Positions 1-64,000 of a DNA stretch of 64,000 nucleotides are shown piece by piece. The DNA comes from Candidatus Nitrosocosmicus oleophilus. GTDB lineage: Archaea; Thermoproteota; Nitrososphaeria; Nitrososphaerales; Nitrososphaeraceae. Every line of letters starts with the position of its first letter. Positions within the stretch are counted from its first letter, which is position 1. The notes under the pieces are model-generated. The model searched no databases. It was not told where the DNA came from and saw only the letters and a program-made list of their open reading frames with translations. The DNA is taken from NCBI RefSeq assembly GCF_000802205.1, contig NZ_CP012850.1:1364001-1428000 (forward strand), written 5' to 3'. The translations under genes were made by a program, and so were the position numbers.

Positions 1-174
1 TTGATGGTGGGAGTTCGTTCTTTAATATAATAAATATATTTTTCAGATTATAAAAAACCATCATATTTGGATATAATAGTATTGTACAACTTTGTAAAAA
101 GGTGTAATTTACCTCTTGAGTATAGATATTAGTAAAAATCAAGACTTAATTGTCAATAATACTTTGGATTATCA

Positions 175-489
175 ATGGTTTGTGAAGATCATGAGGTAGT
201 TGCAGAATTTAATATAGTCCAATTAGGAAAACATTATTCAAGTGATCAATTACCTCCAAGCATGAGAGACGAACTAGCCATTGCTACCTATGCTATTAAA
301 AAAGTTAAAGGAATCAATGTTTTGGGAACGGGCATGAGCATTCATATGAAAGCCAAATCAATTCAAGATATTTTAAAAGCAATAGAGTATACCCATCTAT
401 CTCTTATGGATATAGGAATATCACGAATAATTTCATCAATACATATAGACGAAAGATATGATAAATCACAAGCGGTAGAAGAGAGATAG
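175..489 (+). CDS. MTH1187/YkoF-type thiamine-binding protein (DUF77)
   Basis: A 104-residue cytosolic protein. VVAEFNIVQLGK near the N-terminus begins a first beta strand, and the segment ending RIISSIHIDERYDK matches the conserved end of the MTH1187/YqgV family (usually about 100 residues), a ferredoxin-like fold that forms tetramers. Some members bind thiamine or its precursors, so a role in vitamin B1 supply or salvage is the family expectation; nothing here shows the ligand. The ATG start puts the first strand at residues 8-16, as in relatives. It stands alone, with no gene upstream in the window and more than 400 bp of non-coding sequence downstream. Confidence 0.75.
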   Translation: MVCEDHEVVAEFNIVQLGKHYSSDQLPPSMRDELAIATYAIKKVKGINVLGTGMSIHMKAKSIQDILKAIEYTHLSLMDIGISRIISSIHIDERYDKSQAVEER

Positions 490-924
490 TTGATTCAGTA
501 TAAGAAAAGTTACAAATTATACAACATAAGACTATAGTGCTGTCGATAGAAAGGTCTCCATTATCTTGGAGCGTATAGTGGGCGAATTGATAAATTATCC
601 CATACCAACATTCTCTGATTGTTCATATCCTAATTTCTGACTGCTGCTAGATGAATCCTATCAAAGCGTGAGAGTGAAGAGTAGTAGAAATAAAAGAATG
701 ATAGTTTGAATTATAGTTTTAATTTATTGTGATTTGCAATTTCCTATTACTTTAATATGCTTACTAAACTTATCCGCATCTCTCCATCCAGACTTAATCA
801 TAAGGCGATCCGAGATGGTGGTTTCAAAATATATCTGACTTTATTTTATTCAAAAGGAAGATTCCATTGATTTTATGATAATCGCAAGGTAAGTAGTATA
901 AGGCATTAATGTGTATTTTATATA
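490..924. other. intergenic region, nothing recognised
   Basis: No open frame with coding character, no tRNA-like cloverleaf and no copy of the dispersed repeat family. A TATA-like TTTTATATAATG lies directly against the next start codon at 925. Confidence 0.4.
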
Positions 925-1816
925 ATGACTTTAACATCTGTTATTAATATAAAAAGTATATGTATCTGCGCTTTTTTAGCAATTTCGGTGGTATCCGTTC
1001 TTAGTTTTGGAAGTAATACTAAGGATAATTTGATTTCCATATATGCACAAGAGGTTACTTCTAATGTTACTACAAATTATTCTAATATTCCTTCGGCAGA
1101 ATCTGTCCATACAACTGAGATATTGAAACTACCTGCTAACGTAGACACCTTTGTAATGCTAATTGTAAACGAGGCACATGAAAGTTGGAAAGAGGAACAA
1201 CATAAATTAATTACAGATAAGAACGCATATTTTATTCCGACAAATCTTGTTATCTACGAAGGTACAAAGTTAATATTCTTGGATGCCGATGCACCTTGGG
1301 ATACATCTCATCCACATGATTTAGAATTAGTCAATGTTAATAATAGAGAAAATAGCGGTGCTTCATCATTTTCAACTGGTACCTTAGATTATACAAATAC
1401 TTCAGAACCTTTTACACTTCCTGTTGGGAATTATTCAATAACTGATAAGGACTATGAAATAAAAGGAGGAACAATTAACGTGCTTGAAAACAATCAAGGA
1501 AATAGTAATATCAGTGGGAACAACAAACTAATTGTTGGAGGATTTTATACTCCTACAAATCAAGTCAAAGACACAAAGGACAATGATGGTAACTCTCATC
1601 CTGGTTCTTTAGCATATTATAGACAAGCGTTTAATGAAAATGGAATTGAAATATTAAGCGAATATAACTTATTCTAAATGTGATTATTGTCCGGAAGGAT
1701 ATTGGCCTGATAACAAAAGCGGAAATCATACTTTAATCATGTTTAGTTCTGAACGACCACTGGAGCAGACTTTAGAAATCTTAAAAACTTTTGTAAAAGA
1801 GAATGTGTACATATAA
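925..1816 (+). pseudogene. exported cupredoxin-like protein, frameshifted near its 3-prime end
   Basis: The first reading frame (925-1677) gives 250 residues: a signal peptide at about residues 10-42, then a beta-rich domain with histidines H85, H93, H129 and H131 and the sheet pattern of a cupredoxin. A second domain starts near residue 200 (KLIVGGFYTP). It stops abruptly at ILSEYNLF. One base later, the +1 frame continues directly from 1673 with SKCDYCPEGYWPDNKSG and runs to TAA at 1814-1816. An upstream stop in that second frame places the shift at about 1650-1673. The intact paralogue at 19604-20422 has the same two-domain layout and length. The canonical Cys and Met copper ligands are not obvious, so copper binding is uncertain. 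This is either a recent pseudogene, a programmed shift (no slippery site seen), or a base-calling error. Confidence 0.7.
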
Positions 1817-2217
1817 TCATATTTCTATCATGTATTGAGACACAATGGCAAATGTATATCGACATATTCGTCGTCATGGGTAAATGACAGCCATTAGAAT
1901 CCACCTTTAAGGACCGATATCGTTCTGAAGCCTACCGGGCCCCATGTAATCTTTTCTCTTATTAGCAAAGGATCAATATGTTTCCTTGAAATAAGATTTT
2001 ATTTAATTAATAGTTCCCATGTACCTCATGGACTCGAACCCCACTGAATCTAGAATGGGTTGTTGACATTTTGTTATAATTGACTAATTTAATACTTTTT
2101 ATTAATACAGAATAAATATCATGCAGCTATGTAAAACTCAACTGTAAAGATTATCAATCAATACCTATTAAAGAACAAACAAATGAATTTATTATCATTT
2201 GGAGAAATCCTTACCCT
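1817..2217. other. intergenic region with a possible degenerate repeat remnant
   Basis: Around 2015-2050 the sequence CATGTACCTCATGGACTC followed by GAACCCCACTGAATC vaguely recalls the dispersed repeat family (CATG..CTCATG, then CGAACCC). It is too diverged to call. No gene seen. Confidence 0.25.
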
Positions 2218-2658
2218 GTGTCTGAAGAGATCTCTAAAATAATGGTCGGTATAGATGGGTCTGAAGCTTCAATCAAAGCCGTAAGAAAGGTTTTAGACAT
2301 GGCAAAAAAATACAGCGCAGAAGTTATTGCAATTCATATTTCATTGATTCCATATTATTTAAGACGGTTGCCTCAAAGTGGATGGGAAGAACTACGCGCT
2401 TATGATGATGAGCAGATGAAAATATGGTTAAAGAATATTATGATAGAGGCCAATGAAAAGAATATTCATTTTAAGGCATTGGTAAAAGAGACTACATCAT
2501 CAATTGTGAATGAAATTATTAGAAGTGCCGATGCAGAAAATATTGACTTGATTGTTTTAGGTAGTACTGGTAAGTCAAGGCTTGATAGAATGTTGGTCGG
2601 TAGCGTAGCCCAAGGCGTGATGACCAATGCAAAGTGTTCTGTTTTAGTAGTAAGATAA
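2218..2658 (+). CDS. universal stress protein, UspA family
   Basis: A 146-residue single-domain Usp with a GTG start. The N-terminal KIMVGIDGSEAS is the usual first strand and Walker-like loop with its Asp. The C-terminal GSTGKSRLDRMLVGSVAQG matches the G-x2-G-x9-G-(S/T) ATP-binding signature, so this is predicted to be an ATP-binding Usp. The length fits the family. It is a monocistronic cytosolic protein with about 280 bp of non-coding DNA on its 3-prime side. Usp proteins act in stress survival; the specific signal is unknown here. Confidence 0.9.
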   Translation: MSEEISKIMVGIDGSEASIKAVRKVLDMAKKYSAEVIAIHISLIPYYLRRLPQSGWEELRAYDDEQMKIWLKNIMIEANEKNIHFKALVKETTSSIVNEIIRSADAENIDLIVLGSTGKSRLDRMLVGSVAQGVMTNAKCSVLVVR

Positions 2659-2938
2659 TTTCAAGTCCAACTGGAATTAAAAAAAAATAAACGCTTCTAA
2701 TAAAAGATCAAATAGTTTTAGGAACTTGATTTGTTGTATTTTTTATCTACAGGTTCTATGTGTCTAGCACTAGCATCTACCGTTCTCTTTCTATCAATAA
2801 AATTATTTCATCATAGATAAATTCATATGACATTTTCTAAATTATTAAGAAAAGATGACCTTAATTTGTCTACATTATGCTAGGGACATCCCAACTGACA
2901 TAAAAATAAAAGTAAATAATTCCTTATTCGTAAATAAT

Positions 2939-3842
2939 TTAAGATCCCAGTATTAGACTCATTATATTTTCGAGGCTATTGCCTATTCTGCCTGGAATTA
3001 GAGAGGTCCAAATTATTTTTTGACCTTTGTCTGTAAATATATCTTCCCAAAATTTTGGGTCTTGAGAATTTGAATGAATAAAAATCCCATAATTACTATT
3101 TGTAGTTGAAAGATAACTTCTCATCTGGTGTAAATTGGGTGTTAGGTTTTTTGGCGAATAATAACTATTTTTTGCGTCCAAGACAAAACAAGTTCCATCA
3201 TTTTTCTCTATTACGATATCCGGATTATCTTCGAGAAATTTGTCTTTGTATTTCCAAGGCGTCGCATAGGTAGCCTGATAAGTTATCCTTAGAGTTATCC
3301 AATGTGATAAATGTCACTAAGCCTTTTGATGCTCTAATCTGTTTTAATTTGACATTTTTTTTCTTTGAAATTTCATAAAGGATCTTGGTGAATACCCAAC
3401 ATTCATACAAGTCATTGGTATTATCTAGATTCATAAAGTGATAATATAGTACATCTTTTGCTATCTCTTTTTCATTATACGTTAGCCAAATAAAATATTT
3501 CCAATAATAAAATAGTTTTATTATGTTTGCAAACTTTTTAGGTATTTTTTGGTTATAGAGTCTAGTTAGAGTAAGTTGCAATAATTCATTTAACTTATAG
3601 GTCGATTCAATCGCACTGGGAACGATTTGTTCTATTATTCTAGTTGCAAGGATTTTTGATACATACATCTGTATAGTCATTAATTCGTGAATTGTAAGAT
3701 TGAGTCGGTTGGACTCAACTAGTCCCTCCAATTTGATATATTTAGTGCAGTAAAAAACGATAGACAATAATATGATGACGAAAAATATTCTCGGGAGTAT
3801 TGAAATTCTTATGTATTTCAGAACAGATAATACTATGGTCAC
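2939..3842 (-). pseudogene. PD-(D/E)XK nuclease (DUF524/McrC-like), broken by a frameshift
   Basis: Two minus-strand frames join into one protein. The upstream frame (3842-3225) is helical and includes YECWVFTKILYEI, typical of the region before the nuclease core in DUF524/PDDEXK_7 proteins; it ends out of frame at QRQISRR. Shifting frame near 3260-3285 gives ITYQATYATPWKYKDKF, then NPDIVIEKNDG and FVLDAKNSYYS. PDIVI...LDAK is a complete PD-(D/E)XK catalytic motif. The rest (to 2939) contains NLHQMRSYL, another family hallmark. The N-terminus begins inside a helix with an in-frame stop just upstream, so the 5-prime end also looks truncated. Relatives act in type IV-like or McrBC-like restriction, but no partner GTPase or methylase gene lies nearby. 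Probably an inactivated defence gene. Confidence 0.65.
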
Positions 3843-3947
3843 CTATTCTTTGTCGCATAGTAATTGTTTTTCTGATGATCAATAGGTCTACTTAAAGCAA
3901 TACTCACAGATTGTCATATTATTTTTTATTAAAATAGTGATAAAATC

Positions 3948-4002
3948 GAGTCAAATTTGTTTCACATACCACCGAACCAGATACTAATGATAGTAACGAT
4001 AT
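3948..4002 (+). repeat. modular dispersed repeat R1 (A'-C)
   Basis: TCAAATTTGTTTCACATACC, the junction CACCGAAC, then module C (ACTAATGATAGTAACGATAT). There is no middle hairpin module. It lies between two minus-strand genes yet reads on the + strand like every other copy. Confidence 0.85.
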
Positions 4003-4011
4003 ACTATGTAC

Positions 4012-4146
4012 TCAGTTTAGTTTCTCTTCCAACCAGTTATCATAGATCCAATTTCCAGATAAGTTTCTTAAAATTCTTTGAGATTTGAGGTTTACAAGAG
4101 TTATTTTATATTGAACGTACCCATCGGCAGTCATTTGATTCAACAT
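4012..4146 (-). pseudogene. short coding-like remnant
   Basis: A 44-codon minus-strand frame from ATG at 4146 to TGA at 4012 reads MLNQMTADGYVQYKIT and ends with NWIYDNWLEEKLN. The open frame continues upstream of the ATG to about 4180 with coding-like composition but no start. It looks like the 3-prime end of a lost gene rather than a complete one; family unknown. It directly abuts repeat R1. Confidence 0.35.
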
Positions 4147-4191
4147 ATTAGTCAAACTGGATGAATTGCAAAGTGTGATTGGAATCCAACA

Positions 4192-4947
4192 TTATTTTAC
4201 TATTAGGTTATAAATTGACTGAGTTGCAAAGTTCATGTTACTAGCAACGGTTAGATCTCCAGCTTGACCTCCGAATTTTATCTCGTGTTTGCCGGCGCTC
4301 AATGGATTAATAAAAATCCAGTAACCTTCCGCAATGGAAGAAGTCGTTTGAGGACTAACTCCCATTATGTTATTCGCAGGCAACGTAATGTTGTATAATT
4401 GAGACTGAGCTCTGTAGTCTGCTAAATTTTCCATCTTTTTTCCATCAATTGTAAGATCCGTGCTGATTGCTCTATCGATATTTGCCTTCGCACAGGTTTT
4501 AAGCTCCTCTTCAGTCTTTCCATCGCCACCTGCGATAGAGCATTCAGTGTTTAAAAGAGGGAAGAATAAAGACGTATTTGACGGAATCGTACACTCTCTT
4601 GTTATTGACCCGCCAAATGTACCTACCAAAAACCACACAGAGCCGACTTGTTTCACTGCACATTTTGCCCCTGTTTCATCATACAACGGGTTTTCATCTT
4701 GCGGGATTGAATACACCCATTGCCACCATTTAGAGGCCCATTCGCCATAAGATGATCCTTGCGGATTTGTATCCGGTGCTGCTATTTGTTCAACTAACTG
4801 GGCGGATACCATCGGGTAGCAACTACAGACTATTATAGAACCTATGAGGATTAAACTGATTTTTGGAGAAGAGATAATTTTCATAATCGATATCTTTATT
4901 ACAATATGAACATAAAGTATTTTTGTGTTTTGCCCAACCAAACGCAA
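4192..4947 (-). CDS. secreted protein of unknown function (WASKWWQW family)
   Basis: The open frame is 251 residues, but the likely start is the internal ATG at 4884 (MKIISSPKISLILIG), which begins a clean signal peptide ending at VSAQ. The mature protein opens with GEWASKWWQWVYSIP and has VWFLVGTFGGSITRECTIP; these aromatic and Cys-containing segments recur in exported proteins of Nitrososphaeria and some bacteria whose function is unknown. Four cysteines in the mature part could form disulfides. The C-terminal half (GYWIFINPLSAGKHEIKFGG) is beta-rich, like a carbohydrate-binding or Ig-like fold, but this is only an impression. It stands alone between R1 and a divergent membrane-protein gene. 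Confidence 0.7.
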   Translation of the reverse strand: MRLVGQNTKILYVHIVIKISIMKIISSPKISLILIGSIIVCSCYPMVSAQLVEQIAAPDTNPQGSSYGEWASKWWQWVYSIPQDENPLYDETGAKCAVKQVGSVWFLVGTFGGSITRECTIPSNTSLFFPLLNTECSIAGGDGKTEEELKTCAKANIDRAISTDLTIDGKKMENLADYRAQSQLYNITLPANNIMGVSPQTTSSIAEGYWIFINPLSAGKHEIKFGGQAGDLTVASNMNFATQSIYNLIVK

Positions 4948-5030
4948 AGGACAGAATTTGGATTTGAGTCATCACCCATTTTCAAACAGAAATAAATCTA
5001 GAGGATCATATAGGAGTTAGAGACTTACCT

Positions 5031-6374
5031 ATGATGCTAGTGCTATCTTATCTTAAAGAGAAAATTTATGTTCTTTTTGTCGTCATGGTTTTAGCAATGA
5101 TCCTGGATCTCTTTTTTGGGAGGATTTCTGAATTAGTAGGAAAACAGTATTATTTTAGCTGGGGAATCATGTTTTTTCTTTTTATTTCGATATTAGCCAT
5201 AGCCGGGCAGTATCTTATCCTGCAATTTGTAAAAAAAAATATCTCAACATTAGAACAAACAAAGGTATTGCGATTCAAGAGAATTCATACTCTGGTAACG
5301 ATTGTACAGATTTTTTTGACTACTGTTTTCATCTTCCTTACTTTTCAGTTAATATATTATAATCACTACAATACAATACTTATTATCATTACTGTTACCA
5401 CTGGATATGCAATGGCCATTGCAATATTCGGATTTGTTGCCTTTAGTTTATTTCTTTGGTATAATCAGTATAGAAATAACATCATTGTATTACTTTATGC
5501 AGTAGCGATTTCCATAATTTGTGTAAATTCGATATCATCCGTCATCTATTTAGATAAGGCATTGCTTGAAAGACCTCCAGAAATTTGGAATAGGTCGTAT
5601 AATAATTTTGAACAGTTCGTTCCGGGCTCCATAAATTACTACCTGAATAATTTCTACACCTATTCATTGATATTGTCTTTCGTATCGATCTGGATAAGCA
5701 CTTTTTATATGTTACGTCATTTTATGGATAGAATTGGCAGAACTAAGTTTTTAATACTAATAACCGTACCATTAATTTATTTCTTGAGTCAATTTTTTAC
5801 TTTGTCTTTCAATTTTATCAAGCCAATGATCTTATCTGATCCTTTTTTTTATAGTATTCTTTTTACTCAAATATTCACGGTTAGTAAATTGATTGGAGGG
5901 ATTTTATTTGGAATTGCGTTCTGGACAATCATAAAAACTATTCCCAAGTCTTATTCTATAAGAAATTATTTGATAATTTCAGCCTTCGGTATGACTTTTA
6001 TTTTTGTTATAGGAGAAACTTCGATCATCCAGGCACCATATCCGCCTTTTGGAATTGCTACTATTTCATTTGTCGGTTTGACAAGTTATCTTGTTTTCAT
6101 TGGGATATATTTTTCGGCCATTTCTATAACTTTCGATACACAATTGAGAGAGGAGATAAGAAAACACATTGAGGGACAATTCTCATTGTTGGATAGCATT
6201 GGGACAGCTAAAAGAAACCTAGAAATTCAAAAAACAACCTTGAAAGTCGTAGAAAAACAAGCTAAATTGTTAGAAGAAGAAGTAGGGCTCAAAGTAACGG
6301 ATAATGAATTATCGGAATATATGGAAGAAGTTATGAAAGAACTTAAACAATATAAGGCAAGCCAAAAGGGTTGA
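5031..6374 (+). CDS. polytopic membrane protein, unknown function, with C-terminal coiled coil
   Basis: 447 residues with about ten hydrophobic helices spread over residues 8-370, followed by a charged, Lys/Glu-rich helical tail (about 375-447) that should form a cytoplasmic coiled coil. No transporter, kinase or enzyme motif is visible. The layout (membrane sensor-like module plus coiled coil without a known output domain) is seen in uncharacterised thaumarchaeal proteins, so a sensory or scaffold role is possible but not shown. Divergently transcribed from the secreted-protein gene at 4192-4884, sharing a promoter region of about 140 bp. Confidence 0.65.
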   Translation: MMLVLSYLKEKIYVLFVVMVLAMILDLFFGRISELVGKQYYFSWGIMFFLFISILAIAGQYLILQFVKKNISTLEQTKVLRFKRIHTLVTIVQIFLTTVFIFLTFQLIYYNHYNTILIIITVTTGYAMAIAIFGFVAFSLFLWYNQYRNNIIVLLYAVAISIICVNSISSVIYLDKALLERPPEIWNRSYNNFEQFVPGSINYYLNNFYTYSLILSFVSIWISTFYMLRHFMDRIGRTKFLILITVPLIYFLSQFFTLSFNFIKPMILSDPFFYSILFTQIFTVSKLIGGILFGIAFWTIIKTIPKSYSIRNYLIISAFGMTFIFVIGETSIIQAPYPPFGIATISFVGLTSYLVFIGIYFSAISITFDTQLREEIRKHIEGQFSLLDSIGTAKRNLEIQKTTLKVVEKQAKLLEEEVGLKVTDNELSEYMEEVMKELKQYKASQKG

Positions 6375-7100
6375 TACCTCAAATACAATTGTAGAGTTTT
6401 GTCGAGTTGATTTTCCTTGAGCGATGACTCTTATAGCCATTTCAAATTATTGACCCTGGGTAATTTAGGTGTAGGGTCACTTGATCTTTATCAGACTAAT
6501 ATTATGTATTGCTTGTACTTGAAACTATAAAAAGAAAAACAAACGATTTTGCCAATCACTCTTATACATCCGAGAACATGGCAATTTCTTGGTTAAGGAC
6601 TTGGATTTATACGAAAGTACCTAAACATTTGGTAATACAATGCGAAACGACTAATACCTTCTGCGCGTGTTACGGTTAAAATCAGTTTTATTTCATTAAT
6701 TTGAACGTGGATTAACGGTTTATAATTCTGTTGTAGGACTCACAATTTATTTTTTTATGTTCATGTTTCTAAATTAATGAAATATTCTATAAACCCATAT
6801 GGATATCCTCATGATTTCCAACGAACTAGATACCAATGTTAGCAACGATATCCTAGAACTTTTTCATCTCCGTCCACCATTCCATTTAGGGAATTTAGGA
6901 TACTAGTCGTTAGAATCCGTTCATCTCGTGGACTTAATTCTTCCATGTATTAATTTAGAAAATCATAAATTAGATAAGGCTTGCGCTAGGTTGAGTTTGA
7001 AAAATCTGAAAACTCCCACCTACGAGTATTGTCTAGGTCTATATTGGAGCATTACAAGGCTTTTTATGATTTCATTAGATCATAATTCATAGAAATTAGA
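6375..7100. other. long intergenic region carrying repeat R2
   Basis: 725 bp without a supported gene. Repeat R2 lies at 6794-6851. A weak echo of the middle module may lie at 6930-6950 (TCTCGTGGACTTAATTC). Confidence 0.4.
6794..6851 (+). repeat. modular dispersed repeat R2 (A-C)
   Basis: Starts CCCATATGGATATCCTCATG, continues GATTTCCAACGAAC and ends with module C (ACCAATGTTAGCAACGATAT). It lies between two + strand genes. Confidence 0.85.
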
Positions 7101-8045
7101 TTGGATAGACTGGCTGCAATACTATCGGATTTTGATGGAACTCTATGTCCTACCTCTGGTATAAAATACAATGACAATAGTTCCGATTTTATTCCACGCT
7201 CAATTGAAGAAATACTCTGTGAGATTTCTTTAACTATCCCAATAGGCATTATAACAAGTAAAGACTTTGATTTCATTTATCCAAAAACTAGAAAATTTGC
7301 AAAAATATTGTCTTGTATTTTAGGATTAGAAACCTTTGTTTTGAATGATAAAGAACGAACCAATTATAATGAAAATATTCTAAATGAAAATAATAAAGTA
7401 TCTACGGAAGATATCGCTATTAAAGATAGGATTTCACTTTTTGACCATGAAATGCTATCAATCAATTCTCATATGTTAAATGAAATTACCGCCTATCTTG
7501 AAAATAACTATCACACGATGAATGTTGAAAAGAAGTTTCTAAAGGGTGAAGAAAATCTCCTAGGCGGAATTACGGTGGATTGGAGACATAATTCTAATTG
7601 GATGGTCAATAAAGAGAAATATAAAGAGATTGTCAAAGAATCAGTATATAATATATTAAATAGGACTCAACAAAAAGAGGAAGGCAATAGATCCAAAGAA
7701 AAATCAAGTTCTCTTACTCAACATCTTTTTATCCAAGAATATTCTACTCATCCTTTCATTGATGTTTATGTTACCAAATTAAACAAGGGCAGTGCATTTG
7801 ACTCCGTTGTTTCCAAACTATATGAAATATTAAATATCAAGGGCAAAATAATATACCTGGGTGATTCTGAAAACGATAACCCTGCATTTAAAAAAGCGAA
7901 TATTTCAATTGGAGTGAATTCAGACAATAGACTAAACCCTACCTTGGATTGCACCTATTCTATAAAGTTTGAGAATTTATCTATTTTCTTAAGAAGACTG
8001 GTTGATAATGACTTTGATTTCTCGGAATCATTGTTAAATTTTTGA
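7101..8045 (+). CDS. HAD-superfamily sugar-phosphatase-like hydrolase (Cof/IIB type)
   Basis: 314 residues from a TTG start; the TTG is favoured because motif I then sits at residues 9-15. Motif I is SDFDGTL (D10 nucleophile, D12 acid/base), motif II IITSK near residue 53, motif III NKGSA (Lys) near 230, and motif IV LGDSENDNPAF near 253, all in family order. The large insert between motifs II and III is the type-IIB cap, as in trehalose-phosphate and mannosyl-3-phosphoglycerate phosphatases. Substrate cannot be told from sequence; osmolyte or sugar phosphates are plausible. Predicted cytosolic. The fluC-DUF190 pair follows after about 50 bp on the same strand and may be cotranscribed. Confidence 0.85.
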   Translation: MDRLAAILSDFDGTLCPTSGIKYNDNSSDFIPRSIEEILCEISLTIPIGIITSKDFDFIYPKTRKFAKILSCILGLETFVLNDKERTNYNENILNENNKVSTEDIAIKDRISLFDHEMLSINSHMLNEITAYLENNYHTMNVEKKFLKGEENLLGGITVDWRHNSNWMVNKEKYKEIVKESVYNILNRTQQKEEGNRSKEKSSSLTQHLFIQEYSTHPFIDVYVTKLNKGSAFDSVVSKLYEILNIKGKIIYLGDSENDNPAFKKANISIGVNSDNRLNPTLDCTYSIKFENLSIFLRRLVDNDFDFSESLLNF

Positions 8046-8095
8046 ATGTCAGAGATGAGAAAAGGTAAAGTATGATATGAAAACTATTAACAATC

Positions 8096-8473
8096 GTGAA
8101 AGGGATAGAGTTTGTTTTATTGGCAGCCGGAGCAATTCTAGGTGCTTATATTAGATACAAAATTACGTCCTTTCCATTAATACTAGGAATAATAGGTTCA
8201 AATGTATTGATTGTAAATATCGTGGGTAGTTTTATCCTGGGTATTTTCTCTGTTTTATTGGTTAACTGGAACCTAGATCAACGATATTCTTTTCTAATCG
8301 CTATTGGATTCTGTGGTTCTCTCACTACTATGTCTTCATTTGCCTTAGAAAATATTGTAATGATAGAAAATAAACAAATTCTAAATATGATGATTAATAC
8401 AATAGCCAATGTGGGCTTATCCTTTTTGGCATTATATGGTGGCAGAATCTTAATAATTCAATTATTACAATAA
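8096..8473 (+). CDS. crcB: fluoride-specific channel FluC/CrcB
   Basis: 125 residues, four transmembrane helices and a GTG start, the normal size of a FluC monomer. Diagnostic segments are GAYIRY in helix 1, NIVGSFILGIF in helix 2 and GFCGSLTTMSSFA in helix 3, which carries the sodium-site and phenylalanine-box residues. FluC works as a dual-topology dimer that lets toxic fluoride leave the cell. It is followed after 13 bp by a DUF190 gene, a usual neighbour. I see no crcB fluoride riboswitch in the 50 bp upstream. Confidence 0.92.
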   Translation: MKGIEFVLLAAGAILGAYIRYKITSFPLILGIIGSNVLIVNIVGSFILGIFSVLLVNWNLDQRYSFLIAIGFCGSLTTMSSFALENIVMIENKQILNMMINTIANVGLSFLALYGGRILIIQLLQ

Positions 8474-8486
8474 TAATTTTAGAATA

Positions 8487-8801
8487 ATGACTCTGAAACA
8501 AATGATCTGCTTAAACATCCGCATAAAGAAAAATGACAATGTAAATGGAAAAAGACTGGAGAAAACTATTATTGAATTTTTGATGAAGGCGAACGTTTTA
8601 GGGGCTATAGTATGGCTAGGTGTTGACGGATTTGGAAGAAGAGGCAAGTCAACAGTTCATTTGGAGGGTTTAATGATAAATCAACCTATGATGATAGAAA
8701 CAATAGATGAGGAAGAAAAGATACAACCATTGTTATTACCTTTAAAACAATTGATAGGTGATAACGGCTTTATTACTATTCATAGAGTACAGGTAGTCTA
8801 A
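8487..8801 (+). CDS. DUF190 family protein, PII-like partner of FluC
   Basis: 104 residues with a ferredoxin-like, PII-related pattern: LNIRIKKND (strand 1), KRLEKTIIEFLMKANVLGA (helix 1), then GVDGFG. This matches DUF190, which very often lies next to crcB. Its molecular role is unknown; by analogy to PII it may gate or regulate the channel. Same operon as crcB with a 13-bp gap. It ends just before repeat R3. Confidence 0.85.
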   Translation: MTLKQMICLNIRIKKNDNVNGKRLEKTIIEFLMKANVLGAIVWLGVDGFGRRGKSTVHLEGLMINQPMMIETIDEEEKIQPLLLPLKQLIGDNGFITIHRVQVV

Positions 8802-8910
8802 TTGTTATTCTTAATGGTCAAAATTGAAGGCAAGCGCTAAACAAATAAACTAATGGATACTATTCAATTTGAAATTGCCTTCTATAATATATTATTTGGG
8901 TTAAAAAATA

Positions 8911-8978
8911 GGGTCAAATTTGTTTCACATACCACCGAACCTGCATAGTATACGGAACTTAATCCCACCGCAGCCATT
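8911..8978 (+). repeat. modular dispersed repeat R3 (A'-B)
   Basis: GTCAAATTTGTTTCACATAC, then CCACCGAAC, then a B-module variant (CTGCATAGTATACGGAACTTAATCCCACCG). Module C is missing or decayed after it. Confidence 0.85.
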
Positions 8979-9172
8979 ATGAATAGATTTTCAGTATGGA
9001 TGTTGAGATTATCTTCTTTCGTTTAATTTATAATTTCAGATCTTCTTTTCATGCAAATAGAATAGGCTATAAAATTAATGAAATAAAACATAAGGAATTG
9101 ATAATTGTTGTCAAAAAGAGCAGAAAAACTGTTTTTTATAGCTTAGTTGTCATCTCCTCCACTGTCATCTTC

Positions 9173-9480
9173 TTATAGTATCTCATCCGTTTCTTCTATC
9201 GACAAATTCTTACTAGTGTCATCATCTTGCCAGTCTATTGAGTCATATTTAGGATCATTATTTGGATCGCTTTGAGGTTCGACGAGACTAGTGGTAATTG
9301 TAATACGACGCTCGCGGTTACCATTATTATCATTATCGTTCGCTCCGGCTTGTTCTCCTGTTATTTGAATCGTATGCTGATCAAAATCATTGTCATTCCA
9401 TCAAATACTGAATTAATATCTTTCAGTATCATCTTCTGGAGTATCACTTGTAATCAGAATATCAAAACCTGCTTTGCCTC
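9173..9480 (-). pseudogene. decayed acidic-protein gene
   Basis: On the minus strand one frame reads GKAGFDILITSDTPEDDTER, stops (TAA, then TGA), and then continues in the same frame with NDNDFDQHTIQITGEQAG and SIDWQDDDTSKNLSIEETDE to TAA at 9173. The composition is strongly coding-like and acidic, so this is a gene with two in-frame stops rather than non-coding DNA. Family not recognised. It sits in the disordered stretch between crcB-DUF190 and IS copy 1. Confidence 0.45.
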
Positions 9481-9636
9481 AAGAGGGGATAGAGGAGGGT
9501 TGAGTTACACCAGAAGCCGAACCAAGGAAGCCGTGCTTAACACATTCCAATTTTCTTTATAGCAGTCGTATCATTTTATAGTCATAGTATTTTGCAGTTT
9601 TAATTTATCTAAATAAAAAATTTACAAGTCTATAAG

Positions 9637-9890
9637 TTAAGACAAAAATAGTGATTGCAAAGCCTTTATCATTTCGGGATTCCTGTTGGTCAGAATATAT
9701 TTAATACCTGCAGGCTTATTGTTGTCACTAATATCAATAAATACTGAATCTCCAAGAGAAATAGTACTTACTATTTTCTGATCAGTCAGTTTAACATATA
9801 ATGTATTATTCTCAATATCATATTCAACTACTGAATCTATAATTCTAAAACCCCCTTCCTATCTGTTCTTAATATTGTTATTATTTCCAT
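9637..9890 (-). pseudogene. DUF2283-like small protein with a one-base shift in a G run
   Basis: From ATG at 9890 the frame gives MEIITILRTDRKG and then runs into a stop after a run of five G residues. Adding one G restores FRIIDSVVEYDIENNTLYVK, then SLGDSVFIDISDNNKPAG, ending at TAA 9637 (about 84 residues). The pattern YDIENNTLYVKL ... VFIDISD...PAGIKYI is the DUF2283/YuzE layout (YD..adaLYi.l...dvD..g...GIEIl). Function of the family is unknown; some members lie in toxin-antitoxin loci. The homopolymer location makes either recent mutation or sequencing error possible. Confidence 0.45.
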
Positions 9891-10459
9891 CGTACTGCTG
9901 TAATTATTAAATAGTAGAATCAAGTATTTAGGTTCTTATTAACACGGGATAATAAACTGTAGAATGAATTTATATCAGTTACAGAAATGAGCTATAAAAT
10001 TAAACAAAAATTAAATTATATTTTACTGTTTATACAAAATTAAGTATCGTGGTTCCAAAGCCTCCAAGGGTCCGGCACTTAATTGCAAAATTAGTTCATT
10101 CTTAACTTATCGATAATAGTCAGTTTACTTGCAGTTTATATTATACGCAAATAGCAAAACCGGAGGCTCGGAGCCACTAGAACGTGTTTTACCTGTTTTA
10201 CGTAAACCAAGAGTAACATTTTTGAATCTATTTTTTTTTTGGATCGACTACAATTTCTCTGTGAACCTTGGATTCCTATAGATGCTTACTACCATTAAAA
10301 TCACCGATTATAATTTTATTCATAATTTGATCCATTTGAAAATCGAAGGTCATCCTTTCTATATCTGGAATTATTTAATCAATTTAACTTTACCATTTAC
10401 GCTGGAATATCTTATATAGAACCAATATCTGTATTTTGAAATTTGAATTATAATGATTT
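9891..10459. other. intergenic region with an imperfect inverted repeat
   Basis: GTGGTTCCAAAGCCTCC at 10049-10065 pairs imperfectly with GGAGGCTCGGAGCCAC at 10162-10177, enclosing about 96 bp. No open frame. It could be a structured RNA or the ends of a tiny mobile element; no direct repeats were recognised outside it. Confidence 0.35.
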
Positions 10460-10468
10460 TATTATATG

Positions 10469-11465
10469 TGCTTTGTCGCCTAACTCAACATATTTAGCTG
10501 GAATGAACAGATTGATTATTTGTGATAGACTGGCCCTCTTACAATCGCTCATTAGTTCAACGCGGTGAGATCCTCTTCTCGTATGATTTCCTTGATGGTT
10601 GGGGTTCAGAGATAGAGAATATGAATATAAACAAAAAGGGTAAACCATTTGTATTTCCAGATTCTTTCATCTTGGCCATTGGTTACATTCGCTATTTATT
10701 TCACCTACCATACAGACAAACCCAAGGTATAATTAAGGCCACAGGAAAAAGGTTACCTGCTAATCCACCAAGTTATGGTCACATCTGTAAACGAATCAAC
10801 AAGCTAAACATCGATATTAAAAGAGACAAGATGGATGACGATGATGACCTAATAATATCAATAGACAGTACAGGTATCAAGATTACTAACAGAGGTCAGT
10901 GGATGGATGAGAAATGGAATACACAAAATAGAAAAGGATATCTCAAGATCCACGTTGCTGTAGACATAAAGACCAGGAAAATCATTGCTTTGGAAGTGAC
11001 AGATGAGAAGGTACATGATGGGAAAATGCTAAAGAAACTAGTCAATCATGTTTTGGATTCGAGAGAACCAAACACTGTAAAGATAAAATCGGTACTAGCT
11101 GATGGAGCCTATGATTCAAATCCAAACTTTGTGTATCTTGAGGACAAAAAGATCAATCCAGGTATAAAGGTAAGAAGGAACTCTATTGTTTCTCCTAAAA
11201 ACAATAGGTTAAGGAACAACGAAGTAAAGTTACAAGCAAAGGATCTGTTGAAATGGAAGACAAAAAGAAAATACGGACAGAGATGGATATCTGAAACTGT
11301 GTTCTCAGCTATAAAGAGAATGTTTGGTGAATACACATCAGCAAACAGGTTTCAAAACATGGTAAAGGAGATCATGATAAAAGTATCATTGTATAACATT
11401 TTTAGAAGAATATAACATGATGATCATGATGATAACCGGAGAATAAGGAATTATGCAACAAAGCA
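10469..11465 (+). mobile_element. IS5-like insertion sequence, copy 1
   Basis: 997 bp. Imperfect terminal inverted repeats of about 18 bp start TGCTTTGT on the left and end ACAAAGCA on the right. A 9-bp target duplication TATTATATG flanks it at 10460-10468 and 11466-11474. One transposase gene fills the element. Copies 2 and 3 at 44158 and 60915 are nearly identical. TIR length, size and 8-9 bp duplications fit the ISH1-like branch of IS5. Confidence 0.92.
10522..11415 (+). CDS. IS5-like DDE transposase, copy 1
   Basis: 297 residues from a GTG start. An N-terminal helical, IS5-type DUF4096-like segment (YIRYLFHLPYRQTQG, residues 51-65) precedes a DDE catalytic core: first Asp in IISIDSTGI (about 112), second Asp in LADGAYDSN (about 194) and Glu in SETVFSAIKRMFGEY (about 265). 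The frame is full length and intact, so the element may be active. It is identical in protein sequence to copy 3 and differs from copy 2 by one residue (VKEIM versus VKGIM near residue 280). Confidence 0.92.
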   Translation: MIDWPSYNRSLVQRGEILFSYDFLDGWGSEIENMNINKKGKPFVFPDSFILAIGYIRYLFHLPYRQTQGIIKATGKRLPANPPSYGHICKRINKLNIDIKRDKMDDDDDLIISIDSTGIKITNRGQWMDEKWNTQNRKGYLKIHVAVDIKTRKIIALEVTDEKVHDGKMLKKLVNHVLDSREPNTVKIKSVLADGAYDSNPNFVYLEDKKINPGIKVRRNSIVSPKNNRLRNNEVKLQAKDLLKWKTKRKYGQRWISETVFSAIKRMFGEYTSANRFQNMVKEIMIKVSLYNIFRRI

Positions 11466-11495
11466 TATTATATGCATTAAATATTTAAAGAAACT

Positions 11496-11957
11496 GTGAG
11501 ATATTATGCATTAGTGTCAAAATTATTAAAACACGATACATTTATCTTATTTGTCATTTGCCTTTTGATGGTTACATTGAATTTTCAGTTTAATCAAGTT
11601 AGTTTTGGACAGACTCAAGATGCACTGAATCAAAATAGCATAGTAGAATTAACAGCTGAAAGAGTAGGGAAATATGTATGGAAAAGTAATGAACTTGGAT
11701 TTAATCCATTATTGAATCTCAAATCAAATGAAAATTATACATTTTTAATTACCAGTATTCAAAATGACACTGCAGAACATCAATTAAAGATAGAGCCAAG
11801 AGAGGGGGGAGAGCATTTGGCAGAAAGTGAAGTAATAGAACATGGTTCATCCTCACAATTTGCATTTAATACCGGAATTCCACAAGTACTAAAATATTAT
11901 TGCGAATATCATCCTCGGAGCATGACTGGAATGATTAATGTTACTTCTGTAATATGA
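11496..11957 (+). CDS. secreted blue-copper (plastocyanin-like) protein
   Basis: 153 residues with a GTG start and a signal anchor at about residues 14-38. The mature domain has the type-1 copper ligands: H95 in AEHQLKI and the C-terminal loop YCEYHPRSMTGM, giving C136, H139 and a Met (M143 or M146). Small cupredoxins of this form are abundant in ammonia-oxidising archaea and are thought to carry electrons outside the membrane in place of cytochrome c. The redox partner is unknown. It begins 30 bp downstream of the right end of IS copy 1, so the insertion may have displaced its original promoter. Confidence 0.85.
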   Translation: MRYYALVSKLLKHDTFILFVICLLMVTLNFQFNQVSFGQTQDALNQNSIVELTAERVGKYVWKSNELGFNPLLNLKSNENYTFLITSIQNDTAEHQLKIEPREGGEHLAESEVIEHGSSSQFAFNTGIPQVLKYYCEYHPRSMTGMINVTSVI

Positions 11958-12173
11958 GAGGGATGGAATTTAACCAATCTGTGACAAACCGAAACGACTA
12001 TTCTGGGTTCATGGACATTTATCCATCTAATAAATCGAAATCCCACGTCTTTCATTATCGACTCTTATCCTAACCTTGTAATATGGAATCGAACGGTTTT
12101 GGATTATGTGATAATTTTGATTAATTGGGTAATGATATTATTTCCTGCACCAGGAAACCTCTTTTTCTACACA

Positions 12174-12260
12174 GGTGGATGTCCTCATGATTTCCGCCGA
12201 ACCCTTATACCATAGGGGACTTAATCCCACCGAACCAGCTACCAATTATAGTAACGGTAT
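12174..12260 (+). repeat. modular dispersed repeat R4 (A-B-C), most complete copy
   Basis: GTGGATGTCCTCATGATTTC, junction, CCTTATACCATAGGGGACTT, AATCCCACCGAACCAG, and ACCAATTATAGTAACGGTAT. All three modules are joined by ACCGAAC/GCCGAAC. It lies between two + strand genes. Confidence 0.92.
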
Positions 12261-12377
12261 AATATATTATTGAGATAAAAAAATGATAAAAAAACTCAAT
12301 TTTTGATACATTCAGAATTTTTTTACTTCGAACTATCCTTTAAAAAATGACTTTCTATGTAATGTCCGGACAACGGC

Positions 12378-12388
12378 TTTATATATAA
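12378..12388 (+). promoter_or_regulatory. TATA box setting the CAP-protein start
   Basis: TTTATATATAA is centred about 25 bp before the ATG at 12408. Archaeal TATA boxes lie about 25 bp before the transcription start, which suggests a leaderless mRNA beginning at 12408 rather than at the first ATG (12393). Confidence 0.5.
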
Positions 12389-12392
12389 TGTC

Positions 12393-13223
12393 ATGGCAAT
12401 GGCAACTATGAATCGAATTAATATTTCATTAATATTTTTAATAATGATTTCTATGGTTTCGCCGACTTCAGCAATCATATATGCTAGTGGGTCTACTGAT
12501 AATAGCGAGGGGACATCAGATACTGGGTCTACTGATGATAACAGCGACTCATCATCAGATACTGGATCTAGCGAGGATAATAGTAACTCACCACCGACTG
12601 ACTTACTTCCCCCTAACGTCGACTCAACATCATCAGCAACGTCTACAGATGATAATGGTGATTCATCAGCAACGTCTACAGATGATAATGGTGATTCATC
12701 AGCAACGTCTACAGAGAATAATACCACTTTACCGAGTGAATCTCCTTTGGGTAACAATACTGCTAATGTGCAAGGGGAGGATTTGGTCAACATCATCCTG
12801 ACCTTGCACAACCAAGAGCGTGCTGCCGTTGGGGTTCCACCGCTTACATGGAGTGACTCACTAGCCGCCCATGCACAGCCTTGGGCCGATAAAGTATATG
12901 AGACAAGTGATTCGTCCCATTCGAGTGGGGTTGCTGACTTTGGTAATTATGGTGAGAACATGGCATGGGGAGGAGGTCCGTCATTTGCAACTCCAACCTG
13001 GTTAGCTCAGACGTGGGCTAACGAAAAGAGTAATTATGTACCGGGTACTCCCGCGTCCGATAGCACTGGTCATTACACCCAGATGGTTGACAAGCAATCA
13101 ACCGAGGTTGGTTGCGGGTTTACCAGTGGACCCGCTGGTCAATATGCTGAATATGGTGGAACGAATGTATTGGTTTGTCAATACACTCCTCCTGGTAACT
13201 GGAATAACCAACCACCATATTAG
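12393..13223 (+). CDS. secreted CAP-domain (SCP/PR-1) protein with Asp/Ser/Thr repeat linker
   Basis: 276 residues. The likely true start is the third Met (12408, MNRINISLIFL), which sits 25 bp after a TATA box and opens the signal peptide. Residues 35-125 are a low-complexity Asp/Ser/Thr linker including 33-bp DNA repeats. Residues 130-270 are a CAP domain: LHNQERAAVGVPPLTWSD, HSSG, GENMAWG, GHYTQMV and VCQYTPPGNW, with the His/Glu/His/Glu cavity residues present. CAP proteins are secreted and act in adhesion, lipid binding or proteolysis; the role here is unknown. The linker suggests a surface-exposed, possibly glycosylated stalk. It is the only gene between repeats R4 and R5. Confidence 0.88.
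   Translation: MAMATMNRINISLIFLIMISMVSPTSAIIYASGSTDNSEGTSDTGSTDDNSDSSSDTGSSEDNSNSPPTDLLPPNVDSTSSATSTDDNGDSSATSTDDNGDSSATSTENNTTLPSESPLGNNTANVQGEDLVNIILTLHNQERAAVGVPPLTWSDSLAAHAQPWADKVYETSDSSHSSGVADFGNYGENMAWGGGPSFATPTWLAQTWANEKSNYVPGTPASDSTGHYTQMVDKQSTEVGCGFTSGPAGQYAEYGGTNVLVCQYTPPGNWNNQPPY
12630..12719 (+). repeat. 33-bp tandem repeats inside the CAP gene
   Basis: Two perfect 33-bp units (12630-12662, 12663-12695) and a partial third encode SSATSTDDNGD repeats in the linker. Copy number may vary between strains. Confidence 0.85.
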
Positions 13224-13384
13224 AATGGTCTCTCCTGTAACGGTAAATATCTATCCTTCACCCTGAACCAAGGTCCCATACAGAGTTACTCTAAGCAATA
13301 TCATCAATGGTATAGAGGAAAACCCCCTACTTATTTTAGTGCCTAAATTAGTAAAGTTTGAGAATATTTAATACTACATAAGCT

Positions 13385-13470
13385 ACGTATTCGAATCATT
13401 GAACTTTTGAACCCATGTGGAATTTCAGACGATTTCCACCGAACTAGATACCAATTATAGTGATAATCTA
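13385..13470 (+). repeat. modular dispersed repeat R5 with long 5-prime extension
   Basis: An extended 5-prime part (TACGTATTCGAATCATTGAA, then CTTTTGAACCCATGTGG) is shared with R10. The core GATTTCCACCGAAC and module C (ACCAATTATAGTGATAATCT) follow. It ends on the stop codon of the minus-strand gene at 13468, between convergent genes. Confidence 0.85.
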
Positions 13471-13797
13471 TCTAATGATTATTAATGTTCCGCAGTTATT
13501 ATTTGAATCTACCGAGATACCGTCTCCACCTCCACCTCCGCCAGGCCCAAATGTATTAGGTTGATTGGGTGTTTGACTTGAGGAATTCTTTGTAATTATA
13601 CAACTACCGTCTCCACCTCCACCTCCACCTCCGCCAGCCCCAAATGTATTAGGTTGATTGGGTGTTTGACTTGAGGAAATGTTAGGTTGTCCCACAACAA
13701 AAGAATCAAACCCTATTGCTCCCAAACCTAATACTGAAGTAACAAATATCATCGTGATTGATAGTTGTTTAACCATTGAAAACGATTTAACATTCAA
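13468..13797 (-). CDS. small secreted Gly-rich repeat protein
   Basis: 109 residues with a signal peptide (about 1-36, ending VVGQ). The mature part holds two copies of SSSQTPNQPNTFG followed by runs of six to eight glycines, then a short tail with two cysteines. The DNA repeats are about 75 bp apart and could change copy number by slippage. No enzyme motif is present; it is probably a surface or matrix protein. It is the only gene between R5 and R6, and its stop codon lies inside R5. Confidence 0.6.
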   Translation of the reverse strand: MNVKSFSMVKQLSITMIFVTSVLGLGAIGFDSFVVGQPNISSSQTPNQPNTFGAGGGGGGGGDGSCIITKNSSSQTPNQPNTFGPGGGGGGDGISVDSNNNCGTLIIIR

Positions 13798-13959
13798 AGA
13801 TATAACTATTCGACGTTTAATTAAAGGAATCTTAAAATTGAAATTTCGGAATAATGGATACTCTACGGACCTTACACGTCGCCCTCCGTCTCTGTTTAGT
13901 GCAGAAACCCCCTGTTTAGATACATATTAAAATAATATTGATTATTTCTATCTCTTTTG

Positions 13960-14042
13960 ATATTCTCATGACTATCAACCGAACCATTATACCATAGGGG
14001 ACTTAATCCCACCGAACAAGATACCAATTATAGTAACGAAAT
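13960..14042 (+). repeat. modular dispersed repeat R6 (A-B-C)
   Basis: GATATTCTCATGACTATCAA, CCGAAC, ATTATACCATAGGGGACTTA, ATCCCACCGAAC and ACCAATTATAGTAACGAAAT. Its last 13 bp are also the first bases of the 775-bp duplication. It lies between divergent genes. Confidence 0.9.
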
Positions 14043-14804
14043 AAGTTATAATCAAGTAAATTTGTGTACTAAATTCATGTTTTTGAAAAGGAAACAAGCG
14101 GGTTTGTGTCCAGTTGCTATGGATATTTGTCATCATTTCTTTGACTGCAATAAATAATAGTCATGGCAGGACATAATGGAGATAAAGACCATTTCCAAGG
14201 AGATTAACAAATTATGATTTCTTTTATTAATGATTATTCTCATTTCAAACGCCAAAAAGATACCCAATACTAAGAAAAACAATCCTTTTGAGCTCACTTT
14301 GAGCTCATTATGAGAGTATAAGATAATAACATACTTTTACTCTCTTTATCTAGTAATGAAAATACTTCCGCATGTTATGAGAAATATTAATGAATTTAAC
14401 ATACCCGCTGGAAATTCCCATGGCTATGAAATATTGTATTTTGGTGTAAATCTCATACTTATGTTTAAGTATAGGCTTTCTTTTGACATAAAAGTACAGA
14501 ATTCAGCTAAGGAAATAGAAATTCTAATCCTTGGCAGAAATGATATTCCAGCATGGAAAGAAAATAAGGATAATTCTGAAATTAAACCATATTATAACAA
14601 GAATGGTCTGAAAATTAATGATGTATTTAAACCTACTATAAGCGATGCATATGCATTTGTAATAAATAATCGAAAGTCTTCCATTAGTCATGAAGTAAAA
14701 ACTGTTGAGGTTATTTTGACTCATAATTGGAAGCAGGAGGTCAAGGAGTCTCAATTGAAAGAACATATCAAAACACAAGGCTAGGATTTTTTGGATAAAC
14801 AATT
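14030..14804 (+). repeat. 775-bp duplicated unit, copy 1
   Basis: Matches 36679-37453 with no difference seen by eye. The left edge lies inside module C of R6 (ATAGTAACGAAATAAG); the right edge is just after the ORF (GGATAAACAATT). No inverted repeats at the ends and no transposase. It carries one 142-codon gene and its upstream region. A diverged relic of its left 80 bp lies at 60410-60490. Confidence 0.92.
14356..14784 (+). CDS. hypothetical protein, duplicated (copy 1)
   Basis: 142 residues, family not recognised. It is rich in Ile, Lys and Asn and appears soluble with mixed alpha/beta character: NSHGYEILYFGVNLILM could be a hydrophobic strand or short helix, and SDAYAFVINNRKS and VEVILTHNWKQE look like strands of a compact domain. 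No catalytic motif. An identical copy sits at 37005-37433 inside an identical 775-bp block, so duplication was recent or the copies are homogenised. A preceding direct repeat (GAGCTCACTTTGAGCTCATT, about 14290) may be an operator. It is the only gene between R6 and R7. Confidence 0.6.
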   Translation: MKILPHVMRNINEFNIPAGNSHGYEILYFGVNLILMFKYRLSFDIKVQNSAKEIEILILGRNDIPAWKENKDNSEIKPYYNKNGLKINDVFKPTISDAYAFVINNRKSSISHEVKTVEVILTHNWKQEVKESQLKEHIKTQG

Positions 14805-14835
14805 ACTAGGATTTATGAAATCCATAATCCTACTG

Positions 14836-14925
14836 GTATGGAAATTTCATACTTGTCCCACCGAACCCCTATACCATATGGGGCTTAATCCCACGGAATC
14901 AAATACATATGTTTAGTAACGAAGT
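14836..14925 (+). repeat. modular dispersed repeat R7 (A''-B-C)
   Basis: GTATGGAAATTTCATACTTG, then TCCCACCGAACCCCTATACC, ATATGGGGCTTAATCCCACG and a diverged C (GTTTAGTAACGAAG). The 5-prime module here is the GAAATTTC type. Confidence 0.88.
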
Positions 14926-15015
14926 TTAATACGGTTAGAGATAAAGTAATTCTAAACTGTCGATATAATTAGAATGGTATAAAAAAATTTTGACCAAAAA
15001 AAAGACTAATTATTA

Positions 15016-15279
15016 TTACTTACAGCTGCCCTTGGCCCACCCGACTTTATATCCACTGGCATATTCTCCACTTCCTGGACTGTATTTCTTGCAATGGTCG
15101 TGGTCATACCAGCCATCCTTGCACCCCTGGTTCCATGACCCCGAATCGGTGCGGTCTTCACACCAATGTGAAGCTGCGTTAACAGATTGAGTTGTTAAAA
15201 GAGATGGTAACAATGCCATTGAGACGAATGCCAGTACAACAGTCAATAATCCTATTTTATTGTTCAATTCAAATTTCAT
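15016..15279 (-). CDS. small secreted Cys-containing protein
   Basis: 87 residues. A signal peptide spans about residues 8-36 (ending SVNAAS). The mature peptide has four cysteines and aromatic/Gly repeats: WCEDRTDSGSWNQGCKDGWYD, then YASGYKVGWAKGSCK. The W..G..DG..D...Y..GY..GW pattern recurs in short exported proteins of ammonia-oxidising archaea with no known role. Disulfide-stabilised extracellular location is inferred. It lies alone between R7 and R8. Confidence 0.65.
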   Translation of the reverse strand: MKFELNNKIGLLTVVLAFVSMALLPSLLTTQSVNAASHWCEDRTDSGSWNQGCKDGWYDHDHCKKYSPGSGEYASGYKVGWAKGSCK

Positions 15280-15727
15280 TAAATAAAGTAATATAAAAGT
15301 ATTTTAATGAAAATAAATGCTTAGAAATCCAATCGAGAACATGATTATTAGTATTCTCTATTTGATAAAGACTTTTAACTAATCCTTCCAAGCTATTGTC
15401 AATTGATGTATGTAAAATTATGAAAACTCTAGCAAAAATTGAAGGATTTCATTCATTATTGAATTATATTCCTCCGGTACTAAACCATTGAAGATCTCAT
15501 TTTAACATTATGAGGTATCAAAATACAAATGATGTCTCTAAAGCAAGTAATTATTAAATTCTGATAGGTTTGCAGATTCATGTGGATATCCTCATGATAT
15601 TAACCAACCAAAAAGACATAATTTTATTGTTGTTTAGATTCTAATCTTAAAAATCAACGTCCACTAGTTCATTGTGAATATTTCATCTTTACTGAATAGA
15701 CCAATAGTAGTATTTTACTGCGTTACC
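15280..15727. other. intergenic region with partial repeat R8
   Basis: 448 bp holding only the fragment R8. No coding signal. Confidence 0.4.
15577..15610 (+). repeat. modular dispersed repeat R8 (A fragment)
   Basis: TCATGTGGATATCCTCATGA then TATTAACCAACC. Only the 5-prime module is present. Confidence 0.7.
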
Positions 15728-17437
15728 CTACTCTACTTTTACTTCACCAACCATTGAAGGGTGATAAATGCAATAGTACTGGTATTCACCGGAATCATCA
15801 AATTTAAAGCTGAAATATTGGTTGGGTATTATTGCACCTGAATCAAAGACTTCTCCTGCATCCTTGTCATTATCTTGTCCTGAGGTTACTGTATGGGATA
15901 TAGTATCGCCGTTATACCATGTAATTGTTTGACCTTTTTCTATTGAAATAGGATTAGGAGAGTAGGAACTATCACCATTTATTCCTACTATGACTGCCGG
16001 AACAGAATTGTCATTCTGAGGATTGATTTGATCATTATTATACAACAGTTCCTGTTGATTTTGATCATTAGTTGTGGTATTTACATTAGGGGTGTTGCCA
16101 CTGGTTGTTATATTACCAGAAGAAGGCAAGATTCTAAATAGAGAACCAGTATAACTTAAAACATACAGGTATCCATCTGGACCTGTTTGTAGGTCTGTTA
16201 TACCGCCAAAACCTTGACCAAATACTATGGGTTGATTTTCTTTGGGGTCGTTAACTTCTCTATCTGCAAGTGGTCCTGTATTTTCTGCATATCCATTATC
16301 AAAGGATAGGTCATTTCGTGCTTCATTAAGAACAAATCGATACAAAAGACCATTATTTATGTCGCCTACAAACATGTTATTCTGATATCCTGTTCCTAAC
16401 TTACTGGAATTCAAGAATTCCAATGCTGTAACGCCTATTGGTGTAACCCAAGAGAATTTTGGCTCAGAATATGATCCTTTCCCAAAATATACCAAGTCAT
16501 CAGGTGTTGCTCCAGTAACCATAAAATCATTCTTTGAAAATCCTTGAATCAATGACCAACCGCTATTAAAGCCGGGATAGACTAAATTGATTTCATCGCC
16601 CGCCGTCGGACCATTCTCAGTATCCCATAGATTACTGGTCACGGGATCAAAGTCCATACCAAAACTGTTGCGAATACCCATTGCATAGTACAAATTAAGA
16701 GGGGATTCATCGCCAAATATGACATCGCCCTTTACGATATCGCCATCCTGAGTAACTCTGAGTACACCGCCAAGTCCATTTGGCTCTGGACCATCTTCAA
16801 TATTCTGTGCTTGGGTCCTATGTCCTCCCACTTCTCCTACTATGTAGTAGACGTTATTATCCGGACCAATTCGGATTTTGCCTCCATTGTGCTCTCCTCT
16901 ACCATTATCTGGAATTGCAGTAAGATCTAGTAGCAGAGTAGGATTTTCCAGTTGCCCGTCAACGTATTCATAACGATATAATCTATTACCTGATGGGTCA
17001 ACATTGTCTTCAAAATCGCTACCATCTGCATCGTTGCCTGATTCAGTATAAGATAGGAAAACATAGATTTTTCCATCTGGTTGTTTTGCTAAAGCAATAC
17101 CTAGTAAACCTCTTTCTATGTCAGTAGCCACAGATACATCAATTGCTGGAGTATCCTGTATCTGACCATCTATAACATGCATTACCTTCCCGGTTTCTTT
17201 TTCAGTGACCAGAATATCGTTAGGTCCTAAAAATGCCATACTCGTAGGCTTTTCTAATCCGTCGGTTACTTTTTCCACCTTGAGCACTTTATCTTTTACA
17301 GTGGGTCCATTGGGCGCTACAGGAGCTTTAGCATATGCTCCATAGGATAAATTAATCGTAGAATAATTTGAATAAAATAATAAAAATATGCAAAGAGCAG
17401 ATAAAATAAGGGGCAGATTAGTTGGTTTCTCCATCAA
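15728..17437 (-). CDS. PQQ-dependent sugar dehydrogenase fused to a cupredoxin domain
   Basis: 569 residues. After a signal peptide (about 1-34), residues 50-440 form a glucose/sorbosone dehydrogenase six-bladed propeller: VTDGLEKPTSMAF, ERGLLGIAL, GEHNGGKIRIGPDNNVYY and GITDLQTGPDGYLYVLSY are family blocks around the PQQ/Ca site. An Asn/Thr-rich linker (about 445-485) leads to a C-terminal type-1 copper domain with SHTVTSG (His) and YYCIYHPSMVGEV (Cys, His, Met). The fusion would let electrons from extracellular aldose oxidation pass straight to copper. PQQ synthesis genes are not in the window. A small membrane protein gene lies about 35 bp upstream on the same strand and may be cotranscribed. 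Confidence 0.88.
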   Translation of the reverse strand: MMEKPTNLPLILSALCIFLLFYSNYSTINLSYGAYAKAPVAPNGPTVKDKVLKVEKVTDGLEKPTSMAFLGPNDILVTEKETGKVMHVIDGQIQDTPAIDVSVATDIERGLLGIALAKQPDGKIYVFLSYTESGNDADGSDFEDNVDPSGNRLYRYEYVDGQLENPTLLLDLTAIPDNGRGEHNGGKIRIGPDNNVYYIVGEVGGHRTQAQNIEDGPEPNGLGGVLRVTQDGDIVKGDVIFGDESPLNLYYAMGIRNSFGMDFDPVTSNLWDTENGPTAGDEINLVYPGFNSGWSLIQGFSKNDFMVTGATPDDLVYFGKGSYSEPKFSWVTPIGVTALEFLNSSKLGTGYQNNMFVGDINNGLLYRFVLNEARNDLSFDNGYAENTGPLADREVNDPKENQPIVFGQGFGGITDLQTGPDGYLYVLSYTGSLFRILPSSGNITTSGNTPNVNTTTNDQNQQELLYNNDQINPQNDNSVPAVIVGINGDSSYSPNPISIEKGQTITWYNGDTISHTVTSGQDNDKDAGEVFDSGAIIPNQYFSFKFDDSGEYQYYCIYHPSMVGEVKVE

Positions 17438-17471
17438 TTACCGATTAACCACCCTTTTTTATTTAATCTAT

Positions 17472-17918
17472 CTATGCTCGTAGTGTGTGTATTGACTTTT
17501 GAATCTTGTACAATCCAGCAAAGGACAATGCAATAGCCACACTTTGCAGAATTTTTGAAATCACGTCTAGTTTTCCAACATAGAGTTCTACACCTACAAT
17601 TGGCACACCCACTGTTCTTGAAGCGGCATACGTTATTATCAAAGCAACTGAAACAACTATAGCTGCTATGTATGGCGATTTTTTCATAAACCTTGTTTTT
17701 ATCAACCATAAAACAAGACCCAAATAGATTAAACCTGAAGTAATGAATAGCGTAATTTCAACCTGCTTTTCAGTAGTTTCATCATGGATACCAAAGTTTA
17801 GTAATTCCACCCAATCGGTATACTCACCATATGCAACAAGAAAATAAACTATTCCTGTGGCTACAAGAATGCCACATAAAGCATAAACTATCAATAAATT
17901 TCTATTCATTTTTATCAC
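17472..17918 (-). CDS. four-helix membrane protein
   Basis: 148 residues with four transmembrane helices at about 8-28, 50-72, 80-102 and 118-138, and few charged residues between them. Family not recognised; topology resembles small DoxX-like or quinone-oxidase accessory proteins but no signature motif supports that. It sits immediately upstream of the PQQ dehydrogenase and downstream of the small exported protein on the same strand, so the three may form one unit; a role in passing electrons into the membrane is speculation. Confidence 0.65.
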   Translation of the reverse strand: MIKMNRNLLIVYALCGILVATGIVYFLVAYGEYTDWVELLNFGIHDETTEKQVEITLFITSGLIYLGLVLWLIKTRFMKKSPYIAAIVVSVALIITYAASRTVGVPIVGVELYVGKLDVISKILQSVAIALSFAGLYKIQKSIHTLRA

Positions 17919-17955
17919 AAATTATTTTTTGCTAGTACCAAACAAAAAAATAAGA

Positions 17956-18330
17956 TTAGGCTAAACCTTTCTTTGCTTCTTCAGCATGAGTTAACGCTCC
18001 GTTTGTATCATTATCTTTTAAGGCTTTTAGTGAAGCCTCGATGTGTTTTTCTGCACCGCTTACATTTGGTTTGTCCTCTAAACCTGATTCAGCTTGCAAC
18101 AATGATTTCTTTGCGCCCTCATTGTCACCACTCTTTATCATTAAGATACCAGAATCAATCAATTTTATTAGTCCGCTATTTGGACCACCAGAGGTACTTG
18201 TTTGATTTGTAGCATTTGTTGTGTTGGTTTGTCCATAAGATATAACGCTATTTGAAATTAAAAGCAGCGGTACAATGGCCAGAATTGAAAATAAGGCAAC
18301 CCTCCTATAGTTTTGTAATATGTTAGTCAT
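17956..18330 (-). CDS. small exported helical protein (SmbP-like pattern)
   Basis: 124 residues with a signal peptide (about 10-34, ending SYGQ). Residues 50-124 are two to three amphipathic helices with repeated Ala/Glu/His/Lys spacing: SGVEDK-like turns followed by AEKHIEASLKALKDND and ALTHAEEAKKGLA. This resembles the repeat helices of the small metal-binding protein SmbP of ammonia-oxidising bacteria, but with only two histidines metal binding is doubtful. First gene of a minus-strand run with the membrane protein and PQQ dehydrogenase. Confidence 0.6.
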   Translation of the reverse strand: MTNILQNYRRVALFSILAIVPLLLISNSVISYGQTNTTNATNQTSTSGGPNSGLIKLIDSGILMIKSGDNEGAKKSLLQAESGLEDKPNVSGAEKHIEASLKALKDNDTNGALTHAEEAKKGLA

Positions 18331-18401
18331 TTAGGGACATCTATTATTTTAGGAATAATAAACTACTTATCATTCCCAGTGATTGAGAATGGTCAAGAAG
18401 G

Positions 18402-18707
18402 TTAATTATAAGCCGAATTTGGATCTTCATAGTATTTAAACCCCTGCCATAATTGAACTATTTTATAGTGATTTTCTTTATTCATAACCTTGCAAATAAT
18501 TTTATTATTCTTATACGTCATTTGAATTTCATCGATCGAAAAAGTAAAAAATGATTCATCCGTTTCAGGTTTTGTGAACTTTTTTTGGTTTTTTATTATG
18601 TTAAACTGTTCTAACTTGTTTACCTTTCTACATGTTAGAGATAAGGGTAGACCTAGTTTGGATGCAATACGTTGAGTACTGTATTCTTTTCCATCAAGCA
18701 GTTTCAA
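18402..18707 (-). CDS. winged-helix DNA-binding regulator
   Basis: 101 residues from a TTG start. A compact HTH is clear: KEYSTQRIASKLGLPLSLTCRKVNKLEQFNII, with the recognition helix at about 23-33 and wing after 40. The same frame stays open upstream and reads SPEDVLSILTYKSSLTILKL, which looks like the real first helix but has no ATG, GTG or TTG. So either the start codon is lost or the native N-terminus is joined by a small indel. It lies just downstream of a small membrane protein on the same strand, a common archaeal HTH/membrane-protein pairing, likely to regulate that pair or a nearby gene. Confidence 0.65.
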   Translation of the reverse strand: MKLLDGKEYSTQRIASKLGLPLSLTCRKVNKLEQFNIIKNQKKFTKPETDESFFTFSIDEIQMTYKNNKIICKVMNKENHYKIVQLWQGFKYYEDPNSAYN

Positions 18708-18780
18708 AATGGTAAGACTGGATTTATATGTTAAAATGGATAAAACGTCTTCTGGAGATAGTGATGCAGTTTGCGAACAT

Positions 18781-19038
18781 TCAACTCTTCAACACGGCTA
18801 TTATTACCAATACAAAACCACATATTTCTGCTATTTCTTCAACCATATCTTTGATTTTTTCATCTGACAAACCCAATGAGTCGCCAATTATTGTGTCACC
18901 TATTGTTATCAAGGTAAAACCAACTGCGAGAAATATCATCGGAACATATCTACTTCTTTTATAGGCTCGAATAGCAAAATAGACTAGTACGAGCCCTAAT
19001 ACTATGTGAATCAGTACTATCAGATTCAATACTTCCAT
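18781..19038 (-). CDS. three-helix membrane protein (DUF7521-like)
   Basis: 85 residues: helix 1 at 4-24, helix 2 at 32-52 and helix 3 at 68-84, with YFAIRAYKRSRYVPMIFLAVGFTLITIGD between the first two. This helix-Arg/Lys-turn-helix pattern is typical of the archaeal DUF7521 group, which is usually beside a winged-helix gene, as here. Function unknown; membrane partner of the regulator is an inference from pairing. Confidence 0.65.
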   Translation of the reverse strand: MEVLNLIVLIHIVLGLVLVYFAIRAYKRSRYVPMIFLAVGFTLITIGDTIIGDSLGLSDEKIKDMVEEIAEICGFVLVIIAVLKS

Positions 19039-19603
19039 GACTTTACTGTTAGATGGAAAATATGATTATGATTTAAATGTTATACTAAATAATGAACGCA
19101 GTTTTTCTATGTAGGAATATTAAAAATTATCACTGTAACTAATAGTAATGTTTAACGTGATGCTTATCGGTATCATCTCAGAATTGTATATCTCTTGATT
19201 TAGCCATCACATGTATTTCCTCTCAGATCACATCTGACTTCTGTCTAATTATTTGTTACTCCTTAAACCTTATAATCAGGCCAGTAAGGAAACCAGTTAA
19301 CATCTTTTGCATCCAGACAAGCGGTTATACTTATCTGGATTTAAGCCTCAAAGCCTAAATGATGAAAATATTTATCATATCATTAGTCTTACGGATTTGC
19401 AAAATAAGCTCCGTTTACCTCTATACTTCTAAAATTGATCACGACCTTTTTATGTTGATGCTGTTTTTTTTAGTAAAATGATTTCGTTAATGCTTTGTCC
19501 AGCCCTCTTAATAATATATTATATATCTGTCTACAGTTCTCATTGACCGAGAATAGTCAAACCTTTTATCTAGTATCAATCAATTGAAATTATTGTTAGT
19601 ACT
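19039..19603. other. divergent promoter region
   Basis: 565 bp between divergent genes. AT-rich with no coding signal and no repeat copy. It should hold promoters for both directions. Confidence 0.4.
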
Positions 19604-20422
19604 GTGAAGAAATCAAATCTTAATCTATTTTATTTGCTAGGTGGAACGATGGGATTATTGTTCCTTCTGTCGTCATTTACAAACAATATATCAGCTCAGC
19701 AAAATTTAACAGGCAACAGTAATGGTACTCCTATTAGTTTACAGCCGGACATAAATGCTGAAAATATGTTCAATACCAAAACAATGACCATGGGTAACAA
19801 TGTAAAAACTTTAGTCATCCTCATTCCCGATGAAGGTCATCATGCTGCCGGTGAAAAAAATGAAGCTCGCTTTTTAGATCAGCATTTTATTCCAGACAAT
19901 GTGGCTATTAACACAGGAACTACTTTACTCTGGTTTAATGGTGACGTAGGTCATGATCGAACGATTGATGTCAAGGATAACAAAGGAAATTCCGTATTTA
20001 ATACGGGAAAAATTATCGATAGCCAACCTTCCCAGTCATTCACCTTTAATACTCCAGGAGAGTTCAACTATGAAGCAGAAGGTGACCCAGGTGTGACTAT
20101 GAACGGTACTATTATGGTTGGAAACATAGGATCTCCAGTCGCTCCTTCTAGTTCGGCTGCTATTACTATAAACTCAAACCTAAGCATCATTGACACTGTA
20201 GGATTACTAATGGTACCGACACAAGATATTGACAGTTATATTCAACAGATAACAGATGCTGGAATAACGGTAGATAATACATATGACTTTAAAGATTTGA
20301 GAGGAGGTCAAAAAGGCACAGGAGATACACAAACGCTTATCGTTTGGACAACTTTAAACAAAGACTTGAATGAGACACTTTCATCATTAAGTGGACTCTC
20401 GGCAAGTTTGCCTTATAGTTAG
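19604..20422 (+). CDS. exported two-domain cupredoxin-like protein
   Basis: 272 residues with a GTG start and signal peptide (about 8-33, ending NISAQQ). Residues 60-180 form a cupredoxin-like sandwich with LIPDEGHHAAGEKNEARFL, a GDVGHDRTIDV strand and a TPGEFNYEAEGDPGVTMNGTI end. His residues and a terminal Met are present but the canonical ligand Cys is missing, so any metal site is atypical. Residues 195-272 are a separate alpha/beta domain (VGLLMVPTQDIDSYIQQI). It is an intact paralogue of the frameshifted gene at 925-1816, which shows what that gene should encode. Confidence 0.75.
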   Translation: MKKSNLNLFYLLGGTMGLLFLLSSFTNNISAQQNLTGNSNGTPISLQPDINAENMFNTKTMTMGNNVKTLVILIPDEGHHAAGEKNEARFLDQHFIPDNVAINTGTTLLWFNGDVGHDRTIDVKDNKGNSVFNTGKIIDSQPSQSFTFNTPGEFNYEAEGDPGVTMNGTIMVGNIGSPVAPSSSAAITINSNLSIIDTVGLLMVPTQDIDSYIQQITDAGITVDNTYDFKDLRGGQKGTGDTQTLIVWTTLNKDLNETLSSLSGLSASLPYS

Positions 20423-20636
20423 ATTCTTATCTATTTTTATGCTCAACTTATCCCTAATCATTTACAATTAGACTCGTACTTCATCTCCGTAATTTTATGC
20501 TGAGACATACTTTCGTTAAACTTTTAATAGATATTTTCAATTCAAATTGATAGTTTCTATCTCCATGGAATATCCTAAATATCCATGCGATTAGATTTAC
20601 TTGTGAATTTTTATACAACAATTAACCTAACAAATT

Positions 20637-21058
20637 GTGAAACAAAAACTAAGGAAGGCCGTATCATTCATAATAGCACTAACCGCTCTCACCGGGGTTA
20701 CATCCTTTACCACAATTCATGTATATGCTCATGGTAGTCATTCAGAGGCTGATTCCACCTCCATTGCTGCAGTTGTAATGATGACTACTGATTCTCAGGA
20801 AATGCTGTATTCAGCCCTATGAAAACTACTATTAAACAAGGTGAAGAATTGCTAGTTTTGAATAATTTGACAGAAAAACACAAGTTTACAAATGGTAATG
20901 ATACTGTAGATTCAATGGATGGCAAGATATTTTCAGTTGACATATCTCCAGGGAGTTTTTCAGAATACTTGGCTTCAAATATTTCGCCTGGTAATTATTC
21001 ATTCTATTCCAAAAACGATCCCAATTTGAAAGGTGAATTAGTAATACTGCCTCCATAG
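20637..21058 (+). pseudogene. short exported cupredoxin-like protein split in two frames
   Basis: Frame 1 (20637-20822) supplies a signal peptide (about 8-32, ending YAHG) and a histidine-containing N-terminus ending SQEMLYSAL. Frame 2 (20819-21058) starts with the overlapping ATGA and reads MKTTIKQGEELLVLNN and then HKFTNGNDTVDSMDG. Read through with a small shift, the join becomes FSPMKTTIKQGEELLVLNN, the standard cupredoxin opening (fsP..i.v..Ge.v...N). So this is one gene broken by an indel near 20808, or less likely two translationally coupled ORFs. No ligand Cys is seen in the second part. Confidence 0.6.
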
Positions 21059-21468
21059 GCAATTTCTTATTTTTTTCTTTGTTACAATAAATTCAACACT
21101 ACAATCAATTGAATTTTATAATGCTGATAAAAGATAAATGACAGACATTTAGACTTGAGAATCTAAGGATTGATAATTTATTGAAAAGCACTTCTCTATC
21201 TGGTAAACATTAGATAAGACAATAGATTTACTTCCAATAATATGACTACCATCATTACAAACATTAATTCAAATATGAATAAAAATGTTGTAAATACTCT
21301 AGAACTATAGATCGAAAATAATCTATATTCCATATATTGACCAATGGAAAGATTATTAATTATAGTACGCATTATCAATGAGAACAATCTACATTCTATC
21401 AATAATTCATCTTCTAAAAAGGTTAAATCAAAGTAAAAATAAGAAAATTTTGAATAATTGCAAAGAAT
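21059..21468. other. intergenic region
   Basis: 410 bp of AT-rich DNA. The 68-codon minus-strand frame at 21196-21402 has no recognisable family or start signal and I do not call it. Confidence 0.35.
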
Positions 21469-23427
21469 ATGTTGGATGATTTCGTGCTAAATAAGGATAC
21501 TGTGATTTGGATTTATCACAAGGGTAGACTATCTCTATCACTTAGTAAAAGATATCCAATACCCATATTTGCAATTATCGGATTATTGTTTGGGGTAATC
21601 ACTCATTATGGATTTAATAATGCAGAATTGGGACATTTGATTTGGTTCATCGTATTGGTAATAGGAGGATTACCAATAATATTTGAAACGATAAAAGGAC
21701 TCGTGAATGGTCGTTTTGTTTCTGACATTGTTGCAACGCTTGCAATAATCACTGCCATAGTGACAAATGAAGCATTTCCTGGTGTAATTATTGTTATAAT
21801 GCAATCTGGAGGAAAGGCTTTGGAAGATTATGCCTTTAGAAAGGCAACAAACTCCCTTGACGAATTAATGGCAAGATCGCCTAAGATAGCACACAAGAAA
21901 ATCAATGATCAAAATATAGAAGACATTGATGTCGAGAATATTATAATCGGAGATCATTTAATAATACGACCTGGAGATCTTGTTCCCGTTGATGGCATTA
22001 TTATTTCAGGTAATGCAGAAATCGATGAATCTTCTATTACTGGTGAGCCCTTGTCTAAAATTAGACAAAGTGGAGAAGAAGTATTTAGTGGAACTATTAA
22101 CATAGGTAACGTCTTTGAAATAAAAGCAATACGCGTTAGCGAAGAAAGTCAATATTCAAAGATAGTAAAACTCGTAAAAAACGCACGAGAAGAGAAACCG
22201 CCCATACAAAGAATCGCAGACAAATATGCTTTATTGTTTACACCAATCACACTAGCTATGTGCGGTTTGGGGTGGATTTTAACTCAAAATCCTCAAACTA
22301 TTCTAGCAGTACTTGTAGTAGCAACTCCATGTCCTCTCATATTTGCAACACCCGTTGCCATAATAAGTGGAATAAACAAGGCGTCAAAACAAAGTATAAT
22401 AGTAAAGAGCGGTGCAGCCATTGAAAATATAGAACGGGCACAGGTAGTCGTATTTGACAAAACAGGTACTATAACGTATGGAGTTCCTATTGTAGAAGAT
22501 GTTATATTGTCCAATAACTTTGGAATAAACAATAAGGGCAAAAAGATAGGATTTACTGCAGATGATATTTTATTTAAATCTGCTTCTTTAGAACAAATGT
22601 CTTCTCATCCATCTGCACAAGCCATAACCAACGCAGGAAGGAAAAAATTCCATAATTTACCGTTACCCGTAAACTTCTGTGAAGAATCTGGTCTAGGAGT
22701 TAAAGGTTTTATTAATGGAGAACATGTGATGGTTGGATCTCCATCTTTTATTCAATCCCAATCCAATATGACTCATACGAGTAATCTTCCAAATCTGAAT
22801 GATGATCTCTTAAAAACTATTTCATATTGGCAAAACAATGGAAAGATGGTAATACTTGTAAATATCGATGGAACAAATTTGGGCTTAATAATGCTTAGTG
22901 ATAAGATCAGGGAAGGGGTTGTCACTATGATCCAAAGTTTGAAAAAATCCGGCATAAAAAAAACCATTATGCTTACTGGAGACAGCTTGATTAATGCAAA
23001 ATCCATAGCAAACCAAGTTGTTGTGGATGAATTCAAGTATGATCTACTACCAGAGGATAAAGTTAACGAAGTAAAAAAATTAAATGAAAAATATAAAAGT
23101 GTTATAATGGTGGGAGATGGAATTAATGATGCTCCTGCTTTAACAACTGCGACTGTGGGCATTGCAATGGGAGCCAAAGGTACGGCTATTTCTGCAGAAG
23201 CAGCAGATGTAGTTTTATTAGTCGACGATATAACCAGAGTATCGGATATAATACGAATTAGTAAACGGACAATACACATAGTAAAACAAAGTATTCTCGT
23301 TGGAATGGGATTAAGTTTTCTTTTAATGGTTTTTGCTAGTTTTGGATTAATTCCACCCTCAGTAGGCGCTTTGCTTCAGGAAGCATTAGATATTGGTGTA
23401 ATATTGAATGCTCTAAGAGCCAGATAA
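21469..23427 (+). CDS. P1B-type heavy-metal-transporting ATPase
   Basis: 652 residues. The ATPase core is complete: TGEP (about 191), phosphorylation motif VFDKTGT with D330, SSHPS (the P1B His-Pro), MLTGD, and GDGINDAPAL (about 550). The membrane metal motif is TPCPL (C288) where zinc and copper pumps have CPC or CPH and cobalt/iron P1B-4 pumps have SPC. There is no N-terminal metal-binding domain; helices sit at about 30-120, 260-310 and 615-650. The TPC form plus short N-terminus points to a divergent P1B pump, so the ion (Zn, Co, Fe or Mn) is uncertain. No MerR/ArsR/CopY-like regulator is adjacent. Confidence 0.92.
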   Translation: MLDDFVLNKDTVIWIYHKGRLSLSLSKRYPIPIFAIIGLLFGVITHYGFNNAELGHLIWFIVLVIGGLPIIFETIKGLVNGRFVSDIVATLAIITAIVTNEAFPGVIIVIMQSGGKALEDYAFRKATNSLDELMARSPKIAHKKINDQNIEDIDVENIIIGDHLIIRPGDLVPVDGIIISGNAEIDESSITGEPLSKIRQSGEEVFSGTINIGNVFEIKAIRVSEESQYSKIVKLVKNAREEKPPIQRIADKYALLFTPITLAMCGLGWILTQNPQTILAVLVVATPCPLIFATPVAIISGINKASKQSIIVKSGAAIENIERAQVVVFDKTGTITYGVPIVEDVILSNNFGINNKGKKIGFTADDILFKSASLEQMSSHPSAQAITNAGRKKFHNLPLPVNFCEESGLGVKGFINGEHVMVGSPSFIQSQSNMTHTSNLPNLNDDLLKTISYWQNNGKMVILVNIDGTNLGLIMLSDKIREGVVTMIQSLKKSGIKKTIMLTGDSLINAKSIANQVVVDEFKYDLLPEDKVNEVKKLNEKYKSVIMVGDGINDAPALTTATVGIAMGAKGTAISAEAADVVLLVDDITRVSDIIRISKRTIHIVKQSILVGMGLSFLLMVFASFGLIPPSVGALLQEALDIGVILNALRAR

Positions 23428-23998
23428 CATGTCAAATATATCGCTATGATTGCTTATTATAGGTCAAGTTTGTAATTAAATTTCTTTGCTAAATTATGCT
23501 TATAATTTGAATCATCACTTTCATTTGTTGTAAAGATATTCTTATATTATAATTTCTGATAAACAGAAAAAGTGAGTCAAAAAGGAGTAAAGCCTGATAG
23601 AAAGAACAATGTATTACATGAAGGACAAGACAGAATTCTAAGATGATTATATTTTCTGCAGACTAGAAAATTGTAACCTATGGCATGTATGGGATAGGTT
23701 GAATCTATTCACTGAATACCACACCTAGAAGTTAGGAACAGATAGTTGAACATAGCAATAAACTTATTATTGTTCTCTACTTCTGTAATTGCATTAATGC
23801 TCTGTGTAGATTTTGAATATAAATTAGATTCTTTGGTGTGTTTGCTGAAAAGAAAAAGATTTGCTAAAACAAAGAAAATCTATTTGATCTGGATAATACA
23901 ATTAAGCAGTCAGAGTAAGTAAATAGAAGTTCAATTCTAATTTGAGTCCAATTGGCTCAATTATTCATATTTATTTAACCTGTGAATAGGATATATAT
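23428..23998. other. intergenic region, nothing recognised
   Basis: 571 bp, AT-rich, no coding remnant or repeat copy found. The TATA-like GGATATATATATG abuts the next start. Confidence 0.4.
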
Positions 23999-24433
23999 AT
24001 GAAAGTGAAAAATCTATTATTATCGATCATTTTAGCCACGTTTATCGCAGGATTTAGTCTATTTGAATCCTCAAACACTAATGCGCAAAATAACACTACA
24101 GCATTGCCATTGTCAAATTCCACCTCAAATTCAAATAGTGAGGAAAAATCATACATCTTGATTTTTGAACAACGAAATATAGGAAACATTGACAACTCTA
24201 CAAAAATTGTGTCATCAATTGTAGGCCATAATATTGTAAAGATAGCAGAAGAATTTGTTGAAGAGATCAGCTTAGCCCCGTCTCAGCAATTAGAACAACA
24301 GGTAGAAGAAATAATCTACAATGGTACAAATGGTTTACCATGTAATACGTCGTTGACAACTCAAGAAGGTGAAAGTGTTTCTGTTGAGTGTATTTCATCT
24401 GAAAATGTTGTTATATGGTATATTCATTTATAA
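23999..24433 (+). CDS. small exported protein, unknown
   Basis: 144 residues: a signal peptide (about 5-31, ending TNAQ), a Ser/Asn/Thr-rich spacer (33-52), then a folded part with SYILIFEQRNIGN (strand), helices around EEFVEEISLAPSQQLEQQVEEI, and two cysteines (CNTS, VECIS) likely to form a disulfide. Family not recognised. It stands alone before repeat R9. Confidence 0.6.
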   Translation: MKVKNLLLSIILATFIAGFSLFESSNTNAQNNTTALPLSNSTSNSNSEEKSYILIFEQRNIGNIDNSTKIVSSIVGHNIVKIAEEFVEEISLAPSQQLEQQVEEIIYNGTNGLPCNTSLTTQEGESVSVECISSENVVIWYIHL

Positions 24434-24576
24434 CTATAATTGAGCTGTTGATAGGAATATTTTGACAACTGTTCAATTATTAAAATTCAAAATTATTTTT
24501 TTATAAAATCAAATCAAATCCTAATTTCAAAGCGATTACACCCCAATTAAAAATCAAACATTTTGGTTGAAAAAAC

Positions 24577-24665
24577 TGATAAAATTTGTTTCACATCTCA
24601 CCGAACCCTTATACCATACGGGACTTAATCCCACCGCACCGGCTACTAATTATAGTAACGATATA
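24577..24665 (+). repeat. modular dispersed repeat R9 (A'-B-C)
   Basis: AAAATTTGTTTCACATCTCA, CCGAACCCTTATACCATACG, GGACTTAATCCCACCGCACC and ACTAATTATAGTAACGATAT. One of the most complete copies. It is followed by about 60 bp also found after R20. Confidence 0.92.
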
Positions 24666-24732
24666 GGAAGATGTAAGATGTAGGATAATTCTTAATTTTC
24701 ATCTTTTTAAAATAAATCTCTTTTGGAATCTG

Positions 24733-24900
24733 TTATGTTATATTCTTTTTTGCACAGGAGTCACAGTATTTTTCTATAATGCTGGCTCCTTCTACAGCGA
24801 ATATTGCTTCCTGAGTAGCCGTATTACCGCAAATTACACAGGGTTTTGTATTTCCGCCAACATCAACAAATGCCCTTATCGACGAAAATTTCTTTTCCAT
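24733..24900 (-). CDS. zinc-ribbon microprotein (copy 1)
   Basis: A 55-residue minus-strand gene, ATG at 24900 and TAA at 24733. It reads MEKKFSSIRAFVDVGG, then CVICGNTATQEAIFAVEG and YCDSCAKKNIT: two CxxC knuckles (CVIC, CDSC) 29 residues apart, the spacing of a zinc ribbon. The 71-residue gene at 48708-48923 has the same domain (KFSSIRAYVDVSG, CVSC, CDSC), with an extra N-terminus. Role unknown; nucleic-acid or protein binding is typical for such ribbons. Its 3-prime flank up to repeat R9 is also conserved around the paralogue, so the whole block was duplicated. Confidence 0.75.
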   Translation of the reverse strand: MEKKFSSIRAFVDVGGNTKPCVICGNTATQEAIFAVEGASIIEKYCDSCAKKNIT

Positions 24901-25058
24901 TCTATGTCCATCTTATTATTATTATGTAATTACACTTATAGTATCTGTTTGCTTTATGCGAGCCAAATTTATATAAAACATACTTAGCAAAATGAATGTT
25001 TTATGCTCATTGGTGAATTTAATTTATTTTCCCTGCAGTAGTTGTACTCTAAATAAAA

Positions 25059-25145
25059 TACGTATTCTAATCATTGAACTTTTGAACCCATGTGAATATC
25101 CTCATGATTTCCACCAAAGCCGATACCTATTGTAGTAACGATATT
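25059..25145 (+). repeat. modular dispersed repeat R10 with long 5-prime extension
   Basis: TACGTATTCTAATCATTGAA, CTTTTGAACCCATGTG, AATATCCTCATGATTTCCAC and a C module (ACCTATTGTAGTAACGATAT). It shares its 5-prime extension with R5 and forms the left edge of the phasin-like block. Confidence 0.88.
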
Positions 25146-25307
25146 GATATATAAAAATTATAACAATTGAGTAATATAATTGAAAAAGAGATGGCTTGTC
25201 ATGGATTAGATATAAATCTTAGTCATGTTTCAGAATTTTTTAATCATTTCACCAATTGTGGTCATGTTTTGTCAATTTTAGGCATTAAAAACCGTTTAAT
25301 ACCAGTG

Positions 25308-25316
25308 TTTATATAG
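25308..25316 (+). promoter_or_regulatory. TATA box of phasin-like gene 1
   Basis: TTTATATAG is centred 25 bp before the ATG at 25337, implying a leaderless transcript. The element and flanks (AAAAACC upstream) are conserved at 58122-58130. Confidence 0.65.
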
Positions 25317-25336
25317 TATGGTACCTAATAGATAGT

Positions 25337-25927
25337 ATGTCAAAGAAAACAGAAACCAACCAAAATTATTCAAATAATAACAATGATTTCCAAGAATCCG
25401 TTAACCAATCATTTGATGAAACTAAAGACAATATCAAAAAATCAATAGACGAATCAAGAAAACAGATTCCAAGAATTAATGACAGTGTAAATAGTTATCA
25501 AGAGCAATCACTACAAACTGCAAAAGAGATTTCAGAACAATATCTTGATTCTCAAAAAGAAGTTGTCAATTCACTCCAATCAGCATGGAGGCCATATAAT
25601 GAGATATACACCGGATTAGTCACCAACTATTATTCTCCTAATGCAGCAGTTAATGCATATACAAGATTTGTCAGTAACGTTGCAGACAACACCGTATCAG
25701 CCATCAGACTTTCAAACAACGTTATTTTCTCAACCCTTGATGCATGGAAACCATTACTACAACAAGCAAAGGACGTTTCAAGACACATATCAAACACAGG
25801 AGTAAACACAGCAAGAGTATTTGAACAAAATTCAAGACAATTTGCAGCAGAAGTTCAAGATGTAGCAGCAGCCAGTTCAAACGTAAACACATCTACCAAC
25901 ACTACCACAAAGTCCACAACTCATTAA
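25337..25927 (+). CDS. phasin-like amphipathic helical protein 1
   Basis: 196 residues, almost entirely helical, without cysteine or a signal peptide. The N-terminal 60 residues are polar with heptad spacing (FDETKDNIKKSIDESRKQIP). The centre has QSAWRPYNEIYTGLVTNYYSP and ARVFEQNSRQFAAEVQDVAAAS, and the end is a Ser/Thr/Asn tail. This is the look of phasins, which coat polyhydroxyalkanoate granules; ammonia-oxidising Nitrososphaera carry PHA synthase genes, but none is in the window. It is about 88 percent identical to the protein at 58151-58741. The gene, promoter and terminator lie in a block bounded by repeats R10 and R11. Confidence 0.65.
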   Translation: MSKKTETNQNYSNNNNDFQESVNQSFDETKDNIKKSIDESRKQIPRINDSVNSYQEQSLQTAKEISEQYLDSQKEVVNSLQSAWRPYNEIYTGLVTNYYSPNAAVNAYTRFVSNVADNTVSAIRLSNNVIFSTLDAWKPLLQQAKDVSRHISNTGVNTARVFEQNSRQFAAEVQDVAAASSNVNTSTNTTTKSTTH

Positions 25928-25938
25928 CAGCGAAATAA

Positions 25939-25980
25939 GAAAAACCAAAGACTAGAAAAAATTTAACTCATTGGTTTTTC
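25939..25980 (+). terminator. hairpin after phasin-like gene 1
   Basis: GAAAAACCAA (25939-25948) pairs perfectly with TTGGTTTTTC (25971-25980), followed by CTTTTA. It is conserved after the second copy (58753-58794) despite sequence drift in the loop, which supports function. Confidence 0.65.
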
Positions 25981-26110
25981 CTTTTAGAGCTAAATAAACT
26001 CAAAATTTTTAAATTAATCAATACTAAAATTAAATTCAGTTTTCTGACCTTTGTCTTTTTTATCCATGTAAGAAATTTATCTAAAAAAACAAACCCATTT
26101 TCAAAAGGTA

Positions 26111-26169
26111 ACTCATGAGGATATCCTCATGATTTCCAGCGAACCAGCTACATATATAGTAACAATACG
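26111..26169 (+). repeat. modular dispersed repeat R11 (A-C)
   Basis: CTCATGAGGATATCCTCATG, a 16-bp perfect palindrome (ATGAGGATATCCTCAT), then ATTTCCAGCGAACCAGC and ACATATATAGTAACAATA. It is the right edge of the phasin-like block. Confidence 0.88.
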
Positions 26170-26178
26170 TTAAGCCCG

Positions 26179-26318
26179 TCAAATATTTTTTGATGTTATC
26201 GCGACAGCCCCTATTTGAAAGTGTTCTTCTATTCCTTCTTCCTCTGTAATCATTGTATATTTCATTGATTCAGGTGGTAAAGAAACCAATCCGTCATAGA
26301 CTTTTTTGGTTGCCCTTT
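26179..26318 (-). pseudogene. 3-prime remnant of an unknown gene
   Basis: A minus-strand open stretch without a start reads KKVYDGLVSLPPESMKYTMI then TEEEGIEEHFQIGAVAITSK and stops at TGA 26179. Composition is clearly coding-like. It starts right after repeat R11, suggesting a gene cut off at or near the repeat. Family not recognised. Confidence 0.4.
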
Positions 26319-26431
26319 TTTATCTTCCTAATTTATTGTCGTGTTGTTTGTACCTATTTTACATTCAGACTGCTTTTTTTAATGATATAAATACATTCTG
26401 GAGAACATTAATACAAAAATACACATAGGTA

Positions 26432-26905
26432 TTATAATCGTGGAACAAGTGTGTCCATATTTGGTGGAGAATTGGGTATTCGCTCTGACCATGTTATTCG
26501 CTGGACACTCTCCATTTGTGTGATACCATCTAAGACATCAGAGAGATCGCTGCTCAGCTTATATACTACACCGACTAGAATATGTGAATCACCAATATGG
26601 TTTTCAATTGAGGTGATTCCTTTAAGTTTAGATATTGCCTTAACAGTTTCGTTTGAGTTACCTTTCATTTTAAATACATGAATGAGTCCGGTTCTATACC
26701 CAATCTTTTCATAATCAACATGAAATTTGGATACTAATACTCTTTTTTGGATCAAATTTCTTAGACGTCTCTGAACAGTTGAAAGGGATATCCCCAACTT
26801 TGTTGACATTTGCCTGTTGTTCTTGATAGCAGGGTTTGAGATCATCAATTCGATAAGTTTTAGATCGGTTTCGTCAATTACAATAAATGATCCAATCTTC
26901 GACAT
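26432..26905 (-). CDS. Lrp/AsnC-family transcription regulator
   Basis: 157 residues. An N-terminal winged HTH (DETDLKLIELMISNPAIKNN, then QMSTKLGISLSTVQRRLRNL, residues 9-50) is followed by a RAM-like ligand-binding domain (about 60-140; FKMKGNSNETVKAI, ITSIENHIGDSHILVGVVY). The length fits Lrp/AsnC. It starts with the stop/start overlap TAAATG directly after the response regulator, so the two are translationally coupled and should act in one pathway. Archaeal Lrp proteins often respond to amino acids or energy state; here the input is probably the upstream receiver domain's kinase. Confidence 0.88.
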   Translation of the reverse strand: MSKIGSFIVIDETDLKLIELMISNPAIKNNRQMSTKLGISLSTVQRRLRNLIQKRVLVSKFHVDYEKIGYRTGLIHVFKMKGNSNETVKAISKLKGITSIENHIGDSHILVGVVYKLSSDLSDVLDGITQMESVQRITWSERIPNSPPNMDTLVPRL

Positions 26906-27343
26906 TTACTGAACCTTGCTGATACATAGTTCAGTTATTCGCGGCCCTAGCTCTTTGAATTTAAATGGCTTTTCAATTACATCCGAGATAAAGGCTTCTC
27001 GGTAAACCTCGTCCTTAAACGACTCGTCAGTACAAAATGCAGTTATTAGAAGAATATTCACAGTATCATTGTATTCCCTAATCTTTTTAGCAAGCTGTAT
27101 TCCATCAAGATTAGGCATTTTCCAATCCGTAATTACTAAAGAGTATTTATCATAATTTTGGCGGTAATGTTCAAAGGCTGACAGGGGATCGGTGAAAGAA
27201 ACAGAATTAAAACCAGACCTCTCAAGAAATATTCTATAAAGATTTGCTAGTTCCTCCTCATCGTCCACTACCATCACAGATGGTCGTGTGGACATACTTG
27301 ATAAAGGATACCAAAGCATATAAACATTCAAACGTAAAAGCAT
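26906..27343 (-). CDS. stand-alone response-regulator receiver domain
   Basis: The open frame is 145 residues; the likely start is Met 17 (MSTRPSVMVVDDEEE), giving a 129-residue CheY-like protein. The acidic pair D27/D28, phospho-acceptor D73 in ITDWKMPNLDG, T101 in LLITAF and K125 in EKPF are all present. There is no output domain, so it must act through a partner. The next gene, coupled by TAAATG, is an Lrp/AsnC regulator that may serve as that output. A cognate kinase is not adjacent; the histidine kinase at 51.6-53.5 kb is a candidate only by presence. Confidence 0.88.
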   Translation of the reverse strand: MLLRLNVYMLWYPLSSMSTRPSVMVVDDEEELANLYRIFLERSGFNSVSFTDPLSAFEHYRQNYDKYSLVITDWKMPNLDGIQLAKKIREYNDTVNILLITAFCTDESFKDEVYREAFISDVIEKPFKFKELGPRITELCISKVQ

Positions 27344-27609
27344 CTATGTCACAAATTATGACCTAATTTCTCAAAAATATCTATTTTGTCACAAACTAGA
27401 GTCAAATTTTTCATTATTTTTACAGAATTATGTCATAGGCTTTGAGTCCATGCTGTCCCTAGTATTTCTATTTATATTTGCAAGGGATCTCTAGATATAG
27501 TAAGATTAGCTGAATTGCTAGAATAGGCCAAGATTTGCTTTTGGTCTAAACAAAGTGTGAGTCACTATTGTAGGATTCATCGCAACTAAATTATTCTAAT
27601 GGTAACAAT

Positions 27610-27941
27610 ATGAATGCTAATGAGAATGAAGATAAGGTTGTCCATCAGAACTCGTCATCTTGTTTTTTCTTAATAACGAGGGAGCCGTGGTCTTTGAGAG
27701 GTCCATAAAGTCAGACAAAGCTGCATATATCATCAAAAATGACAACATGATGTTTGATAATGATCCTTTAACCTCTTTCTTATATGCACTCAAATAATCT
27801 GAAGCTAAAAGACAATATCCTGCTAGTTTGATGAAATTTTTTGATTATTTGGAAGATAATACTGTTGTATATCCAAAAAATAAAAATGACGTAAAGATTA
27901 AACTGGAAAAGCAAGCCAGATTTTTTGTTAGACGATTCTAA
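27610..27941 (+). pseudogene. relic of a tyrosine recombinase/integrase N-terminal domain
   Basis: The frame beginning MNANENEDKVVHQNSSSCFF shifts once, then reads SDKAAYIIKNDNMMFDNDP, LTSFLYALK, stop, SEAKRQYPASLMKFFDYL and QARFFVRRF. The phrase FLYALK.SEAKRQYP..L..FFDYL matches the SAM-like core-binding domain of archaeal XerD-type recombinases. The catalytic domain is absent. At least one frameshift and one in-frame stop mark it as dead. A further fragment in another frame (KPDFLLDDSKPLVINRKTW, about 27905-28025) follows. It suggests a former integrated element in this part of the window. Confidence 0.5.
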
Positions 27942-28100
27942 ACCGTTAGTGATCAATAGAAAGACTTGGCATTGGATGTCTCATTTTAAGGATGGAATGT
28001 ATCACTTGAATGTCATTGTATTTTAGGAAACAAGTCATATACCATAAGATTTATTTCTAAATCAAATGAGCATACAAAACACCTGCCAATATCGTAACCA

Positions 28101-28495
28101 ATGATAAATTCCTCTGAATTTATATATTCTTTAGGATCCGACTTAACAGGCAATTCCGATTTACAAGGTAAGAATATCAAAGGTGATTTTATAGAATTTA
28201 ATGATTCTAGTCTTCGGTTCAAGATGGACTACCCTGTCGTATGGATAATTAAGAGAGAACTTAATGGAAAGAACGTTGTATATTTTCAAAGTCTACTTCC
28301 ATTGACATAATTGCCAAATTCATCATTTCTGTGGTTGATCTAGTCGTTAAAATTTCACATTCAAATGATACTCCCGCTGAAATAAGGAGAAAATTATTCA
28401 AGGATCTTCGCATTAAAGGAGAGATATCCACTACTTTGGATGGTCTTCCAGCATCTCAAATTGAATTCAAGGTAAATGGAATCAATTATTTATAG
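28101..28495 (+). pseudogene. PsbP-like/DUF1795-type protein, frameshifted
   Basis: The first frame reads MINSSEFIYSLGSDLTG and DSSLRFKMDYPVVWIIKREL, then stops at 28310. Shifting frame gives STSIDIIAKFIISVVDLVVK, ISHSNDTPAEIRRKLF and LPASQIEFKVNGINYL to TAG at 28493-28495. The motif F.Y P..W is the start of PsbP/Mog1-like lipoproteins; an intact, related-looking protein (GITFDYPSNWVEI) is at 47855-48337. One indel inactivates it. Confidence 0.45.
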
Positions 28496-29140
28496 ATAAT
28501 TTGTATGAATTCTTCACGAGCGTATCTTCTCTCGTATTTGGCATTTCCAGAATACCATATTGAAAACTTTATGACGACAGAACAAATGATTTGTTCATTC
28601 GAGTTCTTGTAAGATCTATATTCAGAGCTAATTGAGTAAGATCCTAAACCAGATTAGTTAACGTAAAGCACTAAAATTCATAATTCAATTCGTTTTTTTA
28701 TATAATTATAGATCGCATTAATTCTTGGATCCACACTTAGATAGAATGCATATATCACTTATTGAACAATATTATTTCCACAATGATACAGAATATTGCG
28801 TCATTTGGATTTGCATGATTGAATATTCTGCATTAATTTGAGATTGGTAATGATTAACCACAATGATTATAGAATATTGAATTTGGAATACTGTTCTTCT
28901 ACACCGTCCTTAAAGGTGGCGTTACAACAATTTGTCCAAAATTTTTTTATCTTCTTCTCAAGTTCAAAAGCTTGTCAATTAACATCCGAGCCTCATTAGT
29001 AACTAAATATGACGCTATCCATCTTCTTATGTGCATAGTCTGACCTCCTCTACTCCACATAGAGAATGTGCAAGTAAATTTGCCCACTCATTTCCCTTTT
29101 TGTCGCATTAATCTATTTATCATTAATCTTTTTCCCTCAA
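28496..29140 (-). other. intergenic region with a weak minus-strand coding relic
   Basis: Between about 29075 and 28870 on the minus strand, the frames GGQTMHIRRWIASYLVTNEA, RMLIDKLLNL and, after one shift, KKFWTNCCNATFKDGVEEQY suggest a decayed small helical protein. No start and no family assignment. Confidence 0.3.
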
Positions 29141-29497
29141 TTACTGTGACTTGAAGTATGAAGCATCTGAGCGATATGATTTAAACTCGGTCCATTCCAT
29201 ATCAAGGACTAGATTATTATTAACTTCCCTGGCTTTTGATATTGGGACATCAAATCTTTGATCATAATCACCAAATATAGTTATCTCGGTATCTGTTATT
29301 CCCATCATAAAGCCTACAAAGTCTTCATTCAATAAACTTACTTTTTTGTTAAAAAGAGAACTAGGAAATTTATCTATAGCAGATTCGCCTGTTTCATTGT
29401 TAAATATTTCCTCTTCATTACTTAATTTTGTAGATACTAAAATATCATTTCTATCTAACAAGTACCTTCTTAATTCGTCATTGCCGGTTAATTGCAT
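29141..29497 (-). CDS. PRC-barrel-like protein A
   Basis: 118 residues, soluble. The central part (about 50-105), LLNEDFVGFMMGITDTEITIF and QRFDVPISKAREVNNNLVLD, is a small beta-barrel pattern like PRC-barrel domains (V..edfvG.i....d.i.vfG....ydIP...). It is paralogous to the + strand gene at 31539-32024. PRC-barrels act in RNA metabolism or as membrane-edge subunits; here the role is unknown. Upstream, 80 bp away, lies a 28-codon gene with a shared promoter region. Confidence 0.55.
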   Translation of the reverse strand: MQLTGNDELRRYLLDRNDILVSTKLSNEEEIFNNETGESAIDKFPSSLFNKKVSLLNEDFVGFMMGITDTEITIFGDYDQRFDVPISKAREVNNNLVLDMEWTEFKSYRSDASYFKSQ

Positions 29498-29576
29498 TGT
29501 TTAATTATCAATTACCTTATTGAATTTTTGAATCAAGACTTCAGAAATTTTAATACTTACTAAAATATCCACTTGT

Positions 29577-29663
29577 TTATTTGACATTTTTCTTAGCTGC
29601 AATAGCCTTATGGAGAGAATGTATAGACATCATTATACGATTAGAATTTTTTTCGCTTGTCAT
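29577..29663 (-). CDS. 28-residue microprotein with an N-terminus shared with the zinc-ribbon paralogue
   Basis: ATG at 29663, TAA at 29577. MTSEKNSNRIMMSIHS matches the first residues of the zinc-ribbon gene at 48923 (MTSENNSNPMIMSLPS), then diverges to HKAIAAKKNVK. About 170 bp upstream of the two starts is also alignable (29664-29830 with 48924-49085; both contain ACTGGTTCTAAA). So a promoter and leader were duplicated and the body lost or replaced. Likely a decayed paralogue or a truncated microprotein. Confidence 0.4.
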   Translation of the reverse strand: MTSEKNSNRIMMSIHSLHKAIAAKKNVK

Positions 29664-29946
29664 ATCATATATATACATTTAGTATCTATTAAATATGTCA
29701 CGAAGCATTTCGCTAATAGTTTGCTCTATTCGTTACTATAAATCGAAATATAGAGATTTCAACTGGTTCTAAATGATAATACACACACAAATATTAGTCA
29801 GGCTACTAAAAATGGAAATTATACGAATAGGCATGATTATAACAAGCATTAGAATGCAAATATTCATTTAGAAACAATTTATTTAGGATAAATACATTTG
29901 TCGATGCTGATCACATTTATTAAATTCGAGAATTGATTGAAAATAA

Positions 29947-30315
29947 ATGAAGACGGAAAATTTGACATTATATATCAAGGGTCTTGAAAAAATTGGTAAT
30001 AATGAAGAAAGATTTACTGCATCTTTCTCGTCCATTGGTTCGTCAGATCATGAAGATCCTAAGAATTTAAATCAGGTTATAGGTGTGATTCAGAACGATT
30101 TGATTGATACTATTATCATTGATCCTTTGCGAGTCTCGGGTAAATCACTTGGTATCATACTAAATGTGTTATCCCAAAGGAACTATCAACTTAAGAAAGT
30201 CGAAAGTAAACAAATAAAATCAGATAGAACACTAATCGATGCAACTCTGGATAACCCATCAGCATTATTTGATCATAAAATAAAATTAGGGAATCAAGAT
30301 GAACAGTTTTTTTAG
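29947..30315 (+). CDS. hypothetical soluble protein
   Basis: 122 residues starting MKTENLTLYIKGLEKIGNN. The order of strands and helices (TLYIKGLEK, RFTASFSSIG, IGVIQNDLIDTIIIDPLR, KSLGIILNVLSQRNYQ) suggests a small alpha/beta domain. No motif recognised. It stands alone, followed by 1.2 kb without a convincing gene. Confidence 0.5.
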   Translation: MKTENLTLYIKGLEKIGNNEERFTASFSSIGSSDHEDPKNLNQVIGVIQNDLIDTIIIDPLRVSGKSLGIILNVLSQRNYQLKKVESKQIKSDRTLIDATLDNPSALFDHKIKLGNQDEQFF

Positions 30316-31538
30316 TAATGTTTGGTATCATCATCCAACATGAATAAAGATCATACACAAGATGGCATTTGAGCACTTCCTCCCAACCCACTGAACCATG
30401 TATCTGAAAATAAACGATATGATGGTAGTCCCATAATTCGAGTTTAATCGATGACTATACTAACTATCAAAAGCGATAAAATGTCAACTATTTAGTGAAA
30501 ACAAAAACTAAATTTTTTTAATCTTGTTATATAGACAGTATGGTGCAATTTCCTTCAACCAAATTGATCCATTAAGAATAGAATCTTAAAGAACCTGATT
30601 GTATTTATGTAACTGTTTTTGTTATTTTCATGGGATTCTTTGATATTCTGGTGTCTATACATCGCTAATTGGGTTATAATTACGGAGATGACTCCACATT
30701 TTTTTATGTTTGGATTTATTTGTTTAGCAAGCGCAGCAAATACTATCCTCCTATCGGTGAAATTGCATTATAATCGATAAAACTTACAACCGATTCTATA
30801 ATTGTTCAAGAAAAGCATTCCTAATTTGTCGCGATCATGAAAAGGATATATCAACAAAGAGAAAATCTAGACAAATAATTCAATATCCATCAATAATTTA
30901 AGGTCTATTCACGTATTAAATTATACTTTTATAAAAGATTGTAGACATTGATGCAAGCCAATAAAGGTCTTGAGATGGCATAGCAGATCTAAATACCAAG
31001 ACCCAATACCTACAAATAGCAAATTGTGAATGCTGACTACTTTTGTTTTTAATTAATTGATATGAATCAGTCGACGATTTGTTTAGATTTTTATTTCTTA
31101 ATAGGCACCAACTAGCTAACATTGATTACTAGTTGATTTTAGAATATGATACCGCCATCGCTAAACTCCTTAGATAATATACTAAATGGACTTTCCAAAA
31201 TAAATTGCCAGTAGAGAAAATATGAATGTCATAAGCAATTACTAACAAATGTAGTCCTAACTTATTCGACAGTTGATAACTAGTTATTGCTATATGCTTC
31301 TAAGATTTGATTAAATGTAGATGACCACTTCTTTTTATTAGAATTCATGAAGTACTTGATCTAATTCTTTATCGAAGATGATTAATGACAATTTTATGAT
31401 TCTATAGAAGGAATCATTCAAAATTTATGATATAATAGTGATTAAATCGCATTAATAACGAGATATTGGTTGATAACCTTAATAGATTCAATAGAGGTAT
31501 ATAGTTATGACATTTATTAAATATTTAATCGAGGTGTA
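30316..31538. other. 1.2-kb gene-free region
   Basis: No frame with coding character, repeat copy or RNA gene was recognised on either strand. The minus-strand frame at 30916-31122 has no family, promoter or plausible composition. Confidence 0.35.
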
Positions 31539-32024
31539 ATGAGTTTGGTTTCTCCTTATTTAGGGTATGAAAACAAAGAGACCATTGATACTTTGGTCAT
31601 ATATGAAGAACAAAATGGGAGAAATAATATACATTTTTCTGAGATTAAAACAACTCCCAGAAATCTGTTAACGGATCTAACAATTAAAAAAATGTCAAGA
31701 AAGAATCTAGCAAAAAGAAATGGTCTGTCATATGTTGATGCTGAAATTAATGCACGATATCGTCCCACAAACATTGACCATGGCTTACCAAGCAAGTACC
31801 CTAATTCATTGTTCAGCAAAGGTGTCAAAATATTAAATGAAGACTTTGTAGGCTTTATAATGAAGGAAACCACGGATAAGATCGTTGTATTTGGGAATTA
31901 TGTACAAAGATATGATATTCCAAAATCAAAAACATATGAAGTTGGAGATAATATCATCCTAAACATGAATATCAAAGAATTTGAATCTTATGAAGTGGAT
32001 AATTATGCTTCCTTACCAAAATAG
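31539..32024 (+). CDS. PRC-barrel-like protein B
   Basis: 161 residues. The C-terminal half (about 95-150), KYPNSLFSKGVKILNEDFVG, FIMKETTDKIVVFGNYVQRY and DIPKSKTYEVGDNIILNM, is about 45 percent identical to the protein at 29141-29497. The N-terminal 90 residues are not shared and contain basic residues (KKMSRKNLAKRNG). PRC-barrel-like fold is an inference from strand spacing. The two paralogues lie on opposite strands about 2 kb apart. Confidence 0.55.
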   Translation: MSLVSPYLGYENKETIDTLVIYEEQNGRNNIHFSEIKTTPRNLLTDLTIKKMSRKNLAKRNGLSYVDAEINARYRPTNIDHGLPSKYPNSLFSKGVKILNEDFVGFIMKETTDKIVVFGNYVQRYDIPKSKTYEVGDNIILNMNIKEFESYEVDNYASLPK

Positions 32025-32615
32025 TAAAATGTTGTATACAAACAATTTTGAAAACCTGACAAAAAATGATGATGATTCAATCATTTTGGTATATCTGACA
32101 ATTAGCACCCTTACCGAAAGACAAGTATTTGAATCCTTGTTCTTTAATTGAAGATATCCAAATAAATTGATCGTCTCTACCTCGATAGAATAAATCTATA
32201 GATTTCTGTAACTACCACTCTTTCCTTTTATAAGCATCAAATTACTGATTAAATTCAATATGGATTAGATAATTCATTATTGATTGTGTCTAAAGATATG
32301 TACATTGGAGCCCCTGTATTGTCACCTATACCTCTAGAAGAATTTGAAACGAATCCATTCGGAGAATTAAAGACACTCCACATTAGTTAATGTGATACAA
32401 TTTTCTTGTGGTGAATGTCGTCAACAATTGGATTGATTCCTGTATAATCCATTTTTTTTAGATCCAATCGAGGATGGATAGAGTAACACAATATCTGTAA
32501 AGGTATTATAATAATGAGAATTTATATAATGAAAAGATTGGCCATGAGAGGCTGGTCTATATCTGGTGAGGATAGACTGATAGAACAAATCTATTGAAAA
32601 ATCATATAAAGATCT
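32025..32615. other. intergenic region with a short coding-like remnant
   Basis: A + strand frame around 32260-32392 reads YGLDNSLLIVSKDMYIGAPV and EEFETNPFGELKTLHIS without any start codon. Probably another gene remnant; family unknown. Confidence 0.3.
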
Positions 32616-32993
32616 CTAAGATTTCTGCCCATCAGAAGGAAGATGGCTTTCAGTAAATTTTTTCCACATGATAAATACCAAGTCTGTTGCATCTGCCAAT
32701 TTATGGATTTCATGGATAAGTTTATTTCTTGAGAATCCATCGAAGTAAATGAAATTAGCTAGATTAATGGATTCTAATTTCTCAAAACTAGGATATATTT
32801 CCGTCGAAACTTCCATTTGCATTAGATGGACTTTTAACTCATTCAAGAATTTGGATTTATTGGGAGATAATTCATAGATGATTTTAATGTCTGGAGGTAG
32901 TGGGAGAGTATTTTGAATAGTTATCCGGTCTACTGATTTTTCTAACCCTAAATAAATTTCCTTCCCGCTGGAGAGAATTATTTTATAAGCCAA
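32616..32993 (-). CDS. DUF2299-like protein, start uncertain
   Basis: 125 residues from an internal TTG. The same frame stays open upstream to about 33070 and encodes KIREWLIAEKWKLSEFSDAN before the TTG, which looks like the conserved N-terminal helix of DUF2299-like proteins (hydrophobic, WL.e..., then a strand). A GGGAGGA ribosome-site-like sequence lies a few bases before that helix, but no ATG, GTG or TTG follows it; an in-frame TAG sits between. So the start codon appears mutated and the gene may be non-functional. Family assignment is moderate; function unknown. Confidence 0.5.
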   Translation of the reverse strand: MAYKIILSSGKEIYLGLEKSVDRITIQNTLPLPPDIKIIYELSPNKSKFLNELKVHLMQMEVSTEIYPSFEKLESINLANFIYFDGFSRNKLIHEIHKLADATDLVFIMWKKFTESHLPSDGQKS

Positions 32994-33075
32994 TTGAAAA
33001 TTGGCATCGCTAAATTCAGAAAGTTTCCATTTTTCTGCTATTAACCATTCACGAATTTTACTAAACTACTTCCTC

Positions 33076-33515
33076 CCGAGTAAACAATATCCATCAATGT
33101 TTATGAAAATACGATATAAATTTTCATGTCATCATTATCGTCTGGCCATTTAAGGGAATTTGGAATCTCAAACTATTGATAGGCAATTATTCTGGGATTA
33201 TTCCTTGTCATACTATCTATTCTGGTATGGGAAGTAAATAGACTGATACACTATATGCGTGTATTCCGTTAGGCATTCTAGCTACTCTTGGAAATAGCGA
33301 TGCTTCACCAGATCTTGAATGACAAATACATTTCGAAATTGGGTTGTCTTCAAGTCTATGTATTCTTATACTAACTGCCCTATTTTATACATCTCCGTGT
33401 TATTCATTTACAATTAGCAATTCGATAAAAGATCACAAAAACCGATACTTGTTTTAGGAAATACATTAAATCAAAGAGTGCGTGGACAGTATGTTAAAGC
33501 ATTTCCTGTTGTTCC
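33076..33515. other. intergenic region with faint coding traces
   Basis: A + strand frame at about 33235-33456 (TLYACIPLGILATLGNSDAS, stop, then EIGLSSSLCILILTALFY) may be the relic of a membrane protein. Too weak to call. Confidence 0.25.
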
Positions 33516-33692
33516 TTAGAGACGTACACCAGCAGAATACCAATTTCCATGAGTTGCTTCTGTAAACAATACTATAACTTCTTCTTTACTTACGTTTAAT
33601 ATTTTAACTACATCCGCCGTAATTGCTTCTGCCAATCTGTCTTTTTCTCTTTGACTTTTCCCACTATACATTTGTACACTAACTATAGGCAT
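33516..33692 (-). CDS. 4-oxalocrotonate tautomerase family protein
   Basis: The start is placed at the fourth residue of the open frame so that the chain begins MPIVSVQMYSG, giving the catalytic Pro-1 after Met removal. The remaining sequence (KSQREKDRLAEAITADVVKI, then VIVLFTEATHGNWYSAG) matches 4-OT hexamers, which are about 60 residues. Arg residues expected in substrate binding (near 10 and 39) are not all obvious. Cytosolic; tautomerises 2-hydroxy-acids in known relatives, with no pathway neighbour here. Confidence 0.85.
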   Translation of the reverse strand: MPIVSVQMYSGKSQREKDRLAEAITADVVKILNVSKEEVIVLFTEATHGNWYSAGVRL

Positions 33693-33701
33693 GATAATCA
33701 T

Positions 33702-34063
33702 TCATTACGGACACTATTAAGATTTCAACAAAATAGATTCTTAATTAGTTATCACCGGTAGAATATTCTTATAGTTAATCATATTTTGAAACCATAACCC
33801 AACTTCCTGTAGTTTTATCTAGTTGAAAATCGCTCTTTAATAACTTTATTATGAAATCCTACCAACCTAGGTAGGTTACAAATCAAACAAAAACTGTAAA
33901 ATATTAAGCCTCTAAACATTGAGAATCTGTGATTATTATGGAAAAGCAGGGAAAGGGAAACAATAACACCAACAACAATGAATAGCGAAACATGAACTAT
34001 CCCAATCAGTTTAGATCGATTATGCATTGGTGACAACAAAACTCACCTATCGCTTGGAGCGAA
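33702..34063. other. intergenic region
   Basis: About 360 bp. The 74-codon minus-strand frame at 33815-34039 has one hydrophobic helix but no homology I recognise or promoter; not called. Confidence 0.3.
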
Positions 34064-34313
34064 ATGTGTGATGAATATATTACTTATGTTACATCCATGA
34101 CTGAAATATACCAAGAATACATTAAACGCTCAGAAAAAATGAGAGTTGTATAGAGAATTGGTCTTAAATACTGAAATAATGAGTGACCTGTATGAGTCTG
34201 TTAAGAGTACCGAATGACTGACCAATCATTGGTTAAATAAATTTCCTAATTCTCCATCTTCAAAGGAACAAAGAAAAGAAAAACAGGTTAATAGACTAAA
34301 AGATAAAAAATGA
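34064..34313 (+). pseudogene. phasin/PhaE-like helical protein, frameshifted
   Basis: MCDEYITYVTSMTEIYQEYI and KRSEKM end in a stop after one frameshift. The next frame continues ELYRELVLNTEIMSDLYESV, KSTE, TGA, LTNHWLNKFPNSPSSKEQRK. The phrase M.ELY.E...N...M.dLYE..K..E.MTn.WLn.F is typical of short amphipathic proteins near PHA granule genes in Nitrososphaeria. One indel and one stop: dead copy. Its relation to the phasin-like proteins at 25337 and 58151 is by type, not close identity. Confidence 0.4.
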
Positions 34314-34354
34314 CTATGATTAGAAATTATTTACAAGTAAACTTGAAAATATAT

Positions 34355-34413
34355 ACGTTATCCTCATGATTTTACCAAACCCCTACAATGAGAAACTTAA
34401 TCCCCCGTACCAT
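34355..34413 (+). repeat. modular dispersed repeat R12 (A-B, diverged)
   Basis: CGTTATCCTCATGATTTTAC, CAAACCCCTACAATGAG, AAACTTAATCCCCCGTACC. It lies about 150 bp before the ferredoxin gene. Confidence 0.7.
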
Positions 34414-34564
34414 CTTTTTTATTGTATCCGAGGAGGTATGCAATGACAAGGTCATTACTCATACGAGTAGCTTTATCGTAACTTAGAACTCCTCTCATTC
34501 TCGGAGAGAATAAAACTCAAAATTACCGGTTAACTTATATCAACTTTGTTAACAACATATAGAT

Positions 34565-35065
34565 ATGCCAATAGATCCAGAATTTCCAAAAAATCACAAA
34601 GCAGTAGGAAAACATTCAACTTCAGATGGAGATTATACTCATCTGGTTTGGGGTCCAGGAAGGGCAGATGCAGAATCCTCTACCAACAAGGATGTTCAAG
34701 ATGCATACAAATCAAGAGGAGAAGAATATGTCCCCTTGGGGGTACATGGAACTTTTGTAGCGGTAGACTGGGATTCTTGTATTTCTGACGGAGCATGTAT
34801 AGAGGCTTGTCCTGTTCAAGTATATCAGTGGTATAGATCAGAACAGGATGTTCCCGCAATAGAAATGGTGAATGCAATAAGTGAAGGGACCGGAGATGAT
34901 AATAATAGAGAAGGCAGAAGAGATTATACTGACAAACCAGATCCCATCAGGGAAAAAGCGTGTATTTGGTGTATGGCATGTGTAACAGTGTGTCCTACTC
35001 AATCAATTAAGGTCGACGAGGGTAATTTATCAGTTCATGAAGAAATATTAAAATCATTTGATTAA
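34565..35065 (+). CDS. zfx: zinc-containing dicluster ferredoxin (3Fe-4S / 4Fe-4S)
   Basis: 166 residues. The N-terminal extension holds H11, H17 and H26, matching the zinc site of Sulfolobus-type Zfx. Cluster site 1 is CISDGACIEACP (C72, C78, C82) with Asp75 in place of the second Cys, the classic mark of a [3Fe-4S] cluster. Site 2 is CIWCMACVTVCP (C133, C136, C139, C143), a full [4Fe-4S] set. A 45-residue loop separates them. Cytosolic low-potential electron carrier, likely for 2-oxoacid oxidoreductases. Monocistronic, in a region otherwise full of decayed genes. Confidence 0.92.
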   Translation: MPIDPEFPKNHKAVGKHSTSDGDYTHLVWGPGRADAESSTNKDVQDAYKSRGEEYVPLGVHGTFVAVDWDSCISDGACIEACPVQVYQWYRSEQDVPAIEMVNAISEGTGDDNNREGRRDYTDKPDPIREKACIWCMACVTVCPTQSIKVDEGNLSVHEEILKSFD

Positions 35066-35699
35066 ACACTGAGATAATAATTCTAAGTTATATCGACTAT
35101 GAAAAAGTCTTTTTTATTATAAGCCATGAAAATTTTTCACGCGTTACTGTCTCTTAATGATAATTTAGTGGAAGAGAACAACAGTTATTGATGATAATTC
35201 AATTAGTATAACTTCATGGCATGGCTGAAACTGTGTAAGGAAACTATATTAAATAAATCACTGAGTCTATTCTATCCTTTTACCTTTCTCAATTTATCCA
35301 AATCAACTAATCCTTAATTCATCAATCATAAATCAGATTACCTCAAAAAAATCATAACATATCTTGATCTATCTAGATTTTATCCTCTTACAAAGTGTCT
35401 ATTTCATTTGATGTCGTGTAAATAGGAGATCAGATGTTAGATTCGCAGTAACTGCAATATCGCTTGTCTTTCTTCTTTTGGTTTTGACAAGGATTTGTTC
35501 AATAATTTTGTTATCATGTTGAATATGCTGTTTTGCTGTTTTTTTTGGATTCTGATCTTTTTTATATTGTTCTACATTACAATTTCAGATTTTCTTGGCA
35601 ATATCATGTTTACTTAATTTCCATTACAGTACTACCGATGCGATCTGTATTTTGCTGTTTTAGAGGAATTTTAATAACAAAGAGATTTCTACTATAGGC
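35066..35699. other. intergenic region, nothing recognised
   Basis: 634 bp, AT-rich with T-runs, no gene or repeat copy seen. Confidence 0.4.
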
Positions 35700-36332
35700 A
35701 TGATTGCAGAAATAGTTTCTGTTACGTTGATTGATTTATTTTCCCTTTTAAATATTTTCGGAGACGATCTATTAAGATCCACTATTGCTCTATTTGTTGT
35801 AATCAATCCAATCGGTACTATCCCCTTATTTGCAAGCATTACTCAAAAAATGCAAAAAAAAGAACGGAATACGGTACTAAAAACAACCGTTATTACTGCA
35901 GGTGCTTTATTGATGATCTTTGCAGCTGTAGGAACACAAATTCTGTCAATCTTTGGGATTACTATTTCTAGCTTTATGATTGCAGGCGGAATATTGCTAT
36001 TTGTAGTCTCAATAGAATTGTTAACACATGGTGGTTGGAGTTTTGGTGGAACTGTTTCTGATGAATCGGGAGTAGTTCCATTGGCATTTCCTTTGTTGGC
36101 AGGGCCCGGCGCCATTACTGCTGTAATACTTTCCTATCAGACTGCGGGATTGGTCGTAACGATGCTATCAATCGTGATTGTGATAGGAATCACCTATCTT
36201 GTATTTTATTTAACTGGGACAATCTACAAAATACTGGGTAGGAGGGGTTCTCTAATCGTTACTAGGATATTTGCAGTTCTAGTTGCAGCAATCGCTGTCC
36301 AATATATAGTAGACGGTTTAAAAACAATTTAA
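35700..36332 (+). CDS. MarC-family integral membrane protein
   Basis: 210 residues with six transmembrane helices. FVVINPIGTIPLFASIT in helix 1, GGILLFVVSIELL in helix 3 and AFPLLAGPGAITAVI in helix 4 are the conserved MarC blocks (the two NP/AGPGAI motifs). The N-terminus is slightly extended. MarC proteins were once linked to multiple antibiotic resistance but their substrate is unknown. Monocistronic. Confidence 0.9.
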   Translation: MIAEIVSVTLIDLFSLLNIFGDDLLRSTIALFVVINPIGTIPLFASITQKMQKKERNTVLKTTVITAGALLMIFAAVGTQILSIFGITISSFMIAGGILLFVVSIELLTHGGWSFGGTVSDESGVVPLAFPLLAGPGAITAVILSYQTAGLVVTMLSIVIVIGITYLVFYLTGTIYKILGRRGSLIVTRIFAVLVAAIAVQYIVDGLKTI

Positions 36333-36678
36333 ACTCAATAAATAAAAGTTATTGAATTGATAAGGTTATTGACAACGAGGTTTGTTAAGTAATTAGAGAA
36401 TAGTAGATCGAATCGAGGATTTAGAGGCATATTTGTTTGTGTGTTTGTATTTTGAATTCTTATAGCCCGTTTTATCTTTTCTAATTATCCCATAGAATAA
36501 AACAAACTTTCGATAAAATCAAATGATGGGGATGATAAAAGAATGGAAAAAAGAATGATTGACCAATGCCGATAAGTATTTTCAATCATTTCATTTAAAT
36601 TTGGGTCATATCATATAGTAAATGGGTCGTCTTACAGAACGATATCATTACTAGAACTACCAAATTCGCTACTAATTG
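36333..36678. other. intergenic region before the duplicated unit
   Basis: About 345 bp of AT-rich DNA with repeat R13 at its end; no gene seen. Confidence 0.4.
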
Positions 36679-36692
36679 ATAGTAACGAAATA
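36653..36692 (+). repeat. modular dispersed repeat R13 (C only)
   Basis: AACTACCAAATTCGCTACTA then ATTGATAGTAACGAAAT. Its 3-prime half is shared with the 775-bp duplicated unit. Confidence 0.75.
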
Positions 36693-37453
36693 AGTTATAA
36701 TCAAGTAAATTTGTGTACTAAATTCATGTTTTTGAAAAGGAAACAAGCGGGTTTGTGTCCAGTTGCTATGGATATTTGTCATCATTTCTTTGACTGCAAT
36801 AAATAATAGTCATGGCAGGACATAATGGAGATAAAGACCATTTCCAAGGAGATTAACAAATTATGATTTCTTTTATTAATGATTATTCTCATTTCAAACG
36901 CCAAAAAGATACCCAATACTAAGAAAAACAATCCTTTTGAGCTCACTTTGAGCTCATTATGAGAGTATAAGATAATAACATACTTTTACTCTCTTTATCT
37001 AGTAATGAAAATACTTCCGCATGTTATGAGAAATATTAATGAATTTAACATACCCGCTGGAAATTCCCATGGCTATGAAATATTGTATTTTGGTGTAAAT
37101 CTCATACTTATGTTTAAGTATAGGCTTTCTTTTGACATAAAAGTACAGAATTCAGCTAAGGAAATAGAAATTCTAATCCTTGGCAGAAATGATATTCCAG
37201 CATGGAAAGAAAATAAGGATAATTCTGAAATTAAACCATATTATAACAAGAATGGTCTGAAAATTAATGATGTATTTAAACCTACTATAAGCGATGCATA
37301 TGCATTTGTAATAAATAATCGAAAGTCTTCCATTAGTCATGAAGTAAAAACTGTTGAGGTTATTTTGACTCATAATTGGAAGCAGGAGGTCAAGGAGTCT
37401 CAATTGAAAGAACATATCAAAACACAAGGCTAGGATTTTTTGGATAAACAATT
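36679..37453 (+). repeat. 775-bp duplicated unit, copy 2
   Basis: Matches 14030-14804. The match begins within R13 and stops abruptly after GGATAAACAATT. Flanks on either side differ from copy 1. Confidence 0.92.
37005..37433 (+). CDS. hypothetical protein, duplicated (copy 2)
   Basis: Identical in protein sequence to 14356-14784, including its upstream region with the direct repeat GAGCTCACTTTGAGCTCATT. The complete identity of coding and non-coding parts over 775 bp means a recent copy event or ongoing gene conversion rather than selection on the protein alone. Family not recognised. Confidence 0.6.
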   Translation: MKILPHVMRNINEFNIPAGNSHGYEILYFGVNLILMFKYRLSFDIKVQNSAKEIEILILGRNDIPAWKENKDNSEIKPYYNKNGLKINDVFKPTISDAYAFVINNRKSSISHEVKTVEVILTHNWKQEVKESQLKEHIKTQG

Positions 37454-37590
37454 GATGAAGACTACCTTTCCAATATGAAAAATCGCAAACTAAAGCATAT
37501 CCGGAACTGGTTGAATATGTTTATCAATAGCACTATAAGGAGATGATCCGTGCTAAAGTTAACATCCTGAACTTTTGGATAAATGAATAA

Positions 37591-38349
37591 ATGGATAAAT
37601 ACTCTCGTAACATCTCTTGTCCTATGTCAAACCATAACCTTACATTTCTAGCAATATTTGGAGTTCTGTTATTAGTTGCAGCAGCCGTATCATCATCTCT
37701 ACTACTAATGCCTGCTGCGAAGATTGTATCAGCCACTACAACGCCTTCTGGAGCAAATGAAACTGATAGCAGCAACAATATGACTGGAGCAACGTTCCTG
37801 TTTATCCAGAGTGCTCAATCCGGCTCTTTATCCGAAGTAAATGCTACAACTTCTACACTAGAGTTAAACGATGTATCTAATAAGACAATAATGTTTTCAG
37901 ACAGACCTGACAGAATAGTATCAGCTACTAACACAACCGATTTTATCGGCAATTGGAGTATAGGGACAAACAGTTTTGATATAGATCCACCTAATGCCGT
38001 CCTAGTTTTAGATGATGAACAACAGAAACAAGAGTTAGCCGTGATTGAACTCTTTAATCCAGTGTATGATTCTGAAGCAAACACATTAAGATATGATATA
38101 GTTTCAGAAAATGGAACATCTATTGATGGTCTACCAGGTGAATTCGGACAATACACTTTGGTGATTGACAATGCTGGCGGAGATAGCAACACCGCCACTA
38201 CAGAGGGCGATAGCAACACCCCCCATGCTGGCGGAGATAGCAACACCGCCACTACAGAGGGCGATAGCAACACCCCCCATGCTGGCGGAGATAGCAACAC
38301 CGCCACTACAGAGGGCGATAGCAACACCGCCACCGCCCGCGGGAACTAA
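37591..38349 (+). CDS. exported protein with C-terminal 18-residue repeats
   Basis: 252 residues. A hydrophobic signal segment lies at about 18-40; the second Met (MSNHNLTFLAIFG, residue 12) is a good alternative start. The folded part (70-190) contains SAQSGSLSEVNATTSTLELN, TIMFSDRPDRIVSATNTTDF and DDEQQKQELAVIELFNPVYD, a beta-rich domain also seen in thaumarchaeal exported proteins of unknown role. The last 60 residues are three repeats of GGDSNTATTEGDSNTPHA, encoded by 54-bp DNA repeats that are GC-rich compared with the surroundings. Likely surface-exposed. Length may vary by repeat slippage. Confidence 0.7.
   Translation: MDKYSRNISCPMSNHNLTFLAIFGVLLLVAAAVSSSLLLMPAAKIVSATTTPSGANETDSSNNMTGATFLFIQSAQSGSLSEVNATTSTLELNDVSNKTIMFSDRPDRIVSATNTTDFIGNWSIGTNSFDIDPPNAVLVLDDEQQKQELAVIELFNPVYDSEANTLRYDIVSENGTSIDGLPGEFGQYTLVIDNAGGDSNTATTEGDSNTPHAGGDSNTATTEGDSNTPHAGGDSNTATTEGDSNTATARGN
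38173..38329 (+). repeat. 54-bp coding tandem repeats
   Basis: Perfect units at 38173-38226 and 38227-38280, then a third at 38281 that diverges after about 45 bp. Each unit encodes 18 residues. Confidence 0.9.
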
Positions 38350-38357
38350 GTCTAAAT

Positions 38358-38378
38358 GAAGCTGTCGGTTGCAGCTTC
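38358..38378 (+). terminator. hairpin after the repeat-rich exported gene
   Basis: GAAGCTG at 38358-38364 pairs with CAGCTTC at 38372-38378, just after the stop codon, without a clear T run. It may act as terminator or 3-prime stabiliser. Confidence 0.4.
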
Positions 38379-38566
38379 GAATTCTGTTACATTTAACCTT
38401 GGCGACATGGATTAATCCGTAGTATTAGTGACAATGTAGTGAGTACGTTAGCAGAGGAAAGTTAATGGTAATATCTAGGCAGGATGATAGAGAGCATCGT
38501 CGCTTGCGATATTCAATAGTTAATGCATATCATTACATCAGGGCCCTGCAATAATGCCGTCGAACC

Positions 38567-38634
38567 CGCAGACTCATGAGGATATCCTCATGATTTCTAC
38601 CGAACCCGCTACTAATTATAGAAACGAAATAATT
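38567..38634 (+). repeat. modular dispersed repeat R14 (A-C)
   Basis: CTCATGAGGATATCCTCATG (with the 16-bp palindrome), ATTTCTACCGAACCCGC, ACTAATTATAGAAACGAAAT. Confidence 0.9.
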
Positions 38635-38815
38635 AGAGTCACTGTTCGATCAAGAATCTATCTTAATTAATTTTACTCTGGTACTGAATTTATTATCTTA
38701 GTGATGATGAGGAAGGTGAGAAACCAGAGGATGATCGATCAGAGGATGATGAAGGTGGGAAGTGGCCACTTTGTAATCCAAATCTATTTAAATCACTATA
38801 TTTCACAGAACCTAT

Positions 38816-39679
38816 TTGAATAGGATGATGAAGTCGTTATTACCTTTAACTTTGTTGATAGTCTCCACTGTAGGCGTTTTATCCCATTTTGACACCGATT
38901 TATTTGCACAGATTCCTGTCATTACAACCTGTGATCCTAATGCTCAAACACTTAAGAAAGGTAACACAGGTGAGATTGTTGTTACACTACAAAATCTATT
39001 AGTAGAAAAAGGGTATATAGATAGAGGTTATGTAGATGGAGATTTTGGACCCGGTACAGATACAGCAGTTAAACAATTTCAAACAGATAATAGTTTGACT
39101 GCGGATGGAATCGTTGGTCCTACTACATGGCAAGTATTATGTTCAACCGCAGTACCACTTTCTGATGAAACACCAGAAATGATTAGATGTCTTGATGGTA
39201 GTGAAGGTACTTCATGTCCGACAGAAACTTCTCCGCATCATCAGCCAAGTGTTAATAGACAGATTACCGTACCTTTGGATACAGCCGATTCAATTTATAG
39301 CGCTAATAAAACTGTGTTTTTGGGTTCAAAAAATATATCATTAACTCCTTATCTAGTGACAGAGGAACATTCCTCTGACCACGGAATCCTAAAAGGTGTA
39401 GGGAATGTTACTAATAATCAGACTTATATAAGCACTCACCTATCAGATGAATTAATCCAGAGTACAGGTAATGGAACAATCAAGACTCGGGATGGAGAAA
39501 GTATTGCTTGGATTACTTCTGCTATAGGCAGACCGGCTGATGATGGTAATTGGGTTTTCCATGAAATAATATTATTCAACAATACGCAAAGCCAATCATT
39601 GGCTCTTCTAAATAATAGCATCGGTTTAGTCAAGTCTACTGTTGGCAATGAACCAGATTACATCTGGCTTCTAGAGTAG
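38816..39679 (+). CDS. exported protein with peptidoglycan-binding-like domain
   Basis: 287 residues from TTG; the ATG codons at residues 4-5 are equally good and begin the same signal peptide (ending LFAQI). Residues 45-105 are a PG_binding_1 three-helix domain (KGNTGEIVVTLQNLLVEKGY, GDFGPGTDTAVKQFQ and DGIVGPTTWQVL). The remaining 150 residues are beta-rich with many Asn/Thr sites and no enzyme motif. Archaea of this group lack murein, so the domain probably binds another surface polymer or is a stable scaffold. It is the only gene between R14 and R15. Confidence 0.82.
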   Translation: MNRMMKSLLPLTLLIVSTVGVLSHFDTDLFAQIPVITTCDPNAQTLKKGNTGEIVVTLQNLLVEKGYIDRGYVDGDFGPGTDTAVKQFQTDNSLTADGIVGPTTWQVLCSTAVPLSDETPEMIRCLDGSEGTSCPTETSPHHQPSVNRQITVPLDTADSIYSANKTVFLGSKNISLTPYLVTEEHSSDHGILKGVGNVTNNQTYISTHLSDELIQSTGNGTIKTRDGESIAWITSAIGRPADDGNWVFHEIILFNNTQSQSLALLNNSIGLVKSTVGNEPDYIWLLE

Positions 39680-39811
39680 AGATCTTTTTCGTTGTCTAGC
39701 TTGATTATATCTATTGATAATCCGTCTCGTGGAGAGATATCCGCACTCTCCCTTCGGATTCGAAGTCTCCAATCCATATTGCATTAATTAAAGTAAAACA
39801 AATCAAATTAA

Positions 39812-39877
39812 GCAAACCCTTATACCATACGGGACTTAATCCCACCGAACCAGCACCCTATTTTAGTAACAATATTT
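39812..39877 (+). repeat. modular dispersed repeat R15 (B-C)
   Basis: AACCCTTATACCATACGGGA, CTTAATCCCACCGAACCAGC, then CCTATTTTAGTAACAATAT. There is no 5-prime A module. It ends 15 bp before the next start. Confidence 0.9.
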
Positions 39878-39891
39878 CCAGTTCTATATTC

Positions 39892-40338
39892 GTGACCATG
39901 ATCGGATTAGTTGGCTTTCTTGTAACCGCATCCGGTTCATTAGCATATGGACAATCGCATATCCCACATGTATTTGATCCCGTTGATCCAATTGATATGA
40001 AAAGAATGACATCAGGAATTATGTCATCCATCCAATACAAACAAGGGGTTTTAGCTATACCAATAAAGTGTACTACATCAGCTGAAATAATTGATTCAAT
40101 AGTAAATATGGCAATTCTGAGCAGTGGAACTAACAGTAATACTCATACCAATACAACGAAGGCTGTTAAAGAATTGACAACAGGGCAGGTTGGCATAAGT
40201 GACAACATGACCGGACAAGTATTCGATGATGCCATGAATACAATAGTTTGTATTCCTTATATGACAAATGAAATGAGTAATATGGGATTAGCACAAGATA
40301 ATGTCACAAATATGCAAAATGGAACGTTTATACCGTAA
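39892..40338 (+). CDS. small exported protein, N-terminus possibly trimmed
   Basis: 148 residues from GTG. The hydrophobic segment starts at once (MTMIGLVGFLVTASGSLAYG) with almost no positive n-region, and the start lies 15 bp after repeat R15, so the original 5-prime end may have been replaced by the repeat. The mature part has two cysteines (IPIKCTTSAE, TIVCIPYMT) and a Met-rich tail (NEMSNMGLAQDN). Family not recognised. It is the only gene between R15 and R16. Confidence 0.55.
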   Translation: MTMIGLVGFLVTASGSLAYGQSHIPHVFDPVDPIDMKRMTSGIMSSIQYKQGVLAIPIKCTTSAEIIDSIVNMAILSSGTNSNTHTNTTKAVKELTTGQVGISDNMTGQVFDDAMNTIVCIPYMTNEMSNMGLAQDNVTNMQNGTFIP

Positions 40339-40481
40339 CAAACTGATCAATTGACTAATCGATCCACCCAACCTTAATTTTATCTTCAATACTACAAACA
40401 TCAATATTAAAACTTTTAGCAATAATGGGCTCCTATCTATGATTAGATAGTACATGTATCCTAATATTGTTAATCTGACAT

Positions 40482-40526
40482 GATTGAACCCTTATACCAT
40501 ACGGGATTTAATCCCTCGGAACATGT
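40482..40526 (+). repeat. modular dispersed repeat R16 (B only)
   Basis: GAACCCTTATACCATACGGG then ATTTAATCCCTCGGAAC. Confidence 0.8.
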
Positions 40527-40578
40527 TTTGAGGTAATCCAAAGATGACGCGGTCAAAAAAATTTGTGCCGCAAGATAT

Positions 40579-41175
40579 ATGTCAAACAACAGAATAGCAA
40601 ATCATGCAAGCAAAATGTCAGACATATATCTGAATGAGGTCACTTCCGTAATATGTAGGAATATAAAACCCGGGCATGAGAAAGATTACGACAATTGGCT
40701 TAAGCGTTATTTGGCACTTCAGAGGAGCGCGCCGGGATATCGTAGCATTACAATAATCATTCCTGGTGGGGGTAAATCATCTTATCGATATATAATCCGC
40801 AAATTTGATAACAAAGCGGATATGGAAAAATGGGACAATTCTAAAGAAACATTAAAACTAATAGACGAAGCAAACAAATACTCTACCCGGCATTACGAGA
40901 CATCAACCGGTTTGGAAACTTGGTTTACACTTCCAGGTTTGAAAACCCTTAGCCAATCTCCACCACCAAAATGGAAAATGGCTATTGTTATCTTCTTTGC
41001 AGCCTATGTTATTAGCATTGCGTCACGAAATCTCTTGAGTCCATTTATCGGAGAATGGTCCCTCTTTGCAAACACTGCAATTTTTAGTGCAATACTGGTA
41101 GTTTTGCTTACCTATTTTGCACTGCCTATTTTGAGTCGTGTGTTCAGACGTTGGTTATATCCCGGAAACATCTAG
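40579..41175 (+). CDS. ABM-domain protein with two transmembrane helices
   Basis: 198 residues. Residues 15-110 form an antibiotic-biosynthesis-monooxygenase-like ferredoxin fold: VTSVICRNIKPGHEKDYDNW, APGYRSITIIIPGGG and YRYIIRKFDNKADMEKWDNS. PGLKTLSQSPPPKWKMAIVI leads to helices at 132-152 and 162-185, ending in a basic cytoplasmic tail. This soluble ABM plus two-helix form is common in soil bacteria and archaea; its substrate is unknown, with quinone or haem-degrading roles known for other ABM proteins. It is the only gene between R16 and R17. Confidence 0.85.
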   Translation: MSNNRIANHASKMSDIYLNEVTSVICRNIKPGHEKDYDNWLKRYLALQRSAPGYRSITIIIPGGGKSSYRYIIRKFDNKADMEKWDNSKETLKLIDEANKYSTRHYETSTGLETWFTLPGLKTLSQSPPPKWKMAIVIFFAAYVISIASRNLLSPFIGEWSLFANTAIFSAILVVLLTYFALPILSRVFRRWLYPGNI

Positions 41176-41756
41176 CATCAAAAAGTGATGAGTAAACTTG
41201 CTTTATTTGACGAAACGAAACATGATCAATGTAGATAAACATTTGCAATATCTTCTAATTAGACCATACGATACTAGTTCAACAAGTATTATTTGAAAAA
41301 CATTGGAATGCTATATGGCCTTACAACCTTATACAAGAACTAATTAATTCATTTAAATAGTAATTGTGGTTCAAATTTGTTTCACATACCATCGAAGAAC
41401 TTCACAAATTTCTAAAAATCGTTTATTTGAGGATTATGCCTCGCAGTATGACTATTACTAAATCCTTGGATCCACTAATGACAATTGTTAAACACCAGTT
41501 CTATTTATGTCGGACGAAAAAAGGCATGATATGTAAAAAATATTTCTCACGGGCATTAATAGGTCATCAAGATAGATTACTGTCAAAAAATCATATATTT
41601 TAAAAACATATCGGTAGTTTAATAACTCACATCCTTGGAAGCACCAATCAAATATTCATAGATTTTTTTATTAGAATTTTCAATTTTAATTCAAAATTTT
41701 TATTAATTTGTTAAATCTAATATTTAAAATTCAAAAAATTTTAATATGATGTTATT
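41176..41756. other. intergenic region with repeat R17
   Basis: About 580 bp. The 79-codon frame at 41364-41603 begins inside repeat R17 and is not called. Upstream of 41757 the DNA is extremely AT-rich. Confidence 0.35.
41367..41400 (+). repeat. modular dispersed repeat R17 (A' only)
   Basis: TTCAAATTTGTTTCACATAC then CATCGAAGAAC; the rest is missing. Confidence 0.75.
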
Positions 41757-41981
41757 GTGAAATTTTTAATGAAAACTAAACTCATTGCCACAATCGTAAT
41801 AATTACAATAATGGCCGGCTTTGTGTCTCTTGTCACTCAAATATCGCAAGAGGCCTCTGCTACTGCTATTTTTTGTCCTAACAAAGGTTCGAAACAACAG
41901 GGTGCTGCAGTATGCAGCGATGGGGACTGCAAGAGAATATTTACACCGAGTGGAAAAATAAATACAAATGGTAAATGCTAG
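41757..41981 (+). CDS. small secreted Cys protein
   Basis: 74 residues with a GTG start and signal peptide (about 6-36, ending ASATA). The mature peptide of about 40 residues has four cysteines: IFCPNKGSKQQGAAVCSDGD, CKRIFTPSGK and NGKC. Two disulfides are likely. No known family. A 24-bp perfect palindrome follows the stop codon by 20 bp. Confidence 0.6.
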   Translation: MKFLMKTKLIATIVIITIMAGFVSLVTQISQEASATAIFCPNKGSKQQGAAVCSDGDCKRIFTPSGKINTNGKC

Positions 41982-42000
41982 AGCTCAATTAAAAAAAACT

Positions 42001-42024
42001 CATATAATGATTAATCATTATATG
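42001..42024 (+). terminator. 24-bp perfect palindrome
   Basis: CATATAATGATT followed by its exact reverse complement AATCATTATATG, preceded by seven A and followed shortly by CTTTTTATT. It can form a perfect 12-bp stem or act as a bidirectional terminator or operator. Confidence 0.55.
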
Positions 42025-42379
42025 AACAATCACTTTTTATTGCATTACGAGACTAATCCCATTGAAATGGATTAATTGTTGTTATAATTGGTATTCATAT
42101 CTTTTGTGTTATTATCTTGGAAGATTATAATTCTGTTCTTTAATCCTCAATAGTTCGCATGAAATAAACTAATCAGTAAAATAGTTGCAACGTTTTCTAA
42201 TCTTGACGATAGGGTGATTGGAAGCGAAAAAAGTTCAATGCATTACCCACTGAGAATTTAAATTCCAATAATGAATGACCGGGTCCCTCCTCTAAAGATT
42301 TTCCAAGTCTTTAGACACTGACACCATTGAAAATAAATATCATAAAAATTATCAGTTTACGCACAAAAAAATCCAATTT

Positions 42380-42526
42380 TTACATCAAATTTGTATTACA
42401 TACATTTCGGTTAATTCCCAATTCTTTTGATTTTCTGATATTTTTGACTGTGGCTTTTGTAGGTCCCAAAGAAACCGCTATAAGCCCTGGTCTATAAAAA
42501 AGATGAATTGTCCATTCACATACCAT
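42380..42526 (-). pseudogene. flavin-reductase-like fragment truncated at a repeat
   Basis: Minus strand, ATG at 42526 to TAA at 42380. MVCEWTIHLFYRPGLIAVSL then GPTKATVKNIRKSKELGIN matches the internal FMN-binding region of the flavin-reductase/DIM6-NTAB family. Immediately after GIN the reading frame runs into a degenerate copy of the A' repeat module (R18) and stops. Both the N-terminal part and the C-terminal two-thirds are missing. Confidence 0.55.
42382..42415 (+). repeat. modular dispersed repeat R18 (A', degenerate)
   Basis: ATCAAATTTGTATTACATAC then ATTTCGGTTAATTCCC; weak match, but it replaces the end of the flavin-reductase fragment. Confidence 0.5.
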
Positions 42527-42547
42527 AATGTCTAACAAGAACATTTT

Positions 42548-43582
42548 TCACTTTGATATATTTTGTAATAGCATTTCTTTTTGTTTATCGTTTTCCATTA
42601 TACTATTATTGGTTATTGCATAATTGCTGGATGATACAACAGAATTGCCATTATTTGGTTGAATTAACAGAACTGCCCAATTGTTGGAAAGAGCTTTGAC
42701 TGGATAGTACGAGACTAGCATTTCCGTGCCGTTAACTATTTCTTTAACGGTGCCTGACTTCCCATTAATGGCATTTTTGAATCCCTGCAAATTGGCAAAT
42801 GATTCGTTTCGGTTAGATGATTGTATGTCTGAGTCAGCAACCACCTTGCCAAGATTGTCAACATATACAATGCGTTCATTATTGGTCAGATTCAATGATT
42901 GAAGGCTTTTGTTAAATTCACTCATATCCAAGCCACCAGCCCATATTCCTGTTAATGAACCTTTTACCTCTGAATAGATAGGTACTGCCATCACGGCCTG
43001 ATTCTGGCCAGAGGATGCAGATACTATTACATTACCCAGGAAAGTATCATTATTAGTTATCACTCCCTTGTAGTAATCCCTGAACGCAAAATTAGATTTG
43101 GAGAGATTCTGCTGAAGAGCATATGGTTCCTCAATATATATATCACCATTCGGCATCAAAAAGAACACCAACTGAAACTCTCCATATTTTTCCAAAATGT
43201 CTTTTGCTACTTGTCTTTTAGGGATATCCGCGTTTTGGGGGATTCCTTTTTGCTGTCCTATTGTTTCCTCAAGCATGTTTACAGAGGTTACATTTTTAAC
43301 TTCTGGCAACATACCAGTGAGTTCAAGTATTGCCGCAGCTTTTTCAAGTCGGTTCTCCATGTTTTGTGCTAAAAGTTTAACATAATTATGGGCTTGATAT
43401 GCATTGTTTTCAAAAATTGTTGTGTTATTGTTATTTCCATTCATTGCAGGAGGAATCTGTGCACTAGAAGGTGTTTGTGTTCCTAAAGATATTGCTAAAA
43501 TGAGTAAAGTCAAACCCGTGATTCCATAGATTACTTTTTTAGTTACAATGTTTTTGTTTTGCATAGATGATCTCCTATACAC
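42548..43582 (-). CDS. exported Cache-domain sensory protein
   Basis: 344 residues; the likely start is the second Met (MQNKNIVTKKV). A signal peptide or anchor (12-42) precedes a double Cache domain (about 60-310): YVKLLAQNMENRLEKAAAIL is the long first helix, FAFRDYYKGVITNNDTFLGN the ligand-pocket strand with its Arg and Tyr, and SLTGIWAGGLDMSEFNKSLQ the inter-domain turn. No kinase, HAMP or transducer domain follows, so it is a free or lipid-proximal extracytoplasmic sensor. dCache proteins bind amino acids or small organics. It may pair with a separate signalling partner. Confidence 0.85.
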   Translation of the reverse strand: MYRRSSMQNKNIVTKKVIYGITGLTLLILAISLGTQTPSSAQIPPAMNGNNNNTTIFENNAYQAHNYVKLLAQNMENRLEKAAAILELTGMLPEVKNVTSVNMLEETIGQQKGIPQNADIPKRQVAKDILEKYGEFQLVFFLMPNGDIYIEEPYALQQNLSKSNFAFRDYYKGVITNNDTFLGNVIVSASSGQNQAVMAVPIYSEVKGSLTGIWAGGLDMSEFNKSLQSLNLTNNERIVYVDNLGKVVADSDIQSSNRNESFANLQGFKNAINGKSGTVKEIVNGTEMLVSYYPVKALSNNWAVLLIQPNNGNSVVSSSNYAITNNSIMENDKQKEMLLQNISK

Positions 43583-43898
43583 AAGGACGATGTTATAGAA
43601 AGGTCTTTCTTTTACATGAAGGCTGATTTAATTATATATCCCATGTAACCCATAAAGCGTTTTGTCTTTATCTGGATATTGGTTGATTATTTGACTACTA
43701 TGAATTGTAATTGATTAAATAAAATACCTATTTTAAATTAAATGGATTTCCATTTACAGGGAGTTGGCGATGAAGGCTTAACCGAATACCGTTATGGTTG
43801 CTCTATCCGATTCACTTTTTAATAAATCCTCATTTCTAACATCCAATTCAAAAACAAAATGGGCATTCCTTATATAATGTGGCCTTAAACTGTTATTG
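43583..43898. other. intergenic region
   Basis: 316 bp between divergent genes; no repeat copy or coding trace. Confidence 0.35.
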
Positions 43899-44157
43899 AT
43901 GAATGATCGATTCTTCAGCCTTTACCTATACTTGCAATAGTGTTATTATCTTCATTATTGATTCCTACTGATTCTCTACATACAGCATATTCAAAGAATC
44001 TGACCAATCCTACGGATGATGCAATAAGGGGTTCCATTACTAGCACCAATAACAATGGCACCTCAGCCGATCCAGCATGAATACTGGGTGGCGCATTCAA
44101 GTTCTCTAACATCAATTCAACTACAGTGTCACCTGCATTCAACTCAACATTTTACAT

Positions 44158-45154
44158 TGCTTTGTCGCCTAACTCAACATATTTAGCTGGAATGAACAGA
44201 TTGATTATTTGTGATAGACTGGCCCTCTTACAATCGCTCATTAGTTCAACGCGGTGAGATCCTCTTCTCGTATGATTTCCTTGATGGTTGGGGTTCAGAG
44301 ATAGAGAATATGAATATAAACAAAAAGGGTAAACCATTTGTATTTCCAGATTCTTTCATCTTGGCCATTGGTTACATTCGCTATTTATTTCACCTACCAT
44401 ACAGACAAACCCAAGGTATAATTAAGGCCACAGGAAAAAGGTTACCTGCTAATCCACCAAGTTATGGTCACATCTGTAAACGAATCAACAAGCTAAACAT
44501 CGATATTAAAAGAGACAAGATGGATGACGATGATGACCTAATAATATCAATAGACAGTACAGGTATCAAGATTACTAACAGAGGTCAGTGGATGGATGAG
44601 AAATGGAATACACAAAATAGAAAAGGATATCTCAAGATCCACGTTGCTGTAGACATAAAGACCAGGAAAATCATTGCTTTGGAAGTGACAGATGAGAAGG
44701 TACATGATGGGAAAATGCTAAAGAAACTAGTCAATCATGTTTTGGATTCGAGAGAACCAAACACTGTAAAGATAAAATCGGTACTAGCTGATGGAGCCTA
44801 TGATTCAAATCCAAACTTTGTGTATCTTGAGGACAAAAAGATCAATCCAGGTATAAAGGTAAGAAGGAACTCTATTGTTTCTCCTAAAAACAATAGGTTA
44901 AGGAACAACGAAGTAAAGTTACAAGCAAAGGATCTGTTGAAATGGAAGACAAAAAGAAAATACGGACAGAGATGGATATCTGAAACTGTGTTCTCAGCTA
45001 TAAAGAGAATGTTTGGTGAATACACATCAGCAAACAGGTTTCAAAACATGGTAAAGGGGATCATGATAAAAGTATCATTGTATAACATTTTTAGAAGAAT
45101 ATAACATGATGATCATGATGATAACCGGAGAATAAGGAATTATGCAACAAAGCA
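44158..45154 (+). mobile_element. IS5-like insertion sequence, copy 2
   Basis: Same 997-bp element as copy 1. An 8-bp target duplication TTTTACAT is found at 44150-44157 and 45155-45162. Confidence 0.93.
44211..45104 (+). CDS. IS5-like DDE transposase, copy 2
   Basis: 297 residues, same as copies 1 and 3 apart from Gly for Glu in the C-terminal NMVKGIMIKV (one A-to-G change). Catalytic Asp, Asp and Glu are unchanged, so activity is likely kept. Same orientation as the disrupted host gene. Confidence 0.92.
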   Translation: MIDWPSYNRSLVQRGEILFSYDFLDGWGSEIENMNINKKGKPFVFPDSFILAIGYIRYLFHLPYRQTQGIIKATGKRLPANPPSYGHICKRINKLNIDIKRDKMDDDDDLIISIDSTGIKITNRGQWMDEKWNTQNRKGYLKIHVAVDIKTRKIIALEVTDEKVHDGKMLKKLVNHVLDSREPNTVKIKSVLADGAYDSNPNFVYLEDKKINPGIKVRRNSIVSPKNNRLRNNEVKLQAKDLLKWKTKRKYGQRWISETVFSAIKRMFGEYTSANRFQNMVKGIMIKVSLYNIFRRI

Positions 45155-45789
45155 TTTTACATGGTAAAAGTTGACGGTACTGCAAACCATACTCATTCGA
45201 TTTATGATTTTAAATTAGCCGGGCAACCAGCAGTAGACAACACCATTAACTCCACATTGTATAATGACACATCAACTGTGACTATGAGAGAAGGACTGGC
45301 AAAGAATGTTCCAACGGAAATTAATATTTTGGGTGACTATGCAATTAGTATAAAATTGGATGGGTCTGTAATAGATAACCATTTTGGAAGCGAGCCAATA
45401 TTTGGCACTCAGCATAAGAAATTGTGCCTATCCGCTATTTACTATTTAGACACATTTGATCTGTGTTGAACAGTCTTCCTAGTACCAATAGAATCTTTGA
45501 TCCAACGCGATTTTGTTTTCTTTTCCTTTATTTTTTAAAACCACTTTTAATCAAATAAAACTTAACCCGAAAGACGGCTTTTCATAATGCAATACGAATA
45601 TGAGAGGTTTCTGCAGTTTTAGGGATTAGTATTTTGTCCTTCCGTGGAACAGACATAAAACATGATATGGTGCATCATTATAGATTAATCAAAAATTACT
45701 TGATACACATGATTTCTTGAATGAAATATCAACTATATTAAAGCGTAGAGAAAAGATTTGAGTATTGATCAACGGGCTAGATGGCGATT

Positions 45790-46057
45790 TTGCTAACAAA
45801 CTTAACTTTATTAACAATATAAAGTTTGGTGATACGATTGATTACAAGGAGTCTATCCAACTAAATGGTTAGATGAGTTAATGGTTTTATGCGATGGTAA
45901 GTTAGTTTTTCAAATTACTCCTGATGGCCATTCCAATCATACTGCGTATTAGTCTACGGAAGATTCTGATAGTGCAGTTCAACGGATCCTATTTGAAAGT
46001 ATTGAAATGAAGTTAAGTGTCTGGAAATCACAAATAATTAAAGTTATTTGTTTTTAG
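45790..46057 (+). pseudogene. decayed gene, unknown family
   Basis: A frame with NIKFGDTIDYKESIQLNG (stop) gives way to WLDELMVLCDGKLVFQITPD, GHSNHTAY, stop, STEDSDSAVQRILFESIEMK to TAG at 46055. Coding composition is clear but two stops and one shift are present. No family recognised. It ends 20 bp before repeat R19. Confidence 0.35.
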
Positions 46058-46076
46058 ATTACTCATAGATCTGTTA

Positions 46077-46118
46077 ATATTTCAATCGAACCCGCACAGT
46101 ATACGGGGCTTATTCTAT
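46077..46118 (+). repeat. modular dispersed repeat R19 (B variant)
   Basis: TATTTCAATCGAACCCGCAC then AGTATACGGGGCTTATTC; related to the B variant in R3 and R22. Confidence 0.7.
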
Positions 46119-46443
46119 GTGGTCTAGTCCTTTGGAAAGTAGTAACCTGTGTGTCATTAGGCAAAATTAGTCTTGAGGATTAAAGGGTCGATTTTTATTT
46201 ATATATTGATAACCGCCCCCTAATCCATTTAATTCATCTCTAGGATTGGTTAAGGACATTAACCGCCTAATAGATATCAAGATAAATCTTGAGGGGAAAC
46301 CAAAATTCTCAACCAAAAGAGAAACCAATTAGTAAATAACAGAAGGAGTATGAATCAATATAGATTGTTATTACAAGATGTTAAAAGATAAATCAAACTT
46401 TTGTCGGATTGATATTTATCTCAGTACACAAATGAATTCATAG

Positions 46444-47238
46444 TTGAATGATAGCAAAGATGCGGTCAAAGAGATTTGGAGTTTAGGAGATTGGAGAAGC
46501 AGGGGTCAATTTATTCCACCAGTATCAGCCAGTTTGACAAGACTTGCAAATTTACAAGCAAGCGATTCCGTTCTAGATGTAGCCTGCGGATTTGGTAACA
46601 CTGCGATAACTGCTAGGATGCTGGGCGCAAAAGTAACTGGGATTGATATTACTCCAAAGCTTTTAACATTGGCTAAAGAAGAAGAAAAAATTGCTGGAAT
46701 TAGTGGAATAGAATGGAAAGAAGGCGATGCAGAAAACCTTCCATATGAAGATGAATCCTTTGATGTTGTATTGTCAACCTTTGGTCATATTTTTGCGCCA
46801 AATCAAGAATTAGCAGGCAAGGAAATGATTCGAGTATTAAAGAAAGGCGGTCGTTTGGGTTTTACAAGTTGGCCACCTGAATTAGCTGTAGGAAAACTGT
46901 CTGAAGTTGTTTCTAAATATAACCCGTTACCTCATAATGAAGCATTTTCACCTTATAATTGGGGAGTGCCAGAAAAGATAAAGCAACTTTTGCCAGGCAC
47001 TATTGACATATTCTTTGAAAGAGGTACTATTAATGTTCCAATTTTAAGTCCCAACCACTACTGGCAAGATACGATTACCAAAGCTGGCTTTATGATTCAA
47101 GTTATAAACACCTTAAAGAAACAACAAGATTATGGGAGAATTGAATTATTTAGAAAAGACTACATCAAGACTTTGAAACAATACATTACGGATAATATAT
47201 TGAGAATGGGGTACCTAATTACAGTAGCAACTAAATGA
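46444..47238 (+). CDS. class I SAM-dependent methyltransferase
   Basis: 264 residues with a TTG start. Motif I is VLDVACGFGNTAI (about 41-53), acidic motif II VTGIDITPKLL (about 65-75), motif III GDAENLPYEDESFDVVLS (about 97-114) and post-motif FTSWPPE. This is the Methyltransf_11/UbiE-like layout; small molecules (quinone precursors, arsenic, lipids) are usual substrates, and none can be picked from sequence. No cysteine triad of ArsM is present. Monocistronic, about 330 bp after repeat R19. Confidence 0.88.
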   Translation: MNDSKDAVKEIWSLGDWRSRGQFIPPVSASLTRLANLQASDSVLDVACGFGNTAITARMLGAKVTGIDITPKLLTLAKEEEKIAGISGIEWKEGDAENLPYEDESFDVVLSTFGHIFAPNQELAGKEMIRVLKKGGRLGFTSWPPELAVGKLSEVVSKYNPLPHNEAFSPYNWGVPEKIKQLLPGTIDIFFERGTINVPILSPNHYWQDTITKAGFMIQVINTLKKQQDYGRIELFRKDYIKTLKQYITDNILRMGYLITVATK

Positions 47239-47854
47239 TATTTCTTTCCTTCATAGTATATGGTTGGCTAAATAATGCTATATAACGCAATACCTTATAC
47301 TGTCAACATAGGTTAGAACATATCTTACTTTGCATCGTTCAGGCTTGATACTTCACCTAAGTTGGTCTGAAAAGGCTAGTCGGGGTGAAATTATTCATAA
47401 ATTGACTCATTTTTTCCCATTCTCATTTGATATTGTCTCATCTATTGCCCTTTTTAACAAGGAAAGTTTTATTGGTTTTTGCTGTATTCTATCAATTCAT
47501 TTTTCACATTAATCCCAAATTTTCCTCCGAAAGAGCAGTCATTAATAAAATGACCATTAAATTAGTTGAAAATGGAAAATGGAAATCTCAAGACACGATT
47601 TATTTAGTGTACAGTGATAGTTATCAAGAGACTCGCTGAAGAGGTTTAGAATCAATCATTCGCCAACTATATCAAATATGCACTGGAGATAAGAATTCAA
47701 GCAGACTTAGACGATTTTGTAACTATATGAGAATCATTTGAGTCTGCTGAGAAATTGATGGAGTGGATTTAAGGAAAATACTGAGATACAGTATGATCAT
47801 TTTTAAAACAGCAATCTACAATAATTTATTTGAAGAAGAGGGGAATCAAAGAGA
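47239..47854 (+). pseudogene. intergenic region with a frameshifted gene relic
   Basis: A + strand frame ends VINKMTIKLVENGKWKSQDT, IYLVYSDSYQETR (stop at 47637). In another frame the text goes on RLAEEV, stop, NQSFANYIKYALEIRIQADL, stop, ESFESAEKLMEWI to about 47772. This is a small decayed protein without family assignment. Confidence 0.35.
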
Positions 47855-48337
47855 ATGGTGACAGAGAAGAAACACTATGAAAATATAGAATTAGGCATAA
47901 CATTTGATTATCCATCAAATTGGGTCGAGATAACTGACGAGAGCATAAAGAATTCTGGTGCAGATGTGTTGATGCACAGCGATTCGGTAATTTTTGGGTT
48001 TAAAAGAGTGAATGTAAAAATAAACTCCGAGGGTCCAATTGAAATGGCTATTGAAAAAGTATTAAAGGATACAATTTACTTAGGAGAGACAGTACTCGAA
48101 GAATCAAAGTTAGATAAATATCCTATTAGAAATGGCCGCTCGGGAACTGTAATCGTAAAGCGATGGTACGATGATGAAAATATAGTTATACATGAAAGAA
48201 CGTTTATCATAAATGACAAAAAAGATCTTTGTTTTATAACCTTATTTGAACAGGATCAACAAAATACCAAAAGCATAGATTCTGTGAATGTTCAGAATCA
48301 AGTAGAAGAAATATTTGAATCGTTTAGGTTTTTGTAG
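47855..48337 (+). CDS. PsbP-like/DUF1795-type protein
   Basis: 160 residues without a signal peptide. The opening ENIELGITFDYPSNWVEITD is the standard start of PsbP/Mog1-like domains (f.YP..W). The middle KYPIRNGRSGTVIVKRWYDD and end KDLCFITLFEQDQQNT fit the alpha-beta-alpha sandwich, with the last helix at VQNQVEEIFESFRFL. No photosynthesis link is implied; in archaea these are usually soluble or lipoprotein forms with unknown roles. A decayed relative is at 28101-28495. Confidence 0.65.
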   Translation: MVTEKKHYENIELGITFDYPSNWVEITDESIKNSGADVLMHSDSVIFGFKRVNVKINSEGPIEMAIEKVLKDTIYLGETVLEESKLDKYPIRNGRSGTVIVKRWYDDENIVIHERTFIINDKKDLCFITLFEQDQQNTKSIDSVNVQNQVEEIFESFRFL

Positions 48338-48504
48338 CAATTCACTAGAAATAGTTATTTGATAAATTCAAATGAGATTGAAAAAGATGCAGCATTCCCA
48401 AACTCCAATCCATCTGATGTTCTTCAATTTTATAACATAAAAGGTTGCATTAATTGATTTATTTGTTTTACTAGTAAAATAATTATTGATTTGGTTAATT
48501 ACTT

Positions 48505-48560
48505 GAGTCAAATTTGTTTCACAGACCACCTAATAAGATACTATTTATAGTAACTATCTT
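48505..48560 (+). repeat. modular dispersed repeat R20 (A'-C)
   Basis: GTCAAATTTGTTTCACAGAC, CACCTAATAAG, ACTATTTATAGTAACTATCT. The 60 bp that follow match those after R9. Confidence 0.82.
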
Positions 48561-48707
48561 GGAAGGGTTAAGATATAGGGTAATTCTTAAATTTCATCTT
48601 TTTAAAACAAATGTTTTTCTGTTTTCGTCTTCAAAACCGAGATCCTAGGAATAGTGACCCTTGCTTATTTTGACAGTAAAGGTCAGATAAACGATCTTTG
48701 GAATCTG

Positions 48708-48923
48708 TTATGGTATATTCTTTTTTGCGCAGGAGTCACAGTATTTTTCTAAAATGGTAGCTCCATCTGCAGTGAATATTACTTCTTGAGTAGCTGTGTT
48801 ACTGCAACTTACACAGTATTTTGTCTTTCCGCTAACATCAACGTATGCCCTTATTGACGAAAATTTCTTATAAGAAGAGGGCAAAGACATTATCATAGGA
48901 TTAGAATTATTTTCACTTGTCAT
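48708..48923 (-). CDS. zinc-ribbon microprotein (copy 2)
   Basis: 71 residues. The core KFSSIRAYVDVSGKTKYCVS, CSNTATQEVIFTADG and YCDSCAKKNIP has the two CxxC pairs (CVSC, CDSC) of a zinc ribbon and is about 70 percent identical to the gene at 24733-24900. The extra N-terminal 19 residues (MTSENNSNPMIMSLPSSYK) are shared in part with the 28-residue ORF at 29577-29663. So this gene is a mosaic: body like one locus, promoter and N-terminus like another. Confidence 0.78.
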   Translation of the reverse strand: MTSENNSNPMIMSLPSSYKKFSSIRAYVDVSGKTKYCVSCSNTATQEVIFTADGATILEKYCDSCAKKNIP

Positions 48924-49187
48924 ATGCTATATATACATTTCGCATCTATTAAGTATGTCATGACGCATATCGTTGATGGGCCACTCTAATCGTTACTACG
49001 AACGTAAATACAGAGGTTTCAACTGGTTCTAAACAATAATGCACAAATATTAATCAGCATAATAATAAAAATGGAAATCATATTACTTTTTGGACAACTA
49101 TTTCTAAATACCTAGTCAATTGAATAAGATCTACCTATTAGAATCAACGCGATACCAAATAGATGACGTTTTGAAACTTGTTTCATT

Positions 49188-49337
49188 GTGAGTTACGTGA
49201 GAGCACATCATGAATTTTATTCTAAAGTGAGAATCGGTACAAAAGAGTATGAATCTTTTGAGACTAGCAGGAATCTGAGAATAGAAGAGATTGAAATATC
49301 AAACTTGGAAATAACGGACAGACTAGTTTTATACTAA
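49188..49337 (+). CDS. possible 49-residue protein or remnant
   Basis: From GTG: VSYVRAHHEFYSKVRIG then TKEYESFETSRNLRIEEIEI and SNLEITDRLVLY. The composition is coding-like, with charged strand-like segments, but there is no recognised family or ribosome site. It could be the end of a lost gene. Confidence 0.3.
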   Translation: MSYVRAHHEFYSKVRIGTKEYESFETSRNLRIEEIEISNLEITDRLVLY

Positions 49338-49420
49338 AAGAAAATAACAAGTGAGAAAAGATAAAGATAAAGATAAAGATATAGTTTCTAAATGTAGTAC
49401 CCAATATTATAAGGTATGCT

Positions 49421-49696
49421 ATGCATGTACATTCAGAGAAAATTTTGGATTCATTGTTAAAAAATACCCTAAAACGTCCCATTCCCTATCTCATTGGTGG
49501 TACCATAACTGGAACATTTATTGCATATTATTATGGTTTTCTATTTTCCATAATAGTAAATACCATTATTTGGTTTGTAATATCAACCACTGTAAACAAA
49601 TACTACTGGCATTACACTGGTTTTAGAGCTAAGAGGAGTCTTATTTCTATCTACCTCCTACATAGAAAAGATACAAAAACTAAATCAATAATTTAA
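49421..49696 (+). CDS. small two-helix membrane protein
   Basis: 91 residues. RPIPYLIGGTITGTFIAYYY (19-38) and FSIIVNTIIWFVISTTVNKY (42-61) are two membrane helices; flanks are basic. The overlapping frame at 49351-49626 has poorer composition (Trp/Cys-rich) and is judged its shadow. Family not recognised. Confidence 0.55.
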   Translation: MHVHSEKILDSLLKNTLKRPIPYLIGGTITGTFIAYYYGFLFSIIVNTIIWFVISTTVNKYYWHYTGFRAKRSLISIYLLHRKDTKTKSII

Positions 49697-50119
49697 ATGG
49701 TTACAGCAGCATGGAGGAAAACTCCCATGTGATATCGACCAATAGTATTACTAATTCTATTCCTGACAAATTAGGAGTCAATAATCTAACTAATATTAAA
49801 AGTCCTTTTAAATAATGTTAGGATGAGCCGAAGGTATCAGATCTTCAATAGGGAAAAAAATGGTCATAGTTGACTGTGCACAACTACAGAAAGTAACCGA
49901 TCCACCTTAATTAGATCTAAATGTACTAATACAAAGTCGCAGTATTGATTCTCCGAGTGAAAATTCTAAATGATTCCGCAGACTTGAAGTCTCTTCCTCA
50001 TCAAGGGGGATAGTTTTTACTACTTTCTCATATATTTGAAATTATTTTTAATATTAAGTTTGCAATATTATGGAATTAATCAACAATTTTTAAATATCTC
50101 GTAACTATTATCCATAATT
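49697..50119. other. intergenic region
   Basis: 423 bp, no gene or repeat copy recognised. Promoter of the operon at 50120 is expected near its right end, where the AT content is highest. Confidence 0.35.
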
Positions 50120-50389
50120 ATGAATATATGCAATAAGCCTAAATTTTTAGTTAATTCCAAAGACAAAATAATTAATGGTAAAAGAAGAAAAAGTTCAAAA
50201 AGCTATAATCTGCTAAATCCTTGTATCAGAATCTTCTATGAGACCAAGCATACATCCAAAAGACTTGAGAATATTTTGAAAAAGAAGTTAAACCAAAAGG
50301 ACAATACCCATGTAATGCAAAAAATAATCAAGTTAGATTTTACTACAAATGAAATAACAAATATTAACTTGTTAAAATTAGATGAATAA
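50120..50389 (+). CDS. small basic protein, first gene of a sensory operon
   Basis: 89 residues, strongly basic (many Lys), e.g. DKIINGKRRKSSKSYN and KRLENILKKKLNQKD. No motif recognised. It overlaps the start of the BMP-type binding protein by 8 bp, so the two are translationally coupled. The overlap argues that it is real. It may be a regulator or simply a leader ORF. Confidence 0.5.
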   Translation: MNICNKPKFLVNSKDKIINGKRRKSSKSYNLLNPCIRIFYETKHTSKRLENILKKKLNQKDNTHVMQKIIKLDFTTNEITNINLLKLDE

Positions 50390-51509
50390 TAAGATAACTT
50401 TGTATATTAAGACCATAGTTATGCTTGCTTTTATCATGTTTGGAGTGTTTGTCATTTTCTCTTCTAGTATATATCCAATAAGTGCCGACAATACGAAAAA
50501 ATTAGAAAAATCAATATCAGCACCCTCACAAAACCATCCCGCATCAGAATTTGAAAAAAAACTGAAAATAGCTTTCCTGACGGATGGCTTATTTAGTGAT
50601 GCAGGGTGGGGAGCATTCGGATACAACGCAGCACAGGCATTAGAGGGAAAATATTCCTATATGGTTGATTATAAAGAGAACGTACCAATTCCAAAAATAG
50701 AAGAAACATTAAGAGATTATGCCAATTCAGGCTATGACATAATAATATCTCATGGCTTTGAGTGGGGAAAACCCGCAGTTAAGGTAGGTAAAGATTATCC
50801 CGAAACAAAGTTTGTAATTTTTACAGGACTTGTTAACTCTAGTAATGTGGCTTCTATCTATCCGATGCAACAAGAAGGAACATATGTATTGGGCGCACTC
50901 GCAGCAACAATGTCAAAAACAGGGATAATCGGTTTTGTGGGTGGAGAAAGGTATCCTAACCTGATTAATATTTATGAAGGATATAAACAAGGCGCACAGG
51001 ATGTTAATCCTGCCGTGAAGATACTTGTTACTTATTTAGATGATTGGGATAATTCCACCAAAGGAAAAAAAGCGGCCATTTCTCAAATAGACAGGGGGGC
51101 AGATTTTTTATTACAAGTGGCTGATACCTCTGGCCACGGTGTTATTGAAGCTGCTAAAGAAAGAGGAATATACGCCTTTGGTGCAATCTCTGACCAAAAT
51201 AAACTAGCTCCTAATACTGTACTTACATCCTTTGTATTAGATGCCGAAAAGGCCTTTGATCGAATTATTACTCTAGTTAAAACCAGTAATTTCAGTGGGC
51301 AAATATTTAAACCGGGGCTAGAAGCAGAAAAGGGTGCATCAGGGGATGGAATTGTGTATATAGCACCATTCCATAGCCTTGAACATACGGTTTCAGATAA
51401 TGTTAAGTTAAGGCTTGAAAAGTTAAAAGAAGATATCATCAACGGTAATATCAAAGTACCTGAGAGATATTCAAATAACATTGGAAACTATCTTAATAAC
51501 ACGGGGTAA
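50382..51509 (+). CDS. BMP/PnrA-type extracytoplasmic binding protein
   Basis: 375 residues. Signal peptide about 8-33 (ending PISADN). The mature domain starts KLKIAFLTDGLFSDAGWGAF, the BMP family opening with its ligand-stacking aromatics, and continues YDIIISHGFEWGKPAVKVGK, GTYVLGALAATMSKTGIIGF and IGFVGGERYPNLINIYEGYK, a full PnrA-like periplasmic-binding fold. Relatives bind purine nucleosides. No permease or ATPase genes accompany it. Instead the next gene, 59 bp on, is a Cache histidine kinase, so it may present ligand to the kinase. Confidence 0.88.
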   Translation: MNNKITLYIKTIVMLAFIMFGVFVIFSSSIYPISADNTKKLEKSISAPSQNHPASEFEKKLKIAFLTDGLFSDAGWGAFGYNAAQALEGKYSYMVDYKENVPIPKIEETLRDYANSGYDIIISHGFEWGKPAVKVGKDYPETKFVIFTGLVNSSNVASIYPMQQEGTYVLGALAATMSKTGIIGFVGGERYPNLINIYEGYKQGAQDVNPAVKILVTYLDDWDNSTKGKKAAISQIDRGADFLLQVADTSGHGVIEAAKERGIYAFGAISDQNKLAPNTVLTSFVLDAEKAFDRIITLVKTSNFSGQIFKPGLEAEKGASGDGIVYIAPFHSLEHTVSDNVKLRLEKLKEDIINGNIKVPERYSNNIGNYLNNTG

Positions 51510-51568
51510 GTTCTTTGACAAATATCTTTTTTTTAATCCTTCTAAAAACATTCAAACAGTGAAGCAAA

Positions 51569-53521
51569 TTGGGGAAGGGTTTTCTATTTGTCAGAAGAAA
51601 AAAAATAGCTATTGTTTCGATTATACTCTTAATTGCTGGATCTTATTCTTTATTATTCTTCCAACAAAATATTTCGGAACAAAATATTAGAGACAGCCTT
51701 TTTCTAGCACATAAAAATAATCAGATCGAAATTACAAAAGCTCTGTCAGAGCATGTTAGTGCCGATCTTCAATTGGTAGCAGCGATTCTTCAAGGATTAT
51801 CTGATTCTATTTATTTACAACAGGGAGAATTATATGGTGACAGAGTTGGTAACCTAGTGGGAGAACGATTTAATCAAATTAACAACATTACTAAAATCGA
51901 TGGGCTTTTTGTTGCAGATAACAATAACATAATAACGCATAACAAGGTATCAGAAGGACAAAGAAGTTTTGTCAACATAGATATTTCACTCCGAGATTAC
52001 GTTAATGAAACAAGGAGTACTTTAAATCCTGTATTTTCAAATGGCTTTAAAGGTATTGATGGCACTCATAAAATAGCATTAACCTCTCCAATAATAAATA
52101 GAGACAATGGAGAATATATCGGAATGGTTGGAGTAGAAATACCATCTGTAGATTTCTTTGCACGATATGGAAATGTATATAACATCGATTCAAGATTTTT
52201 GGTATCTTATGATCGAGATTCAAATTATATATCCACTCCTAGAACAAACTTTTTAGGCATGAGCTTGTTTAGTGATGAAGTTCAACGCTTTTTCAATCAT
52301 AACGATATCCAAAACAAATATTATCAAGATGTTTTTAATGGTCGACTATTTGGCGGTTTTGCAGTATATGATTTTGGAACCGGAGAAAGATTAAATACTG
52401 GACATCCTGTTTCTGTTGATGGAAAATCCAAATATTTTGTTTTCTTAATTACACCAACTGCATCGGTTTACTCTGATATTGATAAAACTTTACTTGAAGA
52501 GAGATCAAAGTTTTACATGCTGATTGCGGGAATCACTACTGCAATTGTAATTTTGGTTCTATTTTTGATAAAATTGAATAGTATATTGAATGAACAAATC
52601 AATAGAAGAACAAAAGATTTAGAAGAGTCGAACAAGCGTCTTAACATAGCCAACGAACAACTTAATATTAATGACACAATGCAGAAAGAATTTATCAATA
52701 TAGCTGCCCACGAGTTGAGGACACCTACACAGGCGATCTCAGGGAATCTGGAATTAATCAAAATGACTTATATTCCTTCTATTTTCGAAACGTCGTTAAT
52801 AGGCCGTGTTGACATCAGAAAAGAATTAGAGAGACTAGCCAAAGATGAAGATAGGTTGCATGATTTTGCATATGGACTTGTATCAACTTATAGAAACGCA
52901 CAAAGACTTGAGAAATTGGTTAACGATATTTTGGATACTTCACGAATAGAAGGTAATCGCCTGGAGTTGCATAAAGAATCCTTCGATATGAACGAAGAAA
53001 TACAAAATGTAATTAAAGATATTCACAATAGAAATAGTCTTAGTTCACTTCATGGTAACTCTTCTGATCCAATTGATATAGTTTTTGAACCACAAGAATA
53101 TCCAGTTATCGTTTCTGCAGATAAAGTAAGGATTTTTGAAGCTCTTTCAAATCTAATAAATAATGCAATAAAATTTTCAAATAACAAACCAATCACTATC
53201 TCAGCTAAAAGGCTTCAAAAAAATGAAATTGGTTCTATAAAAAGTAATCATAGTGCTGAATCAATGGACCGCGAGAATATAAGAGATAATACCGATGAAG
53301 AGGTGGTGATGGTATCAATTAAGGATAGTGGAATAGGCATAGACTCTGAAATTTTACCAAGGTTGTTTACAAAGTTTGCTACGAAATCATATCAAGGAAC
53401 TGGACTAGGATTGTATATAGTGAAAAATATAATTGAAACACACGGAGGACAGATATGGGCTGAAAATAATAAAGATGGAAAAGGGGCTACATTCTACTTC
53501 ACATTGCCGTTAACGAAATGA
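51569..53521 (+). CDS. membrane sensor histidine kinase with double Cache domain
   Basis: 650 residues from TTG. Helix 1 (10-30), an extracytoplasmic dCache domain (about 40-300; FVNIDISLRDYVNETRSTLN, IGMVGVEIPSVDFFARYGN), helix 2 (about 312-334), a coiled coil (NRRTKDLEESNKRLNIANEQ), then a HisKA domain with AAHELRTPTQ (H381) and an HATPase domain with NLINNAIKFS, DSGIGID, LFTKFA and GTGLGLYIVKN. All kinase boxes are intact. No receiver gene is adjacent; the stand-alone receiver at 26906 is an unproven candidate. It follows the BMP gene in an apparent operon. Confidence 0.93.
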   Translation: MGKGFLFVRRKKIAIVSIILLIAGSYSLLFFQQNISEQNIRDSLFLAHKNNQIEITKALSEHVSADLQLVAAILQGLSDSIYLQQGELYGDRVGNLVGERFNQINNITKIDGLFVADNNNIITHNKVSEGQRSFVNIDISLRDYVNETRSTLNPVFSNGFKGIDGTHKIALTSPIINRDNGEYIGMVGVEIPSVDFFARYGNVYNIDSRFLVSYDRDSNYISTPRTNFLGMSLFSDEVQRFFNHNDIQNKYYQDVFNGRLFGGFAVYDFGTGERLNTGHPVSVDGKSKYFVFLITPTASVYSDIDKTLLEERSKFYMLIAGITTAIVILVLFLIKLNSILNEQINRRTKDLEESNKRLNIANEQLNINDTMQKEFINIAAHELRTPTQAISGNLELIKMTYIPSIFETSLIGRVDIRKELERLAKDEDRLHDFAYGLVSTYRNAQRLEKLVNDILDTSRIEGNRLELHKESFDMNEEIQNVIKDIHNRNSLSSLHGNSSDPIDIVFEPQEYPVIVSADKVRIFEALSNLINNAIKFSNNKPITISAKRLQKNEIGSIKSNHSAESMDRENIRDNTDEEVVMVSIKDSGIGIDSEILPRLFTKFATKSYQGTGLGLYIVKNIIETHGGQIWAENNKDGKGATFYFTLPLTK

Positions 53522-53604
53522 TCATAATATGCCTTATTGCCAATTTTCTATATCTATCGTTTTTATTTTATTTCATTTAGATGTATTATGGAAACCAAAC
53601 AAAC

Positions 53605-53663
53605 AAACCCATGTGGATGTCCTCATGATTTGCATCGAATCAACTACTAATCATAGTAATCAA
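53605..53663 (+). repeat. modular dispersed repeat R21 (A-C)
   Basis: CCCATGTGGATGTCCTCATG, ATTTGCATCGAATC, ACTACTAATCATAGTAATCA. Confidence 0.82.
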
Positions 53664-53902
53664 TTTTATTTAAAATCGCGACCTACCAAAACTCGCTATC
53701 AAACAATATTTTGTATTTCTAAATTTATTGATCCTGCTACAACAGTATTCTATAACGTTTAGTATGTCTATTGTAGATATTAAAATGGACTTTGCTAACT
53801 ACCACCAAACAAATAACTTGTAATACTGAAGTTAAACTAATGAATTGAGATGTCTATGTATCATTTAACATCATTTTTTCTATCGTACTGGTAGCAAAAG
53901 GC

Positions 53903-56329
53903 CTATTTTGCATTGTGGCGCCTTGTTAATTTTGTTAGATAAAGAGGATTCATACGTCCAGTAATTTGTTTTACTATTCGCATAGAAAAATGAATCAACG
54001 GAAATGCGACATCTTTTACAACGATTACAGGACATCTAACCTGATATATTAAAAGATTAGCAAATTTTGATTTGGACAGCAGACTATATTTTCCTAAACT
54101 TGACTCTGTAATAATCAAATCAGGATTATACACAAGAACAGATTCTAACAAGAGCTTTCCAAATTGCATGGCATCTTTCTCAATCTCCCCAGAAACATAA
54201 ATTTCATTAAAATCAACTCCAGCCTGTTTGAAATATTCCTTTCGTGCTAAATAATCCGATTTGTATTCCTTCCTTTCTGCAGTATTATTGAATTCAGTTT
54301 TTTTCTCATTAATCATTTTAGTATTTCTGTTTAGCGCTACAACAATAAGGTTAAAGTTTCCACTATTTGCAAAATAATCAGTTACTCGTAATATTTCGTT
54401 AGAGTTGTCTCCATCATCATAAAGAATTACCATGTTTTTTCTAATACCTAAAGATTGTTGGATTTTATAGAATTCTTCCCGCTCTACAGCAAGTAAGGCA
54501 TCATCCCTACGTGCTCGGATTGCCAAGTAATCGCACGTTATTAAATTTTGTAATTTATTACTGGCTCTAATATATTCATAGTCACCTATCAATAAATTGA
54601 TTTTTTGTTCTGCTATTGTGGATAATATTGCTTCAGTGGTATCATGAGAAACTCTTAAGAGGAAATGGTAAACAACATTTTCTTTATTAAGCAAATCTCT
54701 TAATGGCTCAAATGCGTTTCTCGCTGAGTCAATAAATGCCACTCCTGCGGACAGTGGAGTCTGATGAGGAATAGTTATTGTTCTTACAATATTAATTTCT
54801 GCATCTTTTTCTCGAGCTATCCTAATTGCATATTTAATTAATCTGTCAGGGTCATCAGCAGTATAGGGTATTAAAATTCTAAAATCCTTTCTTGAAAGAT
54901 TACCTTCAGTTGTAACGATTGGACAATAATTCGCTATCTCTTTGGTAAAAGTCAATATCCTATAGACTGCAAAACCAACTAAAGCCCACAAGACAGTAAT
55001 TAACCAACTAAAAGGAGCTATAACTAAAAGATAAAGTGCTAATCCCATCATTAATACAATGCCAGTTACAGGTATGATTGGGAAAAATGGAGTTCTAAAT
55101 CCGTAGTCTAGTGTGTTGTCATACATTCTACGTATTTTAATAACTGAGGCATTTACCTGTGTGAACAAAAGTAGAAAAATTACAGCAGAAGCTTGAGCTA
55201 TGGCTTCAAGTGGCAGTGCATAAGCCATTATCGCCATTATCAATGTTGATAAAAGAACAGCCATGAACGGCGTTTTGAATTTTGGATGTATCTCACTTAA
55301 TTTATGGGGTAAATTATAGTGCCTCCCCATAGCAAAAGCAACTCGAGCAGAAGAAAATGTTGTAGCATTCAAAGCGGCTAATGTAGAAACTATGCCGCCA
55401 ATTAAAACGACAAAAAATCCATACGGCATAAATAGTTCTGCGGCCTTTGAGATTCCCAATTCCCCATTTAATCCTATGAACTGCCAAGCGGGTGCAGCAT
55501 CAGGAAAAATTGCACCAATAGAAACGAAAGCAACAAGACAATACATCAAAACTACAAGAGCAAGGGAAATGAAAATTGCCCTTGGAATATTTCTTTTGGG
55601 ATTCTTAACTTCTTCGCCCGACTGAACGATAACTTCGTAGCCTTCAAAAGCAATAAATGTCAAACCCATCGCAGCGGCCAAGCCGCCTAGGCCCATTGGC
55701 ATAAAATCAGAAAAATTAGCAGGCCAGCTAGGATTATTGGCCATTGTCCACAAACCCGCGACTATGATAGAAACAATTGCTACTAATTGAAACATCGTTA
55801 CGACTGTTCCAATTTTACCTGTTTCCGAAGTTCCCCTAATATTCACAAATGCAAATATCGCCACAGCAATAACTGCAAATAATTTATCAATAGGAATAAT
55901 TCCAAATAGACTATCTATAGAAAGTATACCGGTTGATTGTAAGAAACTTGCAAAGAAAGAACCAAAGCCAACAGCATACAAACTCCCAGCGATTATGTGA
56001 GCAAGCCAAGACATCCATCCACTAAAAAAAGCATTGGGCCTGGGAAGGCCTTCTCGAACCCACAGGTAACCTCCTCCAGCTTCAGGTAATGCAGAGCCTA
56101 ACTCGGCATAACCCATAGCAGTAAAAAGGGTAATAATGGCGTTTATGATAAAGGCAATAATTACTGCGCTTCCGGCTAAACCAATAGCAGGGCCAGTTAA
56201 CACAAAAATGGCACCTCCAATCATGGCGGCTATTCCAACCATGACAATATCTAATAGATTTAGAGAACGAACTAGATTATGCTGGTGTGGGTGGATTGGG
56301 GTGAAAGAATGGTTGTCTTTGGTAGACAT
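53903..56329 (-). CDS. APC-family amino-acid permease fused to two Usp domains
   Basis: 808 residues. Residues 20-450 carry twelve helices with the APC signatures GIAAMIGGAIFVLTGPAIG (helix 1) and AEAGGGYLWVREGL-like SALPEAGGGYLWVREG (helix 2-3). Residues 470-610 and 625-780 are cytoplasmic universal-stress-like domains (DFRILIPYTADDPDRLIKYA; NMVILYDDGDNSNEIL; ITESSLGKYSLLSKSKFANL). Such fusions transport amino acids or polyamines with control by nucleotide-binding Usp domains. Monocistronic. The long 5-prime helix start (SLNLLDIVMVG) supports the ATG at 56329. Confidence 0.92.
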   Translation of the reverse strand: MSTKDNHSFTPIHPHQHNLVRSLNLLDIVMVGIAAMIGGAIFVLTGPAIGLAGSAVIIAFIINAIITLFTAMGYAELGSALPEAGGGYLWVREGLPRPNAFFSGWMSWLAHIIAGSLYAVGFGSFFASFLQSTGILSIDSLFGIIPIDKLFAVIAVAIFAFVNIRGTSETGKIGTVVTMFQLVAIVSIIVAGLWTMANNPSWPANFSDFMPMGLGGLAAAMGLTFIAFEGYEVIVQSGEEVKNPKRNIPRAIFISLALVVLMYCLVAFVSIGAIFPDAAPAWQFIGLNGELGISKAAELFMPYGFFVVLIGGIVSTLAALNATTFSSARVAFAMGRHYNLPHKLSEIHPKFKTPFMAVLLSTLIMAIMAYALPLEAIAQASAVIFLLLFTQVNASVIKIRRMYDNTLDYGFRTPFFPIIPVTGIVLMMGLALYLLVIAPFSWLITVLWALVGFAVYRILTFTKEIANYCPIVTTEGNLSRKDFRILIPYTADDPDRLIKYAIRIAREKDAEINIVRTITIPHQTPLSAGVAFIDSARNAFEPLRDLLNKENVVYHFLLRVSHDTTEAILSTIAEQKINLLIGDYEYIRASNKLQNLITCDYLAIRARRDDALLAVEREEFYKIQQSLGIRKNMVILYDDGDNSNEILRVTDYFANSGNFNLIVVALNRNTKMINEKKTEFNNTAERKEYKSDYLARKEYFKQAGVDFNEIYVSGEIEKDAMQFGKLLLESVLVYNPDLIITESSLGKYSLLSKSKFANLLIYQVRCPVIVVKDVAFPLIHFSMRIVKQITGRMNPLYLTKLTRRHNAK

Positions 56330-56903
56330 AAATTTTAATCAGACCCTAAACATCTAGGATATGGGATAATTCTCATTGAATTATAACATCAAAATACTTG
56401 TTGGAAAATATATACTTATTTATACCAAGATATTATTCATCTAATGAAAATGATGGCCTTGATTTCAGATATTAAAGAGTCTTATATGAAGATAAAAAAT
56501 GATAATGTAATCTGTTATTCTATACCAGTCGGAGGTATTTGGTCTCCTTTGGAAATGATAAATTAATAGACAATTGCTATCTACGATATTAATTGGGAAT
56601 ATAGTATTACATGTTGTCAGATTACTCAAAGATCTGTGAGTGTTTCCACCGAACCCGCATAGTATCCAGATATTAATCCCCATGCATGTATCCGCCAACG
56701 TCAAAACATTTGGAAAGATCTTGAACTATAAAAAACTATTACAAACGTGATATTTTTAACATAATAATCACTGGGTTTCTTACACAATATTGTCTACTTT
56801 TGATTTTTGTATATATCAAACAGATATTAAATACCAAAGTTGCGGAAAAATTTAACATTTATTCGCAGCAACCATAAATCTAATCAAATCATAATATAAT
56901 ATA
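56330..56903. other. divergent intergenic region with repeat R22
   Basis: 574 bp between the permease and the oxidoreductase. R22 lies at 56640-56690. The minus frame at 56465-56704 overlaps the repeat and is not called. Confidence 0.4.
56640..56690 (+). repeat. modular dispersed repeat R22 (B variant)
   Basis: GTTTCCACCGAACCCGCATA then GTATCCAGATATTAATCCCC; the same B variant as R3 and R19. Confidence 0.75.
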
Positions 56904-57842
56904 ATGAAATCAATTCAAATCAGCAAGTACGGTGGTAGCGACGTTGTCGACATAAATAATGATGCCCCTATACCAAGAGTGTCTACCGACAAGGTTCTTG
57001 TTGAGGTAAAGGCATCCGGGGTTAATCCGGTTGACTGGAAAATTCGTGAAGGATACTTTCAACAAATGGTTCCACTTCAATTCCCAGCTACATTAGGAAC
57101 GGACTTTTCAGGCGTTATCAAAGAATTAGAACAGAATGTGTCAACTAATTTCAACATAGGTGATGAAGTCTACGGACAAGCTTCTCTATTATCTGGCGGT
57201 TCAGGGTCTTTTGCTGAATTGGCTTTGACCAATATTAAAAGTATAGCGGTTAAACCTAAAACTTTGAATCATATAGAAGCCTCTAGTTTGCCACTTGTTG
57301 GTGCTAGCACCTGGCAGGGGCTTGTCGATAACATTGGATTATCAAAAAATCAAAAAATCCTAATACACGGAGGAGCGGGAGGTATTGGTACAATAGCAAT
57401 ACAGCTCGCAAAGCATTTGGGAGCTTATGTGGGAACAACTGTAAAGTCAGAAGATAAGGAGTTTGTTAAACAGTTAGGCGCAGACGAGATAGTTGACTAT
57501 ACGACACAAAATTTCGATGATATTCTACATGACTATGATGCAGCATTTGATACTGTGGGCGGTGAGACCTACAAGAAATCCTTTAAAGTATTAAAAAATA
57601 ATGGAACTATTGTTTCCATGTTAGAGCAACCAGATTCGAATTTGATGAATCAATATGGAGTCAAAGCGATATTTCAATTTACTGAAACAACGAGTGAACG
57701 ATTGACTAAATTGGTACAATGGATAGACCAAAATAATGTCAAAGTAAATGTTGAAAAGACATTTCCATTATCTGAAACTGCCAAAGCTCTAGATTACCAA
57801 AAAGATAACCATCCTAGAGGAAAAGTGGTCATTACAATATGA
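56904..57842 (+). CDS. zinc-independent quinone oxidoreductase (MDR superfamily)
   Basis: 312 residues. The N-terminal GroES-like domain (1-120) has VKASGVNPVDWKIREG and LGTDFSGVI; the Rossmann domain has the NADPH loop HGGAGGIGTIAIQLAK (about 151-166) and AFDTVGGETYKKS. No zinc-ligand cysteines are present, so it belongs to the QOR/enoyl-reductase branch. It reduces quinones or other electrophiles with NADPH. Monocistronic; the only gene between R22 and R23. Confidence 0.9.
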   Translation: MKSIQISKYGGSDVVDINNDAPIPRVSTDKVLVEVKASGVNPVDWKIREGYFQQMVPLQFPATLGTDFSGVIKELEQNVSTNFNIGDEVYGQASLLSGGSGSFAELALTNIKSIAVKPKTLNHIEASSLPLVGASTWQGLVDNIGLSKNQKILIHGGAGGIGTIAIQLAKHLGAYVGTTVKSEDKEFVKQLGADEIVDYTTQNFDDILHDYDAAFDTVGGETYKKSFKVLKNNGTIVSMLEQPDSNLMNQYGVKAIFQFTETTSERLTKLVQWIDQNNVKVNVEKTFPLSETAKALDYQKDNHPRGKVVITI

Positions 57843-57904
57843 TATAATGTGATCAAAAAACTACACCTTAGTTTGCAAATATCCTATAGAATGTTTTGAA
57901 CTTG

Positions 57905-57960
57905 TATGAAATTTCACACCCTTCCCACCGAACACGCTACCTATTATAGTAACGATATAG
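57905..57960 (+). repeat. modular dispersed repeat R23 (A''-C)
   Basis: TATGAAATTTCACACCCTTC, CCACCGAACACGC, ACCTATTATAGTAACGATAT. Left edge of the second phasin-like block; its 5-prime module differs from that at R10 although the sequence after it is homologous. Confidence 0.9.
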
Positions 57961-58121
57961 ATATATAAAAATTATAACAATTGTGTAATATAATTGAAAA
58001 AGAGCTAGTTTGTCATTGATTAGATATATATCTTAGTCATGTATCAGCATTTATTAATCATTTCACCAATTGTGGTCGTATTTTGCCAATTTTAGACTTT
58101 AAAAACCATTTGATACCGGTG

Positions 58122-58130
58122 TTTATATAG
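58122..58130 (+). promoter_or_regulatory. TATA box of phasin-like gene 2
   Basis: TTTATATAG, same distance (25 bp to the ATG) and context as at 25308; implies a leaderless mRNA. Confidence 0.65.
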
Positions 58131-58150
58131 TATGGTACCTAATAGATAGT

Positions 58151-58741
58151 ATGTCAAAGAAAACAGAAACTAACCAACATTATTCAACTAATACCAATGA
58201 TTTCCAAGAATCAGTTAACCAATCATTTGATGAAACTAAAGACAATATCAAAAAATCAATAGATGAATCAAAAAAACAGATTCCAAGAATTAATGACATT
58301 GTAAATAGCTATCAGGAGCAATCACTACAAACTACTAAAGAGATTTCAGAAGAATATATTGATTCTCAAAAACAAGTTGTTAATTCACTCCAATCAGTAT
58401 GGAGGCCATATAATGAGATATACACTGGATTAGTCACCAACTTCTTTTCTCCTGAGGCAGCAGTTAGTGCATATACAAGATTTGTCAGTAACGTTGCAGA
58501 CAACACCGTATCCACCATAAGGCTTTCGAACAACGTTATTTTCTCAACCCTTGATACATGGAAACCATTACTACAACAAACAAAAGACGTTTCAAGACAC
58601 ATTTCAAACATGGGAGTAAACACAGCAAGAGTATTTGAACAAAATTCAAGACAATTAGCAGCAGAAGTTAAAGATGCAGCAGCAGCTAGTTCAAACGTAA
58701 ATGCATCTACCAACACTACCACAAAGTCCACAAATCATTAA
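58151..58741 (+). CDS. phasin-like amphipathic helical protein 2
   Basis: 196 residues, same length and about 88 percent identical to the protein at 25337-25927, with changes scattered evenly (for example QSVWRPYNEIYTGLVTNFFS). No indels. The promoter, terminator and about 120 bp of further 3-prime sequence are conserved too. The level of divergence shows an older duplication than the 775-bp unit, with both copies probably expressed. Granule coating or another surface-binding role is inferred from composition only. Confidence 0.65.
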   Translation: MSKKTETNQHYSTNTNDFQESVNQSFDETKDNIKKSIDESKKQIPRINDIVNSYQEQSLQTTKEISEEYIDSQKQVVNSLQSVWRPYNEIYTGLVTNFFSPEAAVSAYTRFVSNVADNTVSTIRLSNNVIFSTLDTWKPLLQQTKDVSRHISNMGVNTARVFEQNSRQLAAEVKDAAAASSNVNASTNTTTKSTNH

Positions 58742-58752
58742 CAATGAAATAA

Positions 58753-58794
58753 GAAAAACCAAAAACTAGAAAAAATTTAGCTCATTGGTTTTTC
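58753..58794 (+). terminator. hairpin after phasin-like gene 2
   Basis: GAAAAACCAA (58753-58762) pairs with TTGGTTTTTC (58785-58794) and is followed by CTTTTA; same as the copy at 25939. Confidence 0.65.
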
Positions 58795-59361
58795 CTTTTA
58801 AAGTTAAACAAACTCAAAATTTTTAAATTAATCAATACTAAAATTAAATTCAGTTTTCTGACCTTTGTCTTTTTTATCTATGTAAGAAACTTATCTAAAA
58901 AAACAAACTTATTTTTGGGCTTGACTCATGTGAATATCATCATGATTTCCACCGAACTAGCTATCATATATAGTAACGCTATATGGGATAAACATGATTT
59001 TCTCCTAAATACACTTACACCTGAATCTAATGGTGAAAGAAACCAGTTACTCGTCTATGCAAGGATAAAAAGAGCGAAAAGAAAAAACGTAACAAAGGCT
59101 ACAATCATGTGATAAGTTTCTTGGGTTCGACATATTTGTTTAAGGGGCATAATACCACTATGAAAACTATGATGATTGTAGCGGAAAGAAGTAGACGGAT
59201 CGAATAACTTTGATTTACTCGTTTAACTTTTTACCAATTGCTATAATTTCCTTTTTTCCGTTGCATTTGATAGAAAAATAAACATAATTTAAAATACTTT
59301 TGATATGGATCTTACTTTTTCTTAATTCTTGATATTCTCTGTCGTGAGAATGATCAACATG
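58795..59361. other. intergenic region with repeat R24
   Basis: About 570 bp. Only R24 (58925-58983) is recognised. The + frame at 58915-59112 starts before the repeat and runs through it; not called. Confidence 0.4.
58925..58983 (+). repeat. modular dispersed repeat R24 (A-C)
   Basis: CTCATGTGAATATCATCATG, ATTTCCACCGAACTAGC, ATCATATATAGTAACGCTAT. Right edge of the second phasin-like block. Confidence 0.9.
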
Positions 59362-59859
59362 TTAAAAGAAGAATATGGAAAGGACAAATAAGAAAATAAA
59401 CAAGAGTGAAAACTTTAAACACTTGAATGACTTGTTAATAATTATAGCAAGCCGGTTGTTTTCGTTCTTATTAAAATCAATCATTTTGATATAGATTTGA
59501 ATTACACGGTCTTCAAATTCTTTCTCGTCCTTATTCTCAAATTTTGATATTGAGAGATTATCAAGTTCACCAGTGGGGGAGTCAATAAACTTGTTAATAT
59601 CCACTATATTTGGAAATGAGGTCGGTTTTATGAGATTTATTGCATACCGTATTGACATCATTCCAAAAAAAATAACTGATAGTAGAAAAAATATTTGAAC
59701 AACATCAAGACTTCTGTCGCTAATCAATACCAAGCCAAAGAATATCGGGATTATTATCCCGCTTGTCAAGATTAATTTAGACGCGTTATCTTCAAGACTT
59801 TTCTTAATATCCCAATCCATTTCATGTGCTTTAATCAGATAGTGCAATAACTGATTCAT
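59362..59859 (-). CDS. three-helix membrane protein (SLATT/Pycsar-effector-like topology)
   Basis: 165 residues. Two adjacent helices (KLILTSGIIIPIFFGLVLIS; VQIFFLLSVIFFGMMSIRYA, about 28-75) are followed by a cytoplasmic segment with KEFEDRVIQIYIKMIDFNKN and a last helix (KFSLLFIFLFVLSIFFF). This 2+1 helix layout with a polar amphipathic helix between resembles SLATT and PycTM membrane effectors of nucleotide-based immune systems. No cyclase or nuclease partner is adjacent, so the role is only a suggestion. Confidence 0.55.
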   Translation of the reverse strand: MNQLLHYLIKAHEMDWDIKKSLEDNASKLILTSGIIIPIFFGLVLISDRSLDVVQIFFLLSVIFFGMMSIRYAINLIKPTSFPNIVDINKFIDSPTGELDNLSISKFENKDEKEFEDRVIQIYIKMIDFNKNENNRLAIIINKSFKCLKFSLLFIFLFVLSIFFF

Positions 59860-60391
59860 ATTATAATATTATACATGGTAACAATGTCTTATTTATCTAT
59901 TTATTTTTGTGGTTAGAATTACGGGTTTTACTTGTAGACCCACACTCCTATCCCAAACTGTCTTCCTTGCTTTTAGAATGTATTATATCCTTTAATTTAA
60001 TTGGATTCTAATAAATCGTATTATATTTCCGGGAGCGGGAATCCATTCAATGCTATGGAACCTCTAGATTCATCCTCATCCATTAGCATCTAAATAGTTT
60101 TTTCCAATTCTCCAAAGGCTTCAAAGTGTGCAATATTATAGAATAGTTGTTTGAATGCTTCATCTATATTTTATCTATAACTTTGTTTTCAAATGGCAAA
60201 AAAGCAGGAACATGACCATTATAATTACAGCTGCAGTATGATCTTCAATCCATCGTCACAAATCAAAATTGGTGTTTTAAGAAGCTGGAACCCCAATTTC
60301 ATTTTTTCTTCGCAACGGTCCCCTACTTCAGTGAGTATTATGGTGAGTCTACTTAACCGTTACGTTTACGCATTAATGTTTTACATATCGC

Positions 60392-60425
60392 CAAATCCAA
60401 TTCGATACTATACACAGTAACGAGA
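60392..60425 (+). repeat. modular dispersed repeat R25 (C, diverged)
   Basis: AAATCCAATTCGATACTATA then CACAGTAACGAGATAAG. It resembles the junction at R13. Confidence 0.65.
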
Positions 60426-60490
60426 TAAGATATAATCAAGTAATCTTGTACATTATATTTATACTTTTGAATAGGAAATGAGTTGGCTAA
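60410..60490 (+). repeat. diverged third copy of the left end of the 775-bp unit
   Basis: AGTAACGAGATAAGATATAA then TCAAGTAATCTTGTACATTA and TTTTGAATAGGAAATGAGT follow the same order as 14032-14110 with about 70-75 percent identity. The ORF itself is absent. Confidence 0.5.
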
Positions 60491-60914
60491 TGTCATGACA
60501 TTTGACATAAATACTAACTAGATTATTTGTATTTCATCACCGGCTACTTTCAATATACTACACTACTATCCTGATTTGCATACTGTCCTTGGTGTATGGG
60601 TGAGTCAGAATAAGTTCCTCCAAGATCAGATTGTCCTCCTATATCATTTCCGAAATTCTCCTGAACTTGAATATTTATATTGTTACCCGAACCTTTAATA
60701 CCATTTATTGGTAAAGACGTTTCGCCAATCACAAACACGGCGTCTAAACCAGCGCTAGCCACATACATGTTTCCATTGCCCTCACTAAAGGCTATTCCAG
60801 ATGGAAATATCCCAACTGGTATGATATCAACCACCACATTATTTTGGTCGATGATAGGGACAGAGCTTGAAGCTTCGTTTGTCACATACATGTAGTTGTT
60901 TTTTGGGTTGTATT

Positions 60915-61911
60915 TGCTTTGTCGCCTAACTCAACATATTTAGCTGGAATGAACAGATTGATTATTTGTGATAGACTGGCCCTCTTACAATCGCTCATTA
61001 GTTCAACGCGGTGAGATCCTCTTCTCGTATGATTTCCTTGATGGTTGGGGTTCAGAGATAGAGAATATGAATATAAACAAAAAGGGTAAACCATTTGTAT
61101 TTCCAGATTCTTTCATCTTGGCCATTGGTTACATTCGCTATTTATTTCACCTACCATACAGACAAACCCAAGGTATAATTAAGGCCACAGGAAAAAGGTT
61201 ACCTGCTAATCCACCAAGTTATGGTCACATCTGTAAACGAATCAACAAGCTAAACATCGATATTAAAAGAGACAAGATGGATGACGATGATGACCTAATA
61301 ATATCAATAGACAGTACAGGTATCAAGATTACTAACAGAGGTCAGTGGATGGATGAGAAATGGAATACACAAAATAGAAAAGGATATCTCAAGATCCACG
61401 TTGCTGTAGACATAAAGACCAGGAAAATCATTGCTTTGGAAGTGACAGATGAGAAGGTACATGATGGGAAAATGCTAAAGAAACTAGTCAATCATGTTTT
61501 GGATTCGAGAGAACCAAACACTGTAAAGATAAAATCGGTACTAGCTGATGGAGCCTATGATTCAAATCCAAACTTTGTGTATCTTGAGGACAAAAAGATC
61601 AATCCAGGTATAAAGGTAAGAAGGAACTCTATTGTTTCTCCTAAAAACAATAGGTTAAGGAACAACGAAGTAAAGTTACAAGCAAAGGATCTGTTGAAAT
61701 GGAAGACAAAAAGAAAATACGGACAGAGATGGATATCTGAAACTGTGTTCTCAGCTATAAAGAGAATGTTTGGTGAATACACATCAGCAAACAGGTTTCA
61801 AAACATGGTAAAGGAGATCATGATAAAAGTATCATTGTATAACATTTTTAGAAGAATATAACATGATGATCATGATGATAACCGGAGAATAAGGAATTAT
61901 GCAACAAAGCA
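60915..61911 (+). mobile_element. IS5-like insertion sequence, copy 3
   Basis: Same 997-bp element. 8-bp target duplication GTTGTATT at 60907-60914 and 61912-61919. Inserted opposite to the host gene's direction. Confidence 0.94.
60968..61861 (+). CDS. IS5-like DDE transposase, copy 3
   Basis: 297 residues, identical to copy 1. Full catalytic triad (SIDSTGI, LADGAYD, SETVFSAIK). A transposase with no decay inside an otherwise intact host gene implies a very recent insertion. Confidence 0.93.
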   Translation: MIDWPSYNRSLVQRGEILFSYDFLDGWGSEIENMNINKKGKPFVFPDSFILAIGYIRYLFHLPYRQTQGIIKATGKRLPANPPSYGHICKRINKLNIDIKRDKMDDDDDLIISIDSTGIKITNRGQWMDEKWNTQNRKGYLKIHVAVDIKTRKIIALEVTDEKVHDGKMLKKLVNHVLDSREPNTVKIKSVLADGAYDSNPNFVYLEDKKINPGIKVRRNSIVSPKNNRLRNNEVKLQAKDLLKWKTKRKYGQRWISETVFSAIKRMFGEYTSANRFQNMVKEIMIKVSLYNIFRRI

Positions 61912-62794
61912 GTTGTATTCAATAAAAAATGGGCTAAATCCTACCACTATCGTATCAACCACGACGTTATCTTCATTTAAAACTAATACAGATTCTGAGC
62001 TAAAAAGTGTTACATACATGTTGTTATAGCTAGGGTTGTACTCTACTCCACTCGGCAAACCCCTGACCACTATCGTATCAACCACAACATTGTTTTCATC
62101 TGAAACCGACAAGCTTCTTGAAATAAAGTTTGTTACGTACATGTTACCATTGCCTTCGTTATGTGCTACACCAATTGGACCATTGCCAACTGGTATGGTA
62201 TCAACCACCACATTACTATCATCTATTACAGACACTGTATCTGAAAAGAGATTTGTTACGTACATGTTACCGTTATCCGCATTATATGCTATACCAAAAG
62301 GACTATCCCCAACTGGTATGGTATCAACCACCACATTGTTTTCATTTATAACAGAGACTGTGTTTGAACCATGATTTGCTACATACACATTGTTATAGCT
62401 AGGGTTGTACGCTACTCCAACAGGATTATCTTCTACAGGTATAATGGATATTACTCTTTCTTGAGCAAATACCTTGTAAATGTCTGAAATTGGAATTATC
62501 ATTACTCCCACCAGTAGAATCATCAGTATATAGTGGGTTTTTTTTTGATGAACAAGAGAATGAATGTCTTACCTTATTCACAAATCTTTACTTTCAAATA
62601 ACAATATAACAAAGATTATTAATTATACCTCTAGAAATTTCTGTTTTAGGAAACTTGGCTTTATTTGATTATCCATCTACTCGGGATAGTTATTTTCTCT
62701 ATCTACTTACCCGTATTTCATCTACTTACAATCATGTCACTTACCAATTTATATACTTACTTTTCTATAGTAACTATTACAAAGTGATTTATTG

Positions 62795-63202
62795 ATGACA
62801 GGAAATCAATGTGATTCAAATTGCGAATTTCATTATGGAAGAGAAGGAAGAGGGTCATCCTACCATGGCTATAACAAGTATTCAGATATTTATGAATGCA
62901 ATAGTTGTGGATGTGAAACTATGCATCATGGTAGCAGCGGTAGTTGTTCAGGCTGCAACGTTGATCCAATTGAAGGTGCAAAAAAATTATTGGAAAGCGC
63001 CTTCTTTGAAGCTTTAAAAGAAGTTCATGTAGAAAAGATAAAGAAAATAATTGAAAGAGATTGGGGAAGTAATATAGACAAAGCGACTGAATTAGCGGTT
63101 AGAACAATTGAAAAACAATGGCAAACATCCTTATCCACTTCATCTCCAAGTAAGGAATTCTATGAAGAACTAAAAAAGATAATGACATCAGGCAATAAAT
63201 AA
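62795..63202 (+). CDS. Cys/His-rich N-terminus with helical C-terminal domain
   Basis: 135 residues from ATG 62795 (a TTG lies one codon upstream). Residues 5-55 hold eight cysteines and several histidines (CDSNCEFHYG, YECNSCGCETMHHG, CSGCNVD), spaced like one or two zinc knuckles. Residues 58-135 are helical: GAKKLLESAFFEALKEVHVE, then DWGSNIDKATELAVRTIEKQ. The helical half recurs in uncharacterised thaumarchaeal proteins. Metal binding is predicted; function is unknown. Not exported. Confidence 0.65.
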   Translation: MTGNQCDSNCEFHYGREGRGSSYHGYNKYSDIYECNSCGCETMHHGSSGSCSGCNVDPIEGAKKLLESAFFEALKEVHVEKIKKIIERDWGSNIDKATELAVRTIEKQWQTSLSTSSPSKEFYEELKKIMTSGNK

Positions 63203-63419
63203 ATATTAAAGGGTTCACACAATGAATCAAACATAATATTTTTTTTGATATTTAAAACATTATTTTGATTAAGGATTTGATTTGGCATGGATTAATGAAG
63301 TATCTCATCGCTCGATCCACATTCCACTATGGTTCATAAACACATGAAATCAATTTCGGGATAATAATATAGATAATACATTTCAGATTACAAATATTTT
63401 AAAAAATATTGCAAACTAG

Positions 63420-63470
63420 TGCGAAATTTCATACTCGTCTCACCGAACCTGCATCGGATATGTAATGAAT
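63420..63470 (+). repeat. modular dispersed repeat R26 (A''-B variant)
   Basis: GCGAAATTTCATACTCGTCT, CACCGAACCTGCATC, GGATATGTAATGAATC. Confidence 0.75.
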
Positions 63471-63857
63471 CTTTAATAAGGGCCAAAGGGAATGGCAGCA
63501 ATCAGAAGTCTGATGTGGAGCCCTCTAATAATGAACAATTTTTTAGATTATAGTTTAGGAGATCAATCACCATATGTCGCATTTCGAGTATTGACTGGAG
63601 TAGCATCCCCCTAATACTAGAAAGTACAATATGTTTTCCTTCTTAGTAGCTGTGCATGTTAGAACTTAATTTCCTTAAAGCTTAAATTCTAAATTAACAT
63701 TGCTTTAATTGGAGAATTTGAACCAATGTCTCTAACCTATGAGAAGTTAATCCATAACCTCTTCTCATGGGAAATTTCAAAGAATATTAAACGATAAGGT
63801 CTTACAGGGAGGCTTATCCTATCATACAAATTAGTAACATAACAAACGTATTTGATA

Positions 63858-63905
63858 TGACCTGACCCTTATACTATGCGGGATCTAATCCCACCTAACC
63901 AACAT
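63858..63905 (+). repeat. modular dispersed repeat R27 (B)
   Basis: TGACCCTTATACTATGCGGG, ATCTAATCCCACCTAACC, then AACATAGC. Confidence 0.8.
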
Positions 63906-64000
63906 AGCATAACAATTCTTTTAAACAAGTTTTACAAACAGATAAATAAAAAAATGATAAATTTACTCATTTTATCATTTTGGAAACTTCTACCTAACTT

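Follow-up and report, generated by a model that had tools for sequence, protein, structure and literature searches.

A 3′ end of tRNA-Lys(CTT) recurs in the genome of Candidatus Nitrosocosmicus oleophilus as the seam of a one-directional array of gene cassettes. The array was very probably built up as small cassettes, most of them without an integrase, integrated site-specifically one after another at this tRNA gene, which would give an integron-like effect without an integron. The window, i.e. the whole 64,000-nucleotide stretch that was analyzed, comprises positions 1364001–1428000 of the single-contig 3.43-Mb genome; 404 kb around the array and selected stretches were used as sequence, and the rest of the genome was covered by pattern searches. 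Ten exact copies of the core CCACCGAAC were found in the window, all on the plus strand (shuffle mean 0.10, shuffle maximum 2). The tRNA-Lys(CTT) gene is located at genome positions 1344188–1344277, 20 kb to the left of the window; its 3′ end reads ...GTGGGTCCGAATCCCACCGAACCCG and is directly followed by a C module. The first genomic copy of the seam is the 3′ end of this gene, which identifies CCACCGAAC(CC) as the T-stem and acceptor 3′ strand of tRNA-Lys(CTT). The first-pass annotation, which had described mosaic repeats joined at a common seam, missed this origin because the tRNA gene lies outside the window.

The feature had also been confined to 12174–24665, which proved too narrow. In this genome (G000), 31 sites were detected over approximately 161 kb downstream from tRNA-Lys, to genome position ~1505700. 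Genome-wide pattern searches placed nearly all copies of the A1, A2, B and C modules on the plus strand between 1.344 and 1.506 Mb, and only a few isolated minus-strand module copies outside the array. Core quality worsened with distance from the tRNA in this genome only (rho 0.44, p 0.025); the arrays of relatives showed no consistent trend. The sites and cassettes detected in the window, given in window coordinates, are as follows.

3969–3977, plus strand: site, A2-core (CCACCGAAC)-C
6818–6826, plus strand: site, A1-core (CCAACGAAC)-C
8932–8940, plus strand: site, A2-core-D; decayed second core 33 bp further
12172–12260, plus strand: composite, A1-core (12194)-B-core (12227)-C, cores 33 bp apart
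12236–13435, plus strand: cassette between two cores, one gene for a secreted CAP-domain protein (12393–13223, plus strand)
13405–13466, plus strand: site, A1b-core (13436)-C
13445–13975, plus strand: cassette between two cores, one gene for a small secreted Gly-rich protein (13468–13797, minus strand)
13950–14042, plus strand: composite, degenerate arm-core (13976)-B-core (14009)-C
14018–14857, plus strand: cassette between two cores, gene at 14356–14784 (plus strand)
14835–14935, plus strand: composite, A3-core (14858)-B-degenerate core CCACGGAAT-degenerate C
15579–15602, plus strand: decayed A1 arm, core lost
24579–24664, plus strand: composite, A2-core (24598)-B-core (24631, CCACCGCAC)-C
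25089–25144, plus strand: site, A1-degenerate core CCACCAAAG (25111)-C, left end of cassette X copy 1
25120–26135, plus strand: cassette X copy 1, gene at 25337–25927
26114–26170, plus strand: site, A1 (perfect palindrome CATGAGGATATCCTCATG)-core-C, right end of cassette X copy 1
38575–38630, plus strand: site, A1-core (CTACCGAAC, 38597)-C
39819–39875, plus strand: site, B-core (39842)-C
46083–46091, plus strand: site, A4 (AGATCT palindrome)-degenerate core CAATCGAAC-D-like arm
48507–48560, plus strand: site, A2-degenerate core-C
56646–56654, plus strand: site, A4-core-D-like arm
57925–57933, plus strand: site, A3-core-C, left end of cassette X copy 2
57934–58948, plus strand: cassette X copy 2, gene at 58151–58741
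58949–58957, plus strand: site, A1-core-C, right end of cassette X copy 2
63440–63448, plus strand: site, A3-core (TCACCGAAC)-untyped arm; the array runs on beyond the window

Other observations were made in and around the array. An IS5-like element (DDE transposase) is present in the window at 10462–11481, 44150–45163 and 60898–61926 and recurs outside it; the near-identical copies number at least seven over 400 kb, and one of them has the opposite orientation. Minus-strand homologues of cassettes near 1.55 Mb, at which no core was detectable, may stem from an inversion between IS copies of opposite orientation. Approximately 0.48 Mb from the array, at genome positions 1835123–1836949, a detached cassette (A1-core-C ... 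A2-core) is located on the minus strand and carries a gene for a GEEST-repeat secreted protein that is also present at genome position 1358954. A naive gene call at genome positions 1357238–1357651 gave an Arg/Gly/Ala-rich product, at odds with the 33% GC genome, and this stretch is perhaps foreign or spurious.

The left modules are best read as the downstream ends, and the right modules as the upstream ends, of adjacent cassettes joined at a tRNA-derived att core. As the first-pass annotation had stated, A-B-C composites are joined at the seam (12194/12227, 13976/14009 and 24598/24631, with A3-B at 14858), and simpler joins exist as well (A2-C at 3969, A1b-C at 13436, A1-C at 25111, B-C at 39842 and A3-C at 57925). 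Its statement that unrelated left modules end at the same seam was borne out, with more than the three kinds then recognized (GGATATCC, AATTTC, CAAATTTG, GAAATTTC, AGATCT and others). When the sites of about 20 genomic pieces were tallied, most pairings of left with right arm types occurred: A1 with C (13), B (5), D (2) and E (1); A2 with C (7), B (6), D (2) and D′ (3); B with C (11), E (2) and F (1); and the tRNA with D′ (4), E (2), F (2) and C (1). The ends of aligned homologous blocks were positioned no more than 15 nt from a core in 31 of 160 cases (null mean 3.1, maximum 9 in 1000 trials), a count that includes related, not fully independent block pairs, and both ends were at cores in 3 of 80 homologous array blocks (null 0.04). 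The remaining 129 block ends were away from detected cores, presumably as a result of decay. The clustering of breakpoints and the wide mixing of arms agree with the proposal that the seam is a crossover point, and in this larger sample deletion-only variation from one ancestor was not what appeared. The mosaic joins are real; the “repeats”, taken earlier for exchanged elements or parts of one repeat, are better read as junctions between adjacent cassettes.

Module B stands apart. The paired cores of the three A-B-C composites enclose B and are exactly 33 bp apart, as are pairs in G005, G007 and G010. The right half of B (GGGACTTAATCCCACCGAACC) corresponds to the end of the tRNA-Lys T-arm at 18 of 21 positions, and B was never observed directly after a tRNA in the sample of about 20 pieces. 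The landing site is possibly carried along in this form, as a built-in copy. The serial-integration model leaves the exact 33-bp doublets unaccounted for.

This tRNA end is shared by relatives within 'Ca. Nitrosocosmicus', including G003 ('Ca. Nitrosocosmicus' sp. SS), and by other Nitrososphaeraceae. Stretches of four genomes from the same genus (G003, G005, G007 and G010) each have a tRNA-Lys(CTT) gene with co-oriented sites extending downstream; beyond the genus, sites were found in G018 and G024, and probably also in G015 and G021. Both strands of eight Nitrososphaeraceae arrays were searched, and 91 of 91 sites were downstream of tRNA-Lys on the same strand, with none upstream or on the opposite strand. 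Synteny upstream of tRNA-Lys was kept among the relatives and ended at the tRNA 3′ end.

Less-filled forms of the junctions are present in relatives. The D′ arm (CGCATAGTATACGGGTCTATATAC...) abuts the tRNA core in four genomes (G003, G007, G010 and G013), and is found as A2-core-D′ behind inserts in two: here D′ follows A2 at genome position 1346967, separated from the tRNA by two inserted segments, and the corresponding A2-core-D′ junction of G005 is at 2096612, behind inserted DNA. Unoccupied and occupied forms of one site, the comparison applied to integrated mobile elements (iMGE), were in this way both observed. To the right of the core, G005 matched the four genomes at 79–94% over 217 bp, and to the left the sequences were non-homologous. 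Likewise, the F arm occurs as tRNA-core-F in G001 and as A3-core-F in G010, and the E arm is found at a tRNA and also after A1 or B. These junctions follow the pattern expected if tRNA-core-X turns into tRNA-core-C...A-core-X. A nearly empty unit was observed in Nitrososphaeraceae bin_OS2.4, where the tRNA-Lys core is followed by about 20 nt, an A3-like arm and a second core.

On this basis, we infer that small circular DNAs whose attP reads [left arm A]-core-[right arm C, D or E] would recombine with the tRNA end, the putative att core being CCACCGAAC(CC). Each event would yield tRNA-core-C...genes...A-core-(old neighbour), so that repetition would stack co-oriented junctions where the arms of different cassettes meet. 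A helper element at the same tRNA, intact in some relatives, would supply a tyrosine integrase, most likely in trans, because most cassettes consist of one or two cargo genes without an integrase. A search of IMG/VR with two exact patterns found no free circle or element with the arm-core.

A tyrosine-integrase gene starts just after tRNA-core-D′ in G007 (454 aa) and G003 (448 aa), and integrases of one of two families directly follow the tRNA at 9 of 34 tRNA-Lys loci in named records. The catalytic R, (Y)xxR, W and Y residues are conserved in the G007/G003 protein, which would be the maker of the junctions. Alone, this protein scored under the Pfam cut-off (PF00589, E 0.0015); it is identified as a tyrosine integrase because homologues (E about 1e-50) pass that cut-off. 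A PDB sequence search with a mixed-family profile gave XerA (E 2e-5), and the structure model was poor (pLDDT 49.5). The best NCBIfam match of the integrases was XerA_Arch, at 22–37 bits against a cut-off of 220, and none of the NCBIfam integron-integrase models scored above its cut-off. The copy in G010 is truncated. What is left in this genome is D′ plus ATGCCAGTAAAATTAGAAACCACACT, the first codons of the gene, and the D′-integrase remnant is located downstream of inserted cassettes both here and in G005. The sole PF00589 gene of this genome sits in a separate tRNA-Ser element; with only an integrase stub at the array, the array looks like a stranded relic. The tRNA-Ser(GCT) element itself (genome positions 2445084–2466331) is ordinary, with its own integrase and an att copy, CCCACTCCCCGCG, 21 kb downstream; at this tRNA-Ser we found one ordinary att pair approximately 21 kb apart and no second array.

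The first-pass annotation had favored exchange at a short sequence “rather than whole-element copying”. That part does not hold, because whole cassettes recur from seam to seam. Cassette X is a one-gene unit of approximately 1.05 kb with two copies in the window and two full or nearly full copies in G010. The window copies (25120–26135 and 57934–58948) are homologous from seam to seam with each other and with the G010 cassette; the left neighbours of the four copies are A1, A3, A4 and A1, and the sequence to the right of the seam is homologous. The median gap between sites was 1.2–2.3 kb in the densest arrays. The segments mostly hold one or two genes in either orientation, most without an integrase, and the cargo varies by species. 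Pfam searches identified a CAP-domain secreted protein, cupredoxin-like proteins, methyltransferases and a P-type ATPase; by our own reading, the cargo also appears to include carbonic anhydrase-like, universal stress and sugar dehydrogenase-like genes.

Cassette X bears on a different explanation, in which full-size integrative elements (plasmids or proviruses with their own integrase) inserted serially at tRNA-Lys and were then deleted to remnants, the cassettes being leftovers. Relatives have at least two integrase families at this tRNA, several right arms (D′, F) precede integrase genes, the 21-kb integrase element at tRNA-Ser is of the ordinary kind in the same genome, and tandem integration at one site has been described for archaea (PMC6563490, PMC8371274). 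However, the same one-gene unit recurs from seam to seam in two species with differing neighbours, and the gaps between sites are short. Independent deletions should not yield the same small unit repeatedly, and we therefore consider this explanation unlikely, although it deserves to be taken seriously.

Not all movement of array genes involved the seam. The most recent duplication in the window (14022–14804 versus 36670–37453, 99.7%) covers the bulk of the cassette at 14018–14857, and its copy at 36670–37453 breaks within the C arm and before the next core. Other processes thus move array genes too. This duplication and the loss of the integrase in this genome would suit a reading in which the array is shuffled without a dedicated enzyme, through homologous recombination between the tRNA-end repeats. 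Against it, 9–13 bp make a short core for such recombination, insertions favor the tRNA end, where relatives have their integrase genes exactly, and the origin of the first repeats would be left unaccounted for. As the main explanation of the array, it seems improbable to us.

In 62 divergent left arms (tRNA and B left out), self-complementarity peaked at 0.53, centred exactly 13.0 nt upstream of the core. Most of the remaining centres gave approximately 0.27, and 300 shuffles reached no more than 0.35. The paired positions include several Watson-Crick types, and the arm sequences differ. The tRNA side is without a 13-nt palindrome, its T-arm hairpin being centred about 4.5 nt from the core; the palindrome therefore marks cassette ends and not the landing site. 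Right arms gave only a marginal constant-distance palindrome (0.35 versus a null maximum of 0.34), no signal comparable to that of the left arms. The left-arm palindrome may be a dimer site or a hairpin, both of which fit the sequence. We put forward, tentatively, the possibility of a cassette-capture platform of ammonia-oxidizing archaea that evolved independently as an integron analogue, in which tRNA-Lys would be a permanent landing site, a tyrosine integrase would move one-gene integrase-less cassettes in trans, and a palindrome of freely variable sequence (hairpin or dimer site) at a fixed 13 nt would identify the cassette end.

The likeness to integrons (PMC9668308) extends to co-oriented sites, small cassettes of mostly one or two genes, growth by insertion beside an anchored site, and palindromic sites that are fixed in position and variable in sequence; moreover, integrons are known from archaeal MAGs (PMC9668308). 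A true integron, in which folded single-stranded attC sites would be the substrate of an IntI-type integrase, is nevertheless highly improbable here. The anchor is a tRNA gene instead of attI, and the core is the tRNA end; judged from the site sequences, ACCGAAC/GTTCGGT departs from both attC boxes, GTTRRRY and RYYYAAC. The integrases, as noted above, exceed no integron-integrase cut-off, so that neither core nor integrase is of the IntI/attC type. Moreover, the integrase of an integron is fixed at one end and new cassettes enter between the integrase and the array, whereas here it travels with an array element and was itself pushed downstream by later insertions. Still less credible is an interspersed transposable or REP/MITE-like family, or a set of regulatory or RNA elements, spreading independently of the intervening genes: the repeats are intergenic and palindromic, and a multi-copy IS5-like family is present in the window, but each side of a given repeat belongs to a different neighbour, and the single orientation of all 91 sites, their strict clustering downstream of one tRNA and the lack of any match in an Rfam search of the repeats rule this reading out.

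Under serial integration at tRNA-Lys, about 5% of this genome, and the matching stretches in relatives, can be read as a stack of separately acquired cassettes. The model points to a route by which soil ammonia oxidizers gain secreted proteins, cupredoxins, carbonic anhydrase-like proteins and stress genes. If the cassettes move in trans, the array would amount to an archaeal equivalent of the integron, with a tRNA gene as its foundation. The palindrome, with its fixed distance and free sequence, makes the question of recognition directly testable, and the integrase that is intact in G003 and lost in this genome offers a defined contrast for study.

Among known systems, the closest described analogue of the archaeal array appears to be fGI-2 of 'Ca. 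Methylopumilus', an additive flexible genomic island with recurring repeats of the tRNA-Lys(ctt) 3′ end (last 20 nt) (PMC10872708). Both are variable islands of accessory genes with tRNA-Lys 3′-end repeats, and fGI-2 likewise grows additively. 'Ca. Methylopumilus' is a bacterium, and the likeness is one of description that does not imply homology. In the part of PMC10872708 consulted, arm exchange at the repeat, palindromic arms and a comparison of filled and less-filled islands are not described for fGI-2. Thaumarchaeal iMGE, which belong to the same phylum, are tyrosine-integrase elements whose short att sites at tRNA 3′ ends recall those of the array, and are mostly single and 2.6–98 kb in size; tandem re-use of one integration site has been noted for them (PMC6563490). 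They are defined by their integrase, whereas the array consists of some 30 sites and of small cassettes mostly without one. The main text of PMC6563490 does not mention an array at tRNA-Lys, and none appears in two open-access papers on Nitrosocosmicus or Nitrososphaerales genomes, so that an earlier description elsewhere is possible. As described in PMC10872708, the tycheposons of Prochlorococcus are cargo-carrying transposons of 4–200 kb that resemble the array in combining a tyrosine recombinase with tRNA-bordered cargo islands, but differ from it in their large cargo units, the archaeal units being typically 1–3 kb and mostly without a recombinase.
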